Of a stretch of DNA of 64,000 nt, positions 1 through 64,000 are shown piece after piece. The position numbers and the translations under genes are program-made. Origin of the DNA: Oharaeibacter diazotrophicus (lineage in GTDB: Bacteria; Pseudomonadota; Alphaproteobacteria; Rhizobiales; Pleomorphomonadaceae). The notes beneath the pieces are model-generated. The model was not told the DNA's origin. It did not search any database and saw only the letters and a list, made by a program, of their open reading frames with translations. The stretch is taken from positions 372,001 to 436,000 of the forward strand of contig NZ_SNXY01000008.1 of the NCBI RefSeq assembly GCF_004362745.1, in the 5' to 3' direction. How positions within the stretch are numbered: the first letter of the stretch is position 1; the number at the start of each line of letters is the position of its first letter.

Positions 1-3000
1 CTCCCGGCGGATGCCGAGGATGCCCTCGAGCCCCGCGCGGTACATCCAGCCGGCCGCACCCGTGTACCAGGTCCACCCGCCGCGCCCGACGTGCGGGGCG
101 ACCGAGTAGACGTCCGCCGCCACAACGTAGGGCTCGACCTTGTAGCGGTCCGCCGCGTCCGGGGTCGAGGCGTGGTTGATCGGGTTGAGCAGCGCGAAGA
201 GCGCCGCCGCGCGGTCTCCGTCGCCCAGGCGGGCGAAGGCGAGCACCACCCACATCGCGGCGTGGCTGTACTGGCCGCCGTTCTCCCGGAGGCCCGGCGG
301 ATAGCCGGCGATGTAGCCGGGATCCCGGCCGCCGTCGCCGTCGAAGGGCGGCGTGAACAGGAGAGCGAGGCCGGCGCCGGGACGGATCAGCTCGCGCTCC
401 ACCGAGTCCATGGCCGTCCGGGCGCGGACAGGATCGCCGGCGTCCGACAGGACCGCCCAGGACTGGGCGATGGAATCGATGCGGCAGGCCTCGGCGCCGG
501 CGGCACCCAGCCAGCTGCCGTCGTCGAAGGTGGCGCGGCGATACCACGCCCCATCCCACGCATGGGCCTCGATCGCCGCCGTCACCGCATCGGCGTGGGC
601 GCGCCAGCGGGCCGCGCGAGCTGGGTCGCGTTCCTCCAGGAGGGGGGCGAGCATCCCGATGGTCCCGACCAGCATCCAGCCCAGCCAGACGCTCTCGCCG
701 CTGCCATCGGCGCCGACCCGGTTCATGCCGTCGTTCCAATCGCCGGTGCCGATCAGCGGCAGACCGTGCCTGCCGCTGAGGGCGATGCATTCGTCGATGC
801 CGCGGACGCAGTGTTCGAGCAGCGTCGCCGTCTCGGTGGTGACGGTGGGGAGAAAGAAGGCGTCGTGCTCGCCCGGCCTGAGTTCCGGGCCGTCGAGGAA
901 GGGCACCGCCTCGTCAAGGACGCCCTTATCGCCGGTGGCGAGGACGTAGGCGGCGGTGGCGTGGCCGAGCCAGACCCGGTCGTCGGAGATCCGCGTGCGC
1001 ACCCCCTGGCCGGTCTGCGGCAGCCACCAGTGCTGGACGTCGCCAGCAGGGAACTGGCGCGCGGCCACCCGGAGGAGGTGGCGGCGCGTCTCTTCGGGCC
1101 GGACGAGGGTCAACGCCATGGTGTCCTGGAGCTGGTCGCGGAAGCCGTAGGCCCCGCTCGCCTGATAGAAGGCCGAGCGGGCGGTGATCCGGCAGGCGAG
1201 CGTCTGATAGAGCAGCCAGCCGTTCAGCATCACGTTCATGGCCGGGTCCGGGGTGCGGACCTGGACGGCGCCGAGGATCCCCTTCCAGTGGGCGCGGACC
1301 TCGGCGAGCAGTGCCGCCGGATCGGTCGACCGGAGGTCGCGCACGAGGGTGCGGGCGGCGTCGGCCGAGACGGCCTGGCCGATGACGAAGGTGAGGTCGA
1401 CCGTCTCGCCGGGCGCGACGTCGACCACGGTCTGCAGCGCCGAACAAGGGTCGAGCCCCGCGCCCGTCGCACCGGACAGCGAATTGGACCCCTCGATTGC
1501 CGCCGGTCGCAGGGGACTGCCGCGGCCGAGGAGCTCTGTGCGGTCGCCCGTCCAGGCGGTCTGCCGGCCGCCGAGGTCGGCGAAGGCGACCCGCTCGCCG
1601 AAGGCCATGCTCCAGGGATTGCGGGCCATCATGGCGCCGGTGGCCGCGTCCAGCCAGGTGGTGACGAAGGGGGCGGACGCGCCGCGGGACGTTCCGAGCA
1701 CCCATTCCACGTAACCGGTGACAGTCAGGCGGCGCGGCGCCGCGGTGGTGTTGCGGATCCTGAGCCAGGAGAGCTTTGCCGGGCGGTCGAGGGGCACGAA
1801 CTGGGTCAGCTCCAGGGCGAGGCCGTCGGCCGCGTGCTCGAAGCGGCTGTAGCCGAAGCCGTGCCGGGCAACGTAGACGCCGTCGTCACGCACCACGTGG
1901 GCGGTCGGCGCAACGAGGGCGCCGGTCGCCTCGTCACGGACGACGATGCCTTCGCCCGACGGATCGAGCACCGGGTCGTTGGACCATTGGGTGAGCTGGT
2001 TCTCACGGCTGCTGTCCGCCCAGGTGTAGCCGGCGCCCTCCGCCGAGACCTGGAAGCCGAAGTCGGGATTGGCGACGACGTTGATCCAGGGCGCCGGGGT
2101 GCGGCGGCCGTGGCCGAGGACCGTCACGTATTCGCGGCCGTCTGCCGCGAAGCCGCCGAGACCGTTGAAGAAGGCGAGGTCACCCGTCACAGCCGCCGCG
2201 GCGTCCGCCGGAACGGCCCGGGCGGGGGGCGGCGTGCGGACGAGGTCGGCGGGTCGGGCCGGAACGGGCGGGGCCAGCCGGGCGAGATGATCGGCGATCG
2301 ACCCGAGCCGGGCCGAGAGGACGAGGCGCGCCGCCGACAAGAGCAGGGCGCGCGCGTCCGCCGACGTCTGGTCGGCGCGGAGCACGGTGACCGACTGGCG
2401 CGCTGATCCCTCGCCGAGGCCGGGGCGGGCTTGGCTCTTGCGGAGCTCCATGTCGATCGCGCTCTGGAGGTCCTGGACGTAAGAGCTCGTCCGCTCGTTC
2501 AGGATGACGACGTCGACGTTGAGCTGCTTCGAACGCCAGTATTCGGCAGCGCGCAGCAGCTGCCGCACCTGTGCGATGTCCTGGACGTCGTCGATCCGGA
2601 GCACGACGAGCGGGCGGTCGCCCGACAGGGCGAGCGGCCAGAGGCCGCTCTGGGGGCCGAGCCCGCGGAGCAGCGCCTCGGGGGCGACGCGGAAGCGGCG
2701 GTCGGCGTAGATCAGCGGCGCCGCGAGGCGCTGGAAGTCGGCCGCCTCGGCCGGGGTGACGCCGAGGTGCCGGAGCTCCACCTGGGCCTGAGTCCAGGCG
2801 AGGGTCTTCGCCCGGTCGCAGGCGTTGCGCTCGTGGTGCGTGTCGACGAGGTCAAGTAGAGCCTCCCGGGTAGGAGCGACCAGCGTCCAGACGGCGATCC
2901 GGACGGCGCGACCGGGCGGCACCAGGACGCGCCGGCGAATCGCGAAAATCGGGTCGAGCACGGTGCCGGTGGTGCCGGAGAGCGGCGCGCCCAAGCGGAT

Positions 3001-6000
3001 CGTCGAAGCCGCCTCGAACGAGCGGGCGCCGGCGTGGAAGCGCGCCCTGTCCGTCTCGAAGCTGGGCTCCGCGGTGATCTCACCCTCCACGACGGCGAAA
3101 TGCGCAGCCCAGATCGGCGTCTCGTCGGGCGCGCGGCGCCGGCGGGTGGCGACCAGCGCGCCGAAGGCGGCGAGGTGCTCGGTCTCGACGAACATCTTGG
3201 CGAAGGCGGGGTGGGCGGCGTCGGCGGCGGGCGCGATCAGCGCCAGCTCCACATAGGTGGTCAGCTCGATCTCGCGCGGCCGACGACCGGCGTTGGCGAC
3301 CGACACCCGGCGGACCTCCGCGTCGGTCTCGCCGGAGACGATGACCTCGAGCGTGGTGGTCAGCGATCCCCGTCGGCCGGTGAAGGCGACCTGGTCCTCG
3401 CGGAACTCCACCGCGGCGGCGTCGGCCGCGCCGGGGCCAGCGCGGTCGACGGCCGACCAGACCTCGCCGCTCGCGGTGTCGCGGAGCATGATGCGTGCAC
3501 CGCCGTCCTCGCGGGTGGCGTCCTCCCGGAAGCGGGTGACGGCGAGTTCGCGCCAGCGGCTGTAGCCGGCGCCGGCGGCCGTCAGCATCACCGAGTAGCT
3601 GCCGTTCGACAGGACGTGGGTGACGGGCGGTCCTGCCAGCGGCAAGGTGTGGCGGCGGAGCACGGACGCCTCGGTGCCGGGCATCTCCATGGACGCCTTG
3701 ACGTCCTCGGCCCGCGGCGGCTGCGCCGTCGCGTCGGCGGGCATCCGCTCGTGCAGCAGCAGCTCGCTCGCCTGGATCATCGGCTCGCGGTGGAACCGCT
3801 CGCGCATTCGCCCGTCCTGCAGCGCGTTGGCGATCGCGACGATCGTCATGCCCTGGTGGTGGGCCATGAAGTTGCGAACCAGCACCACGTCCTTGCCGAC
3901 CGGCAGCCGGGCCGGCGTGAAGTCGAGCGCCTCGATGAAGCCGTAGCGGGCCTTCGCGCCGAGCGTCTCCAGCCGGCGATAGTTGGCGAGCGCACCGGCG
4001 GGATCGACCATCGCGGCGAGCCCCGTCGCATACGGGGCGATGACGACGTCGTCCGCTAGGCCCCGCTTCAGTCCGAGGCCGGGCACGCCGAAGTTCGAAT
4101 ACTGGTAGGTCAGCTCGATGTCGCGGGCACTGAAGGCGGATTCGGACACGCCCCAGGGGATGCCGAGGCGCCCGGCGTAGTCCCGCTGGCGGGCCACCAC
4201 CAGCCGGCTGGTGTGTTCGAGGAGGGAGTCGGCCGGCGCCCGCATCACCAGGGCCGGCATCAGGTACTCGAACATCGAGCCCGACCAGGAGACGAGCGCG
4301 GAGTCCCGCCCGAGCGGCGTCCGCGACCGGCCGAGACGGAACCAGTGGCGGGTCGGCAGGTCGCCCTTGGCGATGGCGAAGAAGCTTGCCAGCCTCGCCT
4401 CCGAGGCGATCAGGTCGTAGCAGTTGCGGTCGAGGTCGTTGTCGGCCAGCGAATGGCCGATCGAGAGAAGCGTACGGTCGCGATCAAGCAGGAAGGCGAA
4501 GTCCATCGCCGTCGCGAAGCGACGGGCCTCCTCGGCCAGCGCCGCGAGATGCATGGAAAGGGCGGCCCGCTCGTCGGCCGAGGCGCGTCGGTCCGCGAGG
4601 TCCTCGCGGACGAGTCGGTCGAGGGCGCCGAGCCAGAAGCCGATGTCCGACCGGTCGCCGGCGGGGTCGGGCGAATGGAGGTCGGCGGCGGCGCGGGCCG
4701 CCCGATCAATCAGCCGGCCGAGCCCCGGCGCGAGCGCGTCGAAGGGCATCGGATCGCCGAGCCGCTCGTCGATCTCGTCGAGGAGGCCGTCGAGCTGCGA
4801 CCGGGCGGCGGGCGTGCCGCCCGCCTCGGCCAGCGCCTCGCGGGCGAGGGCGAGGGCGTCCGCCATGCCGGCCCGGGTGTCGGGCGCGTCCTCTGCCCGG
4901 CTCCAGCCCGCGCAGGCGTTGGCGACGGCGATCAGGTGGCCGGCGAGATTGCCGCTGTCGACGCTGGAGACGTAGGCCGGTTCGAGGACGCGGAGGTCGC
5001 GCGTCTCGTACCAGTTGAAAAAGTGACCCTTGAAGCGGCGCATCCGCCGCATCGACGCGAAAGTCGCCTCAAGGCGCGCGGCGGTCTCGGCGAGGCCGGA
5101 CCAGCCGAAGTCGCGTGCCGCCACGGCGGACAGGAGATAGAGGCCGATGTTCGTCGGCGAGGTCCGGTGGGCGACGACCGGCGCCGGCGTCTCCTGGAAA
5201 TTGTCTGGCGGCAGCATCGACTCGGCCGGCGTCACGAAGGTCTCGAAATAGCGCCAGGTCCGCCGGGCGATCAGCCTCAGCGCCCGCGCCTCGGCGGCCG
5301 TCGCCGGCGCGGCGACCGGACGACCCGCCCGCGGACGGCTGATCGCCAGGGCCACCGCCGGCGAGGCCAGCCAGACGAGGGCGAAAGCGAGCGCGAGCGG
5401 CCAGTTGGTCGGCGCCGCCGCGACGGCGGCGGCGGAGACGCCGAGGCCGAGCAGCATGCCGGGGGCCATCCGGCGGGCGAAGCCGCCGATCGTCGAGCGC
5501 GGAGCTGCGGACGAGGCGGCCGCCGTCGTCCACTCGAGGAGGTGGCGGCGGGTGGCGACGACGCGGACGAGGGTCCGGACCGCCGCGTCGAGGCCGAGTG
5601 CGGCGCGGTCGGGCAGGAAGACCAGGTCGAGGCCGCAGCGCGCCGAGGCCAAGCGGAGGTCGCGGCCGAGGCGGGCGAGATGGCTGCTTGGCCGCACGCC
5701 GGGCCGCAAGGGAAGCACGGAGACGACTACCGGCAGCAGGATCGGCACCGCCAGCGTGGCGAGCACGACCAGCGTGGCGGCCACGGGGACTGGCAAGGTC
5801 CAGCCGAACCCGAGTGCCGCCAGCGCGAGCGGCGCGGAGATCGACCGGCGGAGGTTGTCCAGCATCTTGACCCGGCCGACGGCCGGCAGCGGCCCGGCGC
5901 CCCAGGTGCGGCCAAGGATCCAGGGCAGGAGCTGCCAGTCGCCGCGCATCCAGCGGTGCTGGCGGCGGGCGGCCACGTCGTAGCGGGCGGGGAAATCCTC

Positions 6001-8292
6001 GACCACCTCGACGTCGGACGCGAGCCCGGCGCGGGCGAAGGTCCCCTCGAAGAGGTCGTGGCTCAGCATCGCGTTGTCGGGGACGCGCCCGGCCAGCGCC
6101 GCCTCGAACACGTCGACGTCGTAGATGCCCTTGCCGGTGAAGGAGCCCTCGCCGAAGAGGTCCTGGTAGACGTCGGAGGCGGCCGAGGCATAGGGGTCGA
6201 TGCCGCCCGGCGCCGAATAGATCTGCTGGAACAGCGAGCCTTCCGTGCCGAGCGGCATGGCCGGGGTGACCCGCGGCTGCAGGATGCCGTAGCCGCCTAT
6301 GACCCGCCGCCCCGCGTCGTCGAAGATGGGGCGGTTGAGCGGGTGTGCCATCTTGCCGACCAGCCGGCCGACGACGTCGCGCGGCAGCCGCGTGTCGGCG
6401 TCGAGGGTGACGACGTAGCGGACGCAGCGGGGAACCTGCGGCGGCGACCCGGCCGCCGAAACGAAGCTGGTGTCGGTCGCCCCGCGGAGGAGGCGATTGA
6501 GCTCGTGCAACTTGCCGCGCTTCCGCTCCCAGCCCATCCAGGTGCCCTCGCCCGCGTTCAGGGCGCGGCGGCGATGCAGGAAGAGGAAGCGGTCGCCAGA
6601 GGGCGCCGGGCCATGCCGCCGGTTGAGGCGGTCGATCCGCTCCCGCGCCATGGCGAGCAGTGCCGCGTCTTCTGGACGCTCGGCGGCGCCGTGGTCGACG
6701 CCGTCGGCCAGGAGGGCGAACACGACGTCGCCGCCCGCCCCGGAGAGGTGGTGGACCTCGAGTCGCTCGATCTGCTCTTTCAGCTCCGCCTCGCCAGTCA
6801 TCAGGGTCGGCACGGCGACGAGGGTCCTGAGCCGCTCCGGCACGCCCTCGGTCAGCGCCAGGGCGGGCAGCACATTCGGCCCGATGCTCCAGCTGACGAG
6901 CCGGTCGACGATGGTCGCGGCGGCGTCGCTCGCGGGCAGCAGCAGGGCGGCGGCGAACAGCAGGAGCGGCATGGTCGAGCCGTCGCCGCCCGCGACCGCG
7001 GAGAGGCCCGCAAGGACGATGGCGACGGAGACGAGGAGGTTGGAGACCAGATAGCCGCCGATGCCGGACCGCCGCGCGAAGCGGCCTGCGAGGAGCCCGC
7101 GGGTCGGACGGAAGCCGATCGCCCGCTCCAGCGCGGGCCGGCCGTCGGACAAAAGGTGGTAGCCCGGGTCGCGGATCCGCTCGCGGTCGTCGTCAGGCGC
7201 GGCGGCCGCCGCGGCTTCGCCGAGGGCCAGTGCCGTCTCGGCGATCGCGGTCTCGGAGAGGTGAGATCCGCGCGCAAGCTGCTCGACGGCGCTGCGGTAG
7301 CGATTGCGCGTCGGGAAGTCCATCGCGGCGAAGCCGCTCGCCGCCGCGAGGCGGGCGTCGACGAGGCTGACGCTCTCGACTAGCTCGGTCCAGTCGAGGT
7401 CCGCGATCAGCCGCATGCTCGTGATGATGTTGCGGACAGTGACGTTCGACGCGCCCTGCCGCTGCTGGACCCGGTGGACGACGTCCTCCATGGAGCTGCC
7501 CTGACGGGTCAGCGCGCGTTCCAACCAGCCGACGGCCGGCGTGCTGCTCGGATCTTCGTCGCGCAGCCGCTTCACGAGCTGCGCCGCGTAGCGTTCGGGA
7601 AGCCCCTCGGGCGGGGTCGCCGGAAGATGCGACGCGGCCCCCCCTGCCGTCTCCCTCGCCTTCAGGATTCGGTCGGCGGCGGCGTCCGCCTCACGGCGCT
7701 CGCGGCGCCCGCCGGTCATCTGGTCGGACAATCGCCGGAGGTTCTCGACAAGGACGATGCGCAGGGTGATCGCCAGTGCCCAGAGTTCGCCGATCTCCAA
7801 CGGCTGGACGCGCTGGTAGGCGAGGACGAAGCGGCGAAGCGTCTCGCGGTCGACGTAGCTGTCGGTGTGGGCGACGAAGGCCCAGGCGAGGCCGAAAACC
7901 CTCGGATAACCGGCGAAGGGGCCGCTGCCGAGCTTGGGAAGCTGGCGGTAAAAGCCCGGCGACAGGTCCTCCCGGATCTCCCGGATCTGCGCTTCGACGA
8001 GGTGGTAGTTATCGAGCAGCCATTCCGCCGCCGGCACGATGGCACGGCGGTTCTCCGTCTCGACGGCGTTGGCGCGATAGGCGGCGAGGAGGACGGCCGC
8101 ATCGTCGACGAGTCGCACCCGCAGCGGCGGCACCCGGCGCGGCCGGGTAGTAACTGTCTGGGCGGCGGCGAGCGTCTCCGCATGCTGCTCCAGCCGCTCC
8201 AGCCCGAACAGTTCGGCTCGGATCGGGGCGGTGTCCGAGAAGGGCGAGGGGTCAGACGGGCGCTGGAGGAGGTCACGGAAGGGCAGGATCAT
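1..8292 (-). CDS. ndvB: Cyclic beta-1,2-glucan synthase NdvB/ChvB (3' end beyond the window)
   Basis: Inner-membrane enzyme that makes the cyclic beta-1,2-glucans exported to the periplasm, which matter for osmoadaptation and host interaction. The minus strand reads open from an ATG at 8292 to the left edge, about 2764 codons, so roughly the last 100 residues are missing compared with the usual length near 2850. The N-terminus carries the typical ERLEQHAE segment. Membrane segments lie near residues 395-460 and again between about 790 and 980. Between them is the GT84 glycosyltransferase, with TLDADT near 632 and RRQHRWMRGDW near 780. A glycoamylase-like part follows (GVSESAF near 1384). The C-terminal GH94 phosphorylase-like domain, which controls ring size, has TGDWNDGMN near 2517. 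Frame and domain order are certain; only the C-terminus is unseen. Long open frames on the opposite strand are artefacts of the high GC content. Confidence 0.97.
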   Translation of the reverse strand, partial: MILPFRDLLQRPSDPSPFSDTAPIRAELFGLERLEQHAETLAAAQTVTTRPRRVPPLRVRLVDDAAVLLAAYRANAVETENRRAIVPAAEWLLDNYHLVEAQIREIREDLSPGFYRQLPKLGSGPFAGYPRVFGLAWAFVAHTDSYVDRETLRRFVLAYQRVQPLEIGELWALAITLRIVLVENLRRLSDQMTGGRRERREADAAADRILKARETAGGAASHLPATPPEGLPERYAAQLVKRLRDEDPSSTPAVGWLERALTRQGSSMEDVVHRVQQRQGASNVTVRNIITSMRLIADLDWTELVESVSLVDARLAAASGFAAMDFPTRNRYRSAVEQLARGSHLSETAIAETALALGEAAAAAAPDDDRERIRDPGYHLLSDGRPALERAIGFRPTRGLLAGRFARRSGIGGYLVSNLLVSVAIVLAGLSAVAGGDGSTMPLLLFAAALLLPASDAAATIVDRLVSWSIGPNVLPALALTEGVPERLRTLVAVPTLMTGEAELKEQIERLEVHHLSGAGGDVVFALLADGVDHGAAERPEDAALLAMARERIDRLNRRHGPAPSGDRFLFLHRRRALNAGEGTWMGWERKRGKLHELNRLLRGATDTSFVSAAGSPPQVPRCVRYVVTLDADTRLPRDVVGRLVGKMAHPLNRPIFDDAGRRVIGGYGILQPRVTPAMPLGTEGSLFQQIYSAPGGIDPYASAASDVYQDLFGEGSFTGKGIYDVDVFEAALAGRVPDNAMLSHDLFEGTFARAGLASDVEVVEDFPARYDVAARRQHRWMRGDWQLLPWILGRTWGAGPLPAVGRVKMLDNLRRSISAPLALAALGFGWTLPVPVAATLVVLATLAVPILLPVVVSVLPLRPGVRPSSHLARLGRDLRLASARCGLDLVFLPDRAALGLDAAVRTLVRVVATRRHLLEWTTAAASSAAPRSTIGGFARRMAPGMLLGLGVSAAAVAAAPTNWPLALAFALVWLASPAVALAISRPRAGRPVAAPATAAEARALRLIARRTWRYFETFVTPAESMLPPDNFQETPAPVVAHRTSPTNIGLYLLSAVAARDFGWSGLAETAARLEATFASMRRMRRFKGHFFNWYETRDLRVLEPAYVSSVDSGNLAGHLIAVANACAGWSRAEDAPDTRAGMADALALAREALAEAGGTPAARSQLDGLLDEIDERLGDPMPFDALAPGLGRLIDRAARAAADLHSPDPAGDRSDIGFWLGALDRLVREDLADRRASADERAALSMHLAALAEEARRFATAMDFAFLLDRDRTLLSIGHSLADNDLDRNCYDLIASEARLASFFAIAKGDLPTRHWFRLGRSRTPLGRDSALVSWSGSMFEYLMPALVMRAPADSLLEHTSRLVVARQRDYAGRLGIPWGVSESAFSARDIELTYQYSNFGVPGLGLKRGLADDVVIAPYATGLAAMVDPAGALANYRRLETLGAKARYGFIEALDFTPARLPVGKDVVLVRNFMAHHQGMTIVAIANALQDGRMRERFHREPMIQASELLLHERMPADATAQPPRAEDVKASMEMPGTEASVLRRHTLPLAGPPVTHVLSNGSYSVMLTAAGAGYSRWRELAVTRFREDATREDGGARIMLRDTASGEVWSAVDRAGPGAADAAAVEFREDQVAFTGRRGSLTTTLEVIVSGETDAEVRRVSVANAGRRPREIELTTYVELALIAPAADAAHPAFAKMFVETEHLAAFGALVATRRRRAPDETPIWAAHFAVVEGEITAEPSFETDRARFHAGARSFEAASTIRLGAPLSGTTGTVLDPIFAIRRRVLVPPGRAVRIAVWTLVAPTREALLDLVDTHHERNACDRAKTLAWTQAQVELRHLGVTPAEAADFQRLAAPLIYADRRFRVAPEALLRGLGPQSGLWPLALSGDRPLVVLRIDDVQDIAQVRQLLRAAEYWRSKQLNVDVVILNERTSSYVQDLQSAIDMELRKSQARPGLGEGSARQSVTVLRADQTSADARALLLSAARLVLSARLGSIADHLARLAPPVPARPADLVRTPPPARAVPADAAAAVTGDLAFFNGLGGFAADGREYVTVLGHGRRTPAPWINVVANPDFGFQVSAEGAGYTWADSSRENQLTQWSNDPVLDPSGEGIVVRDEATGALVAPTAHVVRDDGVYVARHGFGYSRFEHAADGLALELTQFVPLDRPAKLSWLRIRNTTAAPRRLTVTGYVEWVLGTSRGASAPFVTTWLDAATGAMMARNPWSMAFGERVAFADLGGRQTAWTGDRTELLGRGSPLRPAAIEGSNSLSGATGAGLDPCSALQTVVDVAPGETVDLTFVIGQAVSADAARTLVRDLRSTDPAALLAEVRAHWKGILGAVQVRTPDPAMNVMLNGWLLYQTLACRITARSAFYQASGAYGFRDQLQDTMALTLVRPEETRRHLLRVAARQFPAGDVQHWWLPQTGQGVRTRISDDRVWLGHATAAYVLATGDKGVLDEAVPFLDGPELRPGEHDAFFLPTVTTETATLLEHCVRGIDECIALSGRHGLPLIGTGDWNDGMNRVGADGSGESVWLGWMLVGTIGMLAPLLEERDPARAARWRAHADAVTAAIEAHAWDGAWYRRATFDDGSWLGAAGAEACRIDSIAQSWAVLSDAGDPVRARTAMDSVERELIRPGAGLALLFTPPFDGDGGRDPGYIAGYPPGLRENGGQYSHAAMWVVLAFARLGDGDRAAALFALLNPINHASTPDAADRYKVEPYVVAADVYSVAPHVGRGGWTWYTGAAGWMYRAGLEGILGIRRE

Positions 8293-8428
8293 CGCGGGTC
8301 TTTCCGGCACACAGAGGCTCGTGCGGCCGGACGAGACGATGGGCCATTGGTCGTTCAGGGTGGCGCCGGGCATTCAGGGCCGGCCCCGGAGCGGTTCGGT
8401 ACGGCAATGGGCGCCGTCTTCCCGGCGA

Positions 8429-8686
8429 TCAGGCGGCGTCGGCGGCCAACGCTCGGTCAAGATCCGCGGCGTCCACGTCGAACACGCAATGGGTGGCGGC
8501 GACGGCCTCAACCGCCGGAAGATGCATCCGCGTCGCGACCCGCCGGTAGGCGAGAAAGGTGACGTCCGGGACCGCCGCTTCGTCGATGACGATTCGGTAG
8601 GTGCCGGGCGGTAGCGCCTTGTCCCAGCCGCGGAGCGAGAACGTCTTGCGGAACGTCACCAGGCTCTCCCGGCTGCGCGTGTTCAT
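8429..8686 (-). CDS. Small conserved protein of unknown function (85 aa)
   Basis: An 85-residue protein of the kind found throughout Hyphomicrobiales, with the recognisable pattern VTFRKTFSLRGWD, PPGTYRI and TFLAYRRVAT. It has no signal peptide and no membrane segment. The ATG at 8686 has a GAGG ribosome site that overlaps the stop codon of the small gene just upstream (8694-8819, same strand). The two are therefore almost certainly one transcript that may continue towards ndvB. The function is unknown and I do not assign one. I am fairly sure it is a real gene because of the conserved-looking pattern and the operon spacing of 7 bases. Confidence 0.75.
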   Translation of the reverse strand: MNTRSRESLVTFRKTFSLRGWDKALPPGTYRIVIDEAAVPDVTFLAYRRVATRMHLPAVEAVAATHCVFDVDAADLDRALAADAA

Positions 8687-8693
8687 GGCTGCC

Positions 8694-8819
8694 TCACTTG
8701 CGCTTCTTGGGGAGCTGGGCCGTACTGGAACCGAGCGGCAGGACCGGCGGCGTCGCCGCGCTCTTCACCGCCTTCGGCTTGCGGATCTCTTTGTTCGATC
8801 GCTTCTGGGATTTCGACAT
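8694..8819 (-). CDS. Very small basic protein of unknown function (41 aa)
   Basis: A 41-residue, strongly basic protein that begins MSKSQKRSNKEIRKPK and ends LPKKRK. It lies in a different frame from the longer minus-strand frame that overlaps it at 8683-8961; the composition here (regular Lys/Arg, Ser at the N-terminus) is more protein-like. I recall similar starts (MSKSQKRSN) in rhizobial genomes next to the same 85-aa neighbour, but this is recollection and not a search result. It probably forms an operon with the 8429-8686 gene, 7 bases downstream. It could bind nucleic acid or ribosomes, judging only by charge. Confidence 0.65.
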   Translation of the reverse strand: MSKSQKRSNKEIRKPKAVKSAATPPVLPLGSSTAQLPKKRK

Positions 8820-9330
8820 GGCCTATGTCCTTCGCTGATGAACCCGTCGAAGGCACGGCGCTGCCAAGTTCATGCGACAGAAATGTGACCGCAGAACACG
8901 ACAGTACTATCCGATCGATCTGAGAAATGTAGGTCTGATCCTGGATATTACAATAGGACATTCAAAAATATCCCAGAATCTTCCCTTCTGAACACGGTTT
9001 AACGTACCTGCTGTCGCCTGACCATCTCTTGAAGCGACCGGCCGCCGATGGATCGAGCCACCGTTTCGCGCCGGGAAGGCGACGATTGATCGATGAAAAA
9101 CGCCGCAAAACCGGGTGATCCGCTGCGGTCCAAGGGACGTCGCTCCATCGGAGGCGGCAACAGCATTGTATTTTATGAAAAGAGGCTCATATAGGAGTGA
9201 GTATTTTTGCATTGGACGTTCGTAACGTACTTTCGGCCACAGTCGCACGCGAACACTCCTCTACGAGAATCACGGCCCATCCATGGGGATGACGTCGAAG
9301 CCGGGTTTCGTTAACCGAGGAGTGATCAAA
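8820..9330. promoter_or_regulatory. Divergent intergenic region upstream of the small-protein pair and the cold-shock gene
   Basis: A 511-base gap, clearly richer in A+T than its surroundings (for example 8930-8985 and 9165-9215), between minus-strand genes on the left and the cold-shock gene on the right. It must carry promoters for both directions and probably a long 5' leader for the cold-shock mRNA, as is usual for that family. I could not assign a -35/-10 pair with confidence. GAGGAG at 9317-9322 is the ribosome site of the cold-shock gene. A 33-codon frame at 9093-9194 was considered and not accepted. Confidence 0.5.
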
Positions 9331-9540
9331 ATGACCGTAGGCACGGTGAAGTGGTTCGACTCGACCAAGGGCTTCGGTTTCATCCAACCGGACGAGGGCG
9401 GGCCCGACGCCTTCGTGCACATTTCGGCCGTGGAGCAGGCGGGGCTGCAGACCATCGTCGAAGGGCAGAAGATCGGCTACGAACTTCAGCGGGACGCCAA
9501 GTCTGGCAAGATGGCGGCGCGCAATCTGCAGGCGGTCTGA
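9331..9540 (+). CDS. Cold-shock family protein (69 aa)
   Basis: A single cold-shock domain of normal length that binds single-stranded RNA or DNA and acts as an RNA chaperone. RNP1 is KGFGFIQ near residues 15-21 and RNP2 is DAFVHIS near residues 30-36; the start MTVGTVKWFD is typical. The ATG at 9331 follows GAGGAG at 9317-9322. An in-frame upstream ATG at 9283 has no comparable ribosome site and would add residues foreign to the family, so it is not used. Whether it responds to cold or to general stress cannot be told from sequence. Confidence 0.95.
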   Translation: MTVGTVKWFDSTKGFGFIQPDEGGPDAFVHISAVEQAGLQTIVEGQKIGYELQRDAKSGKMAARNLQAV

Positions 9541-9670
9541 CGCTCGAGTGCGCACCGCCGGGGCCGGCGCCCCGACGCGGTCCGCGTAGCGTACGCCCGC
9601 TCTGAGCGGACGGCACCACCGGACCCTCCGCCAGCGGAGCCCTACCCTTCCCCTTAGAGGATCCATCGCC

Positions 9671-9922
9671 ATGTCCACGACCAGCGCGCCTTTCACCGTC
9701 GGGCAGTCCGTCCGAATTCTGCACGGTCCCCACCGTCTCGAAAGCTCTCCGGACGTCTATACGATCGTCCGCTACGATGCGTCCGACGGCCCCGAGCGTA
9801 GCTACGTCATCGAGAGCGACCGCGATTACCGTCGACGACGCGAGGTCCACGATCGCCTGCTTCCGGTGGACTCCGCCTCGGATTCGCCCGCCAACCCCTC
9901 CCGTCTCCCGGAACCCCGATGA
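9671..9922 (+). CDS. Small protein of unknown function (83 aa)
   Basis: An 83-residue soluble protein that begins MSTTSAPFTVGQSVRI and contains YTIVRYDASDGPERSYVIES, a layout like the small one-domain beta-barrel proteins of rhizobial genomes (entry strand VGQSVRI, then a polar turn and a YVIES strand). I recognise no named family. The TGA of this gene overlaps the ATG of the next by ATGA at 9919-9922, so both are translated from one mRNA. Expression with its neighbours would place it in the stress and envelope run of 9.3-15.3 kb. Confidence 0.7.
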   Translation: MSTTSAPFTVGQSVRILHGPHRLESSPDVYTIVRYDASDGPERSYVIESDRDYRRRREVHDRLLPVDSASDSPANPSRLPEPR

Positions 9923-10176
9923 ACATCCGCGACAAGATTCCCGGCCTCGACGCCGACGCCCTGAAGACGCTGCGCACCAACGCGACGCGCCTCAGCGCGT
10001 CGGGGACACCGAAGCAGAAGGACCAGGCGCGTGACGTCCTGATCCTGGTCGACGAGGAGGAGGCCAACCGGCGCGAAGCCCTGCCCCCCGCCCCGCCGAA
10101 GACGCGCCGGAAGACCGGCACAGCCGGCCCGTCGAAGGCAGGCAGGAAGGGTCGGTTGCCGAATGTCGCCACCTGA
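9919..10176 (+). CDS. Small Lys/Arg-rich protein of unknown function (85 aa)
   Basis: An 85-residue protein with a helical N-terminal half (MNIRDKIPGLDADALKTLRT) and a basic Pro/Lys/Arg tail (PPKTRRKTGTAGPSKAGRKGR). Its start overlaps the previous stop by four bases and its 3' end overlaps the desaturase start by 14 bases, which makes a tight three-gene operon. The C-terminal tail suggests nucleic-acid contact, but this is a guess from composition. No family name recognised. Confidence 0.7.
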   Translation: MNIRDKIPGLDADALKTLRTNATRLSASGTPKQKDQARDVLILVDEEEANRREALPPAPPKTRRKTGTAGPSKAGRKGRLPNVAT

Positions 10177-11290
10177 ACCGCGCCTCGCGGTGGCCGTGGC
10201 CTCCGGCGGCCCCTCGGTCGCCGCCTGGATGCGCCGGCTCAAGCCCTACCGCAAGGCCGACCGCCGGCGGGCCGTCGTCGAACTCCTCGTCACGCTCGGC
10301 CCCTTCGCGGTCACCTGGGCTTTGATGGCCATGGCCCTGGAGATGGGCTGGCCCGTGCTCTACGGCTTGCTGCTTCCGCTCGCTGCGGGCCTTCTGGTCC
10401 GCGTCTTCATGATCCAACACGACTGCGGCCACGGCTCCTTCCTGCCCGGGCGGAAGGCCAATGACTGGACCGGCCGCCTGCTCGGCGTGCTCACCCAGAC
10501 GCCCTACGACTACTGGCGCCGGAGCCACGCGGTCCATCACGCGAGCGTCGGAAACCTCGATGCCCGTGGGATCGGCGACATCGATACGCTTTCCGTCCGC
10601 GAGTATCTCGCCCGCGGCCGCTGGGGCCGGCTGAAGTACCGGTTCTACCGGCATCCCCTGGTGATGTTCGGGATCGGGCCCGCCTACCTGTTCCTGATCC
10701 AGCACCGCTATCCCCGCGGGCTCGCCCGCTACGGGGCGACGCCATGGGTGAGCGTCATGGCGACCAATCTCGGCATCGTCACCCTCGCTGCCGCCGGGAT
10801 GGCGCTCGTCGGGCCGACGACTCTCCTCGCCGTCCAGCTTCCCATCGCCATCCTGGCGGCGACGGCCGGCGTCTGGCTGTTCTACGTCCAGCACCAGTTC
10901 GAGGAGACCTACTGGGCCGCCGCGGCGGACTGGAGCGCGCCCGACGCGGCGCTCCGCGGAAGCTCCCACCTCGACCTGCCGCAGCCGCTCCGCTGGTTCA
11001 GCGCCAACATCGGGCTGCACCACGTCCACCACCTGTCGAGCGGGATCCCCTACTACCGGCTGCCCGACGTGCTGCGCGACCATCCCGAACTGAGTGAGGT
11101 CAACCGGCTCACCCTCGGCCACGGCATTGGGTGCCTGCGCCTGGTTCTCTGGGACGAGGCGGCGGGACGCCTGATCTCGTTCCGCGAATTGGCAGAGCGG
11201 CAAGTGCCGGAGCGCCCGGTGGAGGGTGCGATGCCCCGACTGCCGGTCGATGCGGCGGTGCTCAGTACCCCATTGGAGACGGCCGCATGA
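10163..11290 (+). CDS. Membrane fatty acid desaturase (omega-6/delta-12 type)
   Basis: A di-iron integral-membrane desaturase that introduces a double bond into acyl chains and so tunes membrane fluidity. The 375-residue protein has the three histidine boxes in the right order: HDCGHGS near residue 86, HAVHHAS near 122 and HHVHHLSS near 285, separated by paired membrane segments at about 45-80 and 195-240. The ATG at 10163 overlaps the previous gene; the first 25 residues are not conserved in type, so the exact start is less sure than the product. It overlaps the transglutaminase gene by ATGA at 11287-11290. Together with the cold-shock gene upstream it suggests a cold or envelope-stress role. 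Confidence 0.92.
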   Translation: MSPPEPRLAVAVASGGPSVAAWMRRLKPYRKADRRRAVVELLVTLGPFAVTWALMAMALEMGWPVLYGLLLPLAAGLLVRVFMIQHDCGHGSFLPGRKANDWTGRLLGVLTQTPYDYWRRSHAVHHASVGNLDARGIGDIDTLSVREYLARGRWGRLKYRFYRHPLVMFGIGPAYLFLIQHRYPRGLARYGATPWVSVMATNLGIVTLAAAGMALVGPTTLLAVQLPIAILAATAGVWLFYVQHQFEETYWAAAADWSAPDAALRGSSHLDLPQPLRWFSANIGLHHVHHLSSGIPYYRLPDVLRDHPELSEVNRLTLGHGIGCLRLVLWDEAAGRLISFRELAERQVPERPVEGAMPRLPVDAAVLSTPLETAA

Positions 11291-12132
11291 AGATTCGGCA
11301 TCGGACCACCTATCGCTATTCGACGCCCGTGGCGCTGAACGCACATCGCCTGCTCCTGAGGCCTCGGGACGGCTTTGCGGTGCACGTTCGTCGCTGCGAC
11401 GTCACGATCTCGCCAAGGGCATCGGTCGTCTGGGCGGAGGACGCCCTCGGGAACGCCGTCGCGACGGCGAATTTCTCCACGCCCGCGGACACGCTCGTCA
11501 TCGAGAGCGAGATCGAACTGGATCTCCTCGCGCCGCCCTGGCCGGTCTTCAACATAGCAAACTCGGCGATCCGCTACCCCTTCGCATATGACGCGGATGA
11601 TCTACGCGACCTCGGTGCCTTGACTGGCTCCCATCCGTCGGGCTCCTCCAGCGAAGTGGACGCGTGGGCCCGCGACTTCGTCGCGGGCACGGAGACCGAC
11701 ACCCTGTCGCTGCTGCGCGACATCAACTTTGGCATCGCGCAAGGATTTGTCTACGAACCCCGGGAGCCGGAAGGGACACAGACCGCGAGGGAGACGCTGG
11801 CGCTCGGCCGAGGATCCTGCAGGGACTTCGCTGTCCTCTTCGCCGAGGCGGTACGGTCGCTTGGCTTCGCGGCCCGGCTGGTGTCCGGCTACTACCGCGA
11901 CAGTAACGCCGGCCCAGGCCCGCTCCGTTCGACTCACGCCTGGGTGGAGGTCTTCCTGCCGGGCGGAGGCTGGATCCCCTTCGATCCCACCAACTCGGCC
12001 ATGGGCGGCTTCGATCTCGTCCCGGTGGCGGTTGGCAGGGACATGGGGCGCATCATGCCGGTGACGGGCAGCTACATCGGTCCGATCGGCTCCTATCTCG
12101 GCCTTACCGTCGAGGTTTTCCTGTCGGATTGA
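11287..12132 (+). CDS. Transglutaminase-like cysteine protease family protein
   Basis: A 281-residue protein with an N-terminal beta domain typical of bacterial transglutaminase-like proteins (MKIRHRTTYRYSTPV) and a papain-fold core. The catalytic triad is visible: Cys in GRGSCRDFA near 178, His in STHAWVE near 216 and Asp in PFDPTN near 232. There is no signal peptide, so it is probably cytoplasmic. Its substrate is unknown; family members act as proteases or in peptide cross-link chemistry. Translation is coupled to the desaturase by the ATGA overlap at 11287. A longer reading that begins upstream inside the desaturase gene is not credible. Confidence 0.93.
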   Translation: MKIRHRTTYRYSTPVALNAHRLLLRPRDGFAVHVRRCDVTISPRASVVWAEDALGNAVATANFSTPADTLVIESEIELDLLAPPWPVFNIANSAIRYPFAYDADDLRDLGALTGSHPSGSSSEVDAWARDFVAGTETDTLSLLRDINFGIAQGFVYEPREPEGTQTARETLALGRGSCRDFAVLFAEAVRSLGFAARLVSGYYRDSNAGPGPLRSTHAWVEVFLPGGGWIPFDPTNSAMGGFDLVPVAVGRDMGRIMPVTGSYIGPIGSYLGLTVEVFLSD

Positions 12133-12169
12133 GGTGCCGATCCGCACGGGCATTCGTTCTCGTCCCGAC

Positions 12170-12193
12170 CGCGGTTCGAGAAGTCGAACCGCG
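12170..12193 (+). promoter_or_regulatory. Perfect 10-bp stem hairpin immediately before the nhaA ribosome site
   Basis: The arms CGCGGTTCGA (12170-12179) and TCGAACCGCG (12184-12193) are exact reverse complements around the tetraloop GAAG. The right arm ends next to the GAAGGA ribosome site of nhaA, 13 bases before its ATG. It could act as an mRNA structure that modulates initiation, as a DNA operator, or as a weak terminator for the upstream operon; there is no T-run after it, which argues against the last. Confidence 0.5.
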
Positions 12194-12206
12194 AAGGACT
12201 GCCGCC

Positions 12207-13526
12207 ATGCCGCCATCCGCCTCCCGACTGCCGAAGGAGCCCGCCGATCGACTGACCGCACCGTTCTTGCGATTTCTGCGCATCGAAGCCATGGCCGGCG
12301 CCGTGCTGTTCCTTGCCACGCTCCTTGCGATCGCCATGGCAAACTCTCCTTTGGCGAACCTCCATGAGGCACTCTGGAACACGCACGTCGGGATCGTCGC
12401 CGGCGGCCTCGAATATGGCAGGTCGCTCAAGGAGTGGGTCAACGAGGGGCTGATGACGCTCTTCTTCTTCGTCATTGCACTGGAGTTGAAACGCGAGTTG
12501 GTCCTCGGCGACCTCCGTGATCCCCATGCCGCCGCTTTTCCGGTCGCCGCCGCCGTCGGCGGGATGGCCGTGCCGGCCGCGATGTTCCTCGTGATTGCGG
12601 GCGGCGAACCGGGTGGTGGCGCTTGGGGCGTCGTCATGTCCACCGACACCGCCTTCGTGATCGGCTGCCTCGCTGTCCTCCGAGACCGCGTCCCGACGAG
12701 CCTCCGTCTTTTCCTGCTCGCTCTTGCCATCGTCGACGACATCGGCGCAATCCTCGTGGTCGCGATCGCCTACGGCGAGAGCTTGAACGCAATTGCGCTC
12801 GCTCTCGCAGGGACAGGGTTGCTCGTCGTTGCGGTCGCCGCGCGGCTCGGCGTCCGGCCCTTCCCGGTCTACTTCACCCTCGGCGGCGGCATCTGGTTGG
12901 CCCTCGACGCGTCAGGGCTCCATGCGACGATGGCGGGCGTGATCCTGGGGCTGATGACCCCTGCACGGAGCTGGGTTAGCGACGTCCGCCTCCACGCCAT
13001 CCTCGATCGCGTGGTGGCGCAGCCGCCCGGTAGGAACTGGGCGGGTGACAAGGATGCGCGTGCCGATCTCCACCGGGCGGGGGTAGCCACCCGTGAAGCC
13101 CTATCACCGATCGAGCAGCTGGAGACGGCGCTTCATCCCTGGGTCGCCTTCGGCGTGCTGCCTCTGTTCGCTCTCGCCAATGCCGGGATACCGCTCGAGG
13201 CCGCCGACCATGATCCTGCACTTCTGTCCGCCATCGTTGTCGGGTTCGTCGTGGGCAAGCCCGTCGGCGTCCTTGTCTTCAGCTTCCTCGTCGTGAGGCT
13301 CGGAGTCGGCCTGCGACCGCCGGACCTTTCATGGCCGCTGGTTGCCGCGGGCGCGATGCTGACGGGGATCGGCTTCACCATGGCGCTCTTCATCGCCGAT
13401 CTCGCCGTCGGACCGGATTTGGCGAAGGCGGTCAAGGCTGGCATCCTCGGTGCCTCGGTCCTGTCGGCAACCCTCGGCCTTTCGGTCATCATTTGGGCGA
13501 CCTCCAAAGGCGGGCGGCGAAGCTGA
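12207..13526 (+). CDS. nhaA: Na+/H+ antiporter NhaA
   Basis: Electrogenic sodium/proton antiporter of the inner membrane, used in salt and alkaline pH tolerance. The 439-residue protein is normal in length and shows the expected helices, including MAGAVLFLATLLAIAMANS, the ELKRELV motif near residue 95, and the ion-site acidic residues in STDTAFVIG near 147 and LAIVDDIGAI near 178. The ATG at 12207 was chosen because GAAGGA precedes it; an in-frame start at 12129 would add 26 Arg-rich residues not seen in the family. It follows the transglutaminase gene by 74 bases, and a perfect hairpin at 12170-12193 fills much of that gap. Confidence 0.97.
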   Translation: MPPSASRLPKEPADRLTAPFLRFLRIEAMAGAVLFLATLLAIAMANSPLANLHEALWNTHVGIVAGGLEYGRSLKEWVNEGLMTLFFFVIALELKRELVLGDLRDPHAAAFPVAAAVGGMAVPAAMFLVIAGGEPGGGAWGVVMSTDTAFVIGCLAVLRDRVPTSLRLFLLALAIVDDIGAILVVAIAYGESLNAIALALAGTGLLVVAVAARLGVRPFPVYFTLGGGIWLALDASGLHATMAGVILGLMTPARSWVSDVRLHAILDRVVAQPPGRNWAGDKDARADLHRAGVATREALSPIEQLETALHPWVAFGVLPLFALANAGIPLEAADHDPALLSAIVVGFVVGKPVGVLVFSFLVVRLGVGLRPPDLSWPLVAAGAMLTGIGFTMALFIADLAVGPDLAKAVKAGILGASVLSATLGLSVIIWATSKGGRRS

Positions 13527-13617
13527 GCGCCGTTCGCCTACGGCTCTGCCGGGCGAGCAGACGATGTCTGGAATTCCGGGCCGCGGCCCCTTGCAACACA
13601 TGGATCATACGCCACAT

Positions 13618-13635
13618 ACCATCCAGCTGGATGGT
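13618..13635. promoter_or_regulatory. 18-bp perfect palindrome, probable operator of the ribbon-helix-helix gene
   Basis: ACCATCCAGCTGGATGGT reads the same on both strands. It lies 18 bases before the ATG of a ribbon-helix-helix protein, a class of dimeric regulators that usually binds short palindromes in its own promoter. Autoregulation is therefore the simplest reading. A second, shorter palindrome, GGGCCGCGGCCC, lies at 13578-13589. Confidence 0.6.
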
Positions 13636-13653
13636 GAACAGAAGGTTGGCGTG

Positions 13654-14061
13654 ATGGCCGAGACAGCGAAAAAGCCGGACGACACGGAAAAGATCACCGT
13701 AAACGTCGGCTACGTCGATCTCGGCCGCGTCGACCTCCTCGTAAGCGAAGGCTTCTACTCCAACCGGTCGGACTTCATCCGGACCGCGATCCGCAAGCAG
13801 CTCGAGACGCACCGTGATGCTCTCGACCGCTCCCTGGCGCGACGAACGCTCGACCTCGGCTTGCGCGAGATCTCGCGGGCCGAACTGGAGTCAGCGCTCG
13901 CCCGCGGAACTCCGCTGCACGTCCGCGTCGTGGGCCTCGCTCGTTTCGCCGCCGACGTCACGCCCGATCTCGCTTCGCAGGCGATCGGTTCGATCACCGT
14001 TCTCGGCGCCCTGCAGGCGCCTCCCGCAATCCGCTCGGCCATCGCAGACCGAATCCGCTGA
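13654..14061 (+). CDS. Ribbon-helix-helix (CopG-like) transcriptional regulator
   Basis: A 135-residue protein with an N-terminal ribbon-helix-helix DNA-binding segment: the strand KITVNVGYVDLGRVD is followed by FYSNRSDFIRTAIRKQL. The C-terminal half (residues about 65-135, GTPLHVRVVGLARFAADV to SITVLGALQAPPAIRSAI) is a ligand- or oligomer-type extension found with this family next to PHB-depolymerase-like esterases. The ATG at 13654 is preceded by a palindrome at 13618-13635 that is a good operator candidate. The gene ends 23 bases before the esterase start, so it probably controls its own operon. Longer in-frame starts upstream (13600) would place the palindrome inside the gene. Confidence 0.85.
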   Translation: MAETAKKPDDTEKITVNVGYVDLGRVDLLVSEGFYSNRSDFIRTAIRKQLETHRDALDRSLARRTLDLGLREISRAELESALARGTPLHVRVVGLARFAADVTPDLASQAIGSITVLGALQAPPAIRSAIADRIR

Positions 14062-14084
14062 GCCGTTCCACAAGGACCGTCGTC

Positions 14085-15317
14085 ATGAACCGGACCATCA
14101 CCGACGCGCTTCGGCGCGCCGCAACTCTCACGCGCGCCGGGAGACCCGTCGATGCGACCAGGGCTATCCAGGCCGCACTCAACGGCTCGACCATGCCGCC
14201 GGCGCAAGACGAGCCGACCGGGCGGCCGAACGGCCCTCCGATCGCCGGCCCCACGATCCTCGACCTGACGGCGACGCGGGTCGATCGCGGTCCGCCCGCC
14301 GGCGCCGCGGCGCGGCCGACGGGCGAGAGCGGGTCGGATCCGGGGTTTCGGCGTCGAGAGAGGAGGTTTACCCGGCCGCTCGCTGAAACGATCCGCGACC
14401 TTGCGGCCGCCCGCCGGGTGACAGGCTCGCCTCTCTCCAAGCGTAACGGTCCGCCGCCCGTACCGGAGGGCGCGCGCTATGTCTCCCGGTCGTTCGACTG
14501 CGAGCACGGGAGCCGGAGCTATAGCCTCTACATTCCCGCCGCAGCTGCAGGCCGGCGCCCGTCCGGTCTCGTGATGATGCTGCACGGCTGCAAGCAGGAT
14601 CCCGACGATTTCGCGACCGGCACGGGCATGAACGCCCAGGCGGACGCGACGGGCATGCTCGTCGTCTATCCCGCTCAGTCGGCGGCAGCCAATCCCTCGC
14701 ACTGCTGGAACTGGTTCAATGCAGCAGACCAGCGGCGTGGCGGCGGGGAGGCCGCTCTCCTGGCGGCGCTCGCGGGTGCCGTCGCGACGGAGTTCGACGT
14801 CCCGCCGGGCTCCGTTTTCGTGGCCGGTCTCTCCGCCGGCGGCGCGATGGCGGCCATCCTCGCCGAAGCCTATCCAGACGTATTCAAGGCCGCTGGAATC
14901 CACTCTGGCCTGCCTGCCGGCGCCGCCTCGGACATGTCCTCCGCCTTCGCCGCGATGGCAGGCCACGCCAACCGACCTGCGCCGCCTGCACCGACGGCGC
15001 CGACTCGGCTGATCGTCTTCCACGGCACGGCGGACACGGTCGTCCGTCCTGCGAACGGCGAGGCCATCGTCGGGACCGCGCGGCATCGTGCGCAGTCGGT
15101 CGACCGCCACGAGAGACGGACCGCCGCGGGCCGTACCTATAGGCGCATCGTGTATCGGACCGCCGGAGGACAAGCCCACGCCGAACACTGGATCCTCGAA
15201 GGCCACGGTCACGCCTGGTCCGGCGGACGGCCGGAGGGAAGCTACACCGACCGGGACGGGCCGGATGCGTCCGCGGAGATGATGCGGTTCTTCTCGGAGA
15301 CAGCCGCGCCGCGGTAG
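14085..15317 (+). CDS. PHB depolymerase family esterase
   Basis: A 410-residue alpha/beta-hydrolase of the extracellular-type PHB depolymerase/feruloyl esterase superfamily. The nucleophile Ser is in GLSAGG near residue 249, the acid is likely Asp in FHGTADT near 314, and the base is His in EGHGHAWSGG near 377. LMMLHGCKQDP-type sequence (VMMLHGCKQDPDDFA) near 165 forms the oxyanion hole. I see no clear signal peptide; the first 140 residues are a low-complexity, Arg/Pro-rich linker. Substrate could be intracellular polyhydroxybutyrate oligomers or another polyester or ester. It is preceded by a ribbon-helix-helix regulator 23 bases upstream. Confidence 0.92.
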   Translation: MNRTITDALRRAATLTRAGRPVDATRAIQAALNGSTMPPAQDEPTGRPNGPPIAGPTILDLTATRVDRGPPAGAAARPTGESGSDPGFRRRERRFTRPLAETIRDLAAARRVTGSPLSKRNGPPPVPEGARYVSRSFDCEHGSRSYSLYIPAAAAGRRPSGLVMMLHGCKQDPDDFATGTGMNAQADATGMLVVYPAQSAAANPSHCWNWFNAADQRRGGGEAALLAALAGAVATEFDVPPGSVFVAGLSAGGAMAAILAEAYPDVFKAAGIHSGLPAGAASDMSSAFAAMAGHANRPAPPAPTAPTRLIVFHGTADTVVRPANGEAIVGTARHRAQSVDRHERRTAAGRTYRRIVYRTAGGQAHAEHWILEGHGHAWSGGRPEGSYTDRDGPDASAEMMRFFSETAAPR

Positions 15318-15630
15318 ACTTCCCCCAGGCAGCCCGCGTCGATCGCCGGTTCGCGAGCCGCCGTCAGGATCCCGGTAAACCGAAATCCAGTCTGGGCCGC
15401 TCCTGGTGCATTTCGGAACTTGAGTTCTGCTCAAGGTGCCCCGCGTCCGCCCGCCTCCAAGGCATGCCAGGACAACCTTAACCGACAACCGGCTCTCAGC
15501 TGGGCTCGCTCATCGGATCCTGCCAGGGTGACCTCGGTCCGGATCCCCCGGACGAGGCGGCCGCCGCCGGTGCTTGCGACACCGACGACGGCCTACGCCA
15601 GCCAAACGCCTGATTGGGCAGGAGTTCGAC
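15318..15630. promoter_or_regulatory. Intergenic region with an imperfect dyad at 15413-15430
   Basis: A 313-base gap between the esterase and an unknown gene. The only structure I can support is TCGGAACTTGAGTTCTGC at 15413-15430, an imperfect inverted repeat that matches the better dyad before the DISARM cluster at 22880-22897. It carries a GGAAC element, but no matching CGTT lies 16-18 bases downstream, so a general-stress sigma promoter is not supported. Confidence 0.4.
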
Positions 15631-16014
15631 ATGACGATCCATGATTCCGCCGGCTTCGAACCGGCTCACGAGGACTACCGCGTTTCCGAAGGCGGCGCCA
15701 AGGTGCCGCGCGGCCAGGAACCGGAGTCGCTCCGTTCGGCTTACGCGCGCTTTCTTGCGACTCGCTCGGTCGGGTTCGAGTACGCGGAGGCGATGACCGA
15801 CGACGAACTCGCCGTCGTGCTGCGGGAGGAGATGCGGGCGCTCGGGCGCGTGGCGATCTGCCCGGCGAGCACCATCGACGATTTCAGCATCAAGCTCGGC
15901 CTGCTCGTCTGCATGCTGGAGTCGGCTGCCGTGCCCCTGCGAGGTCGCTGCGCTCGCGGGATCGCTGATCTCCGATCTGCGGCGGATCTGACGAGAAGCC
16001 TCCGTGCTCGTTGA
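15631..16014 (+). CDS. Hypothetical protein (127 aa)
   Basis: A 127-residue soluble protein with a mostly helical middle (ESLRSAYARFLATRSVGFEY, then DDELAVVLREEMRALGR). The ATG at 15631 follows GGAG nine bases upstream; an in-frame start at 15574 has no such site. No family is recognised. It converges with the AAA+/M41 gene and the two share a perfect 12-bp stem hairpin at 16047-16077. It lies in the accessory part of the window. Confidence 0.6.
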   Translation: MTIHDSAGFEPAHEDYRVSEGGAKVPRGQEPESLRSAYARFLATRSVGFEYAEAMTDDELAVVLREEMRALGRVAICPASTIDDFSIKLGLLVCMLESAAVPLRGRCARGIADLRSAADLTRSLRAR

Positions 16015-16046
16015 GGCTCATTCGCCGAACCGTCTGGGCTAGGTCT

Positions 16047-16077
16047 GAACGGCAGCCCACTGTGCGGGCTGCCGTTC
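16047..16077. terminator. Bidirectional terminator-type hairpin
   Basis: GAACGGCAGCCC (16047-16058) and GGGCTGCCGTTC (16066-16077) form a perfect 12-bp stem with a 7-base loop between two convergent genes. There is no long T-run, which is common for terminators in GC-rich genomes. Confidence 0.65.
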
Positions 16078-16141
16078 TCCGTTCCTGGGAGTCGTTCCAC
16101 CTCTCGGCTGCCGGTGGGGCGTGCCGACAGGCGCATCGAAC

Positions 16142-18205
16142 CTACGAAGCCAGGCAAGTCCGGCCGCGGTCGACCGTCCTGCTTCGATCGTGCCGCTCGA
16201 TCACATCGGTGATCCATTCACCCGTGACGCTCGACCGCTCCGCCAGCTCCGCGGCGATCTCCAATACCGCGGCGGTGCGCTCTTCGATGATCGCCTTGGC
16301 AACGGCGTACCGCTCGCCGAGCCGCCGCTCCACCCGTCCACGCAGATCGGGCGTGTCCGCGATGCGCTTGAGGAGATCCTCGTCGGTCCGGCCTGGCAGG
16401 TGGATCGGCGAGGCTCCGAAGCCCAACTGTAGCTCGACGCGGGCCGCCATGACGGTCGCGCGGTAGAGGTCCGAGCCGGGTCCGCCTGCCGACCCTTCCG
16501 ACCGGCTTCCCAGGATCACCTCTTCGGCGGCCATCCCGGCCAGCAGGATCGTGAGCTCCGCCTCCCGATCGGCGTCGGTCTGGAGGACCTGTGTCCCGGG
16601 CCGCAAGCGCGTCACGCCACCGGCCGGTGACTGAGCGCCGTTCTCTCTGGCGACGAGCTCCCGCACGATCCAGGCCTTCTCGACGGGTCGCCAGCCGAGG
16701 ATGGTCGCAACCACGGCATGGCCAGTCTCGTGGATCGCCATGCGACGGACCTCCTCCTCCGTCGGCCTGTGCAGAGCGGGCAAGCAGGCATCGAGGTCGG
16801 CCAGCCGGAGCGGCCTACGAGCTTTCCGCGCGAGCCGGCGTGCGTCGCGGACGAGGCGCTCGAGGTCGGCACCCGTCCAGCCCTCACTTCGGTGCGCCAC
16901 ATTGCCGAGGTCATCAGCCGCCAAAGCACCGCCGAGGTGGAACCGCAGGATCGCCGTTCTCGCGGGGCCGTCCGGGAGCGGGATCTCGATGCTGCGATCG
17001 AGGCGACCGGAGCGCAGGACGCCCGGGTCGATCAGGTGCGGGTAGTTGCAGGCCCCGACCACGACCACGCCCTCGCGGCCCTCCACGCCGTCCAGGCATT
17101 CGAGCAGACCGTTGACCACCTCGGTCTGGTAGCCCGCGTTGTGTCCGGAGAACGCCGCACGATCCCCGACGCTGTCGAGTTCGTCGATGAAGAGGATCGC
17201 GGGAGCCTTTTCCATCGCCTGGCCGAAGGCCTCCCGCATGGCCGCGAGAAGGTCGCCCAGATGGCCGGCCGCCTGCCAGCGGGCAAGCGAGCCGGCGATC
17301 AGCGGAACGCCACATGTGGTGGCGAGCGCCCGGGCGAAGGTCGTCTTGCCCGTGCCGGGCAGGCCATGGAGGAGGATCCCACGATCGACGTCACGCCAAG
17401 GCAAACGATCGGCCGCCCAATCGCGAAGGTCCTGCGCGAGGTCGAAGCCCCAGTCGGTCGCGGCGCCCATGCCGGGGAGTTCCTGAAGCGTCGGTGTGGT
17501 GACCTGCGCCGACACCTGCCGCACTTCACGCCCCGAGAGGTGCCGGGCGAGCCGCAGCTCGATCTGCCTGAGATTCGCCCCCGCGCGCAGGATCAGGCCG
17601 AGGTCACCGAGCGGAAGACTGGCGAGCGCGGTGATGGTGTCGGGCGGCAGCGTGATCCCGAGGCGATAGCGGACGAGACGCTCGACCTGCGCCGGCGTCG
17701 GTCCGGTGATCGCGATGCGATGGTCGAGCAGCGGCACGACATCCTGCGGAATGGCGAGCCCTGCCTCGATTGCGAGCACGACGCGGCGATGGCCACGGAT
17801 GTCCCGTAGGATCTCGCGACGCAGGGAACTCGGTCCGCTCTTGCGGGTCTTGGTCCGGAAGGCCTCGGCCGAGATCACCGCGGTCGTGCTGCGGAGGCCT
17901 GTGCCGTCCGGCGACGGCATGCCGGCGTCGATCCGATCGAAAGCGGTCGTTACTTGCTCGACGGCGATGCCCTCGGGCAGATCGAGGGCGACGACAACGG
18001 GCAGATCCCGCCAGACGTCGGCGACCGGACGGAGCGCGCGGCGGATCACGGCATGGACCAGCGCGTCGGCCACCGGTCCGCCCAGGGACGGCGCGAAGGC
18101 CTTCTCGGCCCGCCGCCGCGCCTTGACCGCGCGCTTGTAGATCCGGCTGGTCCGGTCGCCCGGCCGTGCGGAGTGCCTGTCGTAGCGCTTGAAGTCGATG
18201 GCCAT
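16142..18205 (-). CDS. Soluble FtsH-like AAA+ ATPase fused to an M41-type zinc peptidase
   Basis: A 687-residue ATP-dependent protease related to FtsH. Residues about 1-240 are a unique soluble N-terminal part without the membrane anchor of true FtsH. The AAA+ module has Walker A GLPGTGKTT near 279, Walker B ILFIDELDS near 335 and the second region of homology RSGRLDRSIEIPLP near 398. The peptidase has the zinc site IHETGHAVVA near 490 and a likely third ligand Asp in GPGSDLYRAT near 585. It therefore looks catalytically complete. It starts 22 bases after the DUF6634-like gene on the same strand, so the pair is one operon. Substrates are unknown; a regulator or toxin degraded within the island would be one option. 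Confidence 0.88.
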   Translation of the reverse strand: MAIDFKRYDRHSARPGDRTSRIYKRAVKARRRAEKAFAPSLGGPVADALVHAVIRRALRPVADVWRDLPVVVALDLPEGIAVEQVTTAFDRIDAGMPSPDGTGLRSTTAVISAEAFRTKTRKSGPSSLRREILRDIRGHRRVVLAIEAGLAIPQDVVPLLDHRIAITGPTPAQVERLVRYRLGITLPPDTITALASLPLGDLGLILRAGANLRQIELRLARHLSGREVRQVSAQVTTPTLQELPGMGAATDWGFDLAQDLRDWAADRLPWRDVDRGILLHGLPGTGKTTFARALATTCGVPLIAGSLARWQAAGHLGDLLAAMREAFGQAMEKAPAILFIDELDSVGDRAAFSGHNAGYQTEVVNGLLECLDGVEGREGVVVVGACNYPHLIDPGVLRSGRLDRSIEIPLPDGPARTAILRFHLGGALAADDLGNVAHRSEGWTGADLERLVRDARRLARKARRPLRLADLDACLPALHRPTEEEVRRMAIHETGHAVVATILGWRPVEKAWIVRELVARENGAQSPAGGVTRLRPGTQVLQTDADREAELTILLAGMAAEEVILGSRSEGSAGGPGSDLYRATVMAARVELQLGFGASPIHLPGRTDEDLLKRIADTPDLRGRVERRLGERYAVAKAIIEERTAAVLEIAAELAERSSVTGEWITDVIERHDRSRTVDRGRTCLAS

Positions 18206-18227
18206 GATCAGATCCCCTTCCCGGCGT

Positions 18228-18572
18228 TCAGCCGTGCTGCCCCGCGTCGCTCGCGGGGCGGCCGAGGCGGTAAAGGCGGGAGTAGGTCCGAGCCCAGCCC
18301 GTCACGGGGTCGAGCAGGTAGACGGGCGAGGTCGTGATGAGGCGCCCGGTACCGGTGAGGATCGGGTGGCCGGTGACCGCCCCACAGAGAACCGGTGCCA
18401 AGATGGCGTTCGGCTGGTAGCGGTCGAGGATCGGCGCCGCGTCGAGGTCGGTCTTGGTGGGGTACGTGCCGCCCGCGAGCCGATCCATGTCGGCGGCGAG
18501 GGCACGGAGCGTGGTGGCCGCGGCGGCAAGGTCTGCGGCCGGCAGCGGCTTGCCGGGGTCGATGAGGAACAT
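18228..18572 (-). CDS. DUF6634-like protein (114 aa)
   Basis: A 114-residue protein beginning MFLIDPGKPLPAADLAAA and ending with TGWARTYSRLYRLGRP. The first part forms a helix (AATTLRALAADMDRLAGG) and the last third has HPILTGTGRLITTSPVYLLDP. I match it from memory to the DUF6634 group of alphaproteobacterial accessory proteins; this is a moderate-confidence recollection. The ATG at 18572 has GGAG seven bases upstream, and an in-frame start at 18749 would add a Pro/Ser-rich stretch that is not protein-like. It is the first gene of a two-gene operon with the AAA+/M41 protease and may be its adaptor or substrate. Confidence 0.7.
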   Translation of the reverse strand: MFLIDPGKPLPAADLAAAATTLRALAADMDRLAGGTYPTKTDLDAAPILDRYQPNAILAPVLCGAVTGHPILTGTGRLITTSPVYLLDPVTGWARTYSRLYRLGRPASDAGQHG

Positions 18573-18948
18573 GGGGGGCTCCAGGTCAGAAGTGGAGGGC
18601 AGAAGGGACGGAGAGGGCAGTAGGAATGGGGATGCTGATCCGGCTGGGGCCGGACTTGGCGGAAATGACCCGATCGGGAGGTGAGGTCCCGGACGTCGGC
18701 CAATGTCCGAGGTGGATCGCCGCACGCCATCCCGGGCCGCAGTCGGCAAGGCTCCGTCGTTCCCACCGACGCAGGGCGCGGCAGGGCAACGAACGGTCCG
18801 GGTTTGATGGCGATCAGAGGTGGACGGCAGGCGGTAACCAGCGGGTGGCGATCAGCGCCCGCGGGATCCCGTCCTGCGCGTGCGAGCGACGGCTCCGAGC
18901 GGCGGCTCGCAGCTCAGCGGGCGCGCGGATCGGAGCCCGGGTGCCCGA
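18573..18948. other. Intergenic region without a supported gene
   Basis: A 376-base gap on the upstream side of the DUF6634-like gene and the downstream side of the 320-aa gene. It must hold the promoter of the protease operon, but I see no convincing -35/-10 pair, repeat or RNA gene. Open frames crossing it are Arg/Pro-rich and unlikely to be real. Confidence 0.4.
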
Positions 18949-19911
18949 TCAGGCGCCGACGGCGCTCATGCGCCGCCCTTGAGGGCGCAGCGGCAGGGAC
19001 GAGAGGCACTCGGCCAGCGTGGGGAGCGGCGCGGCGGGCCTCATCGGCACCACGATCGACTCCCCGGGGACCGGCGTGGCCCCGGCGACCGTTTCGCGGG
19101 CCTGCGTCGCCATCGGCTTCGGCGTGGGCGGCATCAGCGCGGCGAGCCGCTCCTGCACCCGCTTCGAGACCGCGCTCGCCATCCGCTCCGTCATCGCCTC
19201 CACGATGGGCGTGATCAGCGCGCCAAAGAAGGCATCGAGCGCCGTGCCCTCGACCACATGCCCGCTGATGATACCGGACCGCCCGTAGTAATCGATCGTG
19301 ATCACCTCCACGGAGCTGACGGTACGGCCGGCGCTGGTCAGCATCCCGCGGAGGATCATCCCCGCCGCCCGGAGATCGAGCCGATCCTGGCGGGCGGCCG
19401 AGCCGCCCTGGGCCCCACCGCCTCTCTTGACCGACGCCGCCACGAGCCGCCCCGTCTCGGGGTAGTAAGCGACGATGTCGAGGATGGCGGTCTTCACGAC
19501 GGCGCTTCCGACCGGGAGGGTGAGCGCCGCCGTCTTGTCCGGCGCATTCGCGACGCAGAGGTCGAGTGCGGCCTGCGAGATCGGCACGGCCACCTGGACC
19601 AGCACGTCGACGCCCCCGCTCAATTCCAGCGCCGTCGCGATGGCACTCTCGATCAGGAGGCCGTGACGCCGCAGCACGCTGTCGAGCGGGCTGCGGATCG
19701 AGGCGACGGCCTCCGGGATCAGCGGGTCCGGCGTGTAGCTGCGGGCGAAGGCCTCGGCGACCGCCGCGTCCGTCGCCTCGGCGAGCGCCGGCGGGAGCAC
19801 GGCGCGGGTGCCGTCGCCCTGACTGGGCGACATTTCGACCACCGCCGGAATGGCGGGCGAGCTCGAAGCAGACTTGCGGTCGCGCTTGGAGTGGGTGAAG
19901 TTAGCCTGCAT
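18949..19911 (-). CDS. Hypothetical protein (320 aa)
   Basis: A 320-residue protein of unknown function. Its core near residues 125-205 alternates strands and helices; ILDIVAYYPETGRLVAASVKRG places an Asp and a Lys in a spacing reminiscent of PD-(D/E)XK nuclease folds, but the motif is incomplete and I do not claim nuclease activity. The C-terminal part has MTERMASAVSKRVQERLAALM (helix). The ATG at 19911 has a strong AGGAGG ribosome site, which lies within the spacer of a small dyad (19913-19931). It is divergent from an XRE regulator 79 bases away, which may control it. Confidence 0.65.
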   Translation of the reverse strand: MQANFTHSKRDRKSASSSPAIPAVVEMSPSQGDGTRAVLPPALAEATDAAVAEAFARSYTPDPLIPEAVASIRSPLDSVLRRHGLLIESAIATALELSGGVDVLVQVAVPISQAALDLCVANAPDKTAALTLPVGSAVVKTAILDIVAYYPETGRLVAASVKRGGGAQGGSAARQDRLDLRAAGMILRGMLTSAGRTVSSVEVITIDYYGRSGIISGHVVEGTALDAFFGALITPIVEAMTERMASAVSKRVQERLAALMPPTPKPMATQARETVAGATPVPGESIVVPMRPAAPLPTLAECLSSLPLRPQGRRMSAVGA

Positions 19912-19912
19912 T

Positions 19913-19931
19913 GATGATGCCTCCTATCATC
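19913..19931. promoter_or_regulatory. Small dyad enclosing the ribosome site of the 320-aa gene
   Basis: GATGAT (19913-19918) and ATCATC (19926-19931) are inverted repeats around a 7-base spacer that contains the AGGAGG ribosome site, read on the minus strand. A regulator bound here, such as the divergent XRE protein, or an mRNA hairpin could limit translation or transcription. Confidence 0.35.
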
Positions 19932-19990
19932 GTTCGTGACGAGGCAACATTGCATCAAAATGCCCGCCCTGACCAGCTGAGATCATACTT

Positions 19991-20260
19991 ATGGTTACCG
20001 CAAGGCAAATACGCGCCGCCAGGGCTTGGCTCGGCTGGAGCCAGCAGGATCTGGCGGACAGGTCCAAGGTCGCAAAGAGGACCATTGCCGAGTTCGAGCT
20101 CGGCAACAGGGTGCCCTATGACCGGACGTTGCGGGATCTGAAGGAGGCACTCGAAGCGGCGGGCATCATCTTCCAGTTCGACGGAATGTCCGGCACCGGC
20201 ATCTCCGGACCGTCGGAACAGCTTGGCCGGCGCCTCATCGAGGGGACGGACGGGAACTGA
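19991..20260 (+). CDS. XRE-family helix-turn-helix regulator (89 aa)
   Basis: An 89-residue protein that is almost only a Cro/C1-type DNA-binding domain: RQIRAARAWLGWSQQDLADRS, then KVAKRTIAEFELGNRVPY near residues 5-45, ending in a short tail. It probably represses its own promoter and that of the divergent 320-aa gene. It is followed directly by the iteron region at 20332-20750, so it is also a candidate binder of those repeats. Confidence 0.88.
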   Translation: MVTARQIRAARAWLGWSQQDLADRSKVAKRTIAEFELGNRVPYDRTLRDLKEALEAAGIIFQFDGMSGTGISGPSEQLGRRLIEGTDGN

Positions 20261-20331
20261 GCCAAGACACCATCGGCGGACGGCAAAGCTGCTTGTGCAA
20301 ACGGGGAAACGAGTTCCGGGCACCGCAAGCC

Positions 20332-20464
20332 AAGGTGCGGCCAGCTGGGACTAACGTGCGGGTCAGCTAAACCAACGTGCAGGCAACCTGACAAGGGTTG
20401 CCGAGACGCTTTTCAAACGTGCGCGCAGGTCAGGACACATTCCTGGCACGCCGAGCCGACGTGA
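20332..20464 (+). repeat. Iteron array 1: AACGTGC core, 21-base period
   Basis: Cores at 20332 (AAGGTGC), 20353 (AACGTGC), 20374 (AACGTGC), 20416 (AACGTGC) and 20458 (GACGTGA) lie at exact multiples of 21 bases. The positions 20395 and 20437, which would complete the series, are degenerate. The three exact cores with regular spacing make chance unlikely. Confidence 0.65.
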
Positions 20465-20481
20465 GTTGAGTTGCGTACATC

Positions 20482-20565
20482 CGATTCGAAGGTCCGCGCG
20501 ACCGATTCAAAGATATGAACAAGCGATTCGAAGATCCGGGCAGGCGATTCAGGCACAAACGCCGT
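20482..20565 (+). repeat. Iteron array 2: four CGATTC copies, 21-base period
   Basis: CGATTC begins at 20482, 20503, 20524 and 20545, exactly 21 bases apart; the following bases are also similar (GAAGG, AAAGA, GAAGA, AGGCA). The array follows TGAGTTGCGTA at 20468-20478. Confidence 0.75.
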
Positions 20566-20618
20566 TATGCCTTCGAGCGAGCGCAACCTGACTCAATGTG
20601 ACATGAGTTGCGTAAAGG

Positions 20619-20750
20619 CGATTCAGAACTCGGGACATCGGATTCAGATAGCGCGACTAGCGATTCCATCGTCAGGTGTTGCGATTCCTTAGTCCACGCC
20701 GCCGAATCATTAGTCTGAACAGGTGCGGTATTCTTTTGGAGTTTCGATTC
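20619..20750 (+). repeat. Iteron array 3: CGATTC-type copies, 21-base period
   Basis: Copies begin at 20619 (CGATTC), 20640 (GGATTC), 20661 (CGATTC), 20682 (CGATTC), 20703 (CGAATC) and, after one degenerate unit, 20745 (CGATTC). All are in the same 21-base phase. The array follows TGAGTTGCGTA at 20605-20615, as does array 2, which points to a segmental duplication. Confidence 0.75.
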
Positions 20751-20967
20751 GCCCTCAGTCCCTGGGAATAACAGGCGTATCGAGGCCCAGTTCGAAACAC
20801 ATCCCTCGCTAAATTGAACATTATTTGAAGAAAACACGCGACATCAATCGTAGCTACCCCTCAACTACATCCGCTGAAGTCCGTGGCGTCGCGCAATTTG
20901 TCCTGGTATTGCGCAACTCAAGGCACCCAGCCGCAAGGACGGTGCCCAACTTGAGTGCAACCCGAAC

Positions 20968-22416
20968 ATGGAAAACCTGACCCCGACTCCTTCGACCGCT
21001 TCCCTCGACGTCGCCACTGAGATCGACGCCCCCTTCAAGGATGCCCCTGCGGCTCCGGAAGCTCTCAGCGATGAGTCCACCCTCCCGGCAGGAGGCTTGC
21101 CGGATCTGGCAGAAGCCGTCGAAGACGGCGCCATCGTCCTGCCAGACGAAGCCGCCCAGACCGCTCCCTTCGAAATCGAAGACGACACCCCGGACGATCA
21201 GGATCTCCCGCCGTCGTCCGATGCCGCCGCTGCTTCGTCGGCCGCTACCGAGGACCTCACGCCCGGCCCGGCCGATGAGCGCCTGCCCGGCGCACCAGAT
21301 CCGTCCGACGAAGCCGCCAAAGAGTCTCCGGCCACTCCGACCAAGTCCTCCGCCCGGAAGCGCGGACGCCCTCCGAAGACGCGTGTGTTGCCTGATCTCC
21401 CGCAGCGTGCCTCCGATCCGACGGTCGTCGAGGACTGCATCGCCAAGCTGATGAAGCTCAACGGTCGGGACCTCCACACGGACATGGAGCGGGGGCATGT
21501 CCTCAACACGCTTCAGGCATCCTGCGCGGACGGAGCGGAATTTGCGAAGGTGGTTCGGAAGTGGGCACGCCTTTCCGGCAAGCAAGCCCTCAACCTGATC
21601 AACTTGACGGCGCGGTTCGGTGATCAGGTGGATCGCTGGGCCACCCTCGGCGTGACGTCCACGCATCTGAGGCACCTTGTGACGAAGCCCGACGAGTACG
21701 TCGAGGAATGCTACGCGGCATTCTCGGCGGAGGGCGTTCCGTCGACCGCGGCCTTCTCCAAGAAAGTCATGGCTGACTTCGGATCAGCCCAGCCGGAAGG
21801 TGACCTGAGGGCGGAACGCCTTGCGTTCCTGAAGGCGGCCGCGCGAAAGGCCGCGGACGACAATCTCGCCGCCTTCCTGCCGCCTCTCGAGGAACTTGCG
21901 AAGGTACTCGTCGCAGGCCTCCAGACCGGTCGCAACGGTGCCGTCCGCATTCGAAAGCCGGACCTCGCCAAGTCCGTCGCGCTCCCGGCCAGGACGGCCT
22001 GCCGGATCTTCGAAGGCTTCCTGACCCGCATGGTCCCGCAAGACAGCTTCAATGGTCTCCAGTACTACGATCGCGTGACCGTCCTCATTCCCGAACTGCA
22101 GGCTCTCCGGATCGTCCTCGCGCAGCTCAGCAGCCTCGAGCGGTGGCCGAAGCATGCCGGCGCCGAATGGATCACCGGTACCGTGTTGCCGATGGTGCGT
22201 TGGGCGATCGGCGCCGAATCCGACAGCGAACCGCCGCTGGATGCGATTCTGGACCAAGGGTCCGAGGATTTCATGATCTGCAATACGCTGCCGAAGGATT
22301 TCTCGGCAAAGCGGAGGCGCCTAGCGCAGGCACGGCGTGAAGGCACCCCGAATACGAACCCGAGCAAGACGGAAGAGCCAAGAGTAGGTCCCGGCGACGA
22401 CGCCCAAGCAGCCTGA
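20968..22416 (+). CDS. AT-hook-containing protein of unknown function (482 aa)
   Basis: A 482-residue protein with an acidic, disordered, Pro/Ala-rich first 130 residues, then an AT-hook-like motif ARKRGRPPKTR near 130-140, and a helical body. The segment LSGKQALNLINLTARFGDQ followed by LGVTSTHLRHLV near residues 205-240 has the look of a helix-turn-helix of the DUF3102/ParB-like type, but I cannot name the family. It starts 3' of the iteron region and the AT-rich stretch, so it is a candidate iteron binder: a replication, partition or master regulatory protein of the element. A 9-bp stem hairpin at 22438-22459 follows it. The ribosome site is weak. Confidence 0.7.
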   Translation: MENLTPTPSTASLDVATEIDAPFKDAPAAPEALSDESTLPAGGLPDLAEAVEDGAIVLPDEAAQTAPFEIEDDTPDDQDLPPSSDAAAASSAATEDLTPGPADERLPGAPDPSDEAAKESPATPTKSSARKRGRPPKTRVLPDLPQRASDPTVVEDCIAKLMKLNGRDLHTDMERGHVLNTLQASCADGAEFAKVVRKWARLSGKQALNLINLTARFGDQVDRWATLGVTSTHLRHLVTKPDEYVEECYAAFSAEGVPSTAAFSKKVMADFGSAQPEGDLRAERLAFLKAAARKAADDNLAAFLPPLEELAKVLVAGLQTGRNGAVRIRKPDLAKSVALPARTACRIFEGFLTRMVPQDSFNGLQYYDRVTVLIPELQALRIVLAQLSSLERWPKHAGAEWITGTVLPMVRWAIGAESDSEPPLDAILDQGSEDFMICNTLPKDFSAKRRRLAQARREGTPNTNPSKTEEPRVGPGDDAQAA

Positions 22417-22437
22417 TCCCGATCGGTGATCCTTGCG

Positions 22438-22459
22438 GGGCCAGCCGGCAGGCTGGCCC
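22438..22459 (+). terminator. Terminator-type hairpin after the AT-hook gene
   Basis: GGGCCAGCC (22438-22446) and GGCTGGCCC (22451-22459) form a perfect 9-bp stem with a 4-base loop, 21 bases after the TGA of the AT-hook gene. The T-run is poor, so it may only attenuate before the next gene at 22488. Confidence 0.5.
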
Positions 22460-22487
22460 TGTTCGCCAGACCTGAGGAGGGACGAGG

Positions 22488-22814
22488 ATGCGCAAGCGAT
22501 TGGAGCCGTCGGTCGCAGCCAGCAAGCAGAGGCGATACCGCGAGAAGCAAAGGGCGGATGGCATCCCCACCGCCAACATGGTCGCGATCGCGACCTTTCG
22601 GATCCTGCTGTCGGGCAAAAGCCCGAAGGCGAAGGCCAAACGGAATGAACTCGAAGATCTGGTCACGGCATACCTCGTCGACCGTCATCCGGAGCTGACC
22701 GAGCGCGGCATCGAGCACCGCTTCGACGAGATGGTCCGGGAGGCAAGCAGGATGTGCACCTTCGGGTACTTCGACATCGACAAGCGTAACGGTGATACGG
22801 AGGATCCGACCTAG
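22488..22814 (+). CDS. Hypothetical basic protein (108 aa)
   Basis: A 108-residue protein with a very basic start (MRKRLEPSVAASKQRRYREK) and a helical rest (NELEDLVTAYLVDRHPEL; HRFDEMVREASRM). GAGGAGGGACGAGG before the ATG at 22488 is a strong ribosome site. The segment NMVAIATFRILLSG could be the strand and first helix of a ribbon-helix-helix fold, which would make it a DNA-binding protein; this is inference only. It is the last gene before the DISARM cluster, separated from it by 238 bases. Confidence 0.65.
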   Translation: MRKRLEPSVAASKQRRYREKQRADGIPTANMVAIATFRILLSGKSPKAKAKRNELEDLVTAYLVDRHPELTERGIEHRFDEMVREASRMCTFGYFDIDKRNGDTEDPT

Positions 22815-22879
22815 TCCCCCCGTTACTTCGTAAAACGCCGTTACCGACTGAATCGGTTGTTTCGAACTTTTAGGCCTTA

Positions 22880-22897
22880 TCGGAACTCAAGTTCCGA
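22880..22897. promoter_or_regulatory. Dyad TCGGAACT-N2-AGTTCCGA before the DISARM cluster
   Basis: An 18-base inverted repeat with 8-bp arms around CA, 156 bases before drmD. A similar but imperfect copy occurs at 15413-15430. The region also holds a direct repeat CCGTTAC at 22820 and 22838. These are the best operator candidates for the first DISARM promoter. Confidence 0.5.
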
Positions 22898-23052
22898 AAC
22901 CGTCTGATCATCCGCTCGACGGAGTGTCGGCTCACCAGAGACCCAGTGAACTGTCAGAGTATCGCCCTGGCTCCGACTCTGAGACGACGGAGGGTTGATA
23001 CACGGAATGGTTGGCGTGCTACCACTACCCCATTGGACGGTCGGGGGGAATC

Positions 23053-26000
23053 ATGACGCCATCGGTGGGGCAATTCGTACGCGTCCGCTCTCGCCGATGG
23101 TTGGTGGAGAACACTGCGCCCGATAGGCGCTTCCCGGTCGTCCGCCTCGCCTGCATCGACGACGACGCCACGGGCGAGACGGTCGAAGTTCTCTGGGATG
23201 CCGAGCTCGACGGCGAGATTCTCGGCGAGGAGGGCTGGGGCCAGATCGCCAAGCGCGGCACGGACGACCCCGCCGTCTTCTCCGCCTACCTGAAGACGCT
23301 GCGCTGGAACACCGCCACGTCGGCCGACCGCGAGCTATTCCAGGCGCCCTTCCGCGCCGGCATCCACCTCGACGCCTTCCAGCTGCTGCCGCTGCGCAAG
23401 GCGCTGAAGCTCCCCCGTGTGAACCTCCTGATCGCCGACGACGTCGGCGCCGGCAAGACGATCGAGGCGGGCCTCGTCCTCCGCGAGCTGCTGCTGCGAC
23501 ACCGCATCGACTTCGTGGTCGTCATGGCGCCCGCCGGCACGGTCCGGCAGTGGCAGGACGAGCTGGAGACGAAGTTTGGCCTCACCTTCACCATCGTCGA
23601 TCGCGACTACCTGACGGCGCTCCGGCGCGAACGCGGCTACGGCGCCGACCCGTGGGCCTCAGGCTCGCGGTTCATCCTCTCCCACTCGCTGATCTCCGAC
23701 GAGACCTATGTCGCGGGTCTGCGCGACCTCCTCGGCGAGTTCCGCGCGCGCTCCCTGCTGATCCTCGACGAGGCGCACCACGCGGCACCAGCAAGTGGCA
23801 TGAAGTACGCCATCGAGAGCCAGTTCACCCGCTCCGTCCGCGCGCTCGCCGAGCGGTTCGAGCACCGCCTCTTCCTCTCCGCGACGCCGCACAACGGGCA
23901 CTCCAACTCCTTCTCCGCCCTCCTGGAGATCCTCGACCCGCAGCGCTTCACCCGAGGCGTGCCGGTGCGGCCAAAGGACCTGGAGCCGGTGATGGTCCGC
24001 CGCCTGAAGTCGGACCTCCGGCACTTCGGCGAGCGCTTCCCGCTGAGAAAGGTAGAGCCGATCAGGATCGCCGGCCTTCCCGCCGCCGCGCCGGAACTCG
24101 TCCTCGCGTCCATGCTTCGGGCCTATGCCTATGCCGTCCGGGCCAAGGCGGAGGGCCTGCCGCCGCGTGAAGCCGGCTACGTGCGCCTGACCCTCGTCGG
24201 CCTGCAGCAGCGCCTCCTGTCCTCGATCGCCGCCTTCGCCCGCACCCTCGACATACATCGCAAGGGGCTGCTGAAAGCCAGGGAGACGGAGGCCGGCACA
24301 TGGGCGGCCACCTCGCTCGGTGCGGCCGGCGAGATCGAGGAGGAGCCGGACGACGAGGTCGCGGCGGAGGCCCTGATCGCCCGCGACGAGGCGGACGCGG
24401 CCGAGGCGGCCGGCGTCGCCGCCGCCGCCGTCTCCGATCTCGCCATGGTCGACGAGATGCTGAAACTCGCCCGTCGCCACGCGCAGGAGCCGGACGCCCG
24501 CGTCGAGCACCTCGCCCGCTGGATCCGCGATCAGATGACCGCCGGCGGCGCCTGGACCGCGCGCCGGCTCATCCTCTTCACCGAATACGAGGACACCCGC
24601 CGCTGGCTGGAGAAGCGCCTCCTGGAAGCGCTCGACGACCTCGGCCCCGACGACCGCATCGCCTGCTACACCGGCGCGACGCCGACCGACCGCCGCGAGG
24701 AGCTGAAGCGCCGCTTCAACGCCGACCCTTCCGCCGACCCGCTCCGCATCCTGATCTGCACCGATGCCGCCCGCGAGGGCATCAATCTGCAGATGCGCTG
24801 CCACGACCTCATCCACGTCGACCTGCCCTGGAACCCCGCGCGCCTCGAACAGCGCAACGGGCGCATCGACCGCAAGCTCCAGCCCTCGCCGGTGGTCCAC
24901 TGCCGCTACTTCGTCTACGAGCAGCGCGAGGAGGACGTCGTCCTGCAGGCGCTGGTCCGCAAGACCGAGAAGATCCAGGACGAGCTCGGCTCCGCCGGCC
25001 AGGTCATCGCCGAGCGGATCAACCAGCGCCTGATGCGCGACGGCATCCGCGCCGCCGGCCGGCTCGCCAAGGAGATCGAGGCCGAGGGCGCGGAAGGGGA
25101 CGACCAGACCCGAACCGCCGTCGAGGAGATGGACGATGCGGTGCTGGCCCGCCGCGCCCGTCAGGCCAAGGAACTCGACGACCTCCGAGCCGTGCTGGAG
25201 GACAGCCGCAACCGCGTCGGCGTCGAGCCCAACGATCTGCGCGCCGTACTCTCGGTCGCCATGGACCGCACCGGTACCACGCTGGAGGCCCACCGCGACG
25301 CCGAGATCGAGGGCACGCCCACCTTCCGGCTCGATCCCGCCGAACCCGCCTTCCAGACCCAGGGCTGGGCGGAGGCGCTCGACGATCTCCGCATCCGCCG
25401 CCGCAAGCGGGGCGAGAGCCTCAAGGACTGGCGGCGCGACGCGCCCGTCCGCGCCTTCTCCTTCCGCCCGGCGATGACGGCCGCCGGCGTCGACGCCGAG
25501 AACGTCGTCCAGGTGCACCTGGAGCACCGGCTCGTCCGCCGGCTGCTTGCGCGCTTCATGGCCCAGGGCTTCGCCTCGGACCTGTCGCGGGCGAGCGTGG
25601 TAATCGGCCCCGGCGCCCAGCCGCGCGTCGTGCTCATCGGCCGCCTCGCCCTCTACGGCCCCGGCGCGGCGCGCCTGCACGAGGAGATGATCCTCGTCAC
25701 CGCCGCCTGGACCGAGGCCGGGCGCGGCACCAAGCCCCTGAAGCCCTACGGAACGCGCGGCGAGGAGGCGACGCTCGTCCAGCTGGAGGCAGCCTTCCGC
25801 GAGGCGCGCAAACCCGCCCCGCACATCGTCGACCGCATCCGCGCCTTCGCGGCTGAGGACGCGGCGGATCTCGACGCTGAACTCAAGGCCCGCGCCGCTG
25901 CGGCCAAGGCCGAGGCGGTGAAGGACCTCGCCAAGATCGCCGAGGCCGAGGCGACCTCCCTCCAGAAGCTGCTGGAGGACCAGCGCGCGCGCATCCTGAA

Positions 26001-26220
26001 GGCCGATGCCGAACCGGACGACCGGCAGCTCACCTTCCTCCCCGACAAGGCCGAGGAGATCGAGCAGCGCCGCCGCGACCGCCGGCACTGGAAGACCAAA
26101 CTGGACAAGCTCACGAGCGACATCGAAACCGGACCGCGCCGGGTGCGCGAGTCCTATGGCGTGGTGGCGGATCGGCTGGAGACCATCGGTCTCGTCTATC
26201 TCTGGCCGGAGGGGAACTGA
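23053..26220 (+). CDS. drmD: DISARM SNF2-like helicase DrmD
   Basis: A 1055-residue superfamily 2 ATPase of the SNF2/RapA type, the hallmark of class 1 DISARM. Motif I is ADDVGAGKTIEAG near residue 128, motif II LILDEAHHA near 238, motif III SATPHNGHS near 276, and motif VI LEQRNGRIDRKLQ near 599. A charged, partly coiled-coil C-terminus (about 930-1020, many Lys/Glu/Arg) follows. The ATG at 23053 has GGGGGGA just upstream; an in-frame start at 23011 is less good. The stop lies two bases before the drmMI start, so the two are one operon. Its promoter must be in 22815-23052, where a dyad at 22880-22897 may be the operator. Confidence 0.95.
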   Translation: MTPSVGQFVRVRSRRWLVENTAPDRRFPVVRLACIDDDATGETVEVLWDAELDGEILGEEGWGQIAKRGTDDPAVFSAYLKTLRWNTATSADRELFQAPFRAGIHLDAFQLLPLRKALKLPRVNLLIADDVGAGKTIEAGLVLRELLLRHRIDFVVVMAPAGTVRQWQDELETKFGLTFTIVDRDYLTALRRERGYGADPWASGSRFILSHSLISDETYVAGLRDLLGEFRARSLLILDEAHHAAPASGMKYAIESQFTRSVRALAERFEHRLFLSATPHNGHSNSFSALLEILDPQRFTRGVPVRPKDLEPVMVRRLKSDLRHFGERFPLRKVEPIRIAGLPAAAPELVLASMLRAYAYAVRAKAEGLPPREAGYVRLTLVGLQQRLLSSIAAFARTLDIHRKGLLKARETEAGTWAATSLGAAGEIEEEPDDEVAAEALIARDEADAAEAAGVAAAAVSDLAMVDEMLKLARRHAQEPDARVEHLARWIRDQMTAGGAWTARRLILFTEYEDTRRWLEKRLLEALDDLGPDDRIACYTGATPTDRREELKRRFNADPSADPLRILICTDAAREGINLQMRCHDLIHVDLPWNPARLEQRNGRIDRKLQPSPVVHCRYFVYEQREEDVVLQALVRKTEKIQDELGSAGQVIAERINQRLMRDGIRAAGRLAKEIEAEGAEGDDQTRTAVEEMDDAVLARRARQAKELDDLRAVLEDSRNRVGVEPNDLRAVLSVAMDRTGTTLEAHRDAEIEGTPTFRLDPAEPAFQTQGWAEALDDLRIRRRKRGESLKDWRRDAPVRAFSFRPAMTAAGVDAENVVQVHLEHRLVRRLLARFMAQGFASDLSRASVVIGPGAQPRVVLIGRLALYGPGAARLHEEMILVTAAWTEAGRGTKPLKPYGTRGEEATLVQLEAAFREARKPAPHIVDRIRAFAAEDAADLDAELKARAAAAKAEAVKDLAKIAEAEATSLQKLLEDQRARILKADAEPDDRQLTFLPDKAEEIEQRRRDRRHWKTKLDKLTSDIETGPRRVRESYGVVADRLETIGLVYLWPEGN

Positions 26221-26222
26221 GG

Positions 26223-29200
26223 ATGGCGGGGAACGATCCGAACGAGGAATGGCTCGGCCACGTCCAGCCGGTGGGCCTGGTGGTCGCGCCGGTGGTGCTG
26301 AAGACCTACGACCTCGTGCCCGAACCCCAGACGCGCACCGACACCGAAGCGGTCAGGGCGCACCTCACCCCCGGTGATGCCGGCCCCGCGCTCGCCGACG
26401 CCTTCGCCTTCTTCGCCGACGTCCTCGGCTGGCGGCCGCGCCAGGTGGCCGGCAGCCCCGGCGGCGCGCCGATCCCGGACGAGCTGATCCTCCGCATCGA
26501 CGAGAGCGACGTCGAAATCGCCCCGCACTGGGCGGTGACCAATCCCGCCGGCGGCTTCCAGATCCTTGTCCGCATCGAAGCGCCCGGCGTCGAGCCGGAT
26601 CAACGCAAGGCGCTGGATGGCTGGGAGGCGACGCCGCACCAGCGGCTGGAGCGGCTCTGCAAGGAACGCCAAGTCCGCATCGGCCTCCTCGTCACCGACG
26701 CGGAGCTGCGCCTCGTCTACGCCCCGCGCGGCGAGACCAGCGGCTGGCTGCGCTTCCCGCTGCGCTCGCTCGGCGAGGTCGGCGGCCGTCCCATGCTGGG
26801 CGGCCTCAAGCTGCTGCTCTCCTCCTTCCGCCTCCACAACGACGCGCCCGAGCGGCGGCTGCCGGCTCTTCTGCAGAAGAGCCGCGACGAGCAGGCGGAG
26901 GTCTCCACCAAGCTCGCGGCGCAGGTGCTCGGCGCCCTGCATGAGCTGATGCGCGGCCTCCACGACGCCGACCGCGCCCGCCTGGAGCGGCTGGCACGGA
27001 CCAACCCCGAGCACGTCTACGACGGCCTCCTCTCCGTCCTGCTCCGCCTCGTCTTCCTGCTCTACGCGGAGGACCGCGACCTCATCCCGTCCCGCACCGA
27101 CACCGCCGCGCGGGCGCTCTACGACCAGGGCTACGGCGTCCGCAGCCTGCACGCGCGCCTCGCCGAGGACCGGGCGCGGCACGAACTCACCATGCACCTG
27201 CGCCGCGGCGCCTGGGCGCGGCTGCTCGCCTTATTCCGCCTCGTCCACGCCGGCGACAGCTCCGGCGACTGGATCCGCGGGCGCGGCGGCAAGCTGTTCG
27301 ACCCCGCCGCCTTCCCCTTCCTGCAGGGCCAGGACGATCCTGCCGATCCGCCGAAGCCCGCCGACGTCTCGGACGAGTGCATCGCCCGGGTGCTCGACCG
27401 CCTCCTGGTGCTGTCAGGCGAGAAGCTCTCCTACCGCACGCTCGACGTGGAGCAGATCGGCAGCGTCTACGAGACCGTGATGGGCTTCACGGTGGAGACC
27501 ATGGACGGTCCCGCCCTCGCCATCCGCGCCGGCAAGAACGACAAGACGCCCGTCTTCGTGAACCTCACCAAGCTCCTCGCCGCTAAGCCGGCGGACCGGG
27601 CGAAACACCTGAAGGAGGAGGCGGACCGCGGCAAGCTGCCCGACAAGGTGGACAAGGCCGTGAAGGCGGCCGGCACCATCGACGCCCTCGTCGACGCGCT
27701 CCGCCCCATCGTCGACGAGCGCGCCTCGCCGGGCGCCGCCGTCTCGGCCCCCGGCACGCCGCTCCTGCAGCCGACCGACGAGCGGCGGCGGACGGGCAGC
27801 CACTACACCCCGCGCGCGCTCACCGGCCCGATCGTGCAGCACGCGCTGGAGCCCGCCTTCGCGCGCATCGGCCCGGATGCCTCTGCGGAGGACGTGCTGT
27901 CCCTGAAGGTCTGCGACCCCGCCATGGGCTCGGGTGCCTTTCTGGTGGAGGCCTGCAGGGCGCTCGCCGACCGCCTCGTCCTCGCCTGGGCGCGCTGGCC
28001 GGAGACGCGGCCGACCATCCCACCCGACGAGGACGAGCCCCTGCACGCCCGCCGCCTCGTCGCCCAGCGCTGCCTCTACGGCGTCGACAAGAACCCGCGC
28101 GCGGTCGACCTCGCCAAGCTCTCCCTCTGGCTCGCGACCCTCGCCCGCGACCACGAGTTCACCTTCCTCGACCACGCGCTGAAATGCGGCGACAGTCTCG
28201 TCGGGCTCGACGACAAGCAGATCGCGACCCTGCATTGGGAACCGAGCAAGGCCGGCCTGCCGTTGTTCGAAAAATTCCTGGCCGAGACCGTCTCGGCCGT
28301 CGCCGACAAGCGCGTCGCCATCCAGACCGCGCCCGACGACGCCCGCCGCATCCGCCTGGAATTCCTCAACCGGGAGGCCGAGGAGCGCGCAGCCCGCGCC
28401 CGCGTCTACGGCGACGCGGTGCTCTCCGCCTACTTCGCGGAGGAGAAGCCCAAGGCGCGCGAGAAGCGGCGGCTGGAGATCGAGAACACGGTGATCCAGG
28501 GCGGCGACGCGGCCCGGGAGCAGCTCGCCGCCGCCGCGGCCAACCTGCGCAAGGGCGACCACCCGATCACGCCCTTCCACTGGCCGATCGAGTTCCCCGA
28601 GGTGTTCCGCCGCGAGCCCGCCGGCTTCGACGCAATCGTCGGCAACCCGCCCTTCGCCGGCAAGAACACCGTCATCGCCGGCAACCGCGCGCACTACCTG
28701 CCTTGGCTGCAGACCCTGCACGAGGGCGCCCACGGCAACGCCGACCTCGTCGCCCACTTCTTCCGCCGTGCCTTCGCGCTCCTGCGTCCCGACGGCGCCT
28801 TCGGCCTGATCGCCACCAACACCATCGGCCAGGGCGATACCCGCGACACCGGCCTTGCGACCCTCCTGGAGTCCGGCGGCGCGATCGCCCGCGCCACGCG
28901 CCGGCTGAAATGGCCGGGCGAGGCGGCGGTGGTGGTCAGCGTCGTCCACGTGGTGCGCGGGACGATCCGCTCGCCGATCCTCGACGGCCGGCAGGTGCCG
29001 CGCATCTCCGCCTATCTGGTCGCCGGCGACCTCGACCGCTCGCCGGCCCGGCTGGCGGCCAACGCCCGCAAGGCGTTCCAGGGCTCCATCGTCCTCGGGA
29101 TGGGCTTCACCTTCGACGACGTCGCGGCGGCGAAGGGCGAGGCGGAGAGCCTCGACACCATGCGGGCGCTGATCGCGAAGGATCCACGGAATGCGGAGCG

Positions 29201-30230
29201 GATCTTTCCGTATATCGGTGGCGAGGAGATCACGACTTCTCCTACCCAATCGCATCACCGTTACGTGATAGACTTCTTTGACCGCCCGCTCGGTCGTCGC
29301 AAAGATCTAAACAACTGGGCGATGACGCCGCCCCAAATGCGTGAACATTGTTTGGCGCGCGGCTTTGTTCCTCTCGATTATTCATGTGAAGTTGCGGAAG
29401 ACTGGCCCGACCTAATTGAAATCCTACGGCTTCGTGTGAAACCTGAACGTGATAGACAAACGCGGGATGCCCGTAGGGAAAGATGGTGGCAGTACGCAGA
29501 AAAGAGTGCTGGCCTGTACAAAGCGATAGCGCCGCTAGAGCGGCTACTAGTTAACTCCAGCAAGGCCACTCCGCATCATGCATTTATCTTCCTCAAAAAA
29601 GGTTTTGTCTATTCGCAGAATCTCAACGTATTCGCACTCGATCGGTCATCTAAATTTTCCGTCATGCAATCTCGGATCCATGAAGTATGGGGCCGGTTCG
29701 TCGGAACAACCATGAAGGATGACTACACTTACACGAAAGATGACTGCTTCGAGACCTTCCCCTTTCCGCCCGGCATCGAGACCTCTCCCACCCTAGAAGC
29801 CGCGGGGCAGGCCTATCACGACTTCCGGGCCGCGCTCATGGTCGAGAACGACCAGGGCATGACCAAGACCTACAACCGCTTCCACGATTCGCTGGAGCGC
29901 TCGCCCGGCATCCTGCGCCTGCGCGACCTCCACGCCGACATGGACCGTGCGGTGCTCGCCGCCTACGGCTGGGACGATCTCGCCGCCCGCGCCGAGCCCG
30001 TCTTCCTCGAAAAGCCGGCCGACGAGAACGGCAAGGGCTACAAGCCCGGCGAGCCGGAGGACGACCACACCTACCAAGGCCGCCTGTTCTGGCCCTCCGA
30101 CTTCCGCGACGAAGTCCTCGCCCGCCTCCTCGCCCTCAACGCCGAACGCGCGGCGGCGGAGAAGGCGGCGGGGCTGGTGGCGGCCGGCTCACCGGAGGAT
30201 GACGACAGCGACGACGGGGAGGAAGCGTGA
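26223..30230 (+). CDS. drmMI: DISARM adenine-specific DNA methyltransferase DrmMI
   Basis: A 1335-residue Eco57I-type N6-adenine methyltransferase that protects host DNA in class 1 DISARM. Motif I for S-adenosylmethionine is KVCDPAMGSGAF near residue 562, and the catalytic motif IV is IVGNPPFAGKN near 806. The first 540 residues are the helical N-terminal part typical of the family, including LLRLVFLLYAEDRDLIP near 265. The C-terminal part (about residues 998-1178, bases 29215-29755) should be the target recognition domain; it is strikingly A+T-rich compared with the rest. One hand-counted line, 29581-29640, has 23 G/C of 60, against 42 of 60 for 28561-28620. This suggests replacement of the specificity region by recombination. 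No nuclease motif is evident. Confidence 0.95.
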   Translation: MAGNDPNEEWLGHVQPVGLVVAPVVLKTYDLVPEPQTRTDTEAVRAHLTPGDAGPALADAFAFFADVLGWRPRQVAGSPGGAPIPDELILRIDESDVEIAPHWAVTNPAGGFQILVRIEAPGVEPDQRKALDGWEATPHQRLERLCKERQVRIGLLVTDAELRLVYAPRGETSGWLRFPLRSLGEVGGRPMLGGLKLLLSSFRLHNDAPERRLPALLQKSRDEQAEVSTKLAAQVLGALHELMRGLHDADRARLERLARTNPEHVYDGLLSVLLRLVFLLYAEDRDLIPSRTDTAARALYDQGYGVRSLHARLAEDRARHELTMHLRRGAWARLLALFRLVHAGDSSGDWIRGRGGKLFDPAAFPFLQGQDDPADPPKPADVSDECIARVLDRLLVLSGEKLSYRTLDVEQIGSVYETVMGFTVETMDGPALAIRAGKNDKTPVFVNLTKLLAAKPADRAKHLKEEADRGKLPDKVDKAVKAAGTIDALVDALRPIVDERASPGAAVSAPGTPLLQPTDERRRTGSHYTPRALTGPIVQHALEPAFARIGPDASAEDVLSLKVCDPAMGSGAFLVEACRALADRLVLAWARWPETRPTIPPDEDEPLHARRLVAQRCLYGVDKNPRAVDLAKLSLWLATLARDHEFTFLDHALKCGDSLVGLDDKQIATLHWEPSKAGLPLFEKFLAETVSAVADKRVAIQTAPDDARRIRLEFLNREAEERAARARVYGDAVLSAYFAEEKPKAREKRRLEIENTVIQGGDAAREQLAAAAANLRKGDHPITPFHWPIEFPEVFRREPAGFDAIVGNPPFAGKNTVIAGNRAHYLPWLQTLHEGAHGNADLVAHFFRRAFALLRPDGAFGLIATNTIGQGDTRDTGLATLLESGGAIARATRRLKWPGEAAVVVSVVHVVRGTIRSPILDGRQVPRISAYLVAGDLDRSPARLAANARKAFQGSIVLGMGFTFDDVAAAKGEAESLDTMRALIAKDPRNAERIFPYIGGEEITTSPTQSHHRYVIDFFDRPLGRRKDLNNWAMTPPQMREHCLARGFVPLDYSCEVAEDWPDLIEILRLRVKPERDRQTRDARRERWWQYAEKSAGLYKAIAPLERLLVNSSKATPHHAFIFLKKGFVYSQNLNVFALDRSSKFSVMQSRIHEVWGRFVGTTMKDDYTYTKDDCFETFPFPPGIETSPTLEAAGQAYHDFRAALMVENDQGMTKTYNRFHDSLERSPGILRLRDLHADMDRAVLAAYGWDDLAARAEPVFLEKPADENGKGYKPGEPEDDHTYQGRLFWPSDFRDEVLARLLALNAERAAAEKAAGLVAAGSPEDDDSDDGEEA

Positions 30231-30232
30231 GC

Positions 30233-30463
30233 CTATTGTCCCGACTTCCCTTTGCCTTCCAGCAGGTCGTTCAGCGACGCCACACCCTCGTGCTCGAGCA
30301 AGGTATCGAGCCGCATATCGGCGCGACGACCCTCGGCGAAATCACTGCCATATGTCCCGCGCAGAGTGCGGACCAGCGTGTCACCACGCTTGGCGCGCGT
30401 TTGCCCGTCATCGTTCCGTTGCCGGCCGTTCAGGCCCGGCTGCTTCGATCGCGGCATGTCCAT
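30233..30463 (-). CDS. Small divergent protein inside the DISARM locus (76 aa)
   Basis: A 76-residue protein on the minus strand, with MPRSKQPGLNGRQRNDDGQ near the start and RGDTLVRTLRGTYGSDF, then MRLDTLLEHEGVASLNDLL. The pattern PGLNGR, then GDTLV-TLR-TYG, then LDTLLE...SL is one I recall from small proteins of accessory islands in other bacteria; no function is known to me. Its stop is two bases from the drmMI stop, and its start faces the XRE-ImmA gene across 90 bases that hold inverted repeats. ATG at 30463 or 30457 are both possible. It could be an antitoxin or modulator for the neighbouring module. Confidence 0.6.
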   Translation of the reverse strand: MDMPRSKQPGLNGRQRNDDGQTRAKRGDTLVRTLRGTYGSDFAEGRRADMRLDTLLEHEGVASLNDLLEGKGKSGQ

Positions 30464-30491
30464 CAATCCAGTCTACAATTTAGTAAGGGAG

Positions 30492-30526
30492 TGCAACATA
30501 ATCTTGCAATTCCCGTTTCGCAAGAT
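30492..30526. promoter_or_regulatory. Overlapping inverted repeats in the divergent promoter inside the DISARM locus
   Basis: Two dyads share a centre: TGCAA (30492-30496) with TTGCA (30504-30508), and ATCTTGC (30501-30507) with GCAAGAT (30520-30526, 12-base spacer). CATAAT at 30497-30502 resembles a -10 box in the plus direction. They lie 28-62 bases before the XRE-ImmA start and are good operators for its helix-turn-helix domain. Confidence 0.55.
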
Positions 30527-30553
30527 ATGTCTTCCGCGATGGAGGATGGAGCT

Positions 30554-31687
30554 ATGGCCCAAGTGCTCATCGGTCAGCGCCTGAAGGCGCTCCGGGAAGA
30601 ACGCCACCTCACGCAGGACGACCTCGCGCAGATGTTTGGCTTCAACGACCGCCAGACGGTCTCGTCGATCGAGAAGGGGGACCGCAAGCTCTCGGCCGTG
30701 GAACTGCTGACGGCGGTGCGTGCGCTGAACGTCGAACTCGATTATTTCACCGACCCCTTCCGTCTTGTCAGTGGCGAGGGACGGTTCAACTGGCGCCAAT
30801 CGGGGGTCCTGTCCCCTCGGCTGGACGCCTATGAGACGATCGCCGGGCGACTGATCGCCGCTTATCGAGTCCTGCGCGACGACGTCGGCGAGAAGCCGGC
30901 GCTCATGCGCGCCACTCTCACCTTGTCGAAGAACCCCCGTTTTGAGGATGCCGAGGCGGCGGGCGAACGTTTTGCGGCCGAGTACGACCTCGGTGAAGCC
31001 CCGGCGCTGCGGCTGGCGGAGGCGATGGAAAGCAGGCTCTCCGTTCTCGTGCTGATGGTGGACCCGAACGACGATGGGATTTCCGGCGCCGCCTGTCGTC
31101 TAACGGATCTCGACGTGGTCCTGATCAATCGCAACGAAGTGCCGGGCCGGCGCCATTTCGACCTCGCGCACGAACTGTTCCACGTCCTCACCTGGGAGGC
31201 GATGCCGCCTGATCGGACGGAGGACACATCCGAAACCGCGAAGCGCTCGCGAGTCGAGCAACTGGCGGACTGCTTCGCCGGCGGATTGCTGATGCCGCGA
31301 CGCATCGTCGAGGCGGCAGCGGATTGGAAGGCGATCGGTGCCGATGCGCTGCCGGCCACGCTCAACGGGACGGCCGAACGTCTCGGCGTGACTTCTGTGG
31401 CGCTGAAATGGCGACTGGTCTCGCTCGGGCTACTCAGCAAAGCGACCGCTGAACTCGTTCCGGGCGACGCCTTGCGCAACAACGGTCGCATCGGCGGGCT
31501 GTTCGCCGAGGACGCCCAACGCGAGTTTCCACCGCTGTTCTCGCGCCGGTTCGTCGAGATCGTCGCCCGCGCGATCGACGAGGGCCGCGTCTCGACGCGA
31601 AAGGTCGCAAGTCTCCTCGGCGTGGCGGTCGACGATCTTGACCCGCTCTTCGCTCAGCACGGCGTGCCGGCGCCGTACGAGATTTGA
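30554..31687 (+). CDS. XRE helix-turn-helix fused to an ImmA/IrrE-type metallopeptidase
   Basis: A 377-residue fusion protein. Residues about 4-65 are a Cro/C1 DNA-binding domain (IGQRLKALREERHLTQDDLA, then NDRQTVSSIEKGDRKLS). Residues about 150-280 are an M78 (ImmA/IrrE) zinc peptidase with HFDLAHELFHVLTW near 200, giving the HExxH site. In known ImmR/ImmA and DdrO/IrrE pairs, the peptidase cleaves a repressor after a stress signal; here both activities sit in one chain. The ATG at 30554 is preceded by GGAGG; upstream in-frame starts at 30527 and 30539 are possible. The next gene, a PIN protein, starts 7 bases after the stop. Autoregulation through the dyads at 30492-30526 is likely. Confidence 0.92.
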   Translation: MAQVLIGQRLKALREERHLTQDDLAQMFGFNDRQTVSSIEKGDRKLSAVELLTAVRALNVELDYFTDPFRLVSGEGRFNWRQSGVLSPRLDAYETIAGRLIAAYRVLRDDVGEKPALMRATLTLSKNPRFEDAEAAGERFAAEYDLGEAPALRLAEAMESRLSVLVLMVDPNDDGISGAACRLTDLDVVLINRNEVPGRRHFDLAHELFHVLTWEAMPPDRTEDTSETAKRSRVEQLADCFAGGLLMPRRIVEAAADWKAIGADALPATLNGTAERLGVTSVALKWRLVSLGLLSKATAELVPGDALRNNGRIGGLFAEDAQREFPPLFSRRFVEIVARAIDEGRVSTRKVASLLGVAVDDLDPLFAQHGVPAPYEI

Positions 31688-31694
31688 GGCTGCC

Positions 31695-32210
31695 GTGGCG
31701 CGGTTGCGAGAAACCATCCTGGTCGACACCAACGTCCTCATCGAGGCGTGGCGGATCGACGGATGGCGCGCGCTACGCGGCGGATACGCTCTTGAGACGG
31801 TGGGGGAATGCGTGATCGAAACCCAGACCGGCTTTCAGCAGCGTAAGCCGGAACAGCGTATCGACGACGCTGAGCTCCGCGCAGGGCTCAAGGCGATCCA
31901 TGTCGTATCTGATGTGGAGCGCGCCTCTGCGCATGTTCGTGACCCTGAGATCGCTTTTCTCGACCTGGGCGAGAAGGCACTTTGGGCCCATGCGCTGGCG
32001 CGGACGGACGCCTGGGTCCTATGCGGCCCAGACAAGGCGAGCCTGCGCATCGGCGTTCGAGCCGGCCTCTCCGATCGGCTTGTGTCCTTGGAGCGCCTCC
32101 TCAACGACGCTGGCCACCGCCCGAAGACGCAGCTGAAGACCGCGTACACGAAAGACTGGCTGAGCCGCACGCTCGCCGCACTCGCGCTGCGTGAAGGAAA
32201 ATTCGCGTGA
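31695..32210 (+). CDS. PIN-domain protein, probable RNase
   Basis: A 171-residue PIN-like protein. Acidic residues expected for metal binding are visible: Asp in ILVDTNVLIEA near residue 12, Glu in GECVIET near 38, Glu in LGEKALWAHA near 93, and Asp in CGPDKASL near 112. GTG at 31695 follows GAGG by five bases and lies 7 bases after the XRE-ImmA stop; earlier in-frame starts overlap that gene. The stop overlaps the GTG of drmA (GTGA at 32207-32210), so it is translated together with drmA. XRE-ImmA plus PIN resembles toxin-antitoxin pairs in which the PIN protein is the toxic RNase, but here the arrangement also suggests a DISARM effector. Confidence 0.8.
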   Translation: MARLRETILVDTNVLIEAWRIDGWRALRGGYALETVGECVIETQTGFQQRKPEQRIDDAELRAGLKAIHVVSDVERASAHVRDPEIAFLDLGEKALWAHALARTDAWVLCGPDKASLRIGVRAGLSDRLVSLERLLNDAGHRPKTQLKTAYTKDWLSRTLAALALREGKFA

Positions 32211-35200
32211 TTGACCCGACCTCCCCCACCGCCGTCCGCGCGCGCCTCGTCGACACCCTGCGGCGCGACCTGATCGGTCCGGGACCGCGGGACGCGGATC
32301 TTTCGGACGAGCGGCTCAAGGACAACCCCTCGCGCTGGTATCTCACCGGCTTCCTCGTGCCCGCCCCGCTCGACGGCACCGAGGACGAGATCGCGCTGGA
32401 AGAGCCCGGCGACATGGCGACCACCGAGGACGAGGGCGCCGATCCCGAGACCGGCGCCGCCCGCGCCGCCGACGACGCCGCGCCCGACGATCCCGCCCCG
32501 CGCCGTCCGCTCGCGCCTTCCTCCTGCGGCCTCACGGTGCTGGTCGACGCCAGAGCGACGACGGTGGATGTCACCGTCACCTGGGGCGACTACGTCACCG
32601 AGCCACCGCTGCCGCCGGAGGTCTTCGAGGACGAGAAGGCCGCCTACGATCCGAAGCACCAGACCGTCGAGTGGCACCGCAAGCCCGGGCGCGCTATCGT
32701 CACCCTGCCGATCCCGAAGCCCGGCGAGCGCGTGGGCCGCACGCTGGAGGGCTCCGGCGGCCGCCAGGGCCCGCGCGGCGGCGGTCTCGTCGTCGAGGCC
32801 TTCGCGCGGCCCTATCGGCTCGACTGCGCCAACGGCAGCAAGGCCGACGTGGTGGCGCTCACGGTCATGGTCGTCAACCGCCGCGACCCCGCCCGCCGCC
32901 GCTTCGCCGACGTCACCTTCGCCTTCCAGGTACGGCTTGAGGTGCGCAGCGCCCTGCCGCTCTTCCCGCGCACCGACATGACCGGCTTCGGCTCCGCCGA
33001 CCCGGACGCCGCCACTGCCGACCTGCACTATCGCGACGTCGCCGAATACGCCGTCGGCAACGCCACCTCAGCCGGCTGGACCCCGGACGACGACGGCGTC
33101 GTGCGCGCCGCCCACACCGACTTCCTACCTGCCGCCGAGGTGGAGCGCGTCGAGCCGAACGAGACCATCGCCGCCACTTTCGGCATGGAGGCGCTGGCAA
33201 GCCTCGCCGCCGGCGACCCCGCCGCCCTTTCCGCCGCGCTCGCCGGCCTGCCGCACGCCTATCGCGCCTGGATCGAGGCCGAGACCGGAAAGGTGCCCGC
33301 CATCGACGGCGCCCCGCGCCGCAAGACGGCCGATGCCCTGCTCACCGCCGCCCGCCGCGCCCACGGCCGCATCCAGGCCGGCATCGACCTGCTTGCCCGA
33401 GACAAGTGGGCGCGTCTCGCCTTTCGCGCCATGAACGAGGCCGTCGCCCGCGCCGCTCGCCGCCGCAACGCCGGCCGTACGAAGAAACCGGAGGACATGG
33501 ATCCGCCGACCTGGCGCCCGTTCCAGCTCGCCTTCGTCCTTCTCAACCTGCCGGGCCTGAAAGATAAGCTCCACGACGATCGCGAACTCGTGGACCTCCT
33601 GTTCTTCCCGACCGGCGGCGGCAAGACCGAGGCTTATCTGGGCCTTGCCGCCTGGACCATCGCCCACCGCCGGCTCACCGCCTCTGGCCGGCTCGGCGCC
33701 GGCGTCGCGGTGCTGATGCGCTACACGCTCCGCCTCCTCACCCTCGACCAGCTCGCCCGCGCCGCCGGCGTCGTCTGCGCGCTCGAACTGATGCGCGGCG
33801 AGCCCGCCTGGACGGACGGCAAGACGCCGCTCCTCGGCGACTGGCCGATCGAGATCGGCCTCTGGGTCGGCTCCGCCGCCTCGCCCAACCGGCTCGGCAA
33901 GAAGGGCGACGGCAAGCCGGACACGGCCGTCTCGCGCGTCCACCGCTTTAAGGCCTCGGGCCGGGAGGCGCCCGCGCCGATCAAGGCTTGTCCCTGGTGC
34001 GCCGAACCCTTCACGGCCGACAGCTTCGCCTGCACGCCGACGGCGATGGCGCCCAAGAACATGGAGATCCGCTGCACCAACCCGGACTGCGACTTCACCG
34101 GCGCCCGTCCGCTACCGATCCTGACCGTCGACGAAGCGATCTACCGCCGTCTCCCCGCCTTCGTGATCGCCACCGTCGACAAATTCGCCGGCCTGCCCTG
34201 GCTCGGCGAGGCCGGTGCCTTCTTCGGCCACGTGAACCGCACCGACGAATGGGGCTTCTACGGCGCCAACGACGCGCCCGGCGACGGCAAGCCACTCGGC
34301 AACGGCCACACGCTGGACCCGCCGGACCTCATCATTCAGGACGAGCTCCATCTCATCAGCGGTCCGCTCGGCACCGTCGCTGCGCTTTACGAGGTTGCGC
34401 TCGACCGTCTCGCGACCCGCTTCATGATGGGCAGGCGCATCCGGCCGAAGATCGTCGCCTCCACGGCCACCGTCCGCCGCGCCTCGGCGCAGATCCGCGC
34501 GCTTTTCGACCGCGCGACGACCGAGATCTTCCCGCCGCCCGGCCCCGACCGCCGCGACAGCTTCTTCGCCCGGACCGTGCCGCCGTCCGAGAAGCCCGCG
34601 CGCCTCTATCTCGGCCTCGCCGCCGCCGGCAAGGGCCCGAAGCTCGTCTTCCTGCGCACGCTCACCTCGATGCTCGCCGCCGCGCAGAAGGAGGCCGACG
34701 ACGGCAACGAGGCCGACGCCTACATGACCGCACTCGGCTACTTCAACGCGCTGCGCGAACTCGGCGGCGCACGCCGCATCGTCGAGGACGAGGTGCGCAC
34801 GCGTCTCGCCACCTACGGCATGGAGCGCCGCCGCCTCCACCCGGCCGACCAGCCCTTCGCCGACCGTCGCCTCCGCGACGTGCTCGAACTCACCTCGCGC
34901 GAGAGCACCGACAAGGTCGCCGCCGCCAAAGACGCGCTCGCCATACAGGCGGCGGCCAAGAACGGCGTCGACGTCGCGCTCGCCACCAACATGATCTCCG
35001 TCGGCCTCGACATCACGCGTCTCGGCCTGATGCTGATGCAGGGCCAGCCGAAGTCCGCCTCGGAATACATCCAGGCGTCGAGCCGCGTCGGCCGCGACGG
35101 CGGCAGGCCGGGTCTGGTGCTCACGCTCCTCAACGCGCAGAAGCCGCGCGACCGCCTGCACTACGAAAAATTCCGCCAGTTCCACGCCGCCTTCTACCGC

Positions 35201-35662
35201 GTGGTGGAGCCGACGAGCGTCACGCCTTGGGCGGCCCGCGCCATCGACCGCGCCCTCGCAGCCGTCGTCGTCGCCTGCGTCCGACACCTCCATCCGGACC
35301 TCACGCCAGAGAAGAGCGCCGTGGAGATGCCGGACCACGTCAAGGCCGAGGAGATCGTCGAAGTTATCCTCGCCCGCGCACCGGCGGACGCCGTCGTCGG
35401 CGGCCATCCGGCGTTGCGAACGATTGTCGAAGACTTGCTCGCGACGTGGAAGCGATTGGCCGAGGACAGAGCCATTCACGGAGAGACGCTCTTCTACGGC
35501 CATCCGGGATCCCACGCGCTGCTGCACCAGCCGCTCGACCCATTGCTCCGCAGCCTCGACCCCGCCCTCGAAACCTTCAAGGCGGGCCGCTCGATGCGGG
35601 ATGTCGAGCACGCCTCGGCGCTCAAGATCGTCGACAACTTCGGCAAAGAACTCACGGCCTGA
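32207..35662 (+). CDS. drmA: DISARM helicase DrmA
   Basis: A 1151-residue superfamily 2 helicase with the DrmA layout: an N-terminal 450 residues without motifs, then FFPTGGGKTEAYLGL near 466 (motif I), RYTLRLLTLDQ near 504, DLIIQDELHLI near 707 (motif II), STATVRRAS near 753 (motif III), NMISVGLDITRLG near 928 and EYIQASSRVGRDGG near 953 (motif VI). A Cys4 zinc ribbon is inserted near 595-635 (CPWCAEPF and CTNPDC). The GTG at 32207 overlaps the PIN stop by GTGA, with GAAGGA as ribosome site. The drmB start follows 7 bases after its stop. DrmA is the helicase core with DrmB in known systems. Confidence 0.95.
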   Translation: MIDPTSPTAVRARLVDTLRRDLIGPGPRDADLSDERLKDNPSRWYLTGFLVPAPLDGTEDEIALEEPGDMATTEDEGADPETGAARAADDAAPDDPAPRRPLAPSSCGLTVLVDARATTVDVTVTWGDYVTEPPLPPEVFEDEKAAYDPKHQTVEWHRKPGRAIVTLPIPKPGERVGRTLEGSGGRQGPRGGGLVVEAFARPYRLDCANGSKADVVALTVMVVNRRDPARRRFADVTFAFQVRLEVRSALPLFPRTDMTGFGSADPDAATADLHYRDVAEYAVGNATSAGWTPDDDGVVRAAHTDFLPAAEVERVEPNETIAATFGMEALASLAAGDPAALSAALAGLPHAYRAWIEAETGKVPAIDGAPRRKTADALLTAARRAHGRIQAGIDLLARDKWARLAFRAMNEAVARAARRRNAGRTKKPEDMDPPTWRPFQLAFVLLNLPGLKDKLHDDRELVDLLFFPTGGGKTEAYLGLAAWTIAHRRLTASGRLGAGVAVLMRYTLRLLTLDQLARAAGVVCALELMRGEPAWTDGKTPLLGDWPIEIGLWVGSAASPNRLGKKGDGKPDTAVSRVHRFKASGREAPAPIKACPWCAEPFTADSFACTPTAMAPKNMEIRCTNPDCDFTGARPLPILTVDEAIYRRLPAFVIATVDKFAGLPWLGEAGAFFGHVNRTDEWGFYGANDAPGDGKPLGNGHTLDPPDLIIQDELHLISGPLGTVAALYEVALDRLATRFMMGRRIRPKIVASTATVRRASAQIRALFDRATTEIFPPPGPDRRDSFFARTVPPSEKPARLYLGLAAAGKGPKLVFLRTLTSMLAAAQKEADDGNEADAYMTALGYFNALRELGGARRIVEDEVRTRLATYGMERRRLHPADQPFADRRLRDVLELTSRESTDKVAAAKDALAIQAAAKNGVDVALATNMISVGLDITRLGLMLMQGQPKSASEYIQASSRVGRDGGRPGLVLTLLNAQKPRDRLHYEKFRQFHAAFYRVVEPTSVTPWAARAIDRALAAVVVACVRHLHPDLTPEKSAVEMPDHVKAEEIVEVILARAPADAVVGGHPALRTIVEDLLATWKRLAEDRAIHGETLFYGHPGSHALLHQPLDPLLRSLDPALETFKAGRSMRDVEHASALKIVDNFGKELTA

Positions 35663-35669
35663 GGAGCGC

Positions 35670-37556
35670 ATGGCAAAAGACCACGTTCGCATGGGGCAGG
35701 TCGTCGGCCTGTTCGGGCCGGGTGCCATGATGGACCTGCCGGACCGTTCGGTGCTCGTCATGGGCCTCGACCACTGGGAGGCCTTCGGCCCGAAGCCCTT
35801 CGAATCGATCGAGGAGCCTCGACTGGCGCAGCTCCTGGAACGCCGGCTCGCGGGCGGCGACGACAAGCGCATCGCCGGCGACAAGCCGGTCAGCTTCCGC
35901 ACGCCGCCCATCGACCCCGGCGATCCGCGCCAGTCGTCGCCAGCGATCAAGGCACGCGTCTTCCCCGAATGGTTCGCCTGCGACGCCATCCCCGGCGATC
36001 CGCCCAACCGCCGCCGCATCGTCCGCTTCAGCGATCTCGAAGCGCCGAAGCGGCTGGACTGGAAGGGCGACGACGGCAAAAAGCGCCGCGTGTCGCCTCT
36101 GCGGTTCGTCTGCGGCTGCGAGACCGGGCACCTCCAGGACATCGAATGGCGCCGTGTCGTCCATGCGCGGCAGTCGGGTGAGGCAGGTGCATGTCGCAAA
36201 CCGATGTGGCTCGAAGACGCCGGAACGAGCGCCGACCCGCGCGACACACGGATCGTCTGCGACTGCGGCGCGAAGCTCTCCCTCGAAGATCTCTTCCAGC
36301 CCGGCCGGCTCGGCCCCTGCGGCGGCAAGCGCCCCTGGCTCAGTTCGGATGATCCCGCCGGATGCGACAAGTCGCTTCGGCTGCTGACGCGAAGCGCGAC
36401 GAACACTTACTTCCCCCAAGTGGTCCGCGTAATTTCGCTGCCCGAATCGAACGACGCCCTGGAGAAGGCGCTCGATGCCGTCTGGTCGGAGGTCAGCAAG
36501 TGCGGGTCCGTCGCGGAAGTAGCGATGGCCAAGAAATTCAATCCGACGGTCGCGGCCAACCTCGGTCCCTTCGCCGACGATGAGATCTTCGCACGCATCG
36601 AAACCCGGAAAGCGGGGTCCGGGTCCGGTTCTCGGGATCTCCAACAGAACCCGAGGATCGCTGAGTTCCAGCTCCTCGCCAGCGGCCGGAAGCTCATCGG
36701 TGAGAACCGGCCCGATGCCCGCCTGCACGCCGAGACCCTCGACCGCAGTGTCTGGGATCCCAAGCGCGATCCGATGCTCACGGCGATCAAGGACCTCGTC
36801 GCCGTCCACCGCCTGCGCGAGGTTTCCTGTCTCTACGGGTTCACCCGCTTCGAGCCGGCCCCGCTGGCTGACGACGGCGTCGAGGACGTCGGCCTTGCCG
36901 TAAACGGTGCGCCGCTTGGCGAGAACCCGGACTGGCTGCCGGCCGTCGAACAGTTCGGCGAGGGCTTTTTCATCCGCCTCGATCCGGACGAGCTCGCCAA
37001 ATGGGCAGCACGCCCGAAGGTGCAGGAACGCCGTGCGACGATCGAGGGCGGCCTGAAGGCATGGAGCCGGGCCCGACGCGCCCGCGGCGCATCCGACAAG
37101 ATCGCCTGGGAAGGCGAGCATATCGAATTCACGATGGCGCACAGCCTCTCACACGCGCTGATGAACGAGGTCGCCATCGATTGCGGCTACCCGGCGAGCT
37201 CCCTCAAGGAGCGCCTCTATTTGCTCCCCGCTCTTCCCGGCGATCCGAAAGAATGCGGCATCCTGATCTACACCGCGAGCGCAGGGAACCAGGGCACGCT
37301 GGGCGGCTTGGTCGAAGTGACCCGGCGGTTTCCAGCGGTCATGGCGTCGGCGCTGGCACGCCTCGGCCTCTGTTCGGGCGACCCGATCTGCGCCGACCAC
37401 GATCCGACGAAGGCCGCCGAAGATCGCGCCCTTCACGGCGCGGCCTGCCATGGCTGCCTGCTGGTCGCCGAAACCAGCTGCGAACAGCGGAACGTCTTCC
37501 TGGACCGGAGTCTGCTCGTCGAAACGATCGCGGCGCAGGGGGCCAGCTTGTTTTGA
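35670..37556 (+). CDS. drmB: DISARM protein DrmB (DUF1998)
   Basis: A 628-residue protein with the C-terminal DUF1998 domain: AHSLSHALMNEVAIDCGYPASS near 490, IYTASAGNQGTLGGLVE near 535, and the Cys-rich end CHGCLLVAETSCEQRN near 595. Zinc-type Cys pairs are also present near 150 (CGCETGHLQ) and 190 (CDCGAKLSLEDLF). It starts with MAKDHVRMGQVVGLFGPGAM, the usual DrmB beginning, after GAGGAG. It is the partner of DrmA in blocking entry of phage DNA. The gene is the last of the DISARM operon here: the integrase gene ends 10 bases downstream and drmC is absent. Confidence 0.95.
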   Translation: MAKDHVRMGQVVGLFGPGAMMDLPDRSVLVMGLDHWEAFGPKPFESIEEPRLAQLLERRLAGGDDKRIAGDKPVSFRTPPIDPGDPRQSSPAIKARVFPEWFACDAIPGDPPNRRRIVRFSDLEAPKRLDWKGDDGKKRRVSPLRFVCGCETGHLQDIEWRRVVHARQSGEAGACRKPMWLEDAGTSADPRDTRIVCDCGAKLSLEDLFQPGRLGPCGGKRPWLSSDDPAGCDKSLRLLTRSATNTYFPQVVRVISLPESNDALEKALDAVWSEVSKCGSVAEVAMAKKFNPTVAANLGPFADDEIFARIETRKAGSGSGSRDLQQNPRIAEFQLLASGRKLIGENRPDARLHAETLDRSVWDPKRDPMLTAIKDLVAVHRLREVSCLYGFTRFEPAPLADDGVEDVGLAVNGAPLGENPDWLPAVEQFGEGFFIRLDPDELAKWAARPKVQERRATIEGGLKAWSRARRARGASDKIAWEGEHIEFTMAHSLSHALMNEVAIDCGYPASSLKERLYLLPALPGDPKECGILIYTASAGNQGTLGGLVEVTRRFPAVMASALARLGLCSGDPICADHDPTKAAEDRALHGAACHGCLLVAETSCEQRNVFLDRSLLVETIAAQGASLF

Positions 37557-37566
37557 TCTGCCTTCC

Positions 37567-39594
37567 CTACCGTTCCACCGGCCTGCGCCCTCTCGTCCGC
37601 TTCCGGCCCGCCATCTTGTCGAAGTTCAGCCCCCGGAACACGGAGTAGTCGACTTCCGGTTCGAGCGGCGCGCGGGCGATCTCGCGCGCCCTAAGCTCCG
37701 AGATGGCCTTGAAGCCGTAGATGTCGTGCTCCGCGTCGAGCTTGTGGCCGACCTGGATCTTGCGGTCGCGGGCGTCGACCTTCTGGTCGCGCATGAGTTC
37801 GATCTGGCCGCCGCGGAAGGAGTGGAACACCTCCTTCCGATTGCCCTTGATTCCGGCTTTCCGGAACAACCGCTGCATATAGGAGCTGGCGCTCTTGCTC
37901 GGATCGGCGAGGCTGGTGAGCGTCGGGAACAGGAACTGCTCGCCTTGGCGTATCGCCCAATCGATGAAACCGATTTCCCGGAGAAAATCGTGGAGCACGA
38001 AGAAGGTCGTGCTGTGCTCGTTCTTGATCGGGACCCGCTCCCACCGGCCCTTTTCGTTCAGAACGATCCCGCTGGTCTGCGCCACGAAGACGCCCTGGTA
38101 CTTCTCACGGATGTCGTTGCCCTGAAGGAAGGTCAGGAGGCCGAGGCGCCGGCCAGTCAAGTCGCCGAGCAGCGGAAGCATGGCTTCGTCGAGAAGGCCG
38201 CCAGCGACGCCGGTGCGGAAGAGTCGGTTGCGCTGGTCGAAGCTGAGAGGTTCCGTCGATTGGCGCGGAGCGGCCGTGGCAGGGTATTCGAGCCTCGCCC
38301 CCAGGAAGGGATCAGGATAGCCGTACTCGGCCGTCTTCGAGCGGATGATGGTGCGGGCGATCGTCACATAACCGTCTTCGAGGGCTGAGCGGGTGATGGG
38401 CTTATGTTTGAGGTCTGCGTTATCCGCGAGTATATCCAGCGGGGATTGGCCGTCGGGGCGATGACGGACGAGTGCGGGCCAGTGGGCCATCTTGGCGATG
38501 TAGGCCTGAAGGTCGGCCGCCTCATAGGTGTCGACCGGGTGGTCTCCGATCAAGGCGAAGAAGATGGCCATGCGCGACCGCGCTGTCTCGAGGGTTTTGT
38601 GGCCCTTGCCGAGTTTGATCTCGCGCTGGCTATAATACTCCTCCGCGACCTCGCTGAGCTTCGGCAGGTCCGAGGCCCTTCGCGCCACCGTCCGGCGGTC
38701 GAGCTTGAAGGCCGGGACGATCTTTCCGGTTTCGTCGCGATGGACGCGTGGCGTCCTGGCCTGCTGCGGCGCGACAGCCGGGGTCGTGCTCTCGTGCGGA
38801 GAAACCGGGACCGTTACCGAGGCGTTCGGTGGGTCCGTGGGGCTCTCTTTGTCGATGCCGGTAGCGGGCGATGCGAACGCGACGAAACGCGCCGAGTTGG
38901 CGATGGCGTCCGCCCGGTTCGGCGGTGGAGCCACAGGCCTCTCGGCTACCGTGTCAGCCCGTTCCGCCCCGATCCTCAAGTCCTTCGCCAGACGAGCGTT
39001 CGCCTGATCCCGCAGGAGGGCTGCGTTCTCGACGATCAGGGGGTTTCCGGCCTCGCCCTTCGCAAGCTCGCGACCGAGCAGGACGTGCTGCCGAAGACCG
39101 GCGAGGGCGGAGACCTGGGCGGGCGGCGGCTCCGCGGGGTTGGACAGGAGGCCGTGGTGGGCTTTCAGAAAGCCCTTCAGCTCGGCAGCCGCCAGGGCGG
39201 CCGCCTCATCGTCGACGGGCAGTGGCATAGCCTCTTCGCCATCACCTGATGTCGTCATCCGTCCCACTCTGATCTGGCGAATGCGCTCGCGGGCCAGCGC
39301 CGCCAGCGTCTCGGCCCTGAGCCGCGCGTCCCGCGCGGTCAAGGCCCCGAGGCCGATCCTGACGACCCGGCCGGGCGTGCCGCCGATGTCGACGGGCAGT
39401 CTGATCTGAAAAAGATAAACGGAGCCTTGGCGCACGAGATAGCGACCGGGCGCAGCGGCGGACCGGTCAGCGCCCGACCGCCTGCGGGACGCCGTGGAGG
39501 GCATCGCCTCGGACGCCGAAACGGGCCGGGTGCGCGATACATCCAACGATACTTCGGGCGATACAACGCCGTTCAGGTCACCGTCGTACACCAC
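37567..39594 (-). CDS. Site-specific tyrosine recombinase (integrase)
   Basis: A large tyrosine recombinase, up to 675 residues. The N-terminal part (about 50-85, YLVRQGSVYLFQIRLP) resembles the DUF6538-type arm-binding domain. The core-binding region is at about 310-420. Catalytic residues are in LTGRRLGLLTF near 480 (Arg), FHSFRGGQ near 590 (His/Arg), VGHKLDAEHD near 615 (His) and IYGF near 626 (Tyr). The start is either GTG at 39594 or ATG at 39504 (MPSTASRR). It lies just inside the 3' end of tRNA-Ser(CGA), the usual site for island integrases, and reads away from it into the island. It is the likely agent that inserted the DISARM-bearing DNA. Confidence 0.93.
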   Translation of the reverse strand: MVYDGDLNGVVSPEVSLDVSRTRPVSASEAMPSTASRRRSGADRSAAAPGRYLVRQGSVYLFQIRLPVDIGGTPGRVVRIGLGALTARDARLRAETLAALARERIRQIRVGRMTTSGDGEEAMPLPVDDEAAALAAAELKGFLKAHHGLLSNPAEPPPAQVSALAGLRQHVLLGRELAKGEAGNPLIVENAALLRDQANARLAKDLRIGAERADTVAERPVAPPPNRADAIANSARFVAFASPATGIDKESPTDPPNASVTVPVSPHESTTPAVAPQQARTPRVHRDETGKIVPAFKLDRRTVARRASDLPKLSEVAEEYYSQREIKLGKGHKTLETARSRMAIFFALIGDHPVDTYEAADLQAYIAKMAHWPALVRHRPDGQSPLDILADNADLKHKPITRSALEDGYVTIARTIIRSKTAEYGYPDPFLGARLEYPATAAPRQSTEPLSFDQRNRLFRTGVAGGLLDEAMLPLLGDLTGRRLGLLTFLQGNDIREKYQGVFVAQTSGIVLNEKGRWERVPIKNEHSTTFFVLHDFLREIGFIDWAIRQGEQFLFPTLTSLADPSKSASSYMQRLFRKAGIKGNRKEVFHSFRGGQIELMRDQKVDARDRKIQVGHKLDAEHDIYGFKAISELRAREIARAPLEPEVDYSVFRGLNFDKMAGRKRTRGRRPVER

Positions 39595-39683
39595 CTCGGC
39601 ACTCCCGGTCAGGGAGCGGCAGGAGAGAAATTCCTGATGCCGAACAGGTGGTTACGCTTAACTGGGAGAGAGTCCCGGGGAAA

Positions 39684-39712
39684 TGGCGGAGAGGGAGGGA
39701 TTCGAACCCCCG
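39684..39712. other. Probable attachment site (attR) in the tRNA-Ser 3' end
   Basis: Tyrosine recombinases of this kind usually recombine within the T-arm and acceptor end of the tRNA they neighbour, which here is 39684-39712. This is inferred from the position of the integrase only; no matching copy was seen elsewhere in the window. Confidence 0.35.
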
Positions 39713-39773
39713 ATACCCTTGCGAGTATGCCGCATTTCGAGTGCGGTGCATTCGACCACTCTGCCACCTCTCC
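39684..39773 (-). tRNA. tRNA-Ser (anticodon CGA)
   Basis: On the minus strand the sequence folds as a class II tRNA. The acceptor arms are GGAGAGG (39773-39767) and CCTCTCC (39694-39688). The anticodon loop CTCGAAA has anticodon CGA at 39739-39737, the variable arm is long (ACTCGCAAGGGTAT region), the T-loop GGTTCGAATCC is intact, and CCA is encoded at 39686-39684. It reads UCG codons. It is complete, so an inserted island has restored its 3' end. Confidence 0.97.
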
Positions 39774-40076
39774 GCGGTGCCTGGGGACGTGTCCCGGTCG
39801 AAGGCGGCGGATAGATACATGGGGGGCGGGCGGGGTTCAAGGGGGGATCGGAAAATTCGCCGGGATCGCGGCCACGCACGCGCGGAACCGAGGCGAGCAC
39901 CGGCCCGGCAGGGCGTTCGATGCCGGCGGGGACGGCCGTGATCGCGCCCGGCAGGGGCCGCGCGCAGCCGACAGGACCGTCGGCCGGGCGGAACGGAAGC
40001 GGACCGCCGCGCCGGAATCCGTCAGCATCCCGCCCGAAACGGGAACGGGACCGCGGCCAGCCACGTTCGTAGCCGC

Positions 40077-40496
40077 ATGAGCGAGACCACCGACATCCCC
40101 GAAACCGTCCTCGTGGTCGAGGACGACGTCATCGTCCGCCTGGTGCTGGCGGACTATCTGCGGCTCTGCGGCTACCGCGTGTTCGAGGCGACCGACGGCG
40201 ACGAGGCGATGACCGTGCTCGGCCATCCCGACTGGTCGGTCGACGTGGTGCTGACGGCGCTGACCCCCGGCAACGAACGGCCGGGCTTCCTGCTCGCCGA
40301 GCGGATCCGCCGTGTCCACGCCGGCGTCGAGGTGATCCTGGCACGATCGCCCTCCGGCGCCGTCAAGGCCGCCGGCGACCTCTGCGAGCGCGGCCCCGAT
40401 CACGAGAAGCCCTATGATCCCCGCCTCGCCGTGGAACGCATCCGCCTGCTGCGGCGCGGGCCGACGACCCGGCCGTTCGACCGCCCGGCGGCCTGA
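40077..40496 (+). CDS. Response-regulator receiver-domain protein lacking the phospho-acceptor Asp
   Basis: A 139-residue stand-alone receiver domain of the type common in rhizobia. The acidic pair is present (VLVVEDDVIVR near residues 12-21) and the conserved Lys is in HEKPYDP near 108. The phospho-acceptor Asp, however, is replaced by Ala61 in VVLTALTPG, where the family reads VVLTD. It may therefore act without phosphorylation, as a pseudo-receiver that binds a partner, or be decaying. There is no output domain. It is the first chromosomal gene past the tRNA. Confidence 0.88.
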   Translation: MSETTDIPETVLVVEDDVIVRLVLADYLRLCGYRVFEATDGDEAMTVLGHPDWSVDVVLTALTPGNERPGFLLAERIRRVHAGVEVILARSPSGAVKAAGDLCERGPDHEKPYDPRLAVERIRLLRRGPTTRPFDRPAA

Positions 40497-40932
40497 TACC
40501 AGTCTCGCGAATTCCCGACTCGTCCGGACTCTGCGAGGTTTCGGCCAGCCGGTCGGCGCCCGATCGGGCGCTCCTCGCCCGAAAAGCTCCGACCGGCGGT
40601 CGGCACTGGGCAGGCTCGGTACGAGGTCCCCGCGCGACCGGCGCCACCTTGTCCGCGACGCGTGACGCCCTGACGCCCCCGTGCGAAGCCCGCTCCCGCC
40701 CCGGGAGGAACCCGTGGCCGCCGCCCGCTCCGGCATCCGCCGGCCGCGCCCACCGACTTTCACGACGGCCAGCGCCGCCAAACCGTGCCGGAATCCACCC
40801 AGTGCCGGCCAGTGTTCATGTCACGTTCTCCTCACCTCGGCCAAATCCGCCGCGACGGCGCGATGCTTAAAGGTTTATTCATCGGCTGCGACCTATCCCT
40901 GAACGAAGTGTTACTTCCGACGGGTCAAGTCG
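40497..40932. other. Intergenic region without a supported gene
   Basis: A 436-base gap. The last 80 bases before the lysozyme gene are A+T-richer (for example AAAGGTTTATTCATC near 40868) and probably hold its promoter. The other open frames here are Arg/Pro-rich and not protein-like. No repeat or RNA gene seen. Confidence 0.4.
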
Positions 40933-42060
40933 ATGGCGTCCCGCCGATCTTCTCATCTGGTCACCGGTCTCCGTACGATGCTGGCGCTGGTCGCGCTGCT
41001 CGCGCTCGGCGGCTGCGGATTCTTCGGCGAGCCGGACGCTCCGGCCGTCGTCACGACCCACAACCGCTATCCGACCAAGGGCGACGACAAGCCCCATCCG
41101 GGCGTGGCGCGCGCCCATCGCCACCCGGTGCACGGCATCGACGTGTCGCGCTACCAGGGCCGGATCGACTGGAATCAGGTGGCCGGGGCCGGCACGAAGT
41201 TCGCCTTCATCAAGGCGACCGAGGGCGGCGACCACCTCGACCCGCGCTTCATGATCAACTGGACCGAGGCCAAGGCCTCGGGCGTGCCGCGCGCCGCCTA
41301 CCACTTCGTCTGGTGGTGCCGGCCTGCCCGCGAGCAGGCGTCGTGGTTCATCCAGAACGTGCCGGTCGACCCCGACGCGCTGCCGCCGGTGATCGACGTC
41401 GAATGGCAGAACGGCGCGAACTGCACCCGCCGCGTCTCGCGCGAGGACGCCATCGCCAAGATCCGCATCATCTCGGCGATGATGACCGCGCGCTACGGCA
41501 AGACGCCGATCATCTACACCGACATCAACTTCCACCGCGACGTGCTCGAGGGCGTCGGCCTCGCCAACCCGTTCTGGCTGCGCTCGACCGCCGCCGAGCC
41601 GCAGGTGCGCTATCGCAACCGGCGCTGGACGATGTGGCAGTGGACCCAGACCGGGCGCGTGCCCGGCATCCGCGGCCACGTCGACCGCAACGTCTTCTAC
41701 GGTTCCGACCGCGAGTGGGCGACCTTCGTGGCCTCCGCCTGCGACCCGCGCGACCACGGCCGCCTGCCCGGCTGCGGCGACGGCCGCCGGCCGCGCACCG
41801 AAGCGTTGACCGCCGAGGCGCCCCCGCCGGCCGCGGTGCCCGCCGCCGTCGTGCCGGTGTCGGTCACGGTGCCGGTGGCCGTCGCCGCGGCGCCGCGCCC
41901 GGTCGCGGCGCCGCCGGTCGCCACGGCCGCCTTGGCCCCGTCGCCCCGGCGCGCCCCAGCGCCGCGGCCCGCCGACGCCGGCGCCGACGATCTCTCCGCC
42001 TTCATCGACCAGCTGATTCCCCCGGGCCAGGAGAGCTTCGCCGAGTACTCGGACGACTGA
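40933..42060 (+). CDS. GH25 lysozyme-type lipoprotein
   Basis: A 375-residue glycoside hydrolase 25 (Chalaropsis-type muramidase) that would cleave peptidoglycan glycan strands. The signal peptide ends in a lipobox LALGGC, with Cys at residue 28, so it is probably a lipoprotein of the envelope. The catalytic fold shows HGIDVSRYQGRIDW near 67-80, FIKATEGG near 92, and PPVIDVEWQ near 153, which carries the acidic pair. Residues about 285-345 are a Pro/Ala/Val low-complexity linker, followed by DDLSAFIDQLIPPGQ. It may remodel the wall or act in secretion-system assembly. Confidence 0.92.
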   Translation: MASRRSSHLVTGLRTMLALVALLALGGCGFFGEPDAPAVVTTHNRYPTKGDDKPHPGVARAHRHPVHGIDVSRYQGRIDWNQVAGAGTKFAFIKATEGGDHLDPRFMINWTEAKASGVPRAAYHFVWWCRPAREQASWFIQNVPVDPDALPPVIDVEWQNGANCTRRVSREDAIAKIRIISAMMTARYGKTPIIYTDINFHRDVLEGVGLANPFWLRSTAAEPQVRYRNRRWTMWQWTQTGRVPGIRGHVDRNVFYGSDREWATFVASACDPRDHGRLPGCGDGRRPRTEALTAEAPPPAAVPAAVVPVSVTVPVAVAAAPRPVAAPPVATAALAPSPRRAPAPRPADAGADDLSAFIDQLIPPGQESFAEYSDD

Positions 42061-42106
42061 CCGGCCGTGCTAAGCTCCACGCCGGCGATTCGGCGGGGGA
42101 GACGGC

Positions 42107-42517
42107 ATGACCGACGCGGCGACCAGACCGGCGACGCCGGTGGCGAAGGTGTCCTGGGGCGAACTCTTCGACAAGATCACGATCCTGCGCATCAAGGTGC
42201 GCCGGCTGGCCAAGCCCGAGCAGGTGCGCAACGCCGCCCACGAACTCGCCGTGCTCGAGGAGACCGCCGCGACCGCCGGCACCCTCGACTCCGGCGTCCT
42301 CGCCGCGATCGACGACCTCACCGCCGTCAACGAGACGCTGTGGACGATCGAGGACGACATCCGCGACTGCGAGCGCGCGCGCGACTTCGGACCGCGCTTC
42401 GTCGAACTCGCCCGCGCCGTCTACCACGAGAACGACCGCCGCGCGGCGGTGAAGCGCCGGATCAACGAGGCGCTCGCCTCCGAGATCGTGGAGGAGAAGT
42501 CCTACGCCGCCTATTGA
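42107..42517 (+). CDS. DUF6165 family protein (136 aa)
   Basis: A 136-residue helical protein with KVSWGELFDKITILRIKVRR near residues 13-32, IEDDIRDCERARDFGPRF near 82, and ending with EIVEEKSYAAY. These are the marks of the DUF6165 family, whose function is unknown. GGGGGAG precedes the ATG at 42107. It lies 46 bases after the lysozyme gene and 46 bases before the SDR gene, so a common transcript is possible. Confidence 0.85.
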   Translation: MTDAATRPATPVAKVSWGELFDKITILRIKVRRLAKPEQVRNAAHELAVLEETAATAGTLDSGVLAAIDDLTAVNETLWTIEDDIRDCERARDFGPRFVELARAVYHENDRRAAVKRRINEALASEIVEEKSYAAY

Positions 42518-42563
42518 AGGCGCGGAACGGACGCGGCTGTCGGGACCGAACGGGAGGGGCGAG

Positions 42564-43331
42564 ATGACCGGACGGCTCAAGGGCAAGGTGGCACTGATCT
42601 CGGGCGGTGCCACGGGCATGGGCGGCGCGGCCTCGCGCCTCTTCGCCGAACACGGCGCGCGGGTCGGCATCGTCGACCGCAATGCCGAGGCGGGGCGCGC
42701 GCTCGAGGCCGAGCTGTCGGCCGAGGGGCTCGACGTCTGCTTCGTCGCGGCCGACGTGTCGAAGGCCGACGACGTCCGCCGCGCGGTCGACGCGGTGCAG
42801 GCCGCGCTCGGACCGATCACCGTCCTGTTCAACCACGCCGGCTCGATCGTGGTGAAGCCCTTCCTCGAGACCACCGAGGAGGAGTGGGACGGGCTGCACG
42901 CCGTCAACGTCAAGAGCATGTTCCTGATGACCAAGGCGGTGCTGCCGCAGATGATCGCCGCCGGCGGTGGCTCGATCGTGTGCACGTCGTCGATCTCGGC
43001 GGTCGCGGCGACGCCGATGGAGGTGCTCTACGACACCACCAAGGGCGCCTGCCACATGTTCGCCCGCGCCATCGCGGTGGAGTTCCGCGACCGCAACATC
43101 CGCTGCAACGCGGTCTGTCCCGGCTTCGTGGCGACGCCGCACGGCAACCGCGAGGTCGAGCTCCTGACCCGCTACGGCGTCGACGTCTCCGAGGCGGCGC
43201 TGGCGGCGCAGCAGGGCCGGATGTGCGAGCCGATCGAGGTGGCGCGCGCCGCGCTGTTCCTCGCCTCCGACGACGCGAGCTTCGTCAACGGGGCGCAGCT
43301 CTTCGTCGACAACGGATTCACCGCGGCGTGA
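42564..43331 (+). CDS. Short-chain dehydrogenase/reductase (SDR)
   Basis: A 255-residue NAD(P)-dependent oxidoreductase of the classical SDR type. The cofactor motif is SGGATGMGG near residue 13, NHAGS lies near 92, the catalytic Ser is in CTSSISA near 142, and Tyr/Lys are in YDTTKGA near 155-160. GGGAGGGGCGAG precedes its ATG. The acidic residue after strand 2 (GIVDRNAEAG) favours NAD over NADP. The substrate cannot be told; a sugar or sugar-acid role is possible because the aldehyde dehydrogenase and epimerase are 0.5 kb downstream. Confidence 0.92.
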   Translation: MTGRLKGKVALISGGATGMGGAASRLFAEHGARVGIVDRNAEAGRALEAELSAEGLDVCFVAADVSKADDVRRAVDAVQAALGPITVLFNHAGSIVVKPFLETTEEEWDGLHAVNVKSMFLMTKAVLPQMIAAGGGSIVCTSSISAVAATPMEVLYDTTKGACHMFARAIAVEFRDRNIRCNAVCPGFVATPHGNREVELLTRYGVDVSEAALAAQQGRMCEPIEVARAALFLASDDASFVNGAQLFVDNGFTAA

Positions 43332-43398
43332 ACGGTACCGCTCGACTCCAGGCGCGCGGTCGGGGAGGATGGGGCGACGTCCCATCAGCCGGCCGCCC

Positions 43399-43647
43399 AT
43401 GACGGACGATTTCACAGCCAGCCCCGAACACCGCATCCTGCAGCCGGAACGGATCCGCCTCGCGGCCGATCCGGAGCCCGCGGAACCCGACGACACGCCG
43501 ACCGGCGACGGTCCGCCGCTGGCGGTCGGGCTCATCGGCTATCTCCTGCTGCTGGTGCTGCTGCTCGGCGGGCTCGGGCTCGCGGTGATGGCGCTGATGC
43601 GGCCGATGGTGCTGCCGGCGATCCGATTACTGCTTCAGCATCACTGA
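43399..43647 (+). CDS. Small single-pass membrane protein (82 aa)
   Basis: An 82-residue protein with an acidic, Pro-rich first 40 residues (MTDDFTASPEHRILQPERIR) and one long hydrophobic segment, AVGLIGYLLLLVLLLGGLGL, that would span the membrane. The remainder, RPMVLPAIRLLLQHH, is amphipathic. ATG at 43399 was chosen over an upstream in-frame start that adds only a short basic stretch. Function unknown; no family recognised. Confidence 0.55.
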   Translation: MTDDFTASPEHRILQPERIRLAADPEPAEPDDTPTGDGPPLAVGLIGYLLLLVLLLGGLGLAVMALMRPMVLPAIRLLLQHH

Positions 43648-43781
43648 TACCGAAGACGGCATCCCTCGCACGGCGCGGGCCGCCGAGGCTTGCGCCGGCC
43701 GGCGCGACGTGTTCGTGATGGCGCCCTCGCGCCGGCCTCGGCCGGCGCCGCCCCGTGCGAAGACAGCCTGGAGACGTGCCG

Positions 43782-45227
43782 ATGACCGCCCCGTTCCGCA
43801 ACCTGATCGCCGGCGAGTGGACCGCCGCGTCGGACACCTCGCCGAACGTGAACCCGTCGAACCTCTCCGACGTGGTCGGCGACTACGCCCGCGGCTCGGC
43901 CGCCGACGTCGACGCCGCCGTCGCCGCCGCCAAGGCCGCCTTCCCGGCGTGGTCGCGCAGCGTTCCCTACGCCCGCCACGAAATCCTGAAGAAGGCCGCC
44001 GCCGAGGTGTTCGCCCGCAAGGAGGAACTCGGCCGCCTGCTCGCCCGCGAGGAGGGCAAGACCCTGCCGGAGGGCATCGGCGAGGTGACCCGTGCCGGCC
44101 AGATCCTCGAGTTCTTCGCCGCCGAGACGATCCGGCTCGCCGGCGAGACGCTGCCGTCGGTGCGCCCGGGCGTCGGCGTCGAGGTGACGCGCGAGCCGCT
44201 CGGCGTGATCGGCATGATCACGCCGTGGAACTTCCCGATCGCCATCCCGGCCTGGAAGATCGCCCCGGCGCTCGCCTACGGCAACTGCGTGGTGATCAAG
44301 CCGGCCGAGCTGGTGCCGGGTTCGGCCTGGGCGCTGGTCGACATCCTGCACCGCGCCGGCCTGCCGGCGGGCGTGCTCAACCTCGTGATGGGCAAGGGCT
44401 CGGTGGTCGGCCAGCGCCTCCTCGAGCATCCCGACGTCACCGCGATCACCTTCACCGGTTCGGTCGGCACCGGCCGCCGCGTCGCCAAGGCGGCGATCGA
44501 CTGCGACCCGATGAAGAAGGTCCAGCTCGAGATGGGCGGCAAGAACCCGCTCGTCGTGCTCGACGACGCCGACCTCGCGGTCGCCGTCGAGACCGCCGTC
44601 AACGGCGCCTTCTTCTCCACCGGCCAGCGCTGCACCGCGTCCTCGCGCGTGATCGTCACCGAGGGCATCCACGACCGCTTCGTCGAGGCGGTGACGGCGC
44701 GCCTGTCGGGGCTGGTGGTGGACGACGCGCTCAAGGCCGGCACCCATATCGGCCCGGTGGTCGACCAGGGCCAGCTCGACCAGGACATGCGCTACGTCGA
44801 GATCGGCCGCGCCGAGGGCGCGAAGCTCGCCTTCGGCGGCGAGCGCCTGAACCGGGAGACCGAGGGCTTCTACCTGCAGCCGGCCCTCTTCACCGAGTGC
44901 ACCAACGACATGCGGATCTCGCGCGAGGAGATCTTCGGGCCGGTCGCCTCGGTGATCCGCGTCAAGGACTACGACGAGGCGCTCGCGGTCGCCAACGACA
45001 CGCCGTTCGGCCTGTCGGCGGGCATCTGCACCACCAGCCTCAAATACGCCTCGCACTTCAAGCGCAACTCCGAGGCCGGCATGGTGATGGTCAACCTGCC
45101 GACCGCCGGCGTCGACTTCCACGTGCCGTTCGGCGGCCGCAAGGGCTCGTCCTACGGCCCGCGCGAGCAGGGCTCCTACGCCCGCGAGTTCTTCACGATC
45201 GTGAAGACCGCCTACACGCTGGCCTGA
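43782..45227 (+). CDS. NAD(P)-dependent aldehyde dehydrogenase, semialdehyde type
   Basis: A 481-residue aldehyde dehydrogenase close to the alpha-ketoglutaric semialdehyde dehydrogenases of non-phosphorylating pentose pathways. The catalytic Cys is in STGQRCTASSRV near residue 286, the Glu in VQLEMGGKNP near 252, and the Asn motif in TPWNFPIA near 150. The next gene is an aldose 1-epimerase, which supports a sugar pathway but not a unique substrate; other semialdehydes remain possible. The ATG at 43782 was chosen because the conserved N-terminus begins there; an in-frame start at 43755 lies upstream. Confidence 0.88.
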   Translation: MTAPFRNLIAGEWTAASDTSPNVNPSNLSDVVGDYARGSAADVDAAVAAAKAAFPAWSRSVPYARHEILKKAAAEVFARKEELGRLLAREEGKTLPEGIGEVTRAGQILEFFAAETIRLAGETLPSVRPGVGVEVTREPLGVIGMITPWNFPIAIPAWKIAPALAYGNCVVIKPAELVPGSAWALVDILHRAGLPAGVLNLVMGKGSVVGQRLLEHPDVTAITFTGSVGTGRRVAKAAIDCDPMKKVQLEMGGKNPLVVLDDADLAVAVETAVNGAFFSTGQRCTASSRVIVTEGIHDRFVEAVTARLSGLVVDDALKAGTHIGPVVDQGQLDQDMRYVEIGRAEGAKLAFGGERLNRETEGFYLQPALFTECTNDMRISREEIFGPVASVIRVKDYDEALAVANDTPFGLSAGICTTSLKYASHFKRNSEAGMVMVNLPTAGVDFHVPFGGRKGSSYGPREQGSYAREFFTIVKTAYTLA

Positions 45228-45241
45228 CGGGGGACGCGAGC

Positions 45242-46261
45242 ATGGCGGTGGCCGGAACCGGCGTCGTCCACGACGGCCGCGAGATCGAGACGGTCGCGCT
45301 CGCCGGCGGCGGGCTCTCGGCCACCGTGCTGACCCTCGGCGCCACCCTCGCCGACCTCGTCGTCGAGACGGCCCAGGGGCCGCGCCGGCTGCTGCTCGGC
45401 TTCGACCGGGTCGAGCGGTTCGTCACGCAGGCCGCCTATCTCGGCGCGATCGCCGGGCGCTGCGCCAACCGCATCCGCGCCGGCCGCTGCACCATCGACG
45501 GCCGGGCGGTGGCGCTGTCGATCAACGACGGGCCGAACCACCTCCACGGCGGCACGATCGGCTTCGGCAAGCGGGTCTGGCGGATCGCCGACGCGACCGC
45601 CGACGCCGTCGAACTGTCGCTGGTCTCACCCGACGGCGAAGAGGGCTATCCCGGCCGCGTCGAGGCGCGTTGCCGCTACACCCTCGGCGGCGACGGCACG
45701 CTGACGATCGCGCTCGCGGCCACTACCGACGCCCCGACGCTGGTCAACCTCGCCGCCCACGGCTACTTCGCGCTCGACGACGGGCCGACGGTGCTCGACC
45801 ACCGGCTCGTCGTCGCGGCCGACCGCTACACCCCGGCCGGCGACGACCTGCTGCCCACGGGCGAGATCCTGCCCGTCGCCGGCACCCGCTTCGACTTCCG
45901 CGCCGAGCGCGCCGTCCGCAACGGCCCGGACGGGGCGCACGTGCCCTACGACACCAATCTGGTGCTCGCCGACGCCCCTTCGGCGACGCCGCGTTTCGCC
46001 GCGCGGCTGTCGAGCCCGGCGAGCGGCGTCGCGCTCGAACTCTCCACCACCGAGCCCGGCCTCCAGGTCTACGACGGCGGCTTCCTGCCGGTGCCGGAAC
46101 CGCTCGCCGGCGGACGCCCGGGCGTGCGCTTCGGCGGGATCTGCCTCGAACCGCAGCGCTTCCCCGACGCGGTCAATCACCCGAACTTCGCGGGCGCCCT
46201 GCTCCGGCCGGGCGAGACCTGCCGGCAGACCACCGTCTACCGGATCAACACCGACGGCTGA
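45242..46261 (+). CDS. galM: Aldose 1-epimerase
   Basis: A 339-residue mutarotase that interconverts the anomers of aldoses. Recognisable residues are NRIRAGR near 78, GPNHLHGG near 98, AAHGYFAL near 175 (catalytic His), and the catalytic Glu in GICLEPQRFPD near 300. It begins 14 bases after the aldehyde dehydrogenase stop, so the two are co-transcribed. It converges with the minus-strand alpha/beta hydrolase, whose stop abuts it directly. Confidence 0.93.
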   Translation: MAVAGTGVVHDGREIETVALAGGGLSATVLTLGATLADLVVETAQGPRRLLLGFDRVERFVTQAAYLGAIAGRCANRIRAGRCTIDGRAVALSINDGPNHLHGGTIGFGKRVWRIADATADAVELSLVSPDGEEGYPGRVEARCRYTLGGDGTLTIALAATTDAPTLVNLAAHGYFALDDGPTVLDHRLVVAADRYTPAGDDLLPTGEILPVAGTRFDFRAERAVRNGPDGAHVPYDTNLVLADAPSATPRFAARLSSPASGVALELSTTEPGLQVYDGGFLPVPEPLAGGRPGVRFGGICLEPQRFPDAVNHPNFAGALLRPGETCRQTTVYRINTDG

Positions 46262-46804
46262 TCAAGCGGCCGCGCGCGCCGTGGTCAGCCCGTCCGCGAG
46301 CACGAAGCCCTCGGGCCAGTGGCCGTGGCCGCTCGCGATGTTGACGTGGCCGGCGTCGCCGAGGTCGACGAGACCGGCGCCCCAGGCGTCGGCGAGGCCG
46401 GCGGCGCGATCGAAGGCGGCGTAGGGATCGTTGCGGCTCGCCACCACGATGGCCGGGAAGGGCAGCGGCCGCCGCGGCACCGGCGCGAAACCCAAGAAGT
46501 CGCTGCAGCGGTGGACGAGGCGGTCGACGTCGGCGGGGGCGACGAGCAACGCGCCGGCGACCGGCAGGTCCGGCTTGCGCGCGGCGAGATGGGCGACGAG
46601 CACGCAGCCGAGGCTGTGCGCCACGATCAACGAGCCCGGCCGGGCGCGCACCGCCATCTCGAGGCGCTCGAGCCAGAGCGCGAGATCAGGCCGGTCGAAA
46701 TCCTCCTGATCGACCAGCACGGCGCGGGGATCGCGCCGCAGCCAGTCGTGCTGCCAGTGGCCGGCCGGCGAGCCGCGGTATCCGGGAACGACGAGACGGT
46801 GCAA
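46262..46804 (-). CDS. RBBP9/YdeN family serine hydrolase
   Basis: A 180-residue alpha/beta hydrolase. The nucleophile Ser is in VAHSLGCVL near residue 76, the acid in ASRNDPYAAF near 126, and His in GDAGHVNIASGHGHW near 155, all typical for the RBBP9/YdeN group. Start: TTG at 46804, placed five bases after GGAGG; a longer in-frame start at 46981 would add 59 residues that do not belong to the family. The gene diverges from the GlpR-like regulator across 284 bases. Substrates are unknown. Confidence 0.88.
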   Translation of the reverse strand: MHRLVVPGYRGSPAGHWQHDWLRRDPRAVLVDQEDFDRPDLALWLERLEMAVRARPGSLIVAHSLGCVLVAHLAARKPDLPVAGALLVAPADVDRLVHRCSDFLGFAPVPRRPLPFPAIVVASRNDPYAAFDRAAGLADAWGAGLVDLGDAGHVNIASGHGHWPEGFVLADGLTTARAAA

Positions 46805-47088
46805 GGGGACCTCCCTCGGGGGGCTGGAACGGTGAGAACCATACCCGTGGGACCGCCCGGCGCCGAGGTCGGCGGCCACGCCGAATCGGTGCGCCCACGA
46901 AATCATCGGTCCGACATTCGGCGTGATGCGGAATTTCGTTCCCCGATGGACGCATATTCTGCGCCGACCGGGGAACTCCATTCCAATACCGCTTCGACCG
47001 CCGGCCGCGCCATCGTGCCGTTCGGCGGGTCGGGCCCGTCCGTGCTATAGCTCGCCGGCGCACCGCCAGACACGTCACCGGACCCAAG

Positions 47089-47868
47089 ATGCTGCTCGCC
47101 CGCCAGCACGCCATTCTCGACCTCGCCAAGCAGATCGGCCGGGTCACCGTCGAAGAGCTCGCCGGCCGCTTCGACGTGACGCCTCAGACGATCCGCAAGG
47201 ACCTCAACGAACTCTGCGAGCAGCGCCTCCTGGCGCGCGTCCACGGCGGGGCGATCCTCGCCTCCTCGGTCGAGAACGTCGGCTACGACGCCCGCCGCCA
47301 GATCGCGGCCCGCGAGAAGATGGCGATCGGCCGCGCCGCCGCGGCGCTGGTGCCGAACGACGCCTCGCTGTTCATCAACATCGGCACCACCACCGAGGCG
47401 GTGGCGCAGGCGCTGCTGCAGCACACCGGGCTGATGGTGATCACCAACAACATCAACGTCGCCAACCTGATGCGGGCCTATCCGCAGATCGAGGTGGTGA
47501 TCGCCGGCGGCGTGGTGCGCCGGGCCGACGGCGGCATCGTCGGCGAGGCCGCGGTCGACTTCATCCGCCAGTTCAAGGTCGACTTCGCCATCGTCGGCAC
47601 CTCGGCGATCGACGACGACGGCTCGCTGCTCGACTACGACTTCCGCGAGGTCAAGGTGGCGCAGGCCATCCTCGCCAACGCGCGCAAGGTGATCCTGGTC
47701 TCCGACCAGACCAAGTTCGACCGCACCGCTCCGGTCCGGATCGGCGCGATCGACCAGGTCGACGTCTTCGTCACCGACCACTGCCCGTCAGAGCGGGTGC
47801 GCGCGCTCTGTGCCGCCAGCGACGTCCAACTGATCGAGACCGACCCGCAGGGCGGCACCGCGCCGTGA
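47089..47868 (+). CDS. DeoR/GlpR-family transcriptional repressor
   Basis: A 259-residue repressor with an N-terminal helix-turn-helix (GRVTVEELAGRFDVTPQTIR near residues 17-36, then CEQRLLARVHGGA) and the sugar-phosphate sensing DeoR domain (INIGTTTEAVAQAL near 98; GTSAIDDDGSLLDYDFRE near 165). The sequence is close to the GlpR type of alphaproteobacteria, which answers to glycerol 3-phosphate, but no glp gene is visible nearby. The neighbour downstream is a kinase-like ATPase translated with it (GTGA overlap at 47865), so the ligand may be another sugar phosphate made by that kinase. Confidence 0.92.
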   Translation: MLLARQHAILDLAKQIGRVTVEELAGRFDVTPQTIRKDLNELCEQRLLARVHGGAILASSVENVGYDARRQIAAREKMAIGRAAAALVPNDASLFINIGTTTEAVAQALLQHTGLMVITNNINVANLMRAYPQIEVVIAGGVVRRADGGIVGEAAVDFIRQFKVDFAIVGTSAIDDDGSLLDYDFREVKVAQAILANARKVILVSDQTKFDRTAPVRIGAIDQVDVFVTDHCPSERVRALCAASDVQLIETDPQGGTAP

Positions 47869-48734
47869 GCGCGCGCCTGCTGCTCGGTGTGGACGGTGGC
47901 GGCAGCGGCTGCCGGGCCCGGCTCGCCGACGCGGACGGCCGCGTTCTCGGCGAGGGTCGGGCCGGGCCGGCCAACCTCACCACCGACTACGACGCCGCCC
48001 TCGCCGCGGTCGACGCCGCGTGGCGCGGCGCGGTCGCCGCCGCCGGACTCGCTCCCGACGCCGCCGCGCCCCGGATCATCGCGGTGCTCGGCCTCGCCGG
48101 CGCTGTGGCGCTCGGCGACGGCGCACGGGTGGCGGCGCGCGGCCTGCCCTTCGCGCGCGCGAACATATGCTCGGACGGCGAGATCGCCTGCGTCGGCGCC
48201 CACGCCGGCGAATTCGGCGGGCTGGTCGTGGTCGGTACCGGCAGTCAGGCCGTGCTGGTCGAGGCGGCGGGCGTACGCCGCTTCGGCGGCTGGGGCTTCG
48301 CTCTCTCCGACGACGGCTCCGGCGCCGTGGTCGGACGGGAGGCGGCGCGGCGCGCGATCGCAGCCCTCGAGGGCCTCGGCCCCGCCTCGGCGCTGACCCG
48401 GGCGATCGCGGCCCGTTTCGGCGACTCGCCGCTCGCGATGCTCGACTTTGCGCTTGCCGCCCGCCCGGCCGACTACGCCCGCCTCGCCCCCGACGTGTTC
48501 GAGCACGCCGGCCGCGGCGACCCGGTGGCGCTGGCGATCCGAGAGGCGGCCGTCGCCGCGGTGACCCGCCTCGTCGACCGGCTCGCGGCGGCCGGAGCCA
48601 CACGGGTGGCGCTCGCCGGCGGGCTCGCCGCGTCCTACGCGCCGCTGCTGTCGGCCCGCCTCGACGGCCTGGTCCGGCCGGCGCTCGGCGACGCGCTCGA
48701 CGGCGCGCTCACGCTCGCCGCGGCGGGTCCGTGA
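47865..48734 (+). CDS. BadF/BadG/BcrA/BcrD-type ATPase, N-acetylglucosamine kinase-like
   Basis: A 289-residue ASKHA-fold sugar kinase. The phosphate-1 motif is LLLGVDGGGSGCRARL near residues 5-20, and GLVVVGTGSQAVLVE near 124 and ALAGGLAASY near 248 are the other nucleotide-binding segments. The family phosphorylates N-acetylhexosamines, as in cell-wall amino-sugar recycling. Start: GTG at 47865, which overlaps the stop of the regulator gene, so the two are co-translated and probably share regulation. Confidence 0.88.
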   Translation: MSARLLLGVDGGGSGCRARLADADGRVLGEGRAGPANLTTDYDAALAAVDAAWRGAVAAAGLAPDAAAPRIIAVLGLAGAVALGDGARVAARGLPFARANICSDGEIACVGAHAGEFGGLVVVGTGSQAVLVEAAGVRRFGGWGFALSDDGSGAVVGREAARRAIAALEGLGPASALTRAIAARFGDSPLAMLDFALAARPADYARLAPDVFEHAGRGDPVALAIREAAVAAVTRLVDRLAAAGATRVALAGGLAASYAPLLSARLDGLVRPALGDALDGALTLAAAGP

Positions 48735-49061
48735 CATCCCGATCCCCGCGGACACAAACGGAAAACCGTCATGATTTGGCCGCATGACACGGTATCGTCG
48801 CGGCACTCGACAACCGGGCGCCGCCTCGGTATGCCGCTGCCGTCCCGCCGCTCGAACGTGAACCGGAACCGATGCCGTACCTGAACGGTTGGAACACGTT
48901 CGAGGGTCCGCGAGGAACGCTCGCGGGGCGGGACAAGCGCGAACGGGGGCGCTATCCTGCCGCGCCGCAACATCGATCCCGCCGCCGCGGGGCCCTCCGG
49001 ATCCCGGAGGGGCTGGCCGTGCCGCGCGGCCGGACGCATCCTACCGTCTGATGGAGACACC
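48735..49061. promoter_or_regulatory. Intergenic region upstream of opgG
   Basis: A 327-base gap between the kinase gene and opgG. It must carry the promoter of the opgGH operon. Candidates near 48760-48795 (A+T-richer, AAACGGAAAACCGT) form a short imperfect dyad, but I cannot define -35 and -10 boxes. GGAG at 49053-49056 is the ribosome site of the GTG at 49062. Confidence 0.4.
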
Positions 49062-50645
49062 GTGGACGCCTTGTTCGGAACCGACGAACCCGACCGTCGC
49101 CTGGTGCTCAGGGCCGCGCTCGGCGCCGTGGCCGCCGTCGTGGCGGGAACCGGTGTGACGGCGAGCCCGGCGCTCGCGGCCGTCCAGGCCAACTTCGCCA
49201 CCAGCGGCACGTTCACCCGCTCCACCGTCGCGGAACTCGCCCGCAATCTGGCGAAGAGTGCGTTCCAGCCGCTGGACACCTCGCTGCCGGACGTCCTCGA
49301 CCAGCTGAGCTACGACCAGTACCGCGACATCCGCTTCAAGCCAGAGGCGGCGGTGTGGGCCAACAGCGGCCTGCCGTTCCAGATGCAGCTGTTCCACCGC
49401 GGCTTCTACTTCAAGGACCCGGTCGAGGTCGCCCTCGTCGAGAACGGGCAGGCGCGCCATCTCGCCTACGACCCGCAGATGTTCTCCTACGGGCCGCTGG
49501 TGCCGCAGCCGGTGCCGACCGAGGACATCGGCTTCTCCGGCCTGCGCCTGCACGGCACCATCAACCGGCCGGACTATTACGACGAGATCCTGGTGTTCCA
49601 GGGCGCCAGCTACTTCCGCTCGCTCGGCAAGGGCCAGATCTACGGCCTGTCCGGCCGCGGCCTCGCGCTCAAGACCGCCGATCCCGAGGGCGAGGAGTTC
49701 CCGGTCTACCGCGCCTTCTGGGTCGAGACCCCGGTCGCCGGCAGCGAGACCTGCGTCGTCCACGCGCTGCTCGACAGCCCCTCGACCACCGGCGCCTACC
49801 GCTTCACGATCCGTCCCGGCGAGACCACGCTGATGGACGTCGAGGCGCAGCTGTTCCCGCGCGTCGATCTCGACAAGGTCGGCCTCGCGCCGGGGACGTC
49901 GATGTACTTCTTCTCGGCCAACGGCCGCGGCGACGTCGACGACTTCCGTCCCGAGGTGCACGACAGCGACGGCCTGCTGATGGTCACCGGCCGCGGCGAG
50001 CGGCTGTGGCGGCCGCTGGCCAACCCGAAGGAACTGCAGATCTCCGCCTTCGTCGACCGCAGCCCGCGCGGCTTCGGCCTGATCCAGCGCGACCGCGCCT
50101 TCGACAACTACCAGGATCTCGAGGCCGCCTACGAGCGCCGGCCGAGCCTCTGGGTCGAGCCGGTCGGCGACTGGGGCGCCGGGGCGGTGACGCTGGTCGA
50201 GATCCCGACCGACGCCGAGATCCACGACAACATCGTCGCCTACTGGGCCCCCAAGGACAAGATTCCCGCCGGTTCGGAATTCTCCTTCGCCTACCGCCTC
50301 GCCTGGGGCGGCGATCCCGGCATGTCCGTCGGCGCCGCCACGGTCGGCTCCACCCGCTCCGGGCGCGCCGGCGTCGGCGGCCCGACGCCCGAGCGGCTGT
50401 TCGTGGTCGACTATCTGTTCACCCCGGGCACCGACCCGGCCAAGCTCGGCGCCCCCAAGGCGACGGTGTCGGCCTCCAAGGGCGTGGTGCGCAACGTGGT
50501 GATCCGGCAGAACCCGGCGACCCAGGGGCTCCGGGTGTCGTTCGAGCTCGATCCGCAGAACGAGGGCCTGATCGAGCTCCGGCTCGTGCTCGCATTCGAG
50601 TCCGGCACGCCGGCCGAAACCTGGGTCTATCGATGGACGTCCTGA
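49062..50645 (+). CDS. opgG: Periplasmic glucan biosynthesis protein OpgG/OpgD
   Basis: A 527-residue periplasmic protein of the osmoregulated periplasmic glucan pathway. The N-terminus has a twin-arginine signal ([14 protein letters not shown]) ending near ASPALA, as in OpgD rather than typical OpgG. The mature part shows [14 protein letters not shown] near 87 and [15 protein letters not shown] near 430. GTG start at 49062. The family modifies or branches the glucan backbone made by OpgH; the gene overlaps opgH by 13 bases, so the two are translationally coupled. Confidence 0.93.
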
Positions 50646-52804
50646 CCGCCGTTCCGCGCGACGTCGAGCTCGATCCGGGTCCGCCGGTCGTGCACGGCAT
50701 GCCGCCGGAGACGCCGGGCGAGATGCCACCGCAACGGCTCGACCGCTTCGACCGCCGCAGCCGCCGCAACCTGGTGGACCCGCGCGCGCGCTCGAGCCTC
50801 CTGCGTCGCACGGTGGTGCTCGGCGGCGCCGCGTTGCTGGTCGGCTACGCGGTCTCGGAGATGTACGAGGTGCTGTCGATCGGCGGCCTCACCCCGCTGG
50901 AGGCGGTGGTGCTGGTGCTGTTCGCCGTCACCTTCGCCTGGATCGGCCTGTCCTTTGTCGCTTCGCTGGCCGGCTTCGCCGAGCTGGTGGCACGCCGTCT
51001 CGCCCCGCCCGCGCCGCGCCCGACCGAATCGCTCGCCAAGCGGACGGCGATGCTGATGCCGACCTACAACGAGGATCCCTCGCGGATCTTCGCCGCCATC
51101 GAGGCGATGGCACTCGGCGTCGACGGCCTCGGCCAAGGCCACGCCTTCGACTGGTTCGTGCTGGCCGACACCACCGACCCGGACGTCGCGCTCGAGGAGG
51201 AGGCCGCGCTCGTCGCCGCCAACCACCGGCTCGCCGGCAAGGCGCGGATCCACTACCGGCGCCGGCGCAACAACACCGCCAAGAAGGCCGGCAACGTCGC
51301 CGACTTCTGCCGCCGCTGGGGCCGCGCCTACGACCACCTGCTGGTGCTCGACGCCGACAGCCTGATGGACGCCGAGACGGTGGTCGAACTCGCCCGGCGC
51401 ATGGAGGCGGACCCCGACGCCGGGCTGATCCAGACCATCCCGGCCCTCGTCAACGGCACCACGGTGATCTCGCGGCTGCAGCAGTTCGCCGGCCGCGTCT
51501 ACGGCCCGGTGGTCGGCACGGGCCTCGCGTGGTGGGTCCAGAAAGAGGGCAATTTCTGGGGCCACAACGCGATCATCCGCACCGAGGCCTTCATGTCGGC
51601 GGCCGGCCTGCCGGACCTGCCGGGCAAGCCGCCCTTCGGCGGCCACATCCTCAGCCACGACTTCGTCGAGGCGGCGCTGATCCGGCGCGCCGGCTGGACC
51701 GTCGTGATCGCCGACGACCTCTCGGGTTCGTTCGAGGAGAGCCCGCCGTCGCTGGTCGACCTCGCCATCCGCGACCGCCGCTGGTGCCAGGGCAACCTGC
51801 AGCACACCAAGGTGATCGGCGGCAAGGGGCTGCACTGGATCAGCCGGATGCACCTTTTGACCGGCATCATGTCCTACGCGGCCTCGCCGCTGTGGCTGCT
51901 CCTGATCCTCGCCGGTCTCGCCCTCGCCCTGCAGGCCCACTTCATCCGCCCGGAATACTTCAAGGACGAGTTCCAGCTGTTCCCGTCCTGGCCGCGGATC
52001 GACCCGGAGCGCGCGCTGGCGCTGTTCGGCCTCACCATGGGCGTGCTGTTCGGGCCGAAGCTGATGGGCCTCGTCGCCTTCGCGCTCGACGGCCCCGCCC
52101 GGCGCGCCTCGGGCGGCTTCCTCGGCCTGTTCTTCAGCTTCGTGTTCGAGGTGATCGTGTCGGCGCTGGTCGCCCCGATCATGATGCTGGTGCAGACCGG
52201 CGCGATCATGGAGATCCTGCTGCGCCGCGACGCCGGCTGGAAGCCGCAGCGCCGCGACGACGGCGGCCTGCCGCTGCGCGACCTGATCCACCGCCACCGC
52301 TGGCACGTGGTCTCGGGCGTCGCGCTCGCCCTCGCCGCCCTCGCCGACAGCTGGGTGCTGCTCGCCTGGCTGGCGCCCGCCGTCACCGGCCTCGTCCTCG
52401 CGGTGCCGATCTCGGCGCTGACGGGATCGGCCCCGGTCGGCCGTTTCGTCCGCCGCCTCGGGCTCCTGCGCACGCCGGAGGAGGCGAGCCCGCCGGCGAT
52501 CCGCCTCGCCATGGCCGAGGCGCGGCCGGCCTATCAGGCGGCGGTGGAACGGGCGCCGGACCTCGTGCGCATCGTCTCCGATCCCGCCTTGAAGCGTCAG
52601 CACCTCGCCCTGGTCGACCGCCTCGGCGACCGTCCGCGCGGCAAGGTCGACCCGACCTCGGCGCTCGCTGCTGCCAAGATCGCCGAAGCCGAGAGCGTCG
52701 AAGAGGCGGTGTCCTTCCTCGACGCCAAGGAGCGCGCCACCCTGATCGCGACGCCCCGCCTCGTCGAGGCGCTGTCGCGTCTACCGCGCGCGGAGGCCGT
52801 CTGA
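50633..52804 (+). CDS. opgH: Glucans biosynthesis glucosyltransferase OpgH
   Basis: A 723-residue inner-membrane glycosyltransferase family 2 enzyme that makes linear beta-1,2-glucan from UDP-glucose. Two N-terminal membrane helices (about 62-80 and 95-120) precede the catalytic domain with [12 protein letters not shown] near 238, [10 protein letters not shown] near 338 and [12 protein letters not shown] near 382. Further helices fill residues 415-600. It overlaps opgG. The product is different from the cyclic glucan made by NdvB at the left end of the window, so this genome carries both routes. A terminator-type hairpin follows at 52925-52947. Confidence 0.95.
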
Positions 52805-52924
52805 CGACGGCCCGGCCGGCGGGGACACCGAGATCGCCCGCTTTTCTTGCAGACCACCCATGAAGACCGTGCATGGCCCGGCGAATCCGCCGCATTTCGC
52901 GGCGGATGCCCGACCTTGGAAACG

Positions 52925-52947
52925 GCATGCCGCCTTTTCGGGCATGC
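52925..52947 (+). terminator. Terminator after opgGH
   Basis: GCATGCC (52925-52931) and GGCATGC (52941-52947) form a 7-bp stem with a 9-base loop, followed by TTTGGTTT at 52951-52958. It lies between opgH and pyc. Confidence 0.55.
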
Positions 52948-53006
52948 GGCTTTGGTTTAAAGGCTCTACGGAAATCATATCGGTTTAAACGCTCGGGGGA
53001 CGCTGC

Positions 53007-56000
53007 GTGGCGATCAGGAAGATTCTCGTCGCGAACCGCTCGGAGATCGCGATCCGCGTGTTCCGTGCGGCCAACGAACTCGGCCTGAAGACCGTCGCGG
53101 TCTTCGCCGAGGAGGACAAGCTGGCCCTCCACCGCTTCAAGGCGGACGAGGCCTACCAGATCGGCAAGGGCCTCGGCCCGATCGAGGCCTATCTGTCGAT
53201 CCCCGAGATCGTGCGCGTCGCCCGCGAGGCCGGCGTCGACGCGATCCATCCGGGCTACGGCCTGTTGTCGGAGAGCCCCGAGTTCGCCGAGGCCTGCGCC
53301 GACGCCGGCATCCTGTTCATCGGCCCCTCGCCGGACACGATGCGCCAGCTCGGCAACAAGGTCGCGGCGCGCAATCTCGCGATCTCCGCCGGCGTGCCGG
53401 TGATGCCGGCGACCGACCCGCTGCCCGACGACATGGAGGTCGTCAAGGCGGAGGCCAAGCGCATCGGCTATCCGGTGATGCTGAAGGCGTCCTGGGGCGG
53501 CGGCGGGCGCGGCATGCGCGTCATCCGCGACGAGGCGACCCTCCTCAAGGAGGTCACCACCGCCAAGCGCGAGGCCAAGGCCGCCTTCGGCAAGGACGAG
53601 GTCTACCTCGAGAAGCTGGTCGAGCGTGCCCGCCACGTCGAGGTGCAGATCCTCGGTGACCGCCACGGCAACGTCGTCCACCTGTTCGAGCGCGACTGTT
53701 CGGTGCAGCGCCGCCACCAGAAGGTCGTGGAGCGCGCGCCCGCGCCCTATCTCGACGACGCCCAGCGCGCCGAGATCACCGGCTACGCCGTGAAGATCGG
53801 CCACGCCACCAACTACTACGGCGCCGGCACGGTCGAGTTCCTGATGGACTCCGACACCGGCGCGTTCTACTTCATCGAGGTCAATCCGCGCATCCAGGTC
53901 GAGCACACCGTCACCGAGGAGGTGACCGGCATCGACATCGTCAAGGCGCAGATCCACGTGCTCGAGGGCGCCGCGATCGGCACGCCGGCGTCGGGCGTGC
54001 CGCCGCAGGAGAAGATCGTCCTCAACGGCCACGCCCTGCAGTGCCGCATCACCACCGAGGACCCCGAGCAGAACTTCATCCCCGACTACGGCCGCATCAC
54101 CGCCTATCGCGGTGCCACTGGCTTCGGCATCCGCCTCGACGGCGGCACCGCCTACGCCGGCGCGGTGATCACCCGCTTCTACGACCCGCTGCTCGAGAAG
54201 CTGACCGCCTGGGCGCCCTCGCCCGAGGAGGCGATCCACCGGATGCAGCGGGCGCTGCGCGAATTCCGCATCCGCGGCGTCGCCACCAACCTGACGTTCC
54301 TCGAGAACATCATCGGCCACCCGAAGTTCCAGTCGAACCGCTACACCACGCGCTTCATCGACGAGACGCCGGAGCTGTTCGCCTCGGTGAAGCGGCGCGA
54401 CCGTGCCACCAAACTCCTGACCTACGTCGCCGACGTCACCGTCAACGGCCATCCGGAGACGCGCAAGCGCGCGAAGCCGACGTCGATGGCCAAGCCGCTG
54501 GTGCCGCCGTTCACCGGCTCGATCCAGCCCGGCACGCGCGACCTCCTGAAGTCGCGCGGGCCGAAGGCGCTCGCAAAGTGGATGCGCGAGCAGAGCCGCG
54601 TGCTCGTCACCGACACCACCATGCGCGACGGCCACCAGTCGCTGCTGGCGACGCGCATGCGCACCTACGACGTCGCCGAGATCGCCGAGGCCTACGCCCG
54701 GGCGCTGCCCGGCCTGTTCTCGCTGGAGTGCTGGGGCGGCGCCACCTTCGACGTCGCCATGCGCTTCCTGACCGAGGATCCGTGGGAGCGGCTCGCCGCG
54801 GTGCGCGACCGCGCGCCGAACCTCCTCCTGCAGATGCTTCTGCGCGGCTCCAACGGCGTCGGCTACACCAACTATCCCGACAACGTGGTGCGCTATTTCG
54901 TGGCGCAGGCGGCGGCCTCCGGTGTCGACGTCTTCCGCGTGTTCGACTGCCTGAACTGGGTCGAGAACATGCGCGTCGCCATGGACGCGGTGCTCGACGC
55001 CGACAAGGTCTGCGAAGCGGCGATCTGCTACACCGGCGACATCCTCGATCCCGACCGCGCCAAGTACGACCTCAAGTACTACGTCGCGCTGACGCGCGAG
55101 CTCGAGCGCGCCGGCGCTCACGTCATCGGCATCAAGGACATGGCGGGCCTGCTGAAGCCCGGCGCCGCCCGGGTGCTGTTCCGCGCCCTGCGTCAGGCCA
55201 CCGACCTGCCGCTGCACTTCCACACCCACGACACCTCCGGCATCGCCGCCGCGAGCGTGCTCGCCGCGGTGGACGAGGGCGTCGACGCGGTCGACGCGGC
55301 GATGGACGCCTTCTCCGGCAACACCTCGCAGCCCTGCCTCGGCTCGATCGTCGCCGCGCTCGCCGGCAGCCAGCGCGACACCGGCCTCGACCAGGCCGCG
55401 ATCCGCCGCATCAGCTTCTACTGGGAAGCCGTGCGCGGCCGTTACGCCGCCTTCGAGAGCGACCTCAAGGGCCCGGCCTCCGAGGTTTATCTGCACGAGA
55501 TGCCCGGCGGCCAATTCACCAACCTTAAGGAACAGGCGCGCTCGCTCGGCCTCGAGAGCCGCTGGCACGAGGTCGCGCAGATGTACGCCGACGTCAACAA
55601 GATGTTCGGCGACATCGTCAAGGTGACGCCGTCGTCGAAGGTGGTCGGCGACATGGCGCTGGTGATGGTGTCGTCCGAACTGACGCCGGAGGACGTGCTC
55701 GATCCGGACAAGGACGTCGCCTTCCCCGAGAGCGTCGTGCAGATGTTCAAGGGCGACCTCGGCCAGCCGCCGGGAGGCTGGCCGGCCGATCTGCAGAAGA
55801 AGATCCTAAAGGGCGAGGAGCCGATCACGGTCCGTCCCGGCTCGCTGCTGCCGCCGGCCGACCTCGATGCCGTCCGCGCCGAGCTCTCGACCAAGCTCGG
55901 GGCCCCCGCCTCCGACGAGGACCTCGCGTCCTACCTGATGTACCCGAAGGTGTTCTCCGACTTCGCCAAGGCGCGCGACACCTACGGCCCGACCAGCGCG

Positions 56001-56444
56001 CTGCCGACCCCGGTCTACTTCTACGGCATGGCGCCCGGCGACGACCTCACGGTCGAACTCGAGAAGGGCAAGAGCCTCGTCATCGTCTGTCAGGCGATCG
56101 GCGAGCCCGACGAGGACGGCTTCGTGCGCGTCTTCTTCGAGCTCAACGGCCAGCCGCGCATGATCAAGGTGCCGGACCGCAACCGCGCCCAGAGCGCGCG
56201 GACCGCCCGCCGCAAGGCAGAGGAGGGCAATCCGAACCACGTGGCGGCGCCGATGCCCGGCGTGGTCTCGACCCTCGCGGTCAAGGCGGGTCAGGCGGTC
56301 AAGGCCGGCGACGTGCTGCTGTCGATCGAGGCCATGAAGATGGAGACCTCGATCCACGCCGAGCGCGACGGCACCATCGCCGAGGTGGCGGTGACGCCGG
56401 GCGCCCAGATCGACGCCAAGGATCTGCTGGTCGTCTACGCCTGA
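53007..56444 (+). CDS. pyc: Pyruvate carboxylase
   Basis: A 1145-residue full-length biotin enzyme that makes oxaloacetate from pyruvate, bicarbonate and ATP. The biotin carboxylase domain fills about 1-450, with KASWGGGGRGMR near 160 and IEVNPRIQVEHTVTEE near 290. The carboxyltransferase is at about 530-810 (DTTMRDGHQSLLATR near 538; HFHTHDTSG near 738). The C-terminal biotin carrier has EAMKMETS near 1110, whose Lys is biotinylated. GTG start at 53007 with GGGGGA upstream. It is monocistronic, followed by a strong bidirectional terminator, and has the usual anaplerotic role in this group. Confidence 0.98.
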   Translation: MAIRKILVANRSEIAIRVFRAANELGLKTVAVFAEEDKLALHRFKADEAYQIGKGLGPIEAYLSIPEIVRVAREAGVDAIHPGYGLLSESPEFAEACADAGILFIGPSPDTMRQLGNKVAARNLAISAGVPVMPATDPLPDDMEVVKAEAKRIGYPVMLKASWGGGGRGMRVIRDEATLLKEVTTAKREAKAAFGKDEVYLEKLVERARHVEVQILGDRHGNVVHLFERDCSVQRRHQKVVERAPAPYLDDAQRAEITGYAVKIGHATNYYGAGTVEFLMDSDTGAFYFIEVNPRIQVEHTVTEEVTGIDIVKAQIHVLEGAAIGTPASGVPPQEKIVLNGHALQCRITTEDPEQNFIPDYGRITAYRGATGFGIRLDGGTAYAGAVITRFYDPLLEKLTAWAPSPEEAIHRMQRALREFRIRGVATNLTFLENIIGHPKFQSNRYTTRFIDETPELFASVKRRDRATKLLTYVADVTVNGHPETRKRAKPTSMAKPLVPPFTGSIQPGTRDLLKSRGPKALAKWMREQSRVLVTDTTMRDGHQSLLATRMRTYDVAEIAEAYARALPGLFSLECWGGATFDVAMRFLTEDPWERLAAVRDRAPNLLLQMLLRGSNGVGYTNYPDNVVRYFVAQAAASGVDVFRVFDCLNWVENMRVAMDAVLDADKVCEAAICYTGDILDPDRAKYDLKYYVALTRELERAGAHVIGIKDMAGLLKPGAARVLFRALRQATDLPLHFHTHDTSGIAAASVLAAVDEGVDAVDAAMDAFSGNTSQPCLGSIVAALAGSQRDTGLDQAAIRRISFYWEAVRGRYAAFESDLKGPASEVYLHEMPGGQFTNLKEQARSLGLESRWHEVAQMYADVNKMFGDIVKVTPSSKVVGDMALVMVSSELTPEDVLDPDKDVAFPESVVQMFKGDLGQPPGGWPADLQKKILKGEEPITVRPGSLLPPADLDAVRAELSTKLGAPASDEDLASYLMYPKVFSDFAKARDTYGPTSALPTPVYFYGMAPGDDLTVELEKGKSLVIVCQAIGEPDEDGFVRVFFELNGQPRMIKVPDRNRAQSARTARRKAEEGNPNHVAAPMPGVVSTLAVKAGQAVKAGDVLLSIEAMKMETSIHAERDGTIAEVAVTPGAQIDAKDLLVVYA

Positions 56445-56460
56445 GGCTCGGCTCCGAACC

Positions 56461-56486
56461 CGGAGGCCCGGAACACCGGGCCTCCG
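56461..56486. terminator. Bidirectional terminator between pyc and the host-attachment gene
   Basis: CGGAGGCCCGG (56461-56471) and CCGGGCCTCCG (56476-56486) form a perfect 11-bp stem around AACA between two convergent genes. Confidence 0.75.
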
Positions 56487-56526
56487 CCGCGACGCGAAGC
56501 CGCTCGTCCGAGCGGTCGACGCCGGA

Positions 56527-56976
56527 TCAGGCCGCCGCGCGCAGGTGCTGTTCGACGACCTCGACCTCGCGGTGGGCGAGGTCCTTGACGATCTCGCCGA
56601 TCACCGCGTCGGCGAGCTGCGGCGTCAACGCCGTGCGCAACCGGCCGAGCACCTTCGGCGGGGCGATCAGGACGAGCCGGGCGAATTCGCCGCGTCCGAG
56701 GGCGGCGGCGAGATCGGCGGCGACGTCGAGGACGAAGCGGGTCTCCTCCTCGTCGTGGAAGTCGGTCTGCGCCATCGCGGCGCGCCGTCCGTCGGTGCCG
56801 AAGCCGCGGCCGGGCCGGTCGGTGCCGAGATCGCGGGCGGGCGCCGCCTTGTGCTCGCGCGTCTCGACCGTGCGCAGGTCGATCATCGCCTCGTCGCCCT
56901 GGTTGCGGTAGATCACGGCCTTGCCGCCGTCCGCCACCAGGACCCAGGCCTCGTGCGGGATGCGGATGTGCGCCAT
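56527..56976 (-). CDS. Host-attachment family protein (149 aa)
   Basis: A 149-residue protein of the family named for a protein required for attachment to host cells, which folds like the RNase-like baeRF/eRF1 group. Recognisable are WVLVADGGKAVIYRN near residue 10, then ARLVLIAPPKVLGRLR near 100, and IGEIVKDLAHREVEVVEQHL at the end. The ATG at 56976 follows GGAGG; an upstream in-frame start at 57138 adds an unlikely Arg-rich stretch. The biochemical role of this family is poorly known. Confidence 0.9.
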   Translation of the reverse strand: MAHIRIPHEAWVLVADGGKAVIYRNQGDEAMIDLRTVETREHKAAPARDLGTDRPGRGFGTDGRRAAMAQTDFHDEEETRFVLDVAADLAAALGRGEFARLVLIAPPKVLGRLRTALTPQLADAVIGEIVKDLAHREVEVVEQHLRAAA

Positions 56977-57176
56977 GTCGTCCTCCCTTGCCGGTCGGGG
57001 CGGATCGGGCCGCCCCTGTTCTCGCCCCCGAGCGGACGCCATCCGACGCCGGCCCGCCTTGATCTCCCTCAACGCCCGGACCTGCCGGCGGTTCGCCCGC
57101 CCGGACGGGACACTTGATCGCGGCCGCGATCGCGCCACACTGTCTCCCGTGTCCCCTCGCGAACCGGAGGTCGCCC

Positions 57177-57947
57177 GTGAGGGTCCCGTCCGTAGCGCTC
57201 GCCATCCTCGTCTGCTGCGCCACGGCCTCGACCGGCCGGGGCGCGCCGGAGCCGGTCGACCTCGAACTCGTCCTCCTCGCCGACGTCTCCGATTCGATGG
57301 ACCGGGCCGAGCGGACGCTGCAGCGGCGCGGTTACGCCGCCGCTTTCCGCGATCCCTCCGTGGCGGACGCGGTGGCCACAGGCCCGATCGGGCGCATCGC
57401 GGTGACCTACGTCGAGTATGCCGACGTCGGACTGTCGAGGGTGGTGGTGCCGTGGGCGGTGCTGGCGACGGCGGAGGACTCCAGGCGCTTCGCCGACGCC
57501 GTCGAGGCGGCCCCGCTCCACGGCCAGAGCCGGACCTCGATCAGCGCCGCTCTCACCTTCGCGGCGCAGCTGATCGACGACAACGACGTCGAAGGGGTGC
57601 GCCGTGTCGTCGACGTTTCGGGCGACGGTCCCAACAACCAGGGCGAACCGCTACCGGCGGCGCGCGCCGCGGTGCTCGGCCGCGGCATCGTCATCAACGG
57701 GTTGCCGATCCGGTTCGATCCCGACGATCCCGGCGATCCCCTGACGCGCCGCTTCGACATGCGGCGGCTGCCGGACTACTACGAGGACTGCGTGATCGGC
57801 GGCCCCGACTCCTTCATGGTGACGGTGACCGGCCGCGCCGACCTGATGGAGGGCATCCGGCGCAAGCTCGCGATGGAGATCGCGGGCCTGCCGACGCCGC
57901 CGATACTGCGCGTGGCGCTGCGCAGCGGCCCGCGGGTGCCCTGCTGA
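57177..57947 (+). CDS. DUF1194 family secreted VWA-like protein
   Basis: A 256-residue protein with a signal peptide (RVPSVALAILVCCATAST) and a von Willebrand A-like fold. LVLLADVSDSMDRAE near 30-44 holds the DxSxS metal-ion site, RRVVDVSGDGPNN lies near 142, and INGLPIRF near 175. DUF1194 is the family name; its role is unknown. GTG at 57177 was chosen because GGAGG lies six bases upstream and the signal peptide begins there; an in-frame start at 57114 overlaps another region. Most likely exported to the periplasm. Confidence 0.88.
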   Translation: MRVPSVALAILVCCATASTGRGAPEPVDLELVLLADVSDSMDRAERTLQRRGYAAAFRDPSVADAVATGPIGRIAVTYVEYADVGLSRVVVPWAVLATAEDSRRFADAVEAAPLHGQSRTSISAALTFAAQLIDDNDVEGVRRVVDVSGDGPNNQGEPLPAARAAVLGRGIVINGLPIRFDPDDPGDPLTRRFDMRRLPDYYEDCVIGGPDSFMVTVTGRADLMEGIRRKLAMEIAGLPTPPILRVALRSGPRVPC

Positions 57948-58004
57948 AGCGGCCGGCGGTGGATCGCACCCATGTTGCGCCCGGTCGCCCTCGCCCGGGT
58001 GGTC

Positions 58005-58829
58005 TCAGTCGAACAGGCAGGCCCTGAGCTCGGCCCAGCTGGCCGCATCAGGGGCGAGGAGCAGGCCGCCGTCGCGGTCGTCGGCGGCGTAGGGGCTGCC
58101 GTCGACATGGGCGGCGTGGCCGCCGGCCTCGCGGTGGATCAGCTCGCCGGCGGCGTGGTCCCAGGGCGAGAGTTTGTGGTGGTAGCCGAAGTGGGCGCCG
58201 CCGGCGGCGAGCAGGCGGAACTCCTGGCCGCCGCAGCGGTAGTTGTAGGCGCCCCAAACCCCGGCCATGCCGGCGAGCAGCCGGCTGCGCAGCGGCTCCG
58301 GCGCGTAGGCCCAGGAGATCGAACCGTGCATTTCGGCGAGCGGGCGGGCCGCGGCGACCCGGAGCGGCGTGCCGACGCCGTCGGCGCGCAGGAGATGGGC
58401 GCCGCCGCCGGCGAGCGCCGCCACGGTGTCGTCGCGGACCGGATCGTAGATGGCGCCGGCGACGGTGACGCCGTGCTCGACGATCGCCGCGATCACCGCG
58501 AAGGCCGGGATGCCGTTGGCGAAGTTGAAGGTGCCGTCGATCGGGTCGACGACCAGGGCGCGCGGCGCGGTCGCGAGGCCGTCGCAGAGGCGGGGATCGC
58601 GCTCCATCGCCTCCTCGCCGACGAACAGGAAGTCGCCGAAGCGGGCGCGCGCCGCCGCCTCGATCGCGCGCTCGGCGGCCTCGTCGGCGACGGTTACGAA
58701 GTCGGAGGCGTGCGACTTCACCTTGACGTCGGCGGGATCGAGCCGGGCGAAGCGCGGCATGATCTCGTCCTTCGCCGCCCGGCGCAGGATGTCGACGAGG
58801 TCGGCGAGGTCGGCGGTCGAGAAGGCCAT
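58005..58829 (-). CDS. Inositol monophosphatase family phosphatase
   Basis: A 274-residue metal-dependent phosphatase of the inositol monophosphatase/histidinol-phosphatase superfamily. Metal and substrate residues: FVGEEAMERD near 70 (Glu), VDPIDGTFNFANG near 95 (Asp-Ile-Asp), and SPWDHAAGELIHREAGG near 217 (Asp). The substrate cannot be fixed; inositol phosphate, histidinol phosphate or a nucleotide phosphate are options for the family. It converges with the DUF1194 gene across 57 bases. Confidence 0.93.
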   Translation of the reverse strand: MAFSTADLADLVDILRRAAKDEIMPRFARLDPADVKVKSHASDFVTVADEAAERAIEAAARARFGDFLFVGEEAMERDPRLCDGLATAPRALVVDPIDGTFNFANGIPAFAVIAAIVEHGVTVAGAIYDPVRDDTVAALAGGGAHLLRADGVGTPLRVAAARPLAEMHGSISWAYAPEPLRSRLLAGMAGVWGAYNYRCGGQEFRLLAAGGAHFGYHHKLSPWDHAAGELIHREAGGHAAHVDGSPYAADDRDGGLLLAPDAASWAELRACLFD

Positions 58830-58948
58830 GGGTCGGAGCTCCCTGTTTGACCCACCTCAATGACGCCCGACGATGACGGGAGCAAGGTGGCGTCATGCTC
58901 GGGCGGCAGATCGCCCATGCCCGCACCCCGATAGCTCGGCGACCAGAA

Positions 58949-59155
58949 ATGCCTCATATGACGGCGCACAGCCCAATCGTTCCGCAGGATGCCCCGATCG
59001 TGTTCAACGCCGACCGTTCCGCTTATGAGCGCCGCGTGCTTTCCCAGGCCGCCTATCTGTCGTCCGCCTGTGTCGCCGACCTGCTCGACCGCAGCGCCCG
59101 GCCGCAGGCTCCGGCCCCGGCCGAGGAGATGACCCCGGCGCGCCCGCGCCGCTGA
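58949..59155 (+). CDS. Small hypothetical protein (68 aa)
   Basis: A possible 68-residue protein beginning MPHMTAHSPIVPQDAPIVFN, with ADRSAYERRVLSQAAYLSSAC in the middle and a Pro/Arg tail. It lies divergently from the phosphatase gene. The middle helix is protein-like, but no ribosome site is convincing and the region is rich in G+C, so the gene is uncertain. ATG at 58958 is an alternative start. Confidence 0.3.
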   Translation: MPHMTAHSPIVPQDAPIVFNADRSAYERRVLSQAAYLSSACVADLLDRSARPQAPAPAEEMTPARPRR

Positions 59156-59278
59156 CCACGACGCGCGACGGCCGGCACCGCGCGGGAGCGCGGGCACGGG
59201 CCGTCGCCAATGCGTCGAAGGGTCCCGGCGATCGGCCGGGGCTCGGGAGGGCGATTCCTCTCCCCGCGAGCTTCGCCG

Positions 59279-60754
59279 TCATTCCGCGGCGTAGGACCGC
59301 TCGTCGGAGCCGTTCTTCAGGTAATAGGCGGTCTTGGCGTCGTACATGGCGAGGTCCGCCCGCCGCGCCACGCTCTCCAGCCGCTCGCCGTCGCGCCCGG
59401 TCGCGGCGCCGAAGGACAGGCTGAGCGCCAGCCCCGGATAGAACTGGTTGTTGAAGTGGACGAGGTCCTGCAGCTGCGCGATCAGCAGCTCGGCGCCGCG
59501 CTCGTCCGTGTAGGGCAACAGGATCGCGAACTCGTCCCCGCCGATGCGGGCGACCCGGGCGTTGGTGTCGTCGGCCTTGCCGAGCACCTCGCCGGCACGG
59601 CGCAGCAGCGCGTCGCCGACGGCATGGCCGAAGCGGTCGTTGGCGTTCTTGAGACCGTTGAGGTCCGCCACCACCACCGACACCGGGCTGATCCGCTTGC
59701 GCTCCAGCCGGCTCATCTCGTCGACGTAGAAGGATCGATTGTAGAGCTTGGTCAGGACGTCGTGGCGGCCGAGATACTCGAGATAGGCCTCGGCCTTCTT
59801 GCGCGCCGTGATGTCGGTCAGCGCCACCTGCACCCGCGACCAGTCGGCCTCGTGGCCGGGCAGCACGGAGAACTGCAAGAGCACGTGGACCTCGTTGCCG
59901 TCGAGGGCGTAGTTCAGCACCTCGCGGGTCTGGAACAGCTTGCCGTTCCAAAGGTCGACCAGCTGCTCGCGGAAGGGCTGCCGCATGCCGTCGCGGAACA
60001 CCTCGTTCAGCCGCATCAGCAGCGTCGTCTTGTCGGGCGCGGCGAACAGCTGGAGCGTCTGGCGGTTGACGTCGAGGACGCGGATCTCGGACATGCACTC
60101 GGCGACGAATTCCGGGTGCACGTCGGTGAAGACGCGGAAGTCGACGATGCCGCGGGCCCTGAGGTCGTCGAGCCGGGTCTTGATGCGGCTGAAGTCCTCC
60201 ACCCAGAGCGAGACCGGCGAGTGCTCGAACAGGCCGCGGGCGTGCGCTTCGCTGGCCCGGCGGGCGCGGCGGTCGGTCTCGAGCTCGCTGACGTCCTCGA
60301 TCGAGACCAGGAGACGATCCCAGGTCTCCTCGTGGCCGGGCATCACGGTGCCGGCGAGGCGGACGTGGATCGCCCGGCCGTCGAGGGCGTAGTTGATCGT
60401 GGTGCTCTTGAAGGTCGACGCCCCGTTCCAGAGCTGGGTCAGCTCCTCGACGTGGGTGTCGAGCATGTCGTCGCGGAAGACGCGGTCGAGATTGGCGGCG
60501 AGCTCTTCGAAGTCGCGCGCGCCGAGCAGCTCGAGCGTGCGGCGGTTGACGGCGAGAACGCGGATCAGCCCGGTGCAGTGGGCGACACGGCCGAGGTCCG
60601 CGCGCAGGAAGGCGGCGAGGTCCTCGACGCCCTCGGCGCGCCAGGCGTCGAACTGGCGGCGGATCGCGGAATAGTCCTCGATCCACAACGACACCGGCGC
60701 GAGGTCGAACAATGCGCCGTCGCTGGCCGCCGCAGGATCCTTGCCGTCACTCAT
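59279..60754 (-). CDS. PAS-PAS-GGDEF diguanylate cyclase
   Basis: A 491-residue cytoplasmic signalling protein. It has two PAS-like sensory modules in tandem (about residues 10-150 and 160-300) with a similar start (LAPVSLWIEDYSAIRR and HSPVSLWVEDFSRIKT) and similar ends (RLAGTVMPGHEETW and QFSVLPGHEADW), so they arose by duplication. The C-terminal GGDEF domain (about 325-485) has an intact active site, VARIGGDEFAIL near 406, and would make cyclic di-GMP. There is no membrane segment. The start at 60754 begins MSDGKDPAA; a longer reading upstream to 60937 is Arg/Pro-rich. An inhibitory RxxD site was not identified. Confidence 0.92.
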   Translation of the reverse strand: MSDGKDPAAASDGALFDLAPVSLWIEDYSAIRRQFDAWRAEGVEDLAAFLRADLGRVAHCTGLIRVLAVNRRTLELLGARDFEELAANLDRVFRDDMLDTHVEELTQLWNGASTFKSTTINYALDGRAIHVRLAGTVMPGHEETWDRLLVSIEDVSELETDRRARRASEAHARGLFEHSPVSLWVEDFSRIKTRLDDLRARGIVDFRVFTDVHPEFVAECMSEIRVLDVNRQTLQLFAAPDKTTLLMRLNEVFRDGMRQPFREQLVDLWNGKLFQTREVLNYALDGNEVHVLLQFSVLPGHEADWSRVQVALTDITARKKAEAYLEYLGRHDVLTKLYNRSFYVDEMSRLERKRISPVSVVVADLNGLKNANDRFGHAVGDALLRRAGEVLGKADDTNARVARIGGDEFAILLPYTDERGAELLIAQLQDLVHFNNQFYPGLALSLSFGAATGRDGERLESVARRADLAMYDAKTAYYLKNGSDERSYAAE

Positions 60755-60991
60755 CGTCGTCCCCGGCGGTGCGAGGCGCCCGCTCCCGGACGCCGAACGA
60801 AGCCCCATTCCATCTAAGGGCAGCTCGATGAACGAAAGGTTGCCGACCACGACCCATGGGCAGGGACGGCGTCCGCCCTGCGACCAGCGGTTCCGGAATG
60901 TCGGTCCAGAGTTCGCCGAAGCATGTGAGGGTCGCACGGCGACATTGCCGGTTCAACCTGGGAAATACGCAGAGGTGCCAAGCCTTTCCGG

Positions 60992-62458
60992 CTACTCCAA
61001 CTCGACCGGCGGAGGACCGGCGTGGCCGCGTAGCGGCTTCTCCTCCATGGCGAGCAGCAGGACGAGCGAGGCGGCCTGAGCGGCGGCGGCCACGGCGAAG
61101 ACCCAGCGGAACACCGCGGCGGCCTCGCCGGCGGCCGCACCGCCCGCCTGATGCATGCCCTCGCCGACCGCCGCGGCGACACCGGTCGAGATCAGCACCG
61201 CGCCGAGCACGGCGACGCCGATCACCGAGCCGAGCGAGCGCAGGAAGGCGAGCGCCGCGGTGGCGACGCCGAGGTCGCGCTGCTCGGCGGCGTTCTGCAC
61301 CGAGACGGTGGTGACCGGGAACTGGGTGCCGACGCCGAGCCCGATCAGCGCGATCAGGATCTCGACCGCGACGAACGAGCCGGTCGGCGCCACCACGGCG
61401 AGCAGCACCAGCATGGCGACCGCGAGGGTGCTGCCGGCGACCGCGATGCGCTTGTAGCGCTCGCTCTTGCGCATGATCCGGCCGGCGAGGTTGGCGCCGC
61501 TGACGGTGCCGCCGAGGAAGGCGACCAGCGCGACGCCGGAGCTCGCCGGGCCGAGGCCGACCACCAGCTCGAGGTAGATCGGAAAATAGACCGACAGGCC
61601 GACGAAGGCGATCGAGGAGAAGAACAGGCTGAAGGTCGCGGTGGCGATCACCGGATTGGCGAGGACGCGCGGCGGCACCAGCGGTTCCGGCGCCCGCGTC
61701 AGGTGGACGCCGAACACGACGAACAGCGCGAGCGCGGCGGCAAACAGGCCGAGGATCTCCGGCGACGTCCACGGCAGGTCGCGGCCGCCGAAGGTCAGCG
61801 CCAGCTGCAGCGCCACCGTCGCCGCCACCACCAGCGCGGCGCCAAGGAGGTCGAGCCGGTGGTCGCGGCGCACCACCGGCAGCTTGCGCAGAGTGCGCTC
61901 GGACAAGAGGAGCGCACCGGCGCCGATCGGCAGGTTGATCCAGAAGATCAGCGTCCACGACAGGTGCTGGGCGAAGAAGCCGCCGACGACCGGGCCGGCG
62001 AGGCTGGCGAAGGCCCAGACGCCGGTGATGTAGACCATGTAGCGCGAGCGTTCGCGCGGCGGCACGACATCGCCGATGATGGTCTGGGCGAGCGCGATCA
62101 GGCCGCCGCCGCCGAGGCCCTGGATCGCGCGGCCGATCACCAGCACCGGCATGGTCGGGGCGGCGGCGCAGACCACGGAGCCGACCAGGAAGATGCCGAC
62201 GGCGGCGAACAGCACCGGCCGCCGGCCCTTGAGGTCGGCGAGCTTGCCGTAGAGCGGCGTCACCGCGGTGCCGGTCAGGAAATAGGCCGAGATCACCCAG
62301 GGCAGCCACTCGGCGTCGCCGAGCACGGCACCGATGGTCGGCAGCGCCGGCGCCACGATGGTCTGGTCGAGCGCGGCGAGCAGCATGGAGATCAGCGCGC
62401 CGATGACGATCTGGCGGCGATCCTCCTCGGTGATCGCGGCGGGGGCGGTCGTGGCCAT
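60992..62458 (-). CDS. DHA2-family drug efflux transporter (MFS, 14 helices)
   Basis: A 488-residue EmrB/QacA-type proton-driven exporter. It begins with DRRQIVIGALISMLLAALDQ and carries motif A-like GKLADLKGRRP near 72, LDQTIVAPALP near 30 (motif D1), and ITGVWAFASLAGPVVGG near 145 (motif C), with 14 hydrophobic segments. ATG at 62458 was chosen; the upstream in-frame start at 62581 adds a basic stretch with no membrane character. Substrates are unknown. The stop lies 237 bases before the diguanylate cyclase start, so they are not clearly one operon. Confidence 0.93.
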   Translation of the reverse strand: MATTAPAAITEEDRRQIVIGALISMLLAALDQTIVAPALPTIGAVLGDAEWLPWVISAYFLTGTAVTPLYGKLADLKGRRPVLFAAVGIFLVGSVVCAAAPTMPVLVIGRAIQGLGGGGLIALAQTIIGDVVPPRERSRYMVYITGVWAFASLAGPVVGGFFAQHLSWTLIFWINLPIGAGALLLSERTLRKLPVVRRDHRLDLLGAALVVAATVALQLALTFGGRDLPWTSPEILGLFAAALALFVVFGVHLTRAPEPLVPPRVLANPVIATATFSLFFSSIAFVGLSVYFPIYLELVVGLGPASSGVALVAFLGGTVSGANLAGRIMRKSERYKRIAVAGSTLAVAMLVLLAVVAPTGSFVAVEILIALIGLGVGTQFPVTTVSVQNAAEQRDLGVATAALAFLRSLGSVIGVAVLGAVLISTGVAAAVGEGMHQAGGAAAGEAAAVFRWVFAVAAAAQAASLVLLLAMEEKPLRGHAGPPPVELE

Positions 62459-62628
62459 GGGGCGGGGAATGTCCGGTCGGGGGCGGGGCAAGTCGGCGGG
62501 AGAATAGAGGCGTCGGCGCGGAAAGCCAGCGCGACGACGCGGGACCCGTGGCCCTGCCCGCCCTGACGACGACGTCCGCACCGGCCGTCACGGCCGCGCG
62601 GGCTCCGGTCATCGGGCGGTCAATGAAG

Positions 62629-62658
62629 GCCGGCGCCCCGGTGATGCGGGGCGCCGGC
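62629..62658 (-). terminator. Terminator after gabD
   Basis: GCCGGCGCCCCG (62629-62640) and CGGGGCGCCGGC (62647-62658) form a perfect 12-bp stem with a 6-base loop, 7 bases past the stop of the dehydrogenase gene. In the minus direction a short TTCATTG follows. Confidence 0.65.
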
Positions 62659-62665
62659 GGGGTCG

Positions 62666-64000
62666 TCAGCGGTCGAGGCCGGCGACCAGCATGTACTTCT
62701 TCTCCACGAACTCATCGATGCCGTGGTGCGAGCCCTCGCGGCCGTTGCCGCTCTCCTTGATGCCGCCGAAGGGGGCGAGTTCGGTGGAGATCAGGCCCGA
62801 GTTGATGCCGACCATTCCGTACTGCAGCTTCTCGGCGACGCGGAAGATCCGGCCGACGTCGCGCGAGAAGAAGTAGGAGGCGAGGCCGAACTCGGTGTCG
62901 TTGGCCCAGGCGACCACCTGCTCCTCGGTGTCGAACGGGAACACCGGGGCGACCGGGCCGAAGGTCTCCTCCTTGGACACCTTCATGTCCTGGGTGACGC
63001 CGGAGAGCACGGTCGGCTCGAAGAAGGTACCGCCGCGGGCGTGGCGCTTGCCGCCGAGCACCACCTCGGCGCCCTTGGCGAGGGCGTCGGCGAGATGCTC
63101 CTCGACCTTGGCGACCGCCTTCTCGGTGATCAGCGGGCCCTGGGTGACGCCGGGCTCGGTGCCGACGCCGACCTCGAGCTTGGCGACCGCGGCGGTCAGC
63201 TTGGCGACGAAGGCGTCGTAGACGCCGCGCTGGACGTAGAGCCGGTTGGCGCAGACGCAGGTCTGGCCCATGTTGCGGAACTTCGAGACCATCGCGCCCT
63301 CGACCGCGGCGTCGAGGTCGGCGTCGTCGAAGACGATGAAGGGCGCGTTGCCGCCGAGTTCGAGCGCGGTGCGCTTCAGCGTGCCGGTGCACTGCTTGGC
63401 CAGCAGCTTGCCGACGGCGGTGGAGCCGGTGAAGGAGACGAGGCGGACGGCCGGGTGCGAGGTCATCACCTCGCCGATCGGCGGGGCGTGGCCGGTGACG
63501 AAGGAGAGGACGCCGGCCGGCAGGCCGGCACGCGCGCCGAGTTCGGCGAGGGCGAGCGCCGTCAGCGGGGTCTCGAGCGCCGGCTTGACCACCGCGGTGC
63601 AGCCGACCGCGAGCGCCGGGGCGATCTTGCGGGTGATCATCGCCGCCGGGAAGTTCCACGGCGTGATCGCGCAGACGACGCCGATCGGCTGGCGGATCAC
63701 CAGGATGCGGGCGTCGGCGCGGTGCGAGGGCAGCGTCTCGCCGTAAACGCGCTTGGCCTCCTCGGCGTAGAACTCGATGTAGGCGGCGGCGTAGTCGATC
63801 TCGCCGCGGGCCTCGGCGATCGGCTTGCCCTGCTCGGTGGTCAGGATCAGCGCGAGGTCGTCGCGGTTGGCGACGATCAGGTCGAACCAGCGCCGGAGCA
63901 CCGCGGAGCGCTCCTTGGCGGTCTTCGCCGCCCACGGGCCCATGGCCTTCTCGGCGGCGTCGATGGCGGCGGCGGTCTCGGCGGCGCCGAAGTTCGGCAC
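62666..64000 (-). CDS. gabD: Succinate-semialdehyde dehydrogenase (5' end beyond the window)
   Basis: The C-terminal 444 residues of an NAD(P)-dependent aldehyde dehydrogenase of the GabD type, which oxidises succinate semialdehyde in 4-aminobutyrate breakdown. The Asn motif is TPWNFPAAMI near residue 118 of the visible part, the Glu is in TALELGGNAPF near 215, and the catalytic Cys is in NMGQTCVCANR near 250, with the second Cys two residues on that is usual for this group. The visible part begins inside the family (PNFGAAETAAAI), so about 40 residues are cut off by the edge. The terminator at 62629-62658 follows. Confidence 0.93.
   Translation of the reverse strand: MPNFGAAETAAAIDAAEKAMGPWAAKTAKERSAVLRRWFDLIVANRDDLALILTTEQGKPIAEARGEIDYAAAYIEFYAEEAKRVYGETLPSHRADARILVIRQPIGVVCAITPWNFPAAMITRKIAPALAVGCTAVVKPALETPLTALALAELGARAGLPAGVLSFVTGHAPPIGEVMTSHPAVRLVSFTGSTAVGKLLAKQCTGTLKRTALELGGNAPFIVFDDADLDAAVEGAMVSKFRNMGQTCVCANRLYVQRGVYDAFVAKLTAAVAKLEVGVGTEPGVTQGPLITEKAVAKVEEHLADALAKGAEVVLGGKRHARGGTFFEPTVLSGVTQDMKVSKEETFGPVAPVFPFDTEEQVVAWANDTEFGLASYFFSRDVGRIFRVAEKLQYGMVGINSGLISTELAPFGGIKESGNGREGSHHGIDEFVEKKYMLVAGLDR

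Follow-up and report, generated by a model that had tools for sequence, protein, structure and literature searches.

Class 1 DISARM combines drmD and drmMI with the core genes drmA and drmB. In the accessible part of the DISARM structure paper (PMC9142583), DrmC is described as dispensable and often missing, and the DISARM nuclease question as unsolved. Xre-COG2856/PIN toxin-antitoxin (TA) pairs (PMC2701414; ImmA/PIN in NetFlax, PMC10440598) are self-contained and consist of an HTH_3-Peptidase_M78 fusion with an adjoining PIN gene; the available portions of these two papers do not mention DISARM. For RosmerTA (RmrA/RmrT), differing RmrT toxins exist according to the same portion of PMC10440598. 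The regulators CapH+CapP, CapW (BrxR) and CapK+CapS, with HTH and metalloprotease, adjoin varied immune operons, among which DISARM is named, and such regulators work by repression and release, as stated in the available sections of PMC13373217. No paper on the combination of DISARM with an XRE/ImmA-PIN pair was found in a literature search that had most subscription journals outside its reach.

An XRE-ImmA/PIN cassette between drmMI and drmA

The analysed window is a 64,000-nt stretch of the Oharaeibacter diazotrophicus genome. According to PADLOC and NCBIfam scores, the class 1 DISARM genes drmD and drmMI and the core genes drmA and drmB are all present, and the gene calls bear out the order and strands claimed in the first-pass annotation, namely drmD, drmMI, a divergent ORF, XRE-ImmA, PIN, drmA and drmB (Table 1; for drmB, ATG 35670 was chosen, with alternative ATGs at 35601 and 35691). 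The overlap between PIN and drmA, also claimed there, is indeed 4 nt long, the GTGA that ends PIN holding the drmA start at 32207. No match to DrmC/PLD was found with PADLOC, Pfam and NCBIfam in the three ORFs scanned 3' of drmB, and a tblastn search with a single DrmC query gave none either. The missing drmC lowers the fit to class 1 DISARM, yet such absence is common.

Table 1. Features of the DISARM locus in the O. diazotrophicus window
Feature	Position	Strand	Basis
drmD, SNF2-like helicase	23053..26220	+	PADLOC DrmD 976 bits; ATG at 23053, open frame from 23011
drmMI, Eco57I/MmeI-type methyltransferase	26223..30230	+	PADLOC DrmMI 1228 bits; Pfam Eco57I, MmeI_Mtase, MmeI_TRD
Small divergent ORF, 76 aa, accessory	30233..30463	-	no profile match
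Operator-like site and putative cassette promoter	30489..30534	+	core CTTGCA-N11-GCAAG at 30503-30524
XRE-ImmA fusion, predicted autorepressor/protease/antitoxin	30554..31687	+	Pfam HTH_3 + Peptidase_M78
PIN-fold nuclease gene (putative toxin/effector)	31695..32210	+	GTG start; AlphaFold model + PDB matches
drmA, YprA-family helicase	32207..35662	+	PADLOC DrmA 834 bits; GTG start inside PIN stop
drmB, DUF1998/MZB protein	35670..37556	+	NCBIfam DrmB_fam 499 bits; PADLOC 260 bits; Pfam MZB

The XRE-ImmA protein contains an HELFH motif and matches the PADLOC models RmrA (78 bits, residues 5-366) and capP (52 bits). Its active-site residues H206 and E207 are present in 70 and H210 in all of the 71 rows of alignment A4. 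The structure model (pLDDT 94) has as fold neighbours C.AhdI, which is a restriction-modification (R-M) controller, IrrE/PprI, PprI with ssDNA, CapP and CapH, all with a probability of 1.00 but with E > 0.001. The PIN gene had no match in the profile libraries NCBIfam and PHROGs, nor in PADLOC and Pfam, which were run on its longer-start version, and its profile had none among the PDB chain sequences. The PIN fold is suggested by an AlphaFold model (pLDDT 93) and by its PDB matches, with VapC4 PIN toxins among the best. The putative catalytic residues D11, E42, D90 and D113 are found in 69, 70, 70 and 70 of the 70 rows of alignment A3. Both XRE-ImmA and PIN are under purifying selection, with dN/dS values of 0.017-0.148 (9 pairs). 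Two PIN relatives were found on viral contigs.

The divergent 76-aa gene, listed with the module earlier, is an accessory gene: few cassette loci have a relative of it (L022, L023 and L029, with a broken copy in L111 of G455), one more relative occurs in G129, and it had no profile match in PADLOC, Pfam, NCBIfam and PHROGs. We rejected it as a constant member of the unit, its place being occupied elsewhere by DUF2188, ankyrin-repeat or co-oriented genes. At its position in two other loci there is a gene which we take to be GIY-YIG-like.

A conserved operator-like site upstream of XRE-ImmA

The core CTTGCA-N11-GCAAG lies just 5' of XRE-ImmA in all 38 cassette-bearing DISARM loci (37 exact, one with a single mismatch), while shuffled upstream regions contain none. 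It is absent before drmD in all 21 of these loci that show this stretch. When 79 loci were scanned with a site matrix built with spacing 11 (L063 excluded), a second site was detected in the non-DISARM locus L094 only. In 39 cassette-free drmA loci no site score exceeded 11.2, whereas the cassettes' own sites had a median of 39.6. This conserved operator-like site is newly recognised here.

It was claimed before that the module has its own divergent promoter inside the operon. The conserved operator-like site supports a putative separate, regulated promoter before PIN, drmA and drmB. Counting 17 nt on from TTGCAA/TTGCAT, 34 of the 37 exact-core loci have a hexamer that starts with TA, whereas the window's own hexamer at this spacing is ATGTCT; TTGCA in the putative -35 region is no extra evidence, because it is part of the search core. 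A scan of 30100-32400 for consensus promoters and terminators detected nothing. A regulon beyond the locus was considered and rejected: the whole O. diazotrophicus genome has two exact cores, the locus' own site and one on C12, and with one mismatch allowed the reversed-pattern controls (69 and 77) exceed the matches (26 and 22).

Recurrence of the cassette and its DISARM lineage

The expected recurrence of the pair directly upstream of drmA in distant genomes was found, and the cassette is not strain-specific. Among 85 PIN loci obtained from the best 80 of 118 relatives, many of them on contigs of metagenome-assembled genomes, drmA adjoins the pair in 39, in the invariable order XRE-ImmA, PIN, drmA according to mechanical gene calls. 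These loci span several alphaproteobacterial orders and are located on chromosomes and plasmids. After removal of near-duplicates (L100, L117, L082-L085), the 4-nt coupling is retained in 29 of 39 loci with cassette and drmA. Among loci selected through DrmA, 5 of the 15 having drmMI carried the cassette, all in a lineage without detected drmC; the weak DrmA matches G023, G048 and G055 (E 3.5e-8 to 7e-4) lie outside the analysed set.

In the remaining 46 of the 85 loci (again from the best 80 of 118 relatives) the pair has no drmA beside it. Thus, it does not need DISARM, and in DISARM it represents a co-opted unit. This would suit an autonomous addiction module, inserted once or a few times and kept because its loss kills, with no role in defence regulation. 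In line with this, the site core is shared within one mismatch by 31 of 41 non-DISARM pairs (shuffled upstream regions, 0), housekeeping genes such as those for UvrC (L051), anthranilate synthase (L050), queuosine synthesis (L073) and a solute-binding protein (L066) are found as neighbours, and the Xre-COG2856 fusion beside PIN is a known kind of TA pair (PMC2701414, PMC10440598). We nevertheless consider this explanation unlikely. Between drmMI and drmA the cassette always has the same position and orientation, and the coupling to PIN ties drmA expression to the cassette transcript unless read-through supplies drmA. Moreover, the association with DISARM is stable on the XRE+PIN tree, where the DISARM label changes 4 times, whereas shuffling gave 24.9 changes on average and none of 500 shuffles went as low (the shuffles address clustering of this label only). 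The distances of PIN and of XRE-ImmA correlate with those of DrmA (r = 0.77 and r = 0.84, n = 32; 0 of 999 permutations). The XRE+PIN tree (without the ten short or stop-containing rows L039, L041, L042, L048, L054, L067, L068, L077, L081 and L087) and the DrmA tree (without L036, L060, L081 and L127) are quick trees with long-branch warnings.

On the DrmA tree the cassette is confined to one clade without drmC match, in which 36 of 43 rows carry it, while none of the 16 drmC-bearing rows does; drmC was sought by tblastn with a single cyanobacterial DrmC query, and in seven of the 38 cassette loci the sequence extends less than 1200 nt past drmB, or drmB is not seen. It is tempting to assume that PIN could be the effector nuclease of DrmA-DrmB in this lineage, silenced by XRE-ImmA. 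Such a role would be compatible with the frequent lack of DrmC and the nuclease question mentioned above (PMC9142583, available part), and in five non-DISARM loci, assigned by cluster, the pair directly precedes a YprA-like DEAD-Helicase_C-MZB helicase (domains confirmed in L065 and L069). However, these five loci form one group of the XRE+PIN tree, the absence of drmC is a single tree event, and seven rows of the clade (L014, which has the closest DrmA at 81%, L095, L096, L099, L103, L105 and L118) have neither drmC nor PIN. Since drmC absence thus does not require PIN, the candidate role of PIN as a simple DrmC replacement is weakened, and we regard an effector function as rather improbable.

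Other DISARM lineages harbour different genes or nothing between drmMI and drmA (the slot content of L113 is unreliable due to a broken drmMI alignment). One could speculate, with considerable doubt, that this junction is a docking slot for guard or controller modules. The cassette would here give the helicase core a timing separate from that of the methylase and also provide the nuclease that is lacking, while other lineages would dock AAA_15 + DUF4435, MqsA/SecB, or a GHKL ATPase with a methyltransferase. Timing by the cassette would then follow the logic of R-M C-proteins with a damage-sensing protease, in the main drmC-less lineage. Some of these contents, AAA_15 + DUF4435 (PARIS-like) and an MqsA-type antitoxin with a SecB-like protein, resemble abortive pairs, and this, together with the TA architecture and the intact PIN active site, is consistent with a guard function: PIN would be released upon phage inhibition of DISARM or loss of XRE-ImmA, leading to abortive infection as a second line. 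Of 24 class 1 loci without a module, however, 14 have a drmMI-drmA gap of at most 111 nt and so no guard there. We regard this possibility as very unlikely.

A proposed built-in control unit and its comparison with known systems

Our preferred explanation, to which we assign a probability of about 0.55, is that the cassette is a self-regulated TA-type pair serving as built-in control unit of one drmC-less class 1 DISARM lineage. XRE-ImmA would bind the conserved site, which overlaps its own putative promoter, and repress the transcript of XRE-ImmA, PIN, drmA and drmB, while drmD and drmMI would retain a separate transcription start. The helicase core would thus be kept repressed and separate from the protective methylase. 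The ImmA domain may be activated upon infection or DNA damage, probably via ssDNA, in analogy to CapH/CapP, PprI/DdrO and ImmA/ImmR, and would then cut off its own HTH or otherwise free the site. Cleavage inside one fused HTH-protease protein is less documented than in the two-protein CapH/CapP system. Upon derepression, drmA and drmB expression would rise, and PIN, freed or overproduced, might act as a back-up toxin or nuclease.

The first-pass reading that the module can switch or guard the core is partly supported: the cassette probably switches or guards drmA-drmB, because it has its own conserved control site and is placed directly before the core genes. The site could also serve autoregulation of the XRE-ImmA/PIN pair alone, and transcriptional read-through from drmD-drmMI may reach the cassette. 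The seven cassette-free rows of the same DrmA clade and the pairs located outside DISARM also weigh against a control unit, as do the empty promoter scan and the window's own hexamer at the 17-nt spacing. If the proposed control unit is true, a TA pair was domesticated as a component of a large defence operon. With an operator-like site and a protease-repressor located between the genes for methylase and helicase, the switch-on of DISARM becomes directly testable.

When compared to class 1 DISARM, the locus shares drmD, drmMI, drmA and drmB, and it differs by the lack of a detected drmC and by the cassette added between drmMI and drmA. Like the Xre-COG2856/PIN pairs, the cassette has an HTH fused to an HExxH protease with an adjacent PIN gene, and toxicity and its neutralisation are predicted. 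In contrast to these pairs, it is located inside DISARM, is coupled to drmA, has one conserved site and shows lineage-long co-inheritance. XRE-ImmA can be assigned to the RmrA-type, an ImmA-type antitoxin, while its PIN partner, in the longer-start version, matched no PADLOC model, but RosmerTA includes different RmrT toxins. With CapH+CapP the cassette has in common an HTH and a metalloprotease next to immune genes, but its HTH and protease are one fused gene instead of two; the conserved site before the immune genes is a candidate for repressor binding. Finally, it departs from the Cap-type controllers in having an interposed nuclease gene and in its mid-operon position between the methylase and the helicase core.

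The cassette and the drmMI-drmA junction

The gene order that the first-pass annotation had proposed for the window (drmD, drmMI, a small divergent ORF, XRE-ImmA, PIN, drmA, drmB) was confirmed, and the recurrence for which it proposed a search, an XRE-ImmA/PIN cassette directly before drmA in other genomes, was found. PIN-based searches covered plasmids (5 of 72,556 records matched) and genome contigs (the best 80 of 118 relatives taken), and together yielded 85 PIN loci. In this set, with its contig share of the best 80, DrmA is encoded next in 39 loci, in the order XRE-ImmA, PIN, drmA, and not next in 46, three of which stop less than 300 nt past PIN. The 39 include five near-identical Mesorhizobium loci in which drmA is broken. 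Upstream, drmMI was found in 31 of the 39 and went undetected in eight (L060, L061, L067, L081-L085). One carrier is Streptomyces sp. AcH 505, the 19-kb contig of which may be contamination. Two viral contigs (L142, L143) code for PIN relatives, in L142 with a 363-aa ORF immediately upstream.

DrmA-based searches of four overlapping samples (60, 385, 397 and 398 genomes; E of 1e-60 or better) gave 29 loci in 27 other genomes. A drmMI match is present in 15 of them, five with the cassette (L111, L120, L122, and also L100 and L117, which duplicate L019 and L021) and ten without; in L123 drmMI is on the opposite strand and side. The cassette is present in three of 18 plasmid DISARM regions (L009, L010, L011) and missing from the other 15.

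Among 39 de-duplicated cassette-plus-drmA loci, including the window, the PIN stop and the drmA start overlap by 4 nt in 29. The annotation of L009 has a 1-nt overlap, at a codon common to L016-L018; a 5-nt gap separates the genes in L036, L037, L038 and L040, and drmA is broken or shifted in L034 and L081. Since drmMI can itself overlap drmA by 4 nt in six DISARM loci lacking the cassette (L096, L099, L103, L108, L126, L136), the cassette occupies an otherwise direct junction. This slot was surveyed in 24 of 25 cassette-less class 1 loci (L123 was left out): the drmMI stop is at most 111 nt from the first possible drmA start in 14, and at least one gene lies inside in nine (see the table), the reading for L113 being unreliable. 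For the pairs of AAA_15 and DUF4435 type, PADLOC reported AriA at 92 bits but PtuA at 107, and AriB at 25 bits. These pairs, like the MqsA/SecB and GHKL ATPase plus methyltransferase sets, belong to DISARM lineages other than the window's. L014, from Ensifer adhaerens, is the closest DrmA relative (81%). In L095, a compact Sphingomonas DISARM is located between cas3 and the remaining type I-E CRISPR operon.

Features of the window and contents of the drmMI-drmA slot in cassette-less loci
Feature	Position	Strand	Remarks
Probable integrative element	G000:C8:370731-411703 (contig C8 of the own genome); window about -1270 to 39703		
Conserved site	window 30503-30524 (core)		
675-aa ORF	window 37567-39594	-	adjoins tRNA; weak DUF6538 match, 21 bits, below cut-off
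tRNA-Ser(CGA), 3' end	window 39684-39703		
L097 slot			AAA_15 + DUF4435 (PARIS-like); same-sized pairs in L129, L130
L098 slot			MqsA antitoxin + SecB-like
L137 slot			GHKL ATPase + Methyltransf_35; same-sized genes in L101
L135 slot			XisH/XisI
L132 slot			unknowns
L014 slot	14046-14945 of L014		unknown 299-aa ORF in the cassette's place

An operator-like site before XRE-ImmA

In DISARM loci, the site cGCAA.AaAaTCTTGCA-N11-GCAAGAtTAtat lies upstream of XRE-ImmA. Its core, with one mismatch allowed, occurs in every one of the 38 DISARM loci that carry the cassette (37 exact); among the other loci it occurs in 31 of 41 (19 exact). None of the shuffled upstreams contained it. Only L094 has a second site among the 79 scanned loci, the stretch before drmD being visible in 21 of the 38. 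The best score in 39 cassette-less drmA loci was 11.2, against a median of 39.6 for sites upstream of a locus's own XRE-ImmA; the lowest of these own-site scores is far below zero, and the site is therefore absent from some non-DISARM pairs. The hexamer 17 nt past TTGCAA/TTGCAT starts with TA in 34 of the 37 exact-core loci, the window being one of the three exceptions. Based on the conserved site and the hexamer, XRE-ImmA is predicted most likely to bind its own promoter. A shared transcript starting at drmD would be less likely, because at least ten loci have a predicted opposite-strand gene separating drmMI from XRE-ImmA. That the cassette regulates drmA-drmB is in our opinion the best reading, with a probability slightly above even (about 0.55).

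Inheritance and genomic setting

A DrmA tree was built for class 1 loci (61 rows); its proportions are not frequencies, because the rows without the cassette were picked by DrmA and those with it mostly by PIN. All 36 rows that carry the cassette group inside one 43-row clade. No row of this clade has a drmC match (little or no sequence is visible past drmB in 7 of 38 cassette loci), seven of its rows lack both drmC and the cassette, and the cassette is found in 0 of 16 drmC-bearing rows; as this is a single clade, the association does not independently prove a link with drmC. The XRE+PIN tree (74 rows) accounts for the DISARM label with 4 changes, compared with 24.9 on average for shuffled labels, and distances across 32 loci are correlated (XRE-PIN r = 0.88, PIN-DrmA 0.77, XRE-DrmA 0.84; 0 of 999 permutations). 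L016 and L017 have near-identical drmA (dS 0.04) and diverged cassettes (dS 0.71-0.75), while L016 and L009 show the opposite, diverged drmA and close cassettes; thus, pieces of the locus recombine.

Outside DISARM, a helicase of one cluster is adjacent to the pair in five loci (L058, L065, L069, L074, L075). It resembles a fused DrmAB, and is of the DEAD-Helicase_C-MZB type in L065 and L069 (domains read) and helicase-like in L074. In four loci the pair follows TrwB-TrwC genes (domains read in L035; L043, L044 and L092 assigned by similarity), and the next genes in L035, L043 and L044 encode a NERD protein, PDC-S32 and Dsr2. Among those of the 46 non-DISARM loci that were scanned, others have housekeeping genes beside the pair.

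The DISARM locus of the window is probably part of an integrative element of approximately 41 kb in tRNA-Ser(CGA). A 20-nt copy of the tRNA 3' end with one mismatch is located 41 kb leftward, similar inverted arms were seen by eye at both element ends, and two more near-copies, with 1 and 2 mismatches, are on contigs C11 and C6. The 675-aa ORF is perhaps the integrase, because DUF6538 is a domain of tyrosine recombinases.

Cassette proteins and related systems

The PIN gene had no match in any profile library tried (NCBIfam and PHROGs; PADLOC and Pfam with a longer start). A PDB comparison with its structure model, built from 70 relatives (pLDDT 93), gave PIN proteins as matches (best E 3.8e-4, probability 1.00, TM about 0.6), the second match being VapC4 of Pyrococcus horikoshii. 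The acidic residues D11, E42, D90 and D113 are present in 69, 70, 70 and 70 of 70 alignment rows, and all four are retained in the 32 DISARM rows. In XRE-ImmA, H206 and E207 are retained in 70 of 71 rows (the exception is L059, a non-DISARM locus) and H210 in all 71. The top PDB match of its model (pLDDT 94) is a M. tuberculosis regulator, followed, per domain, by the restriction-modification controller C.AhdI, IrrE/PprI, PprI with ssDNA, CapP and CapH, all with E above 0.001, yet with probability 1.00. For both cassette genes dN/dS is 0.017-0.148 (nine pairs).

According to the accessible portions of the literature, a known kind of toxin-antitoxin system pairs Xre-COG2856 fusions with PIN genes (PMC2701414), and PIN-like domains are associated with ImmA antitoxins (PMC10440598). 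Adjacent immune operons, DISARM being named, are controlled by CapW/BrxR and by CapH with CapP, and other such operons by CapK with CapS (PMC13373217). A YprA survey (PMC12458937, preprint) and the DISARM structure paper (PMC9142583) deal with the helicase and with the still open question of the nuclease. These portions of the five papers contain no description of the XRE-ImmA/PIN cassette. The pair is of a known kind, and its place is new, conserved and mechanistically suggestive.
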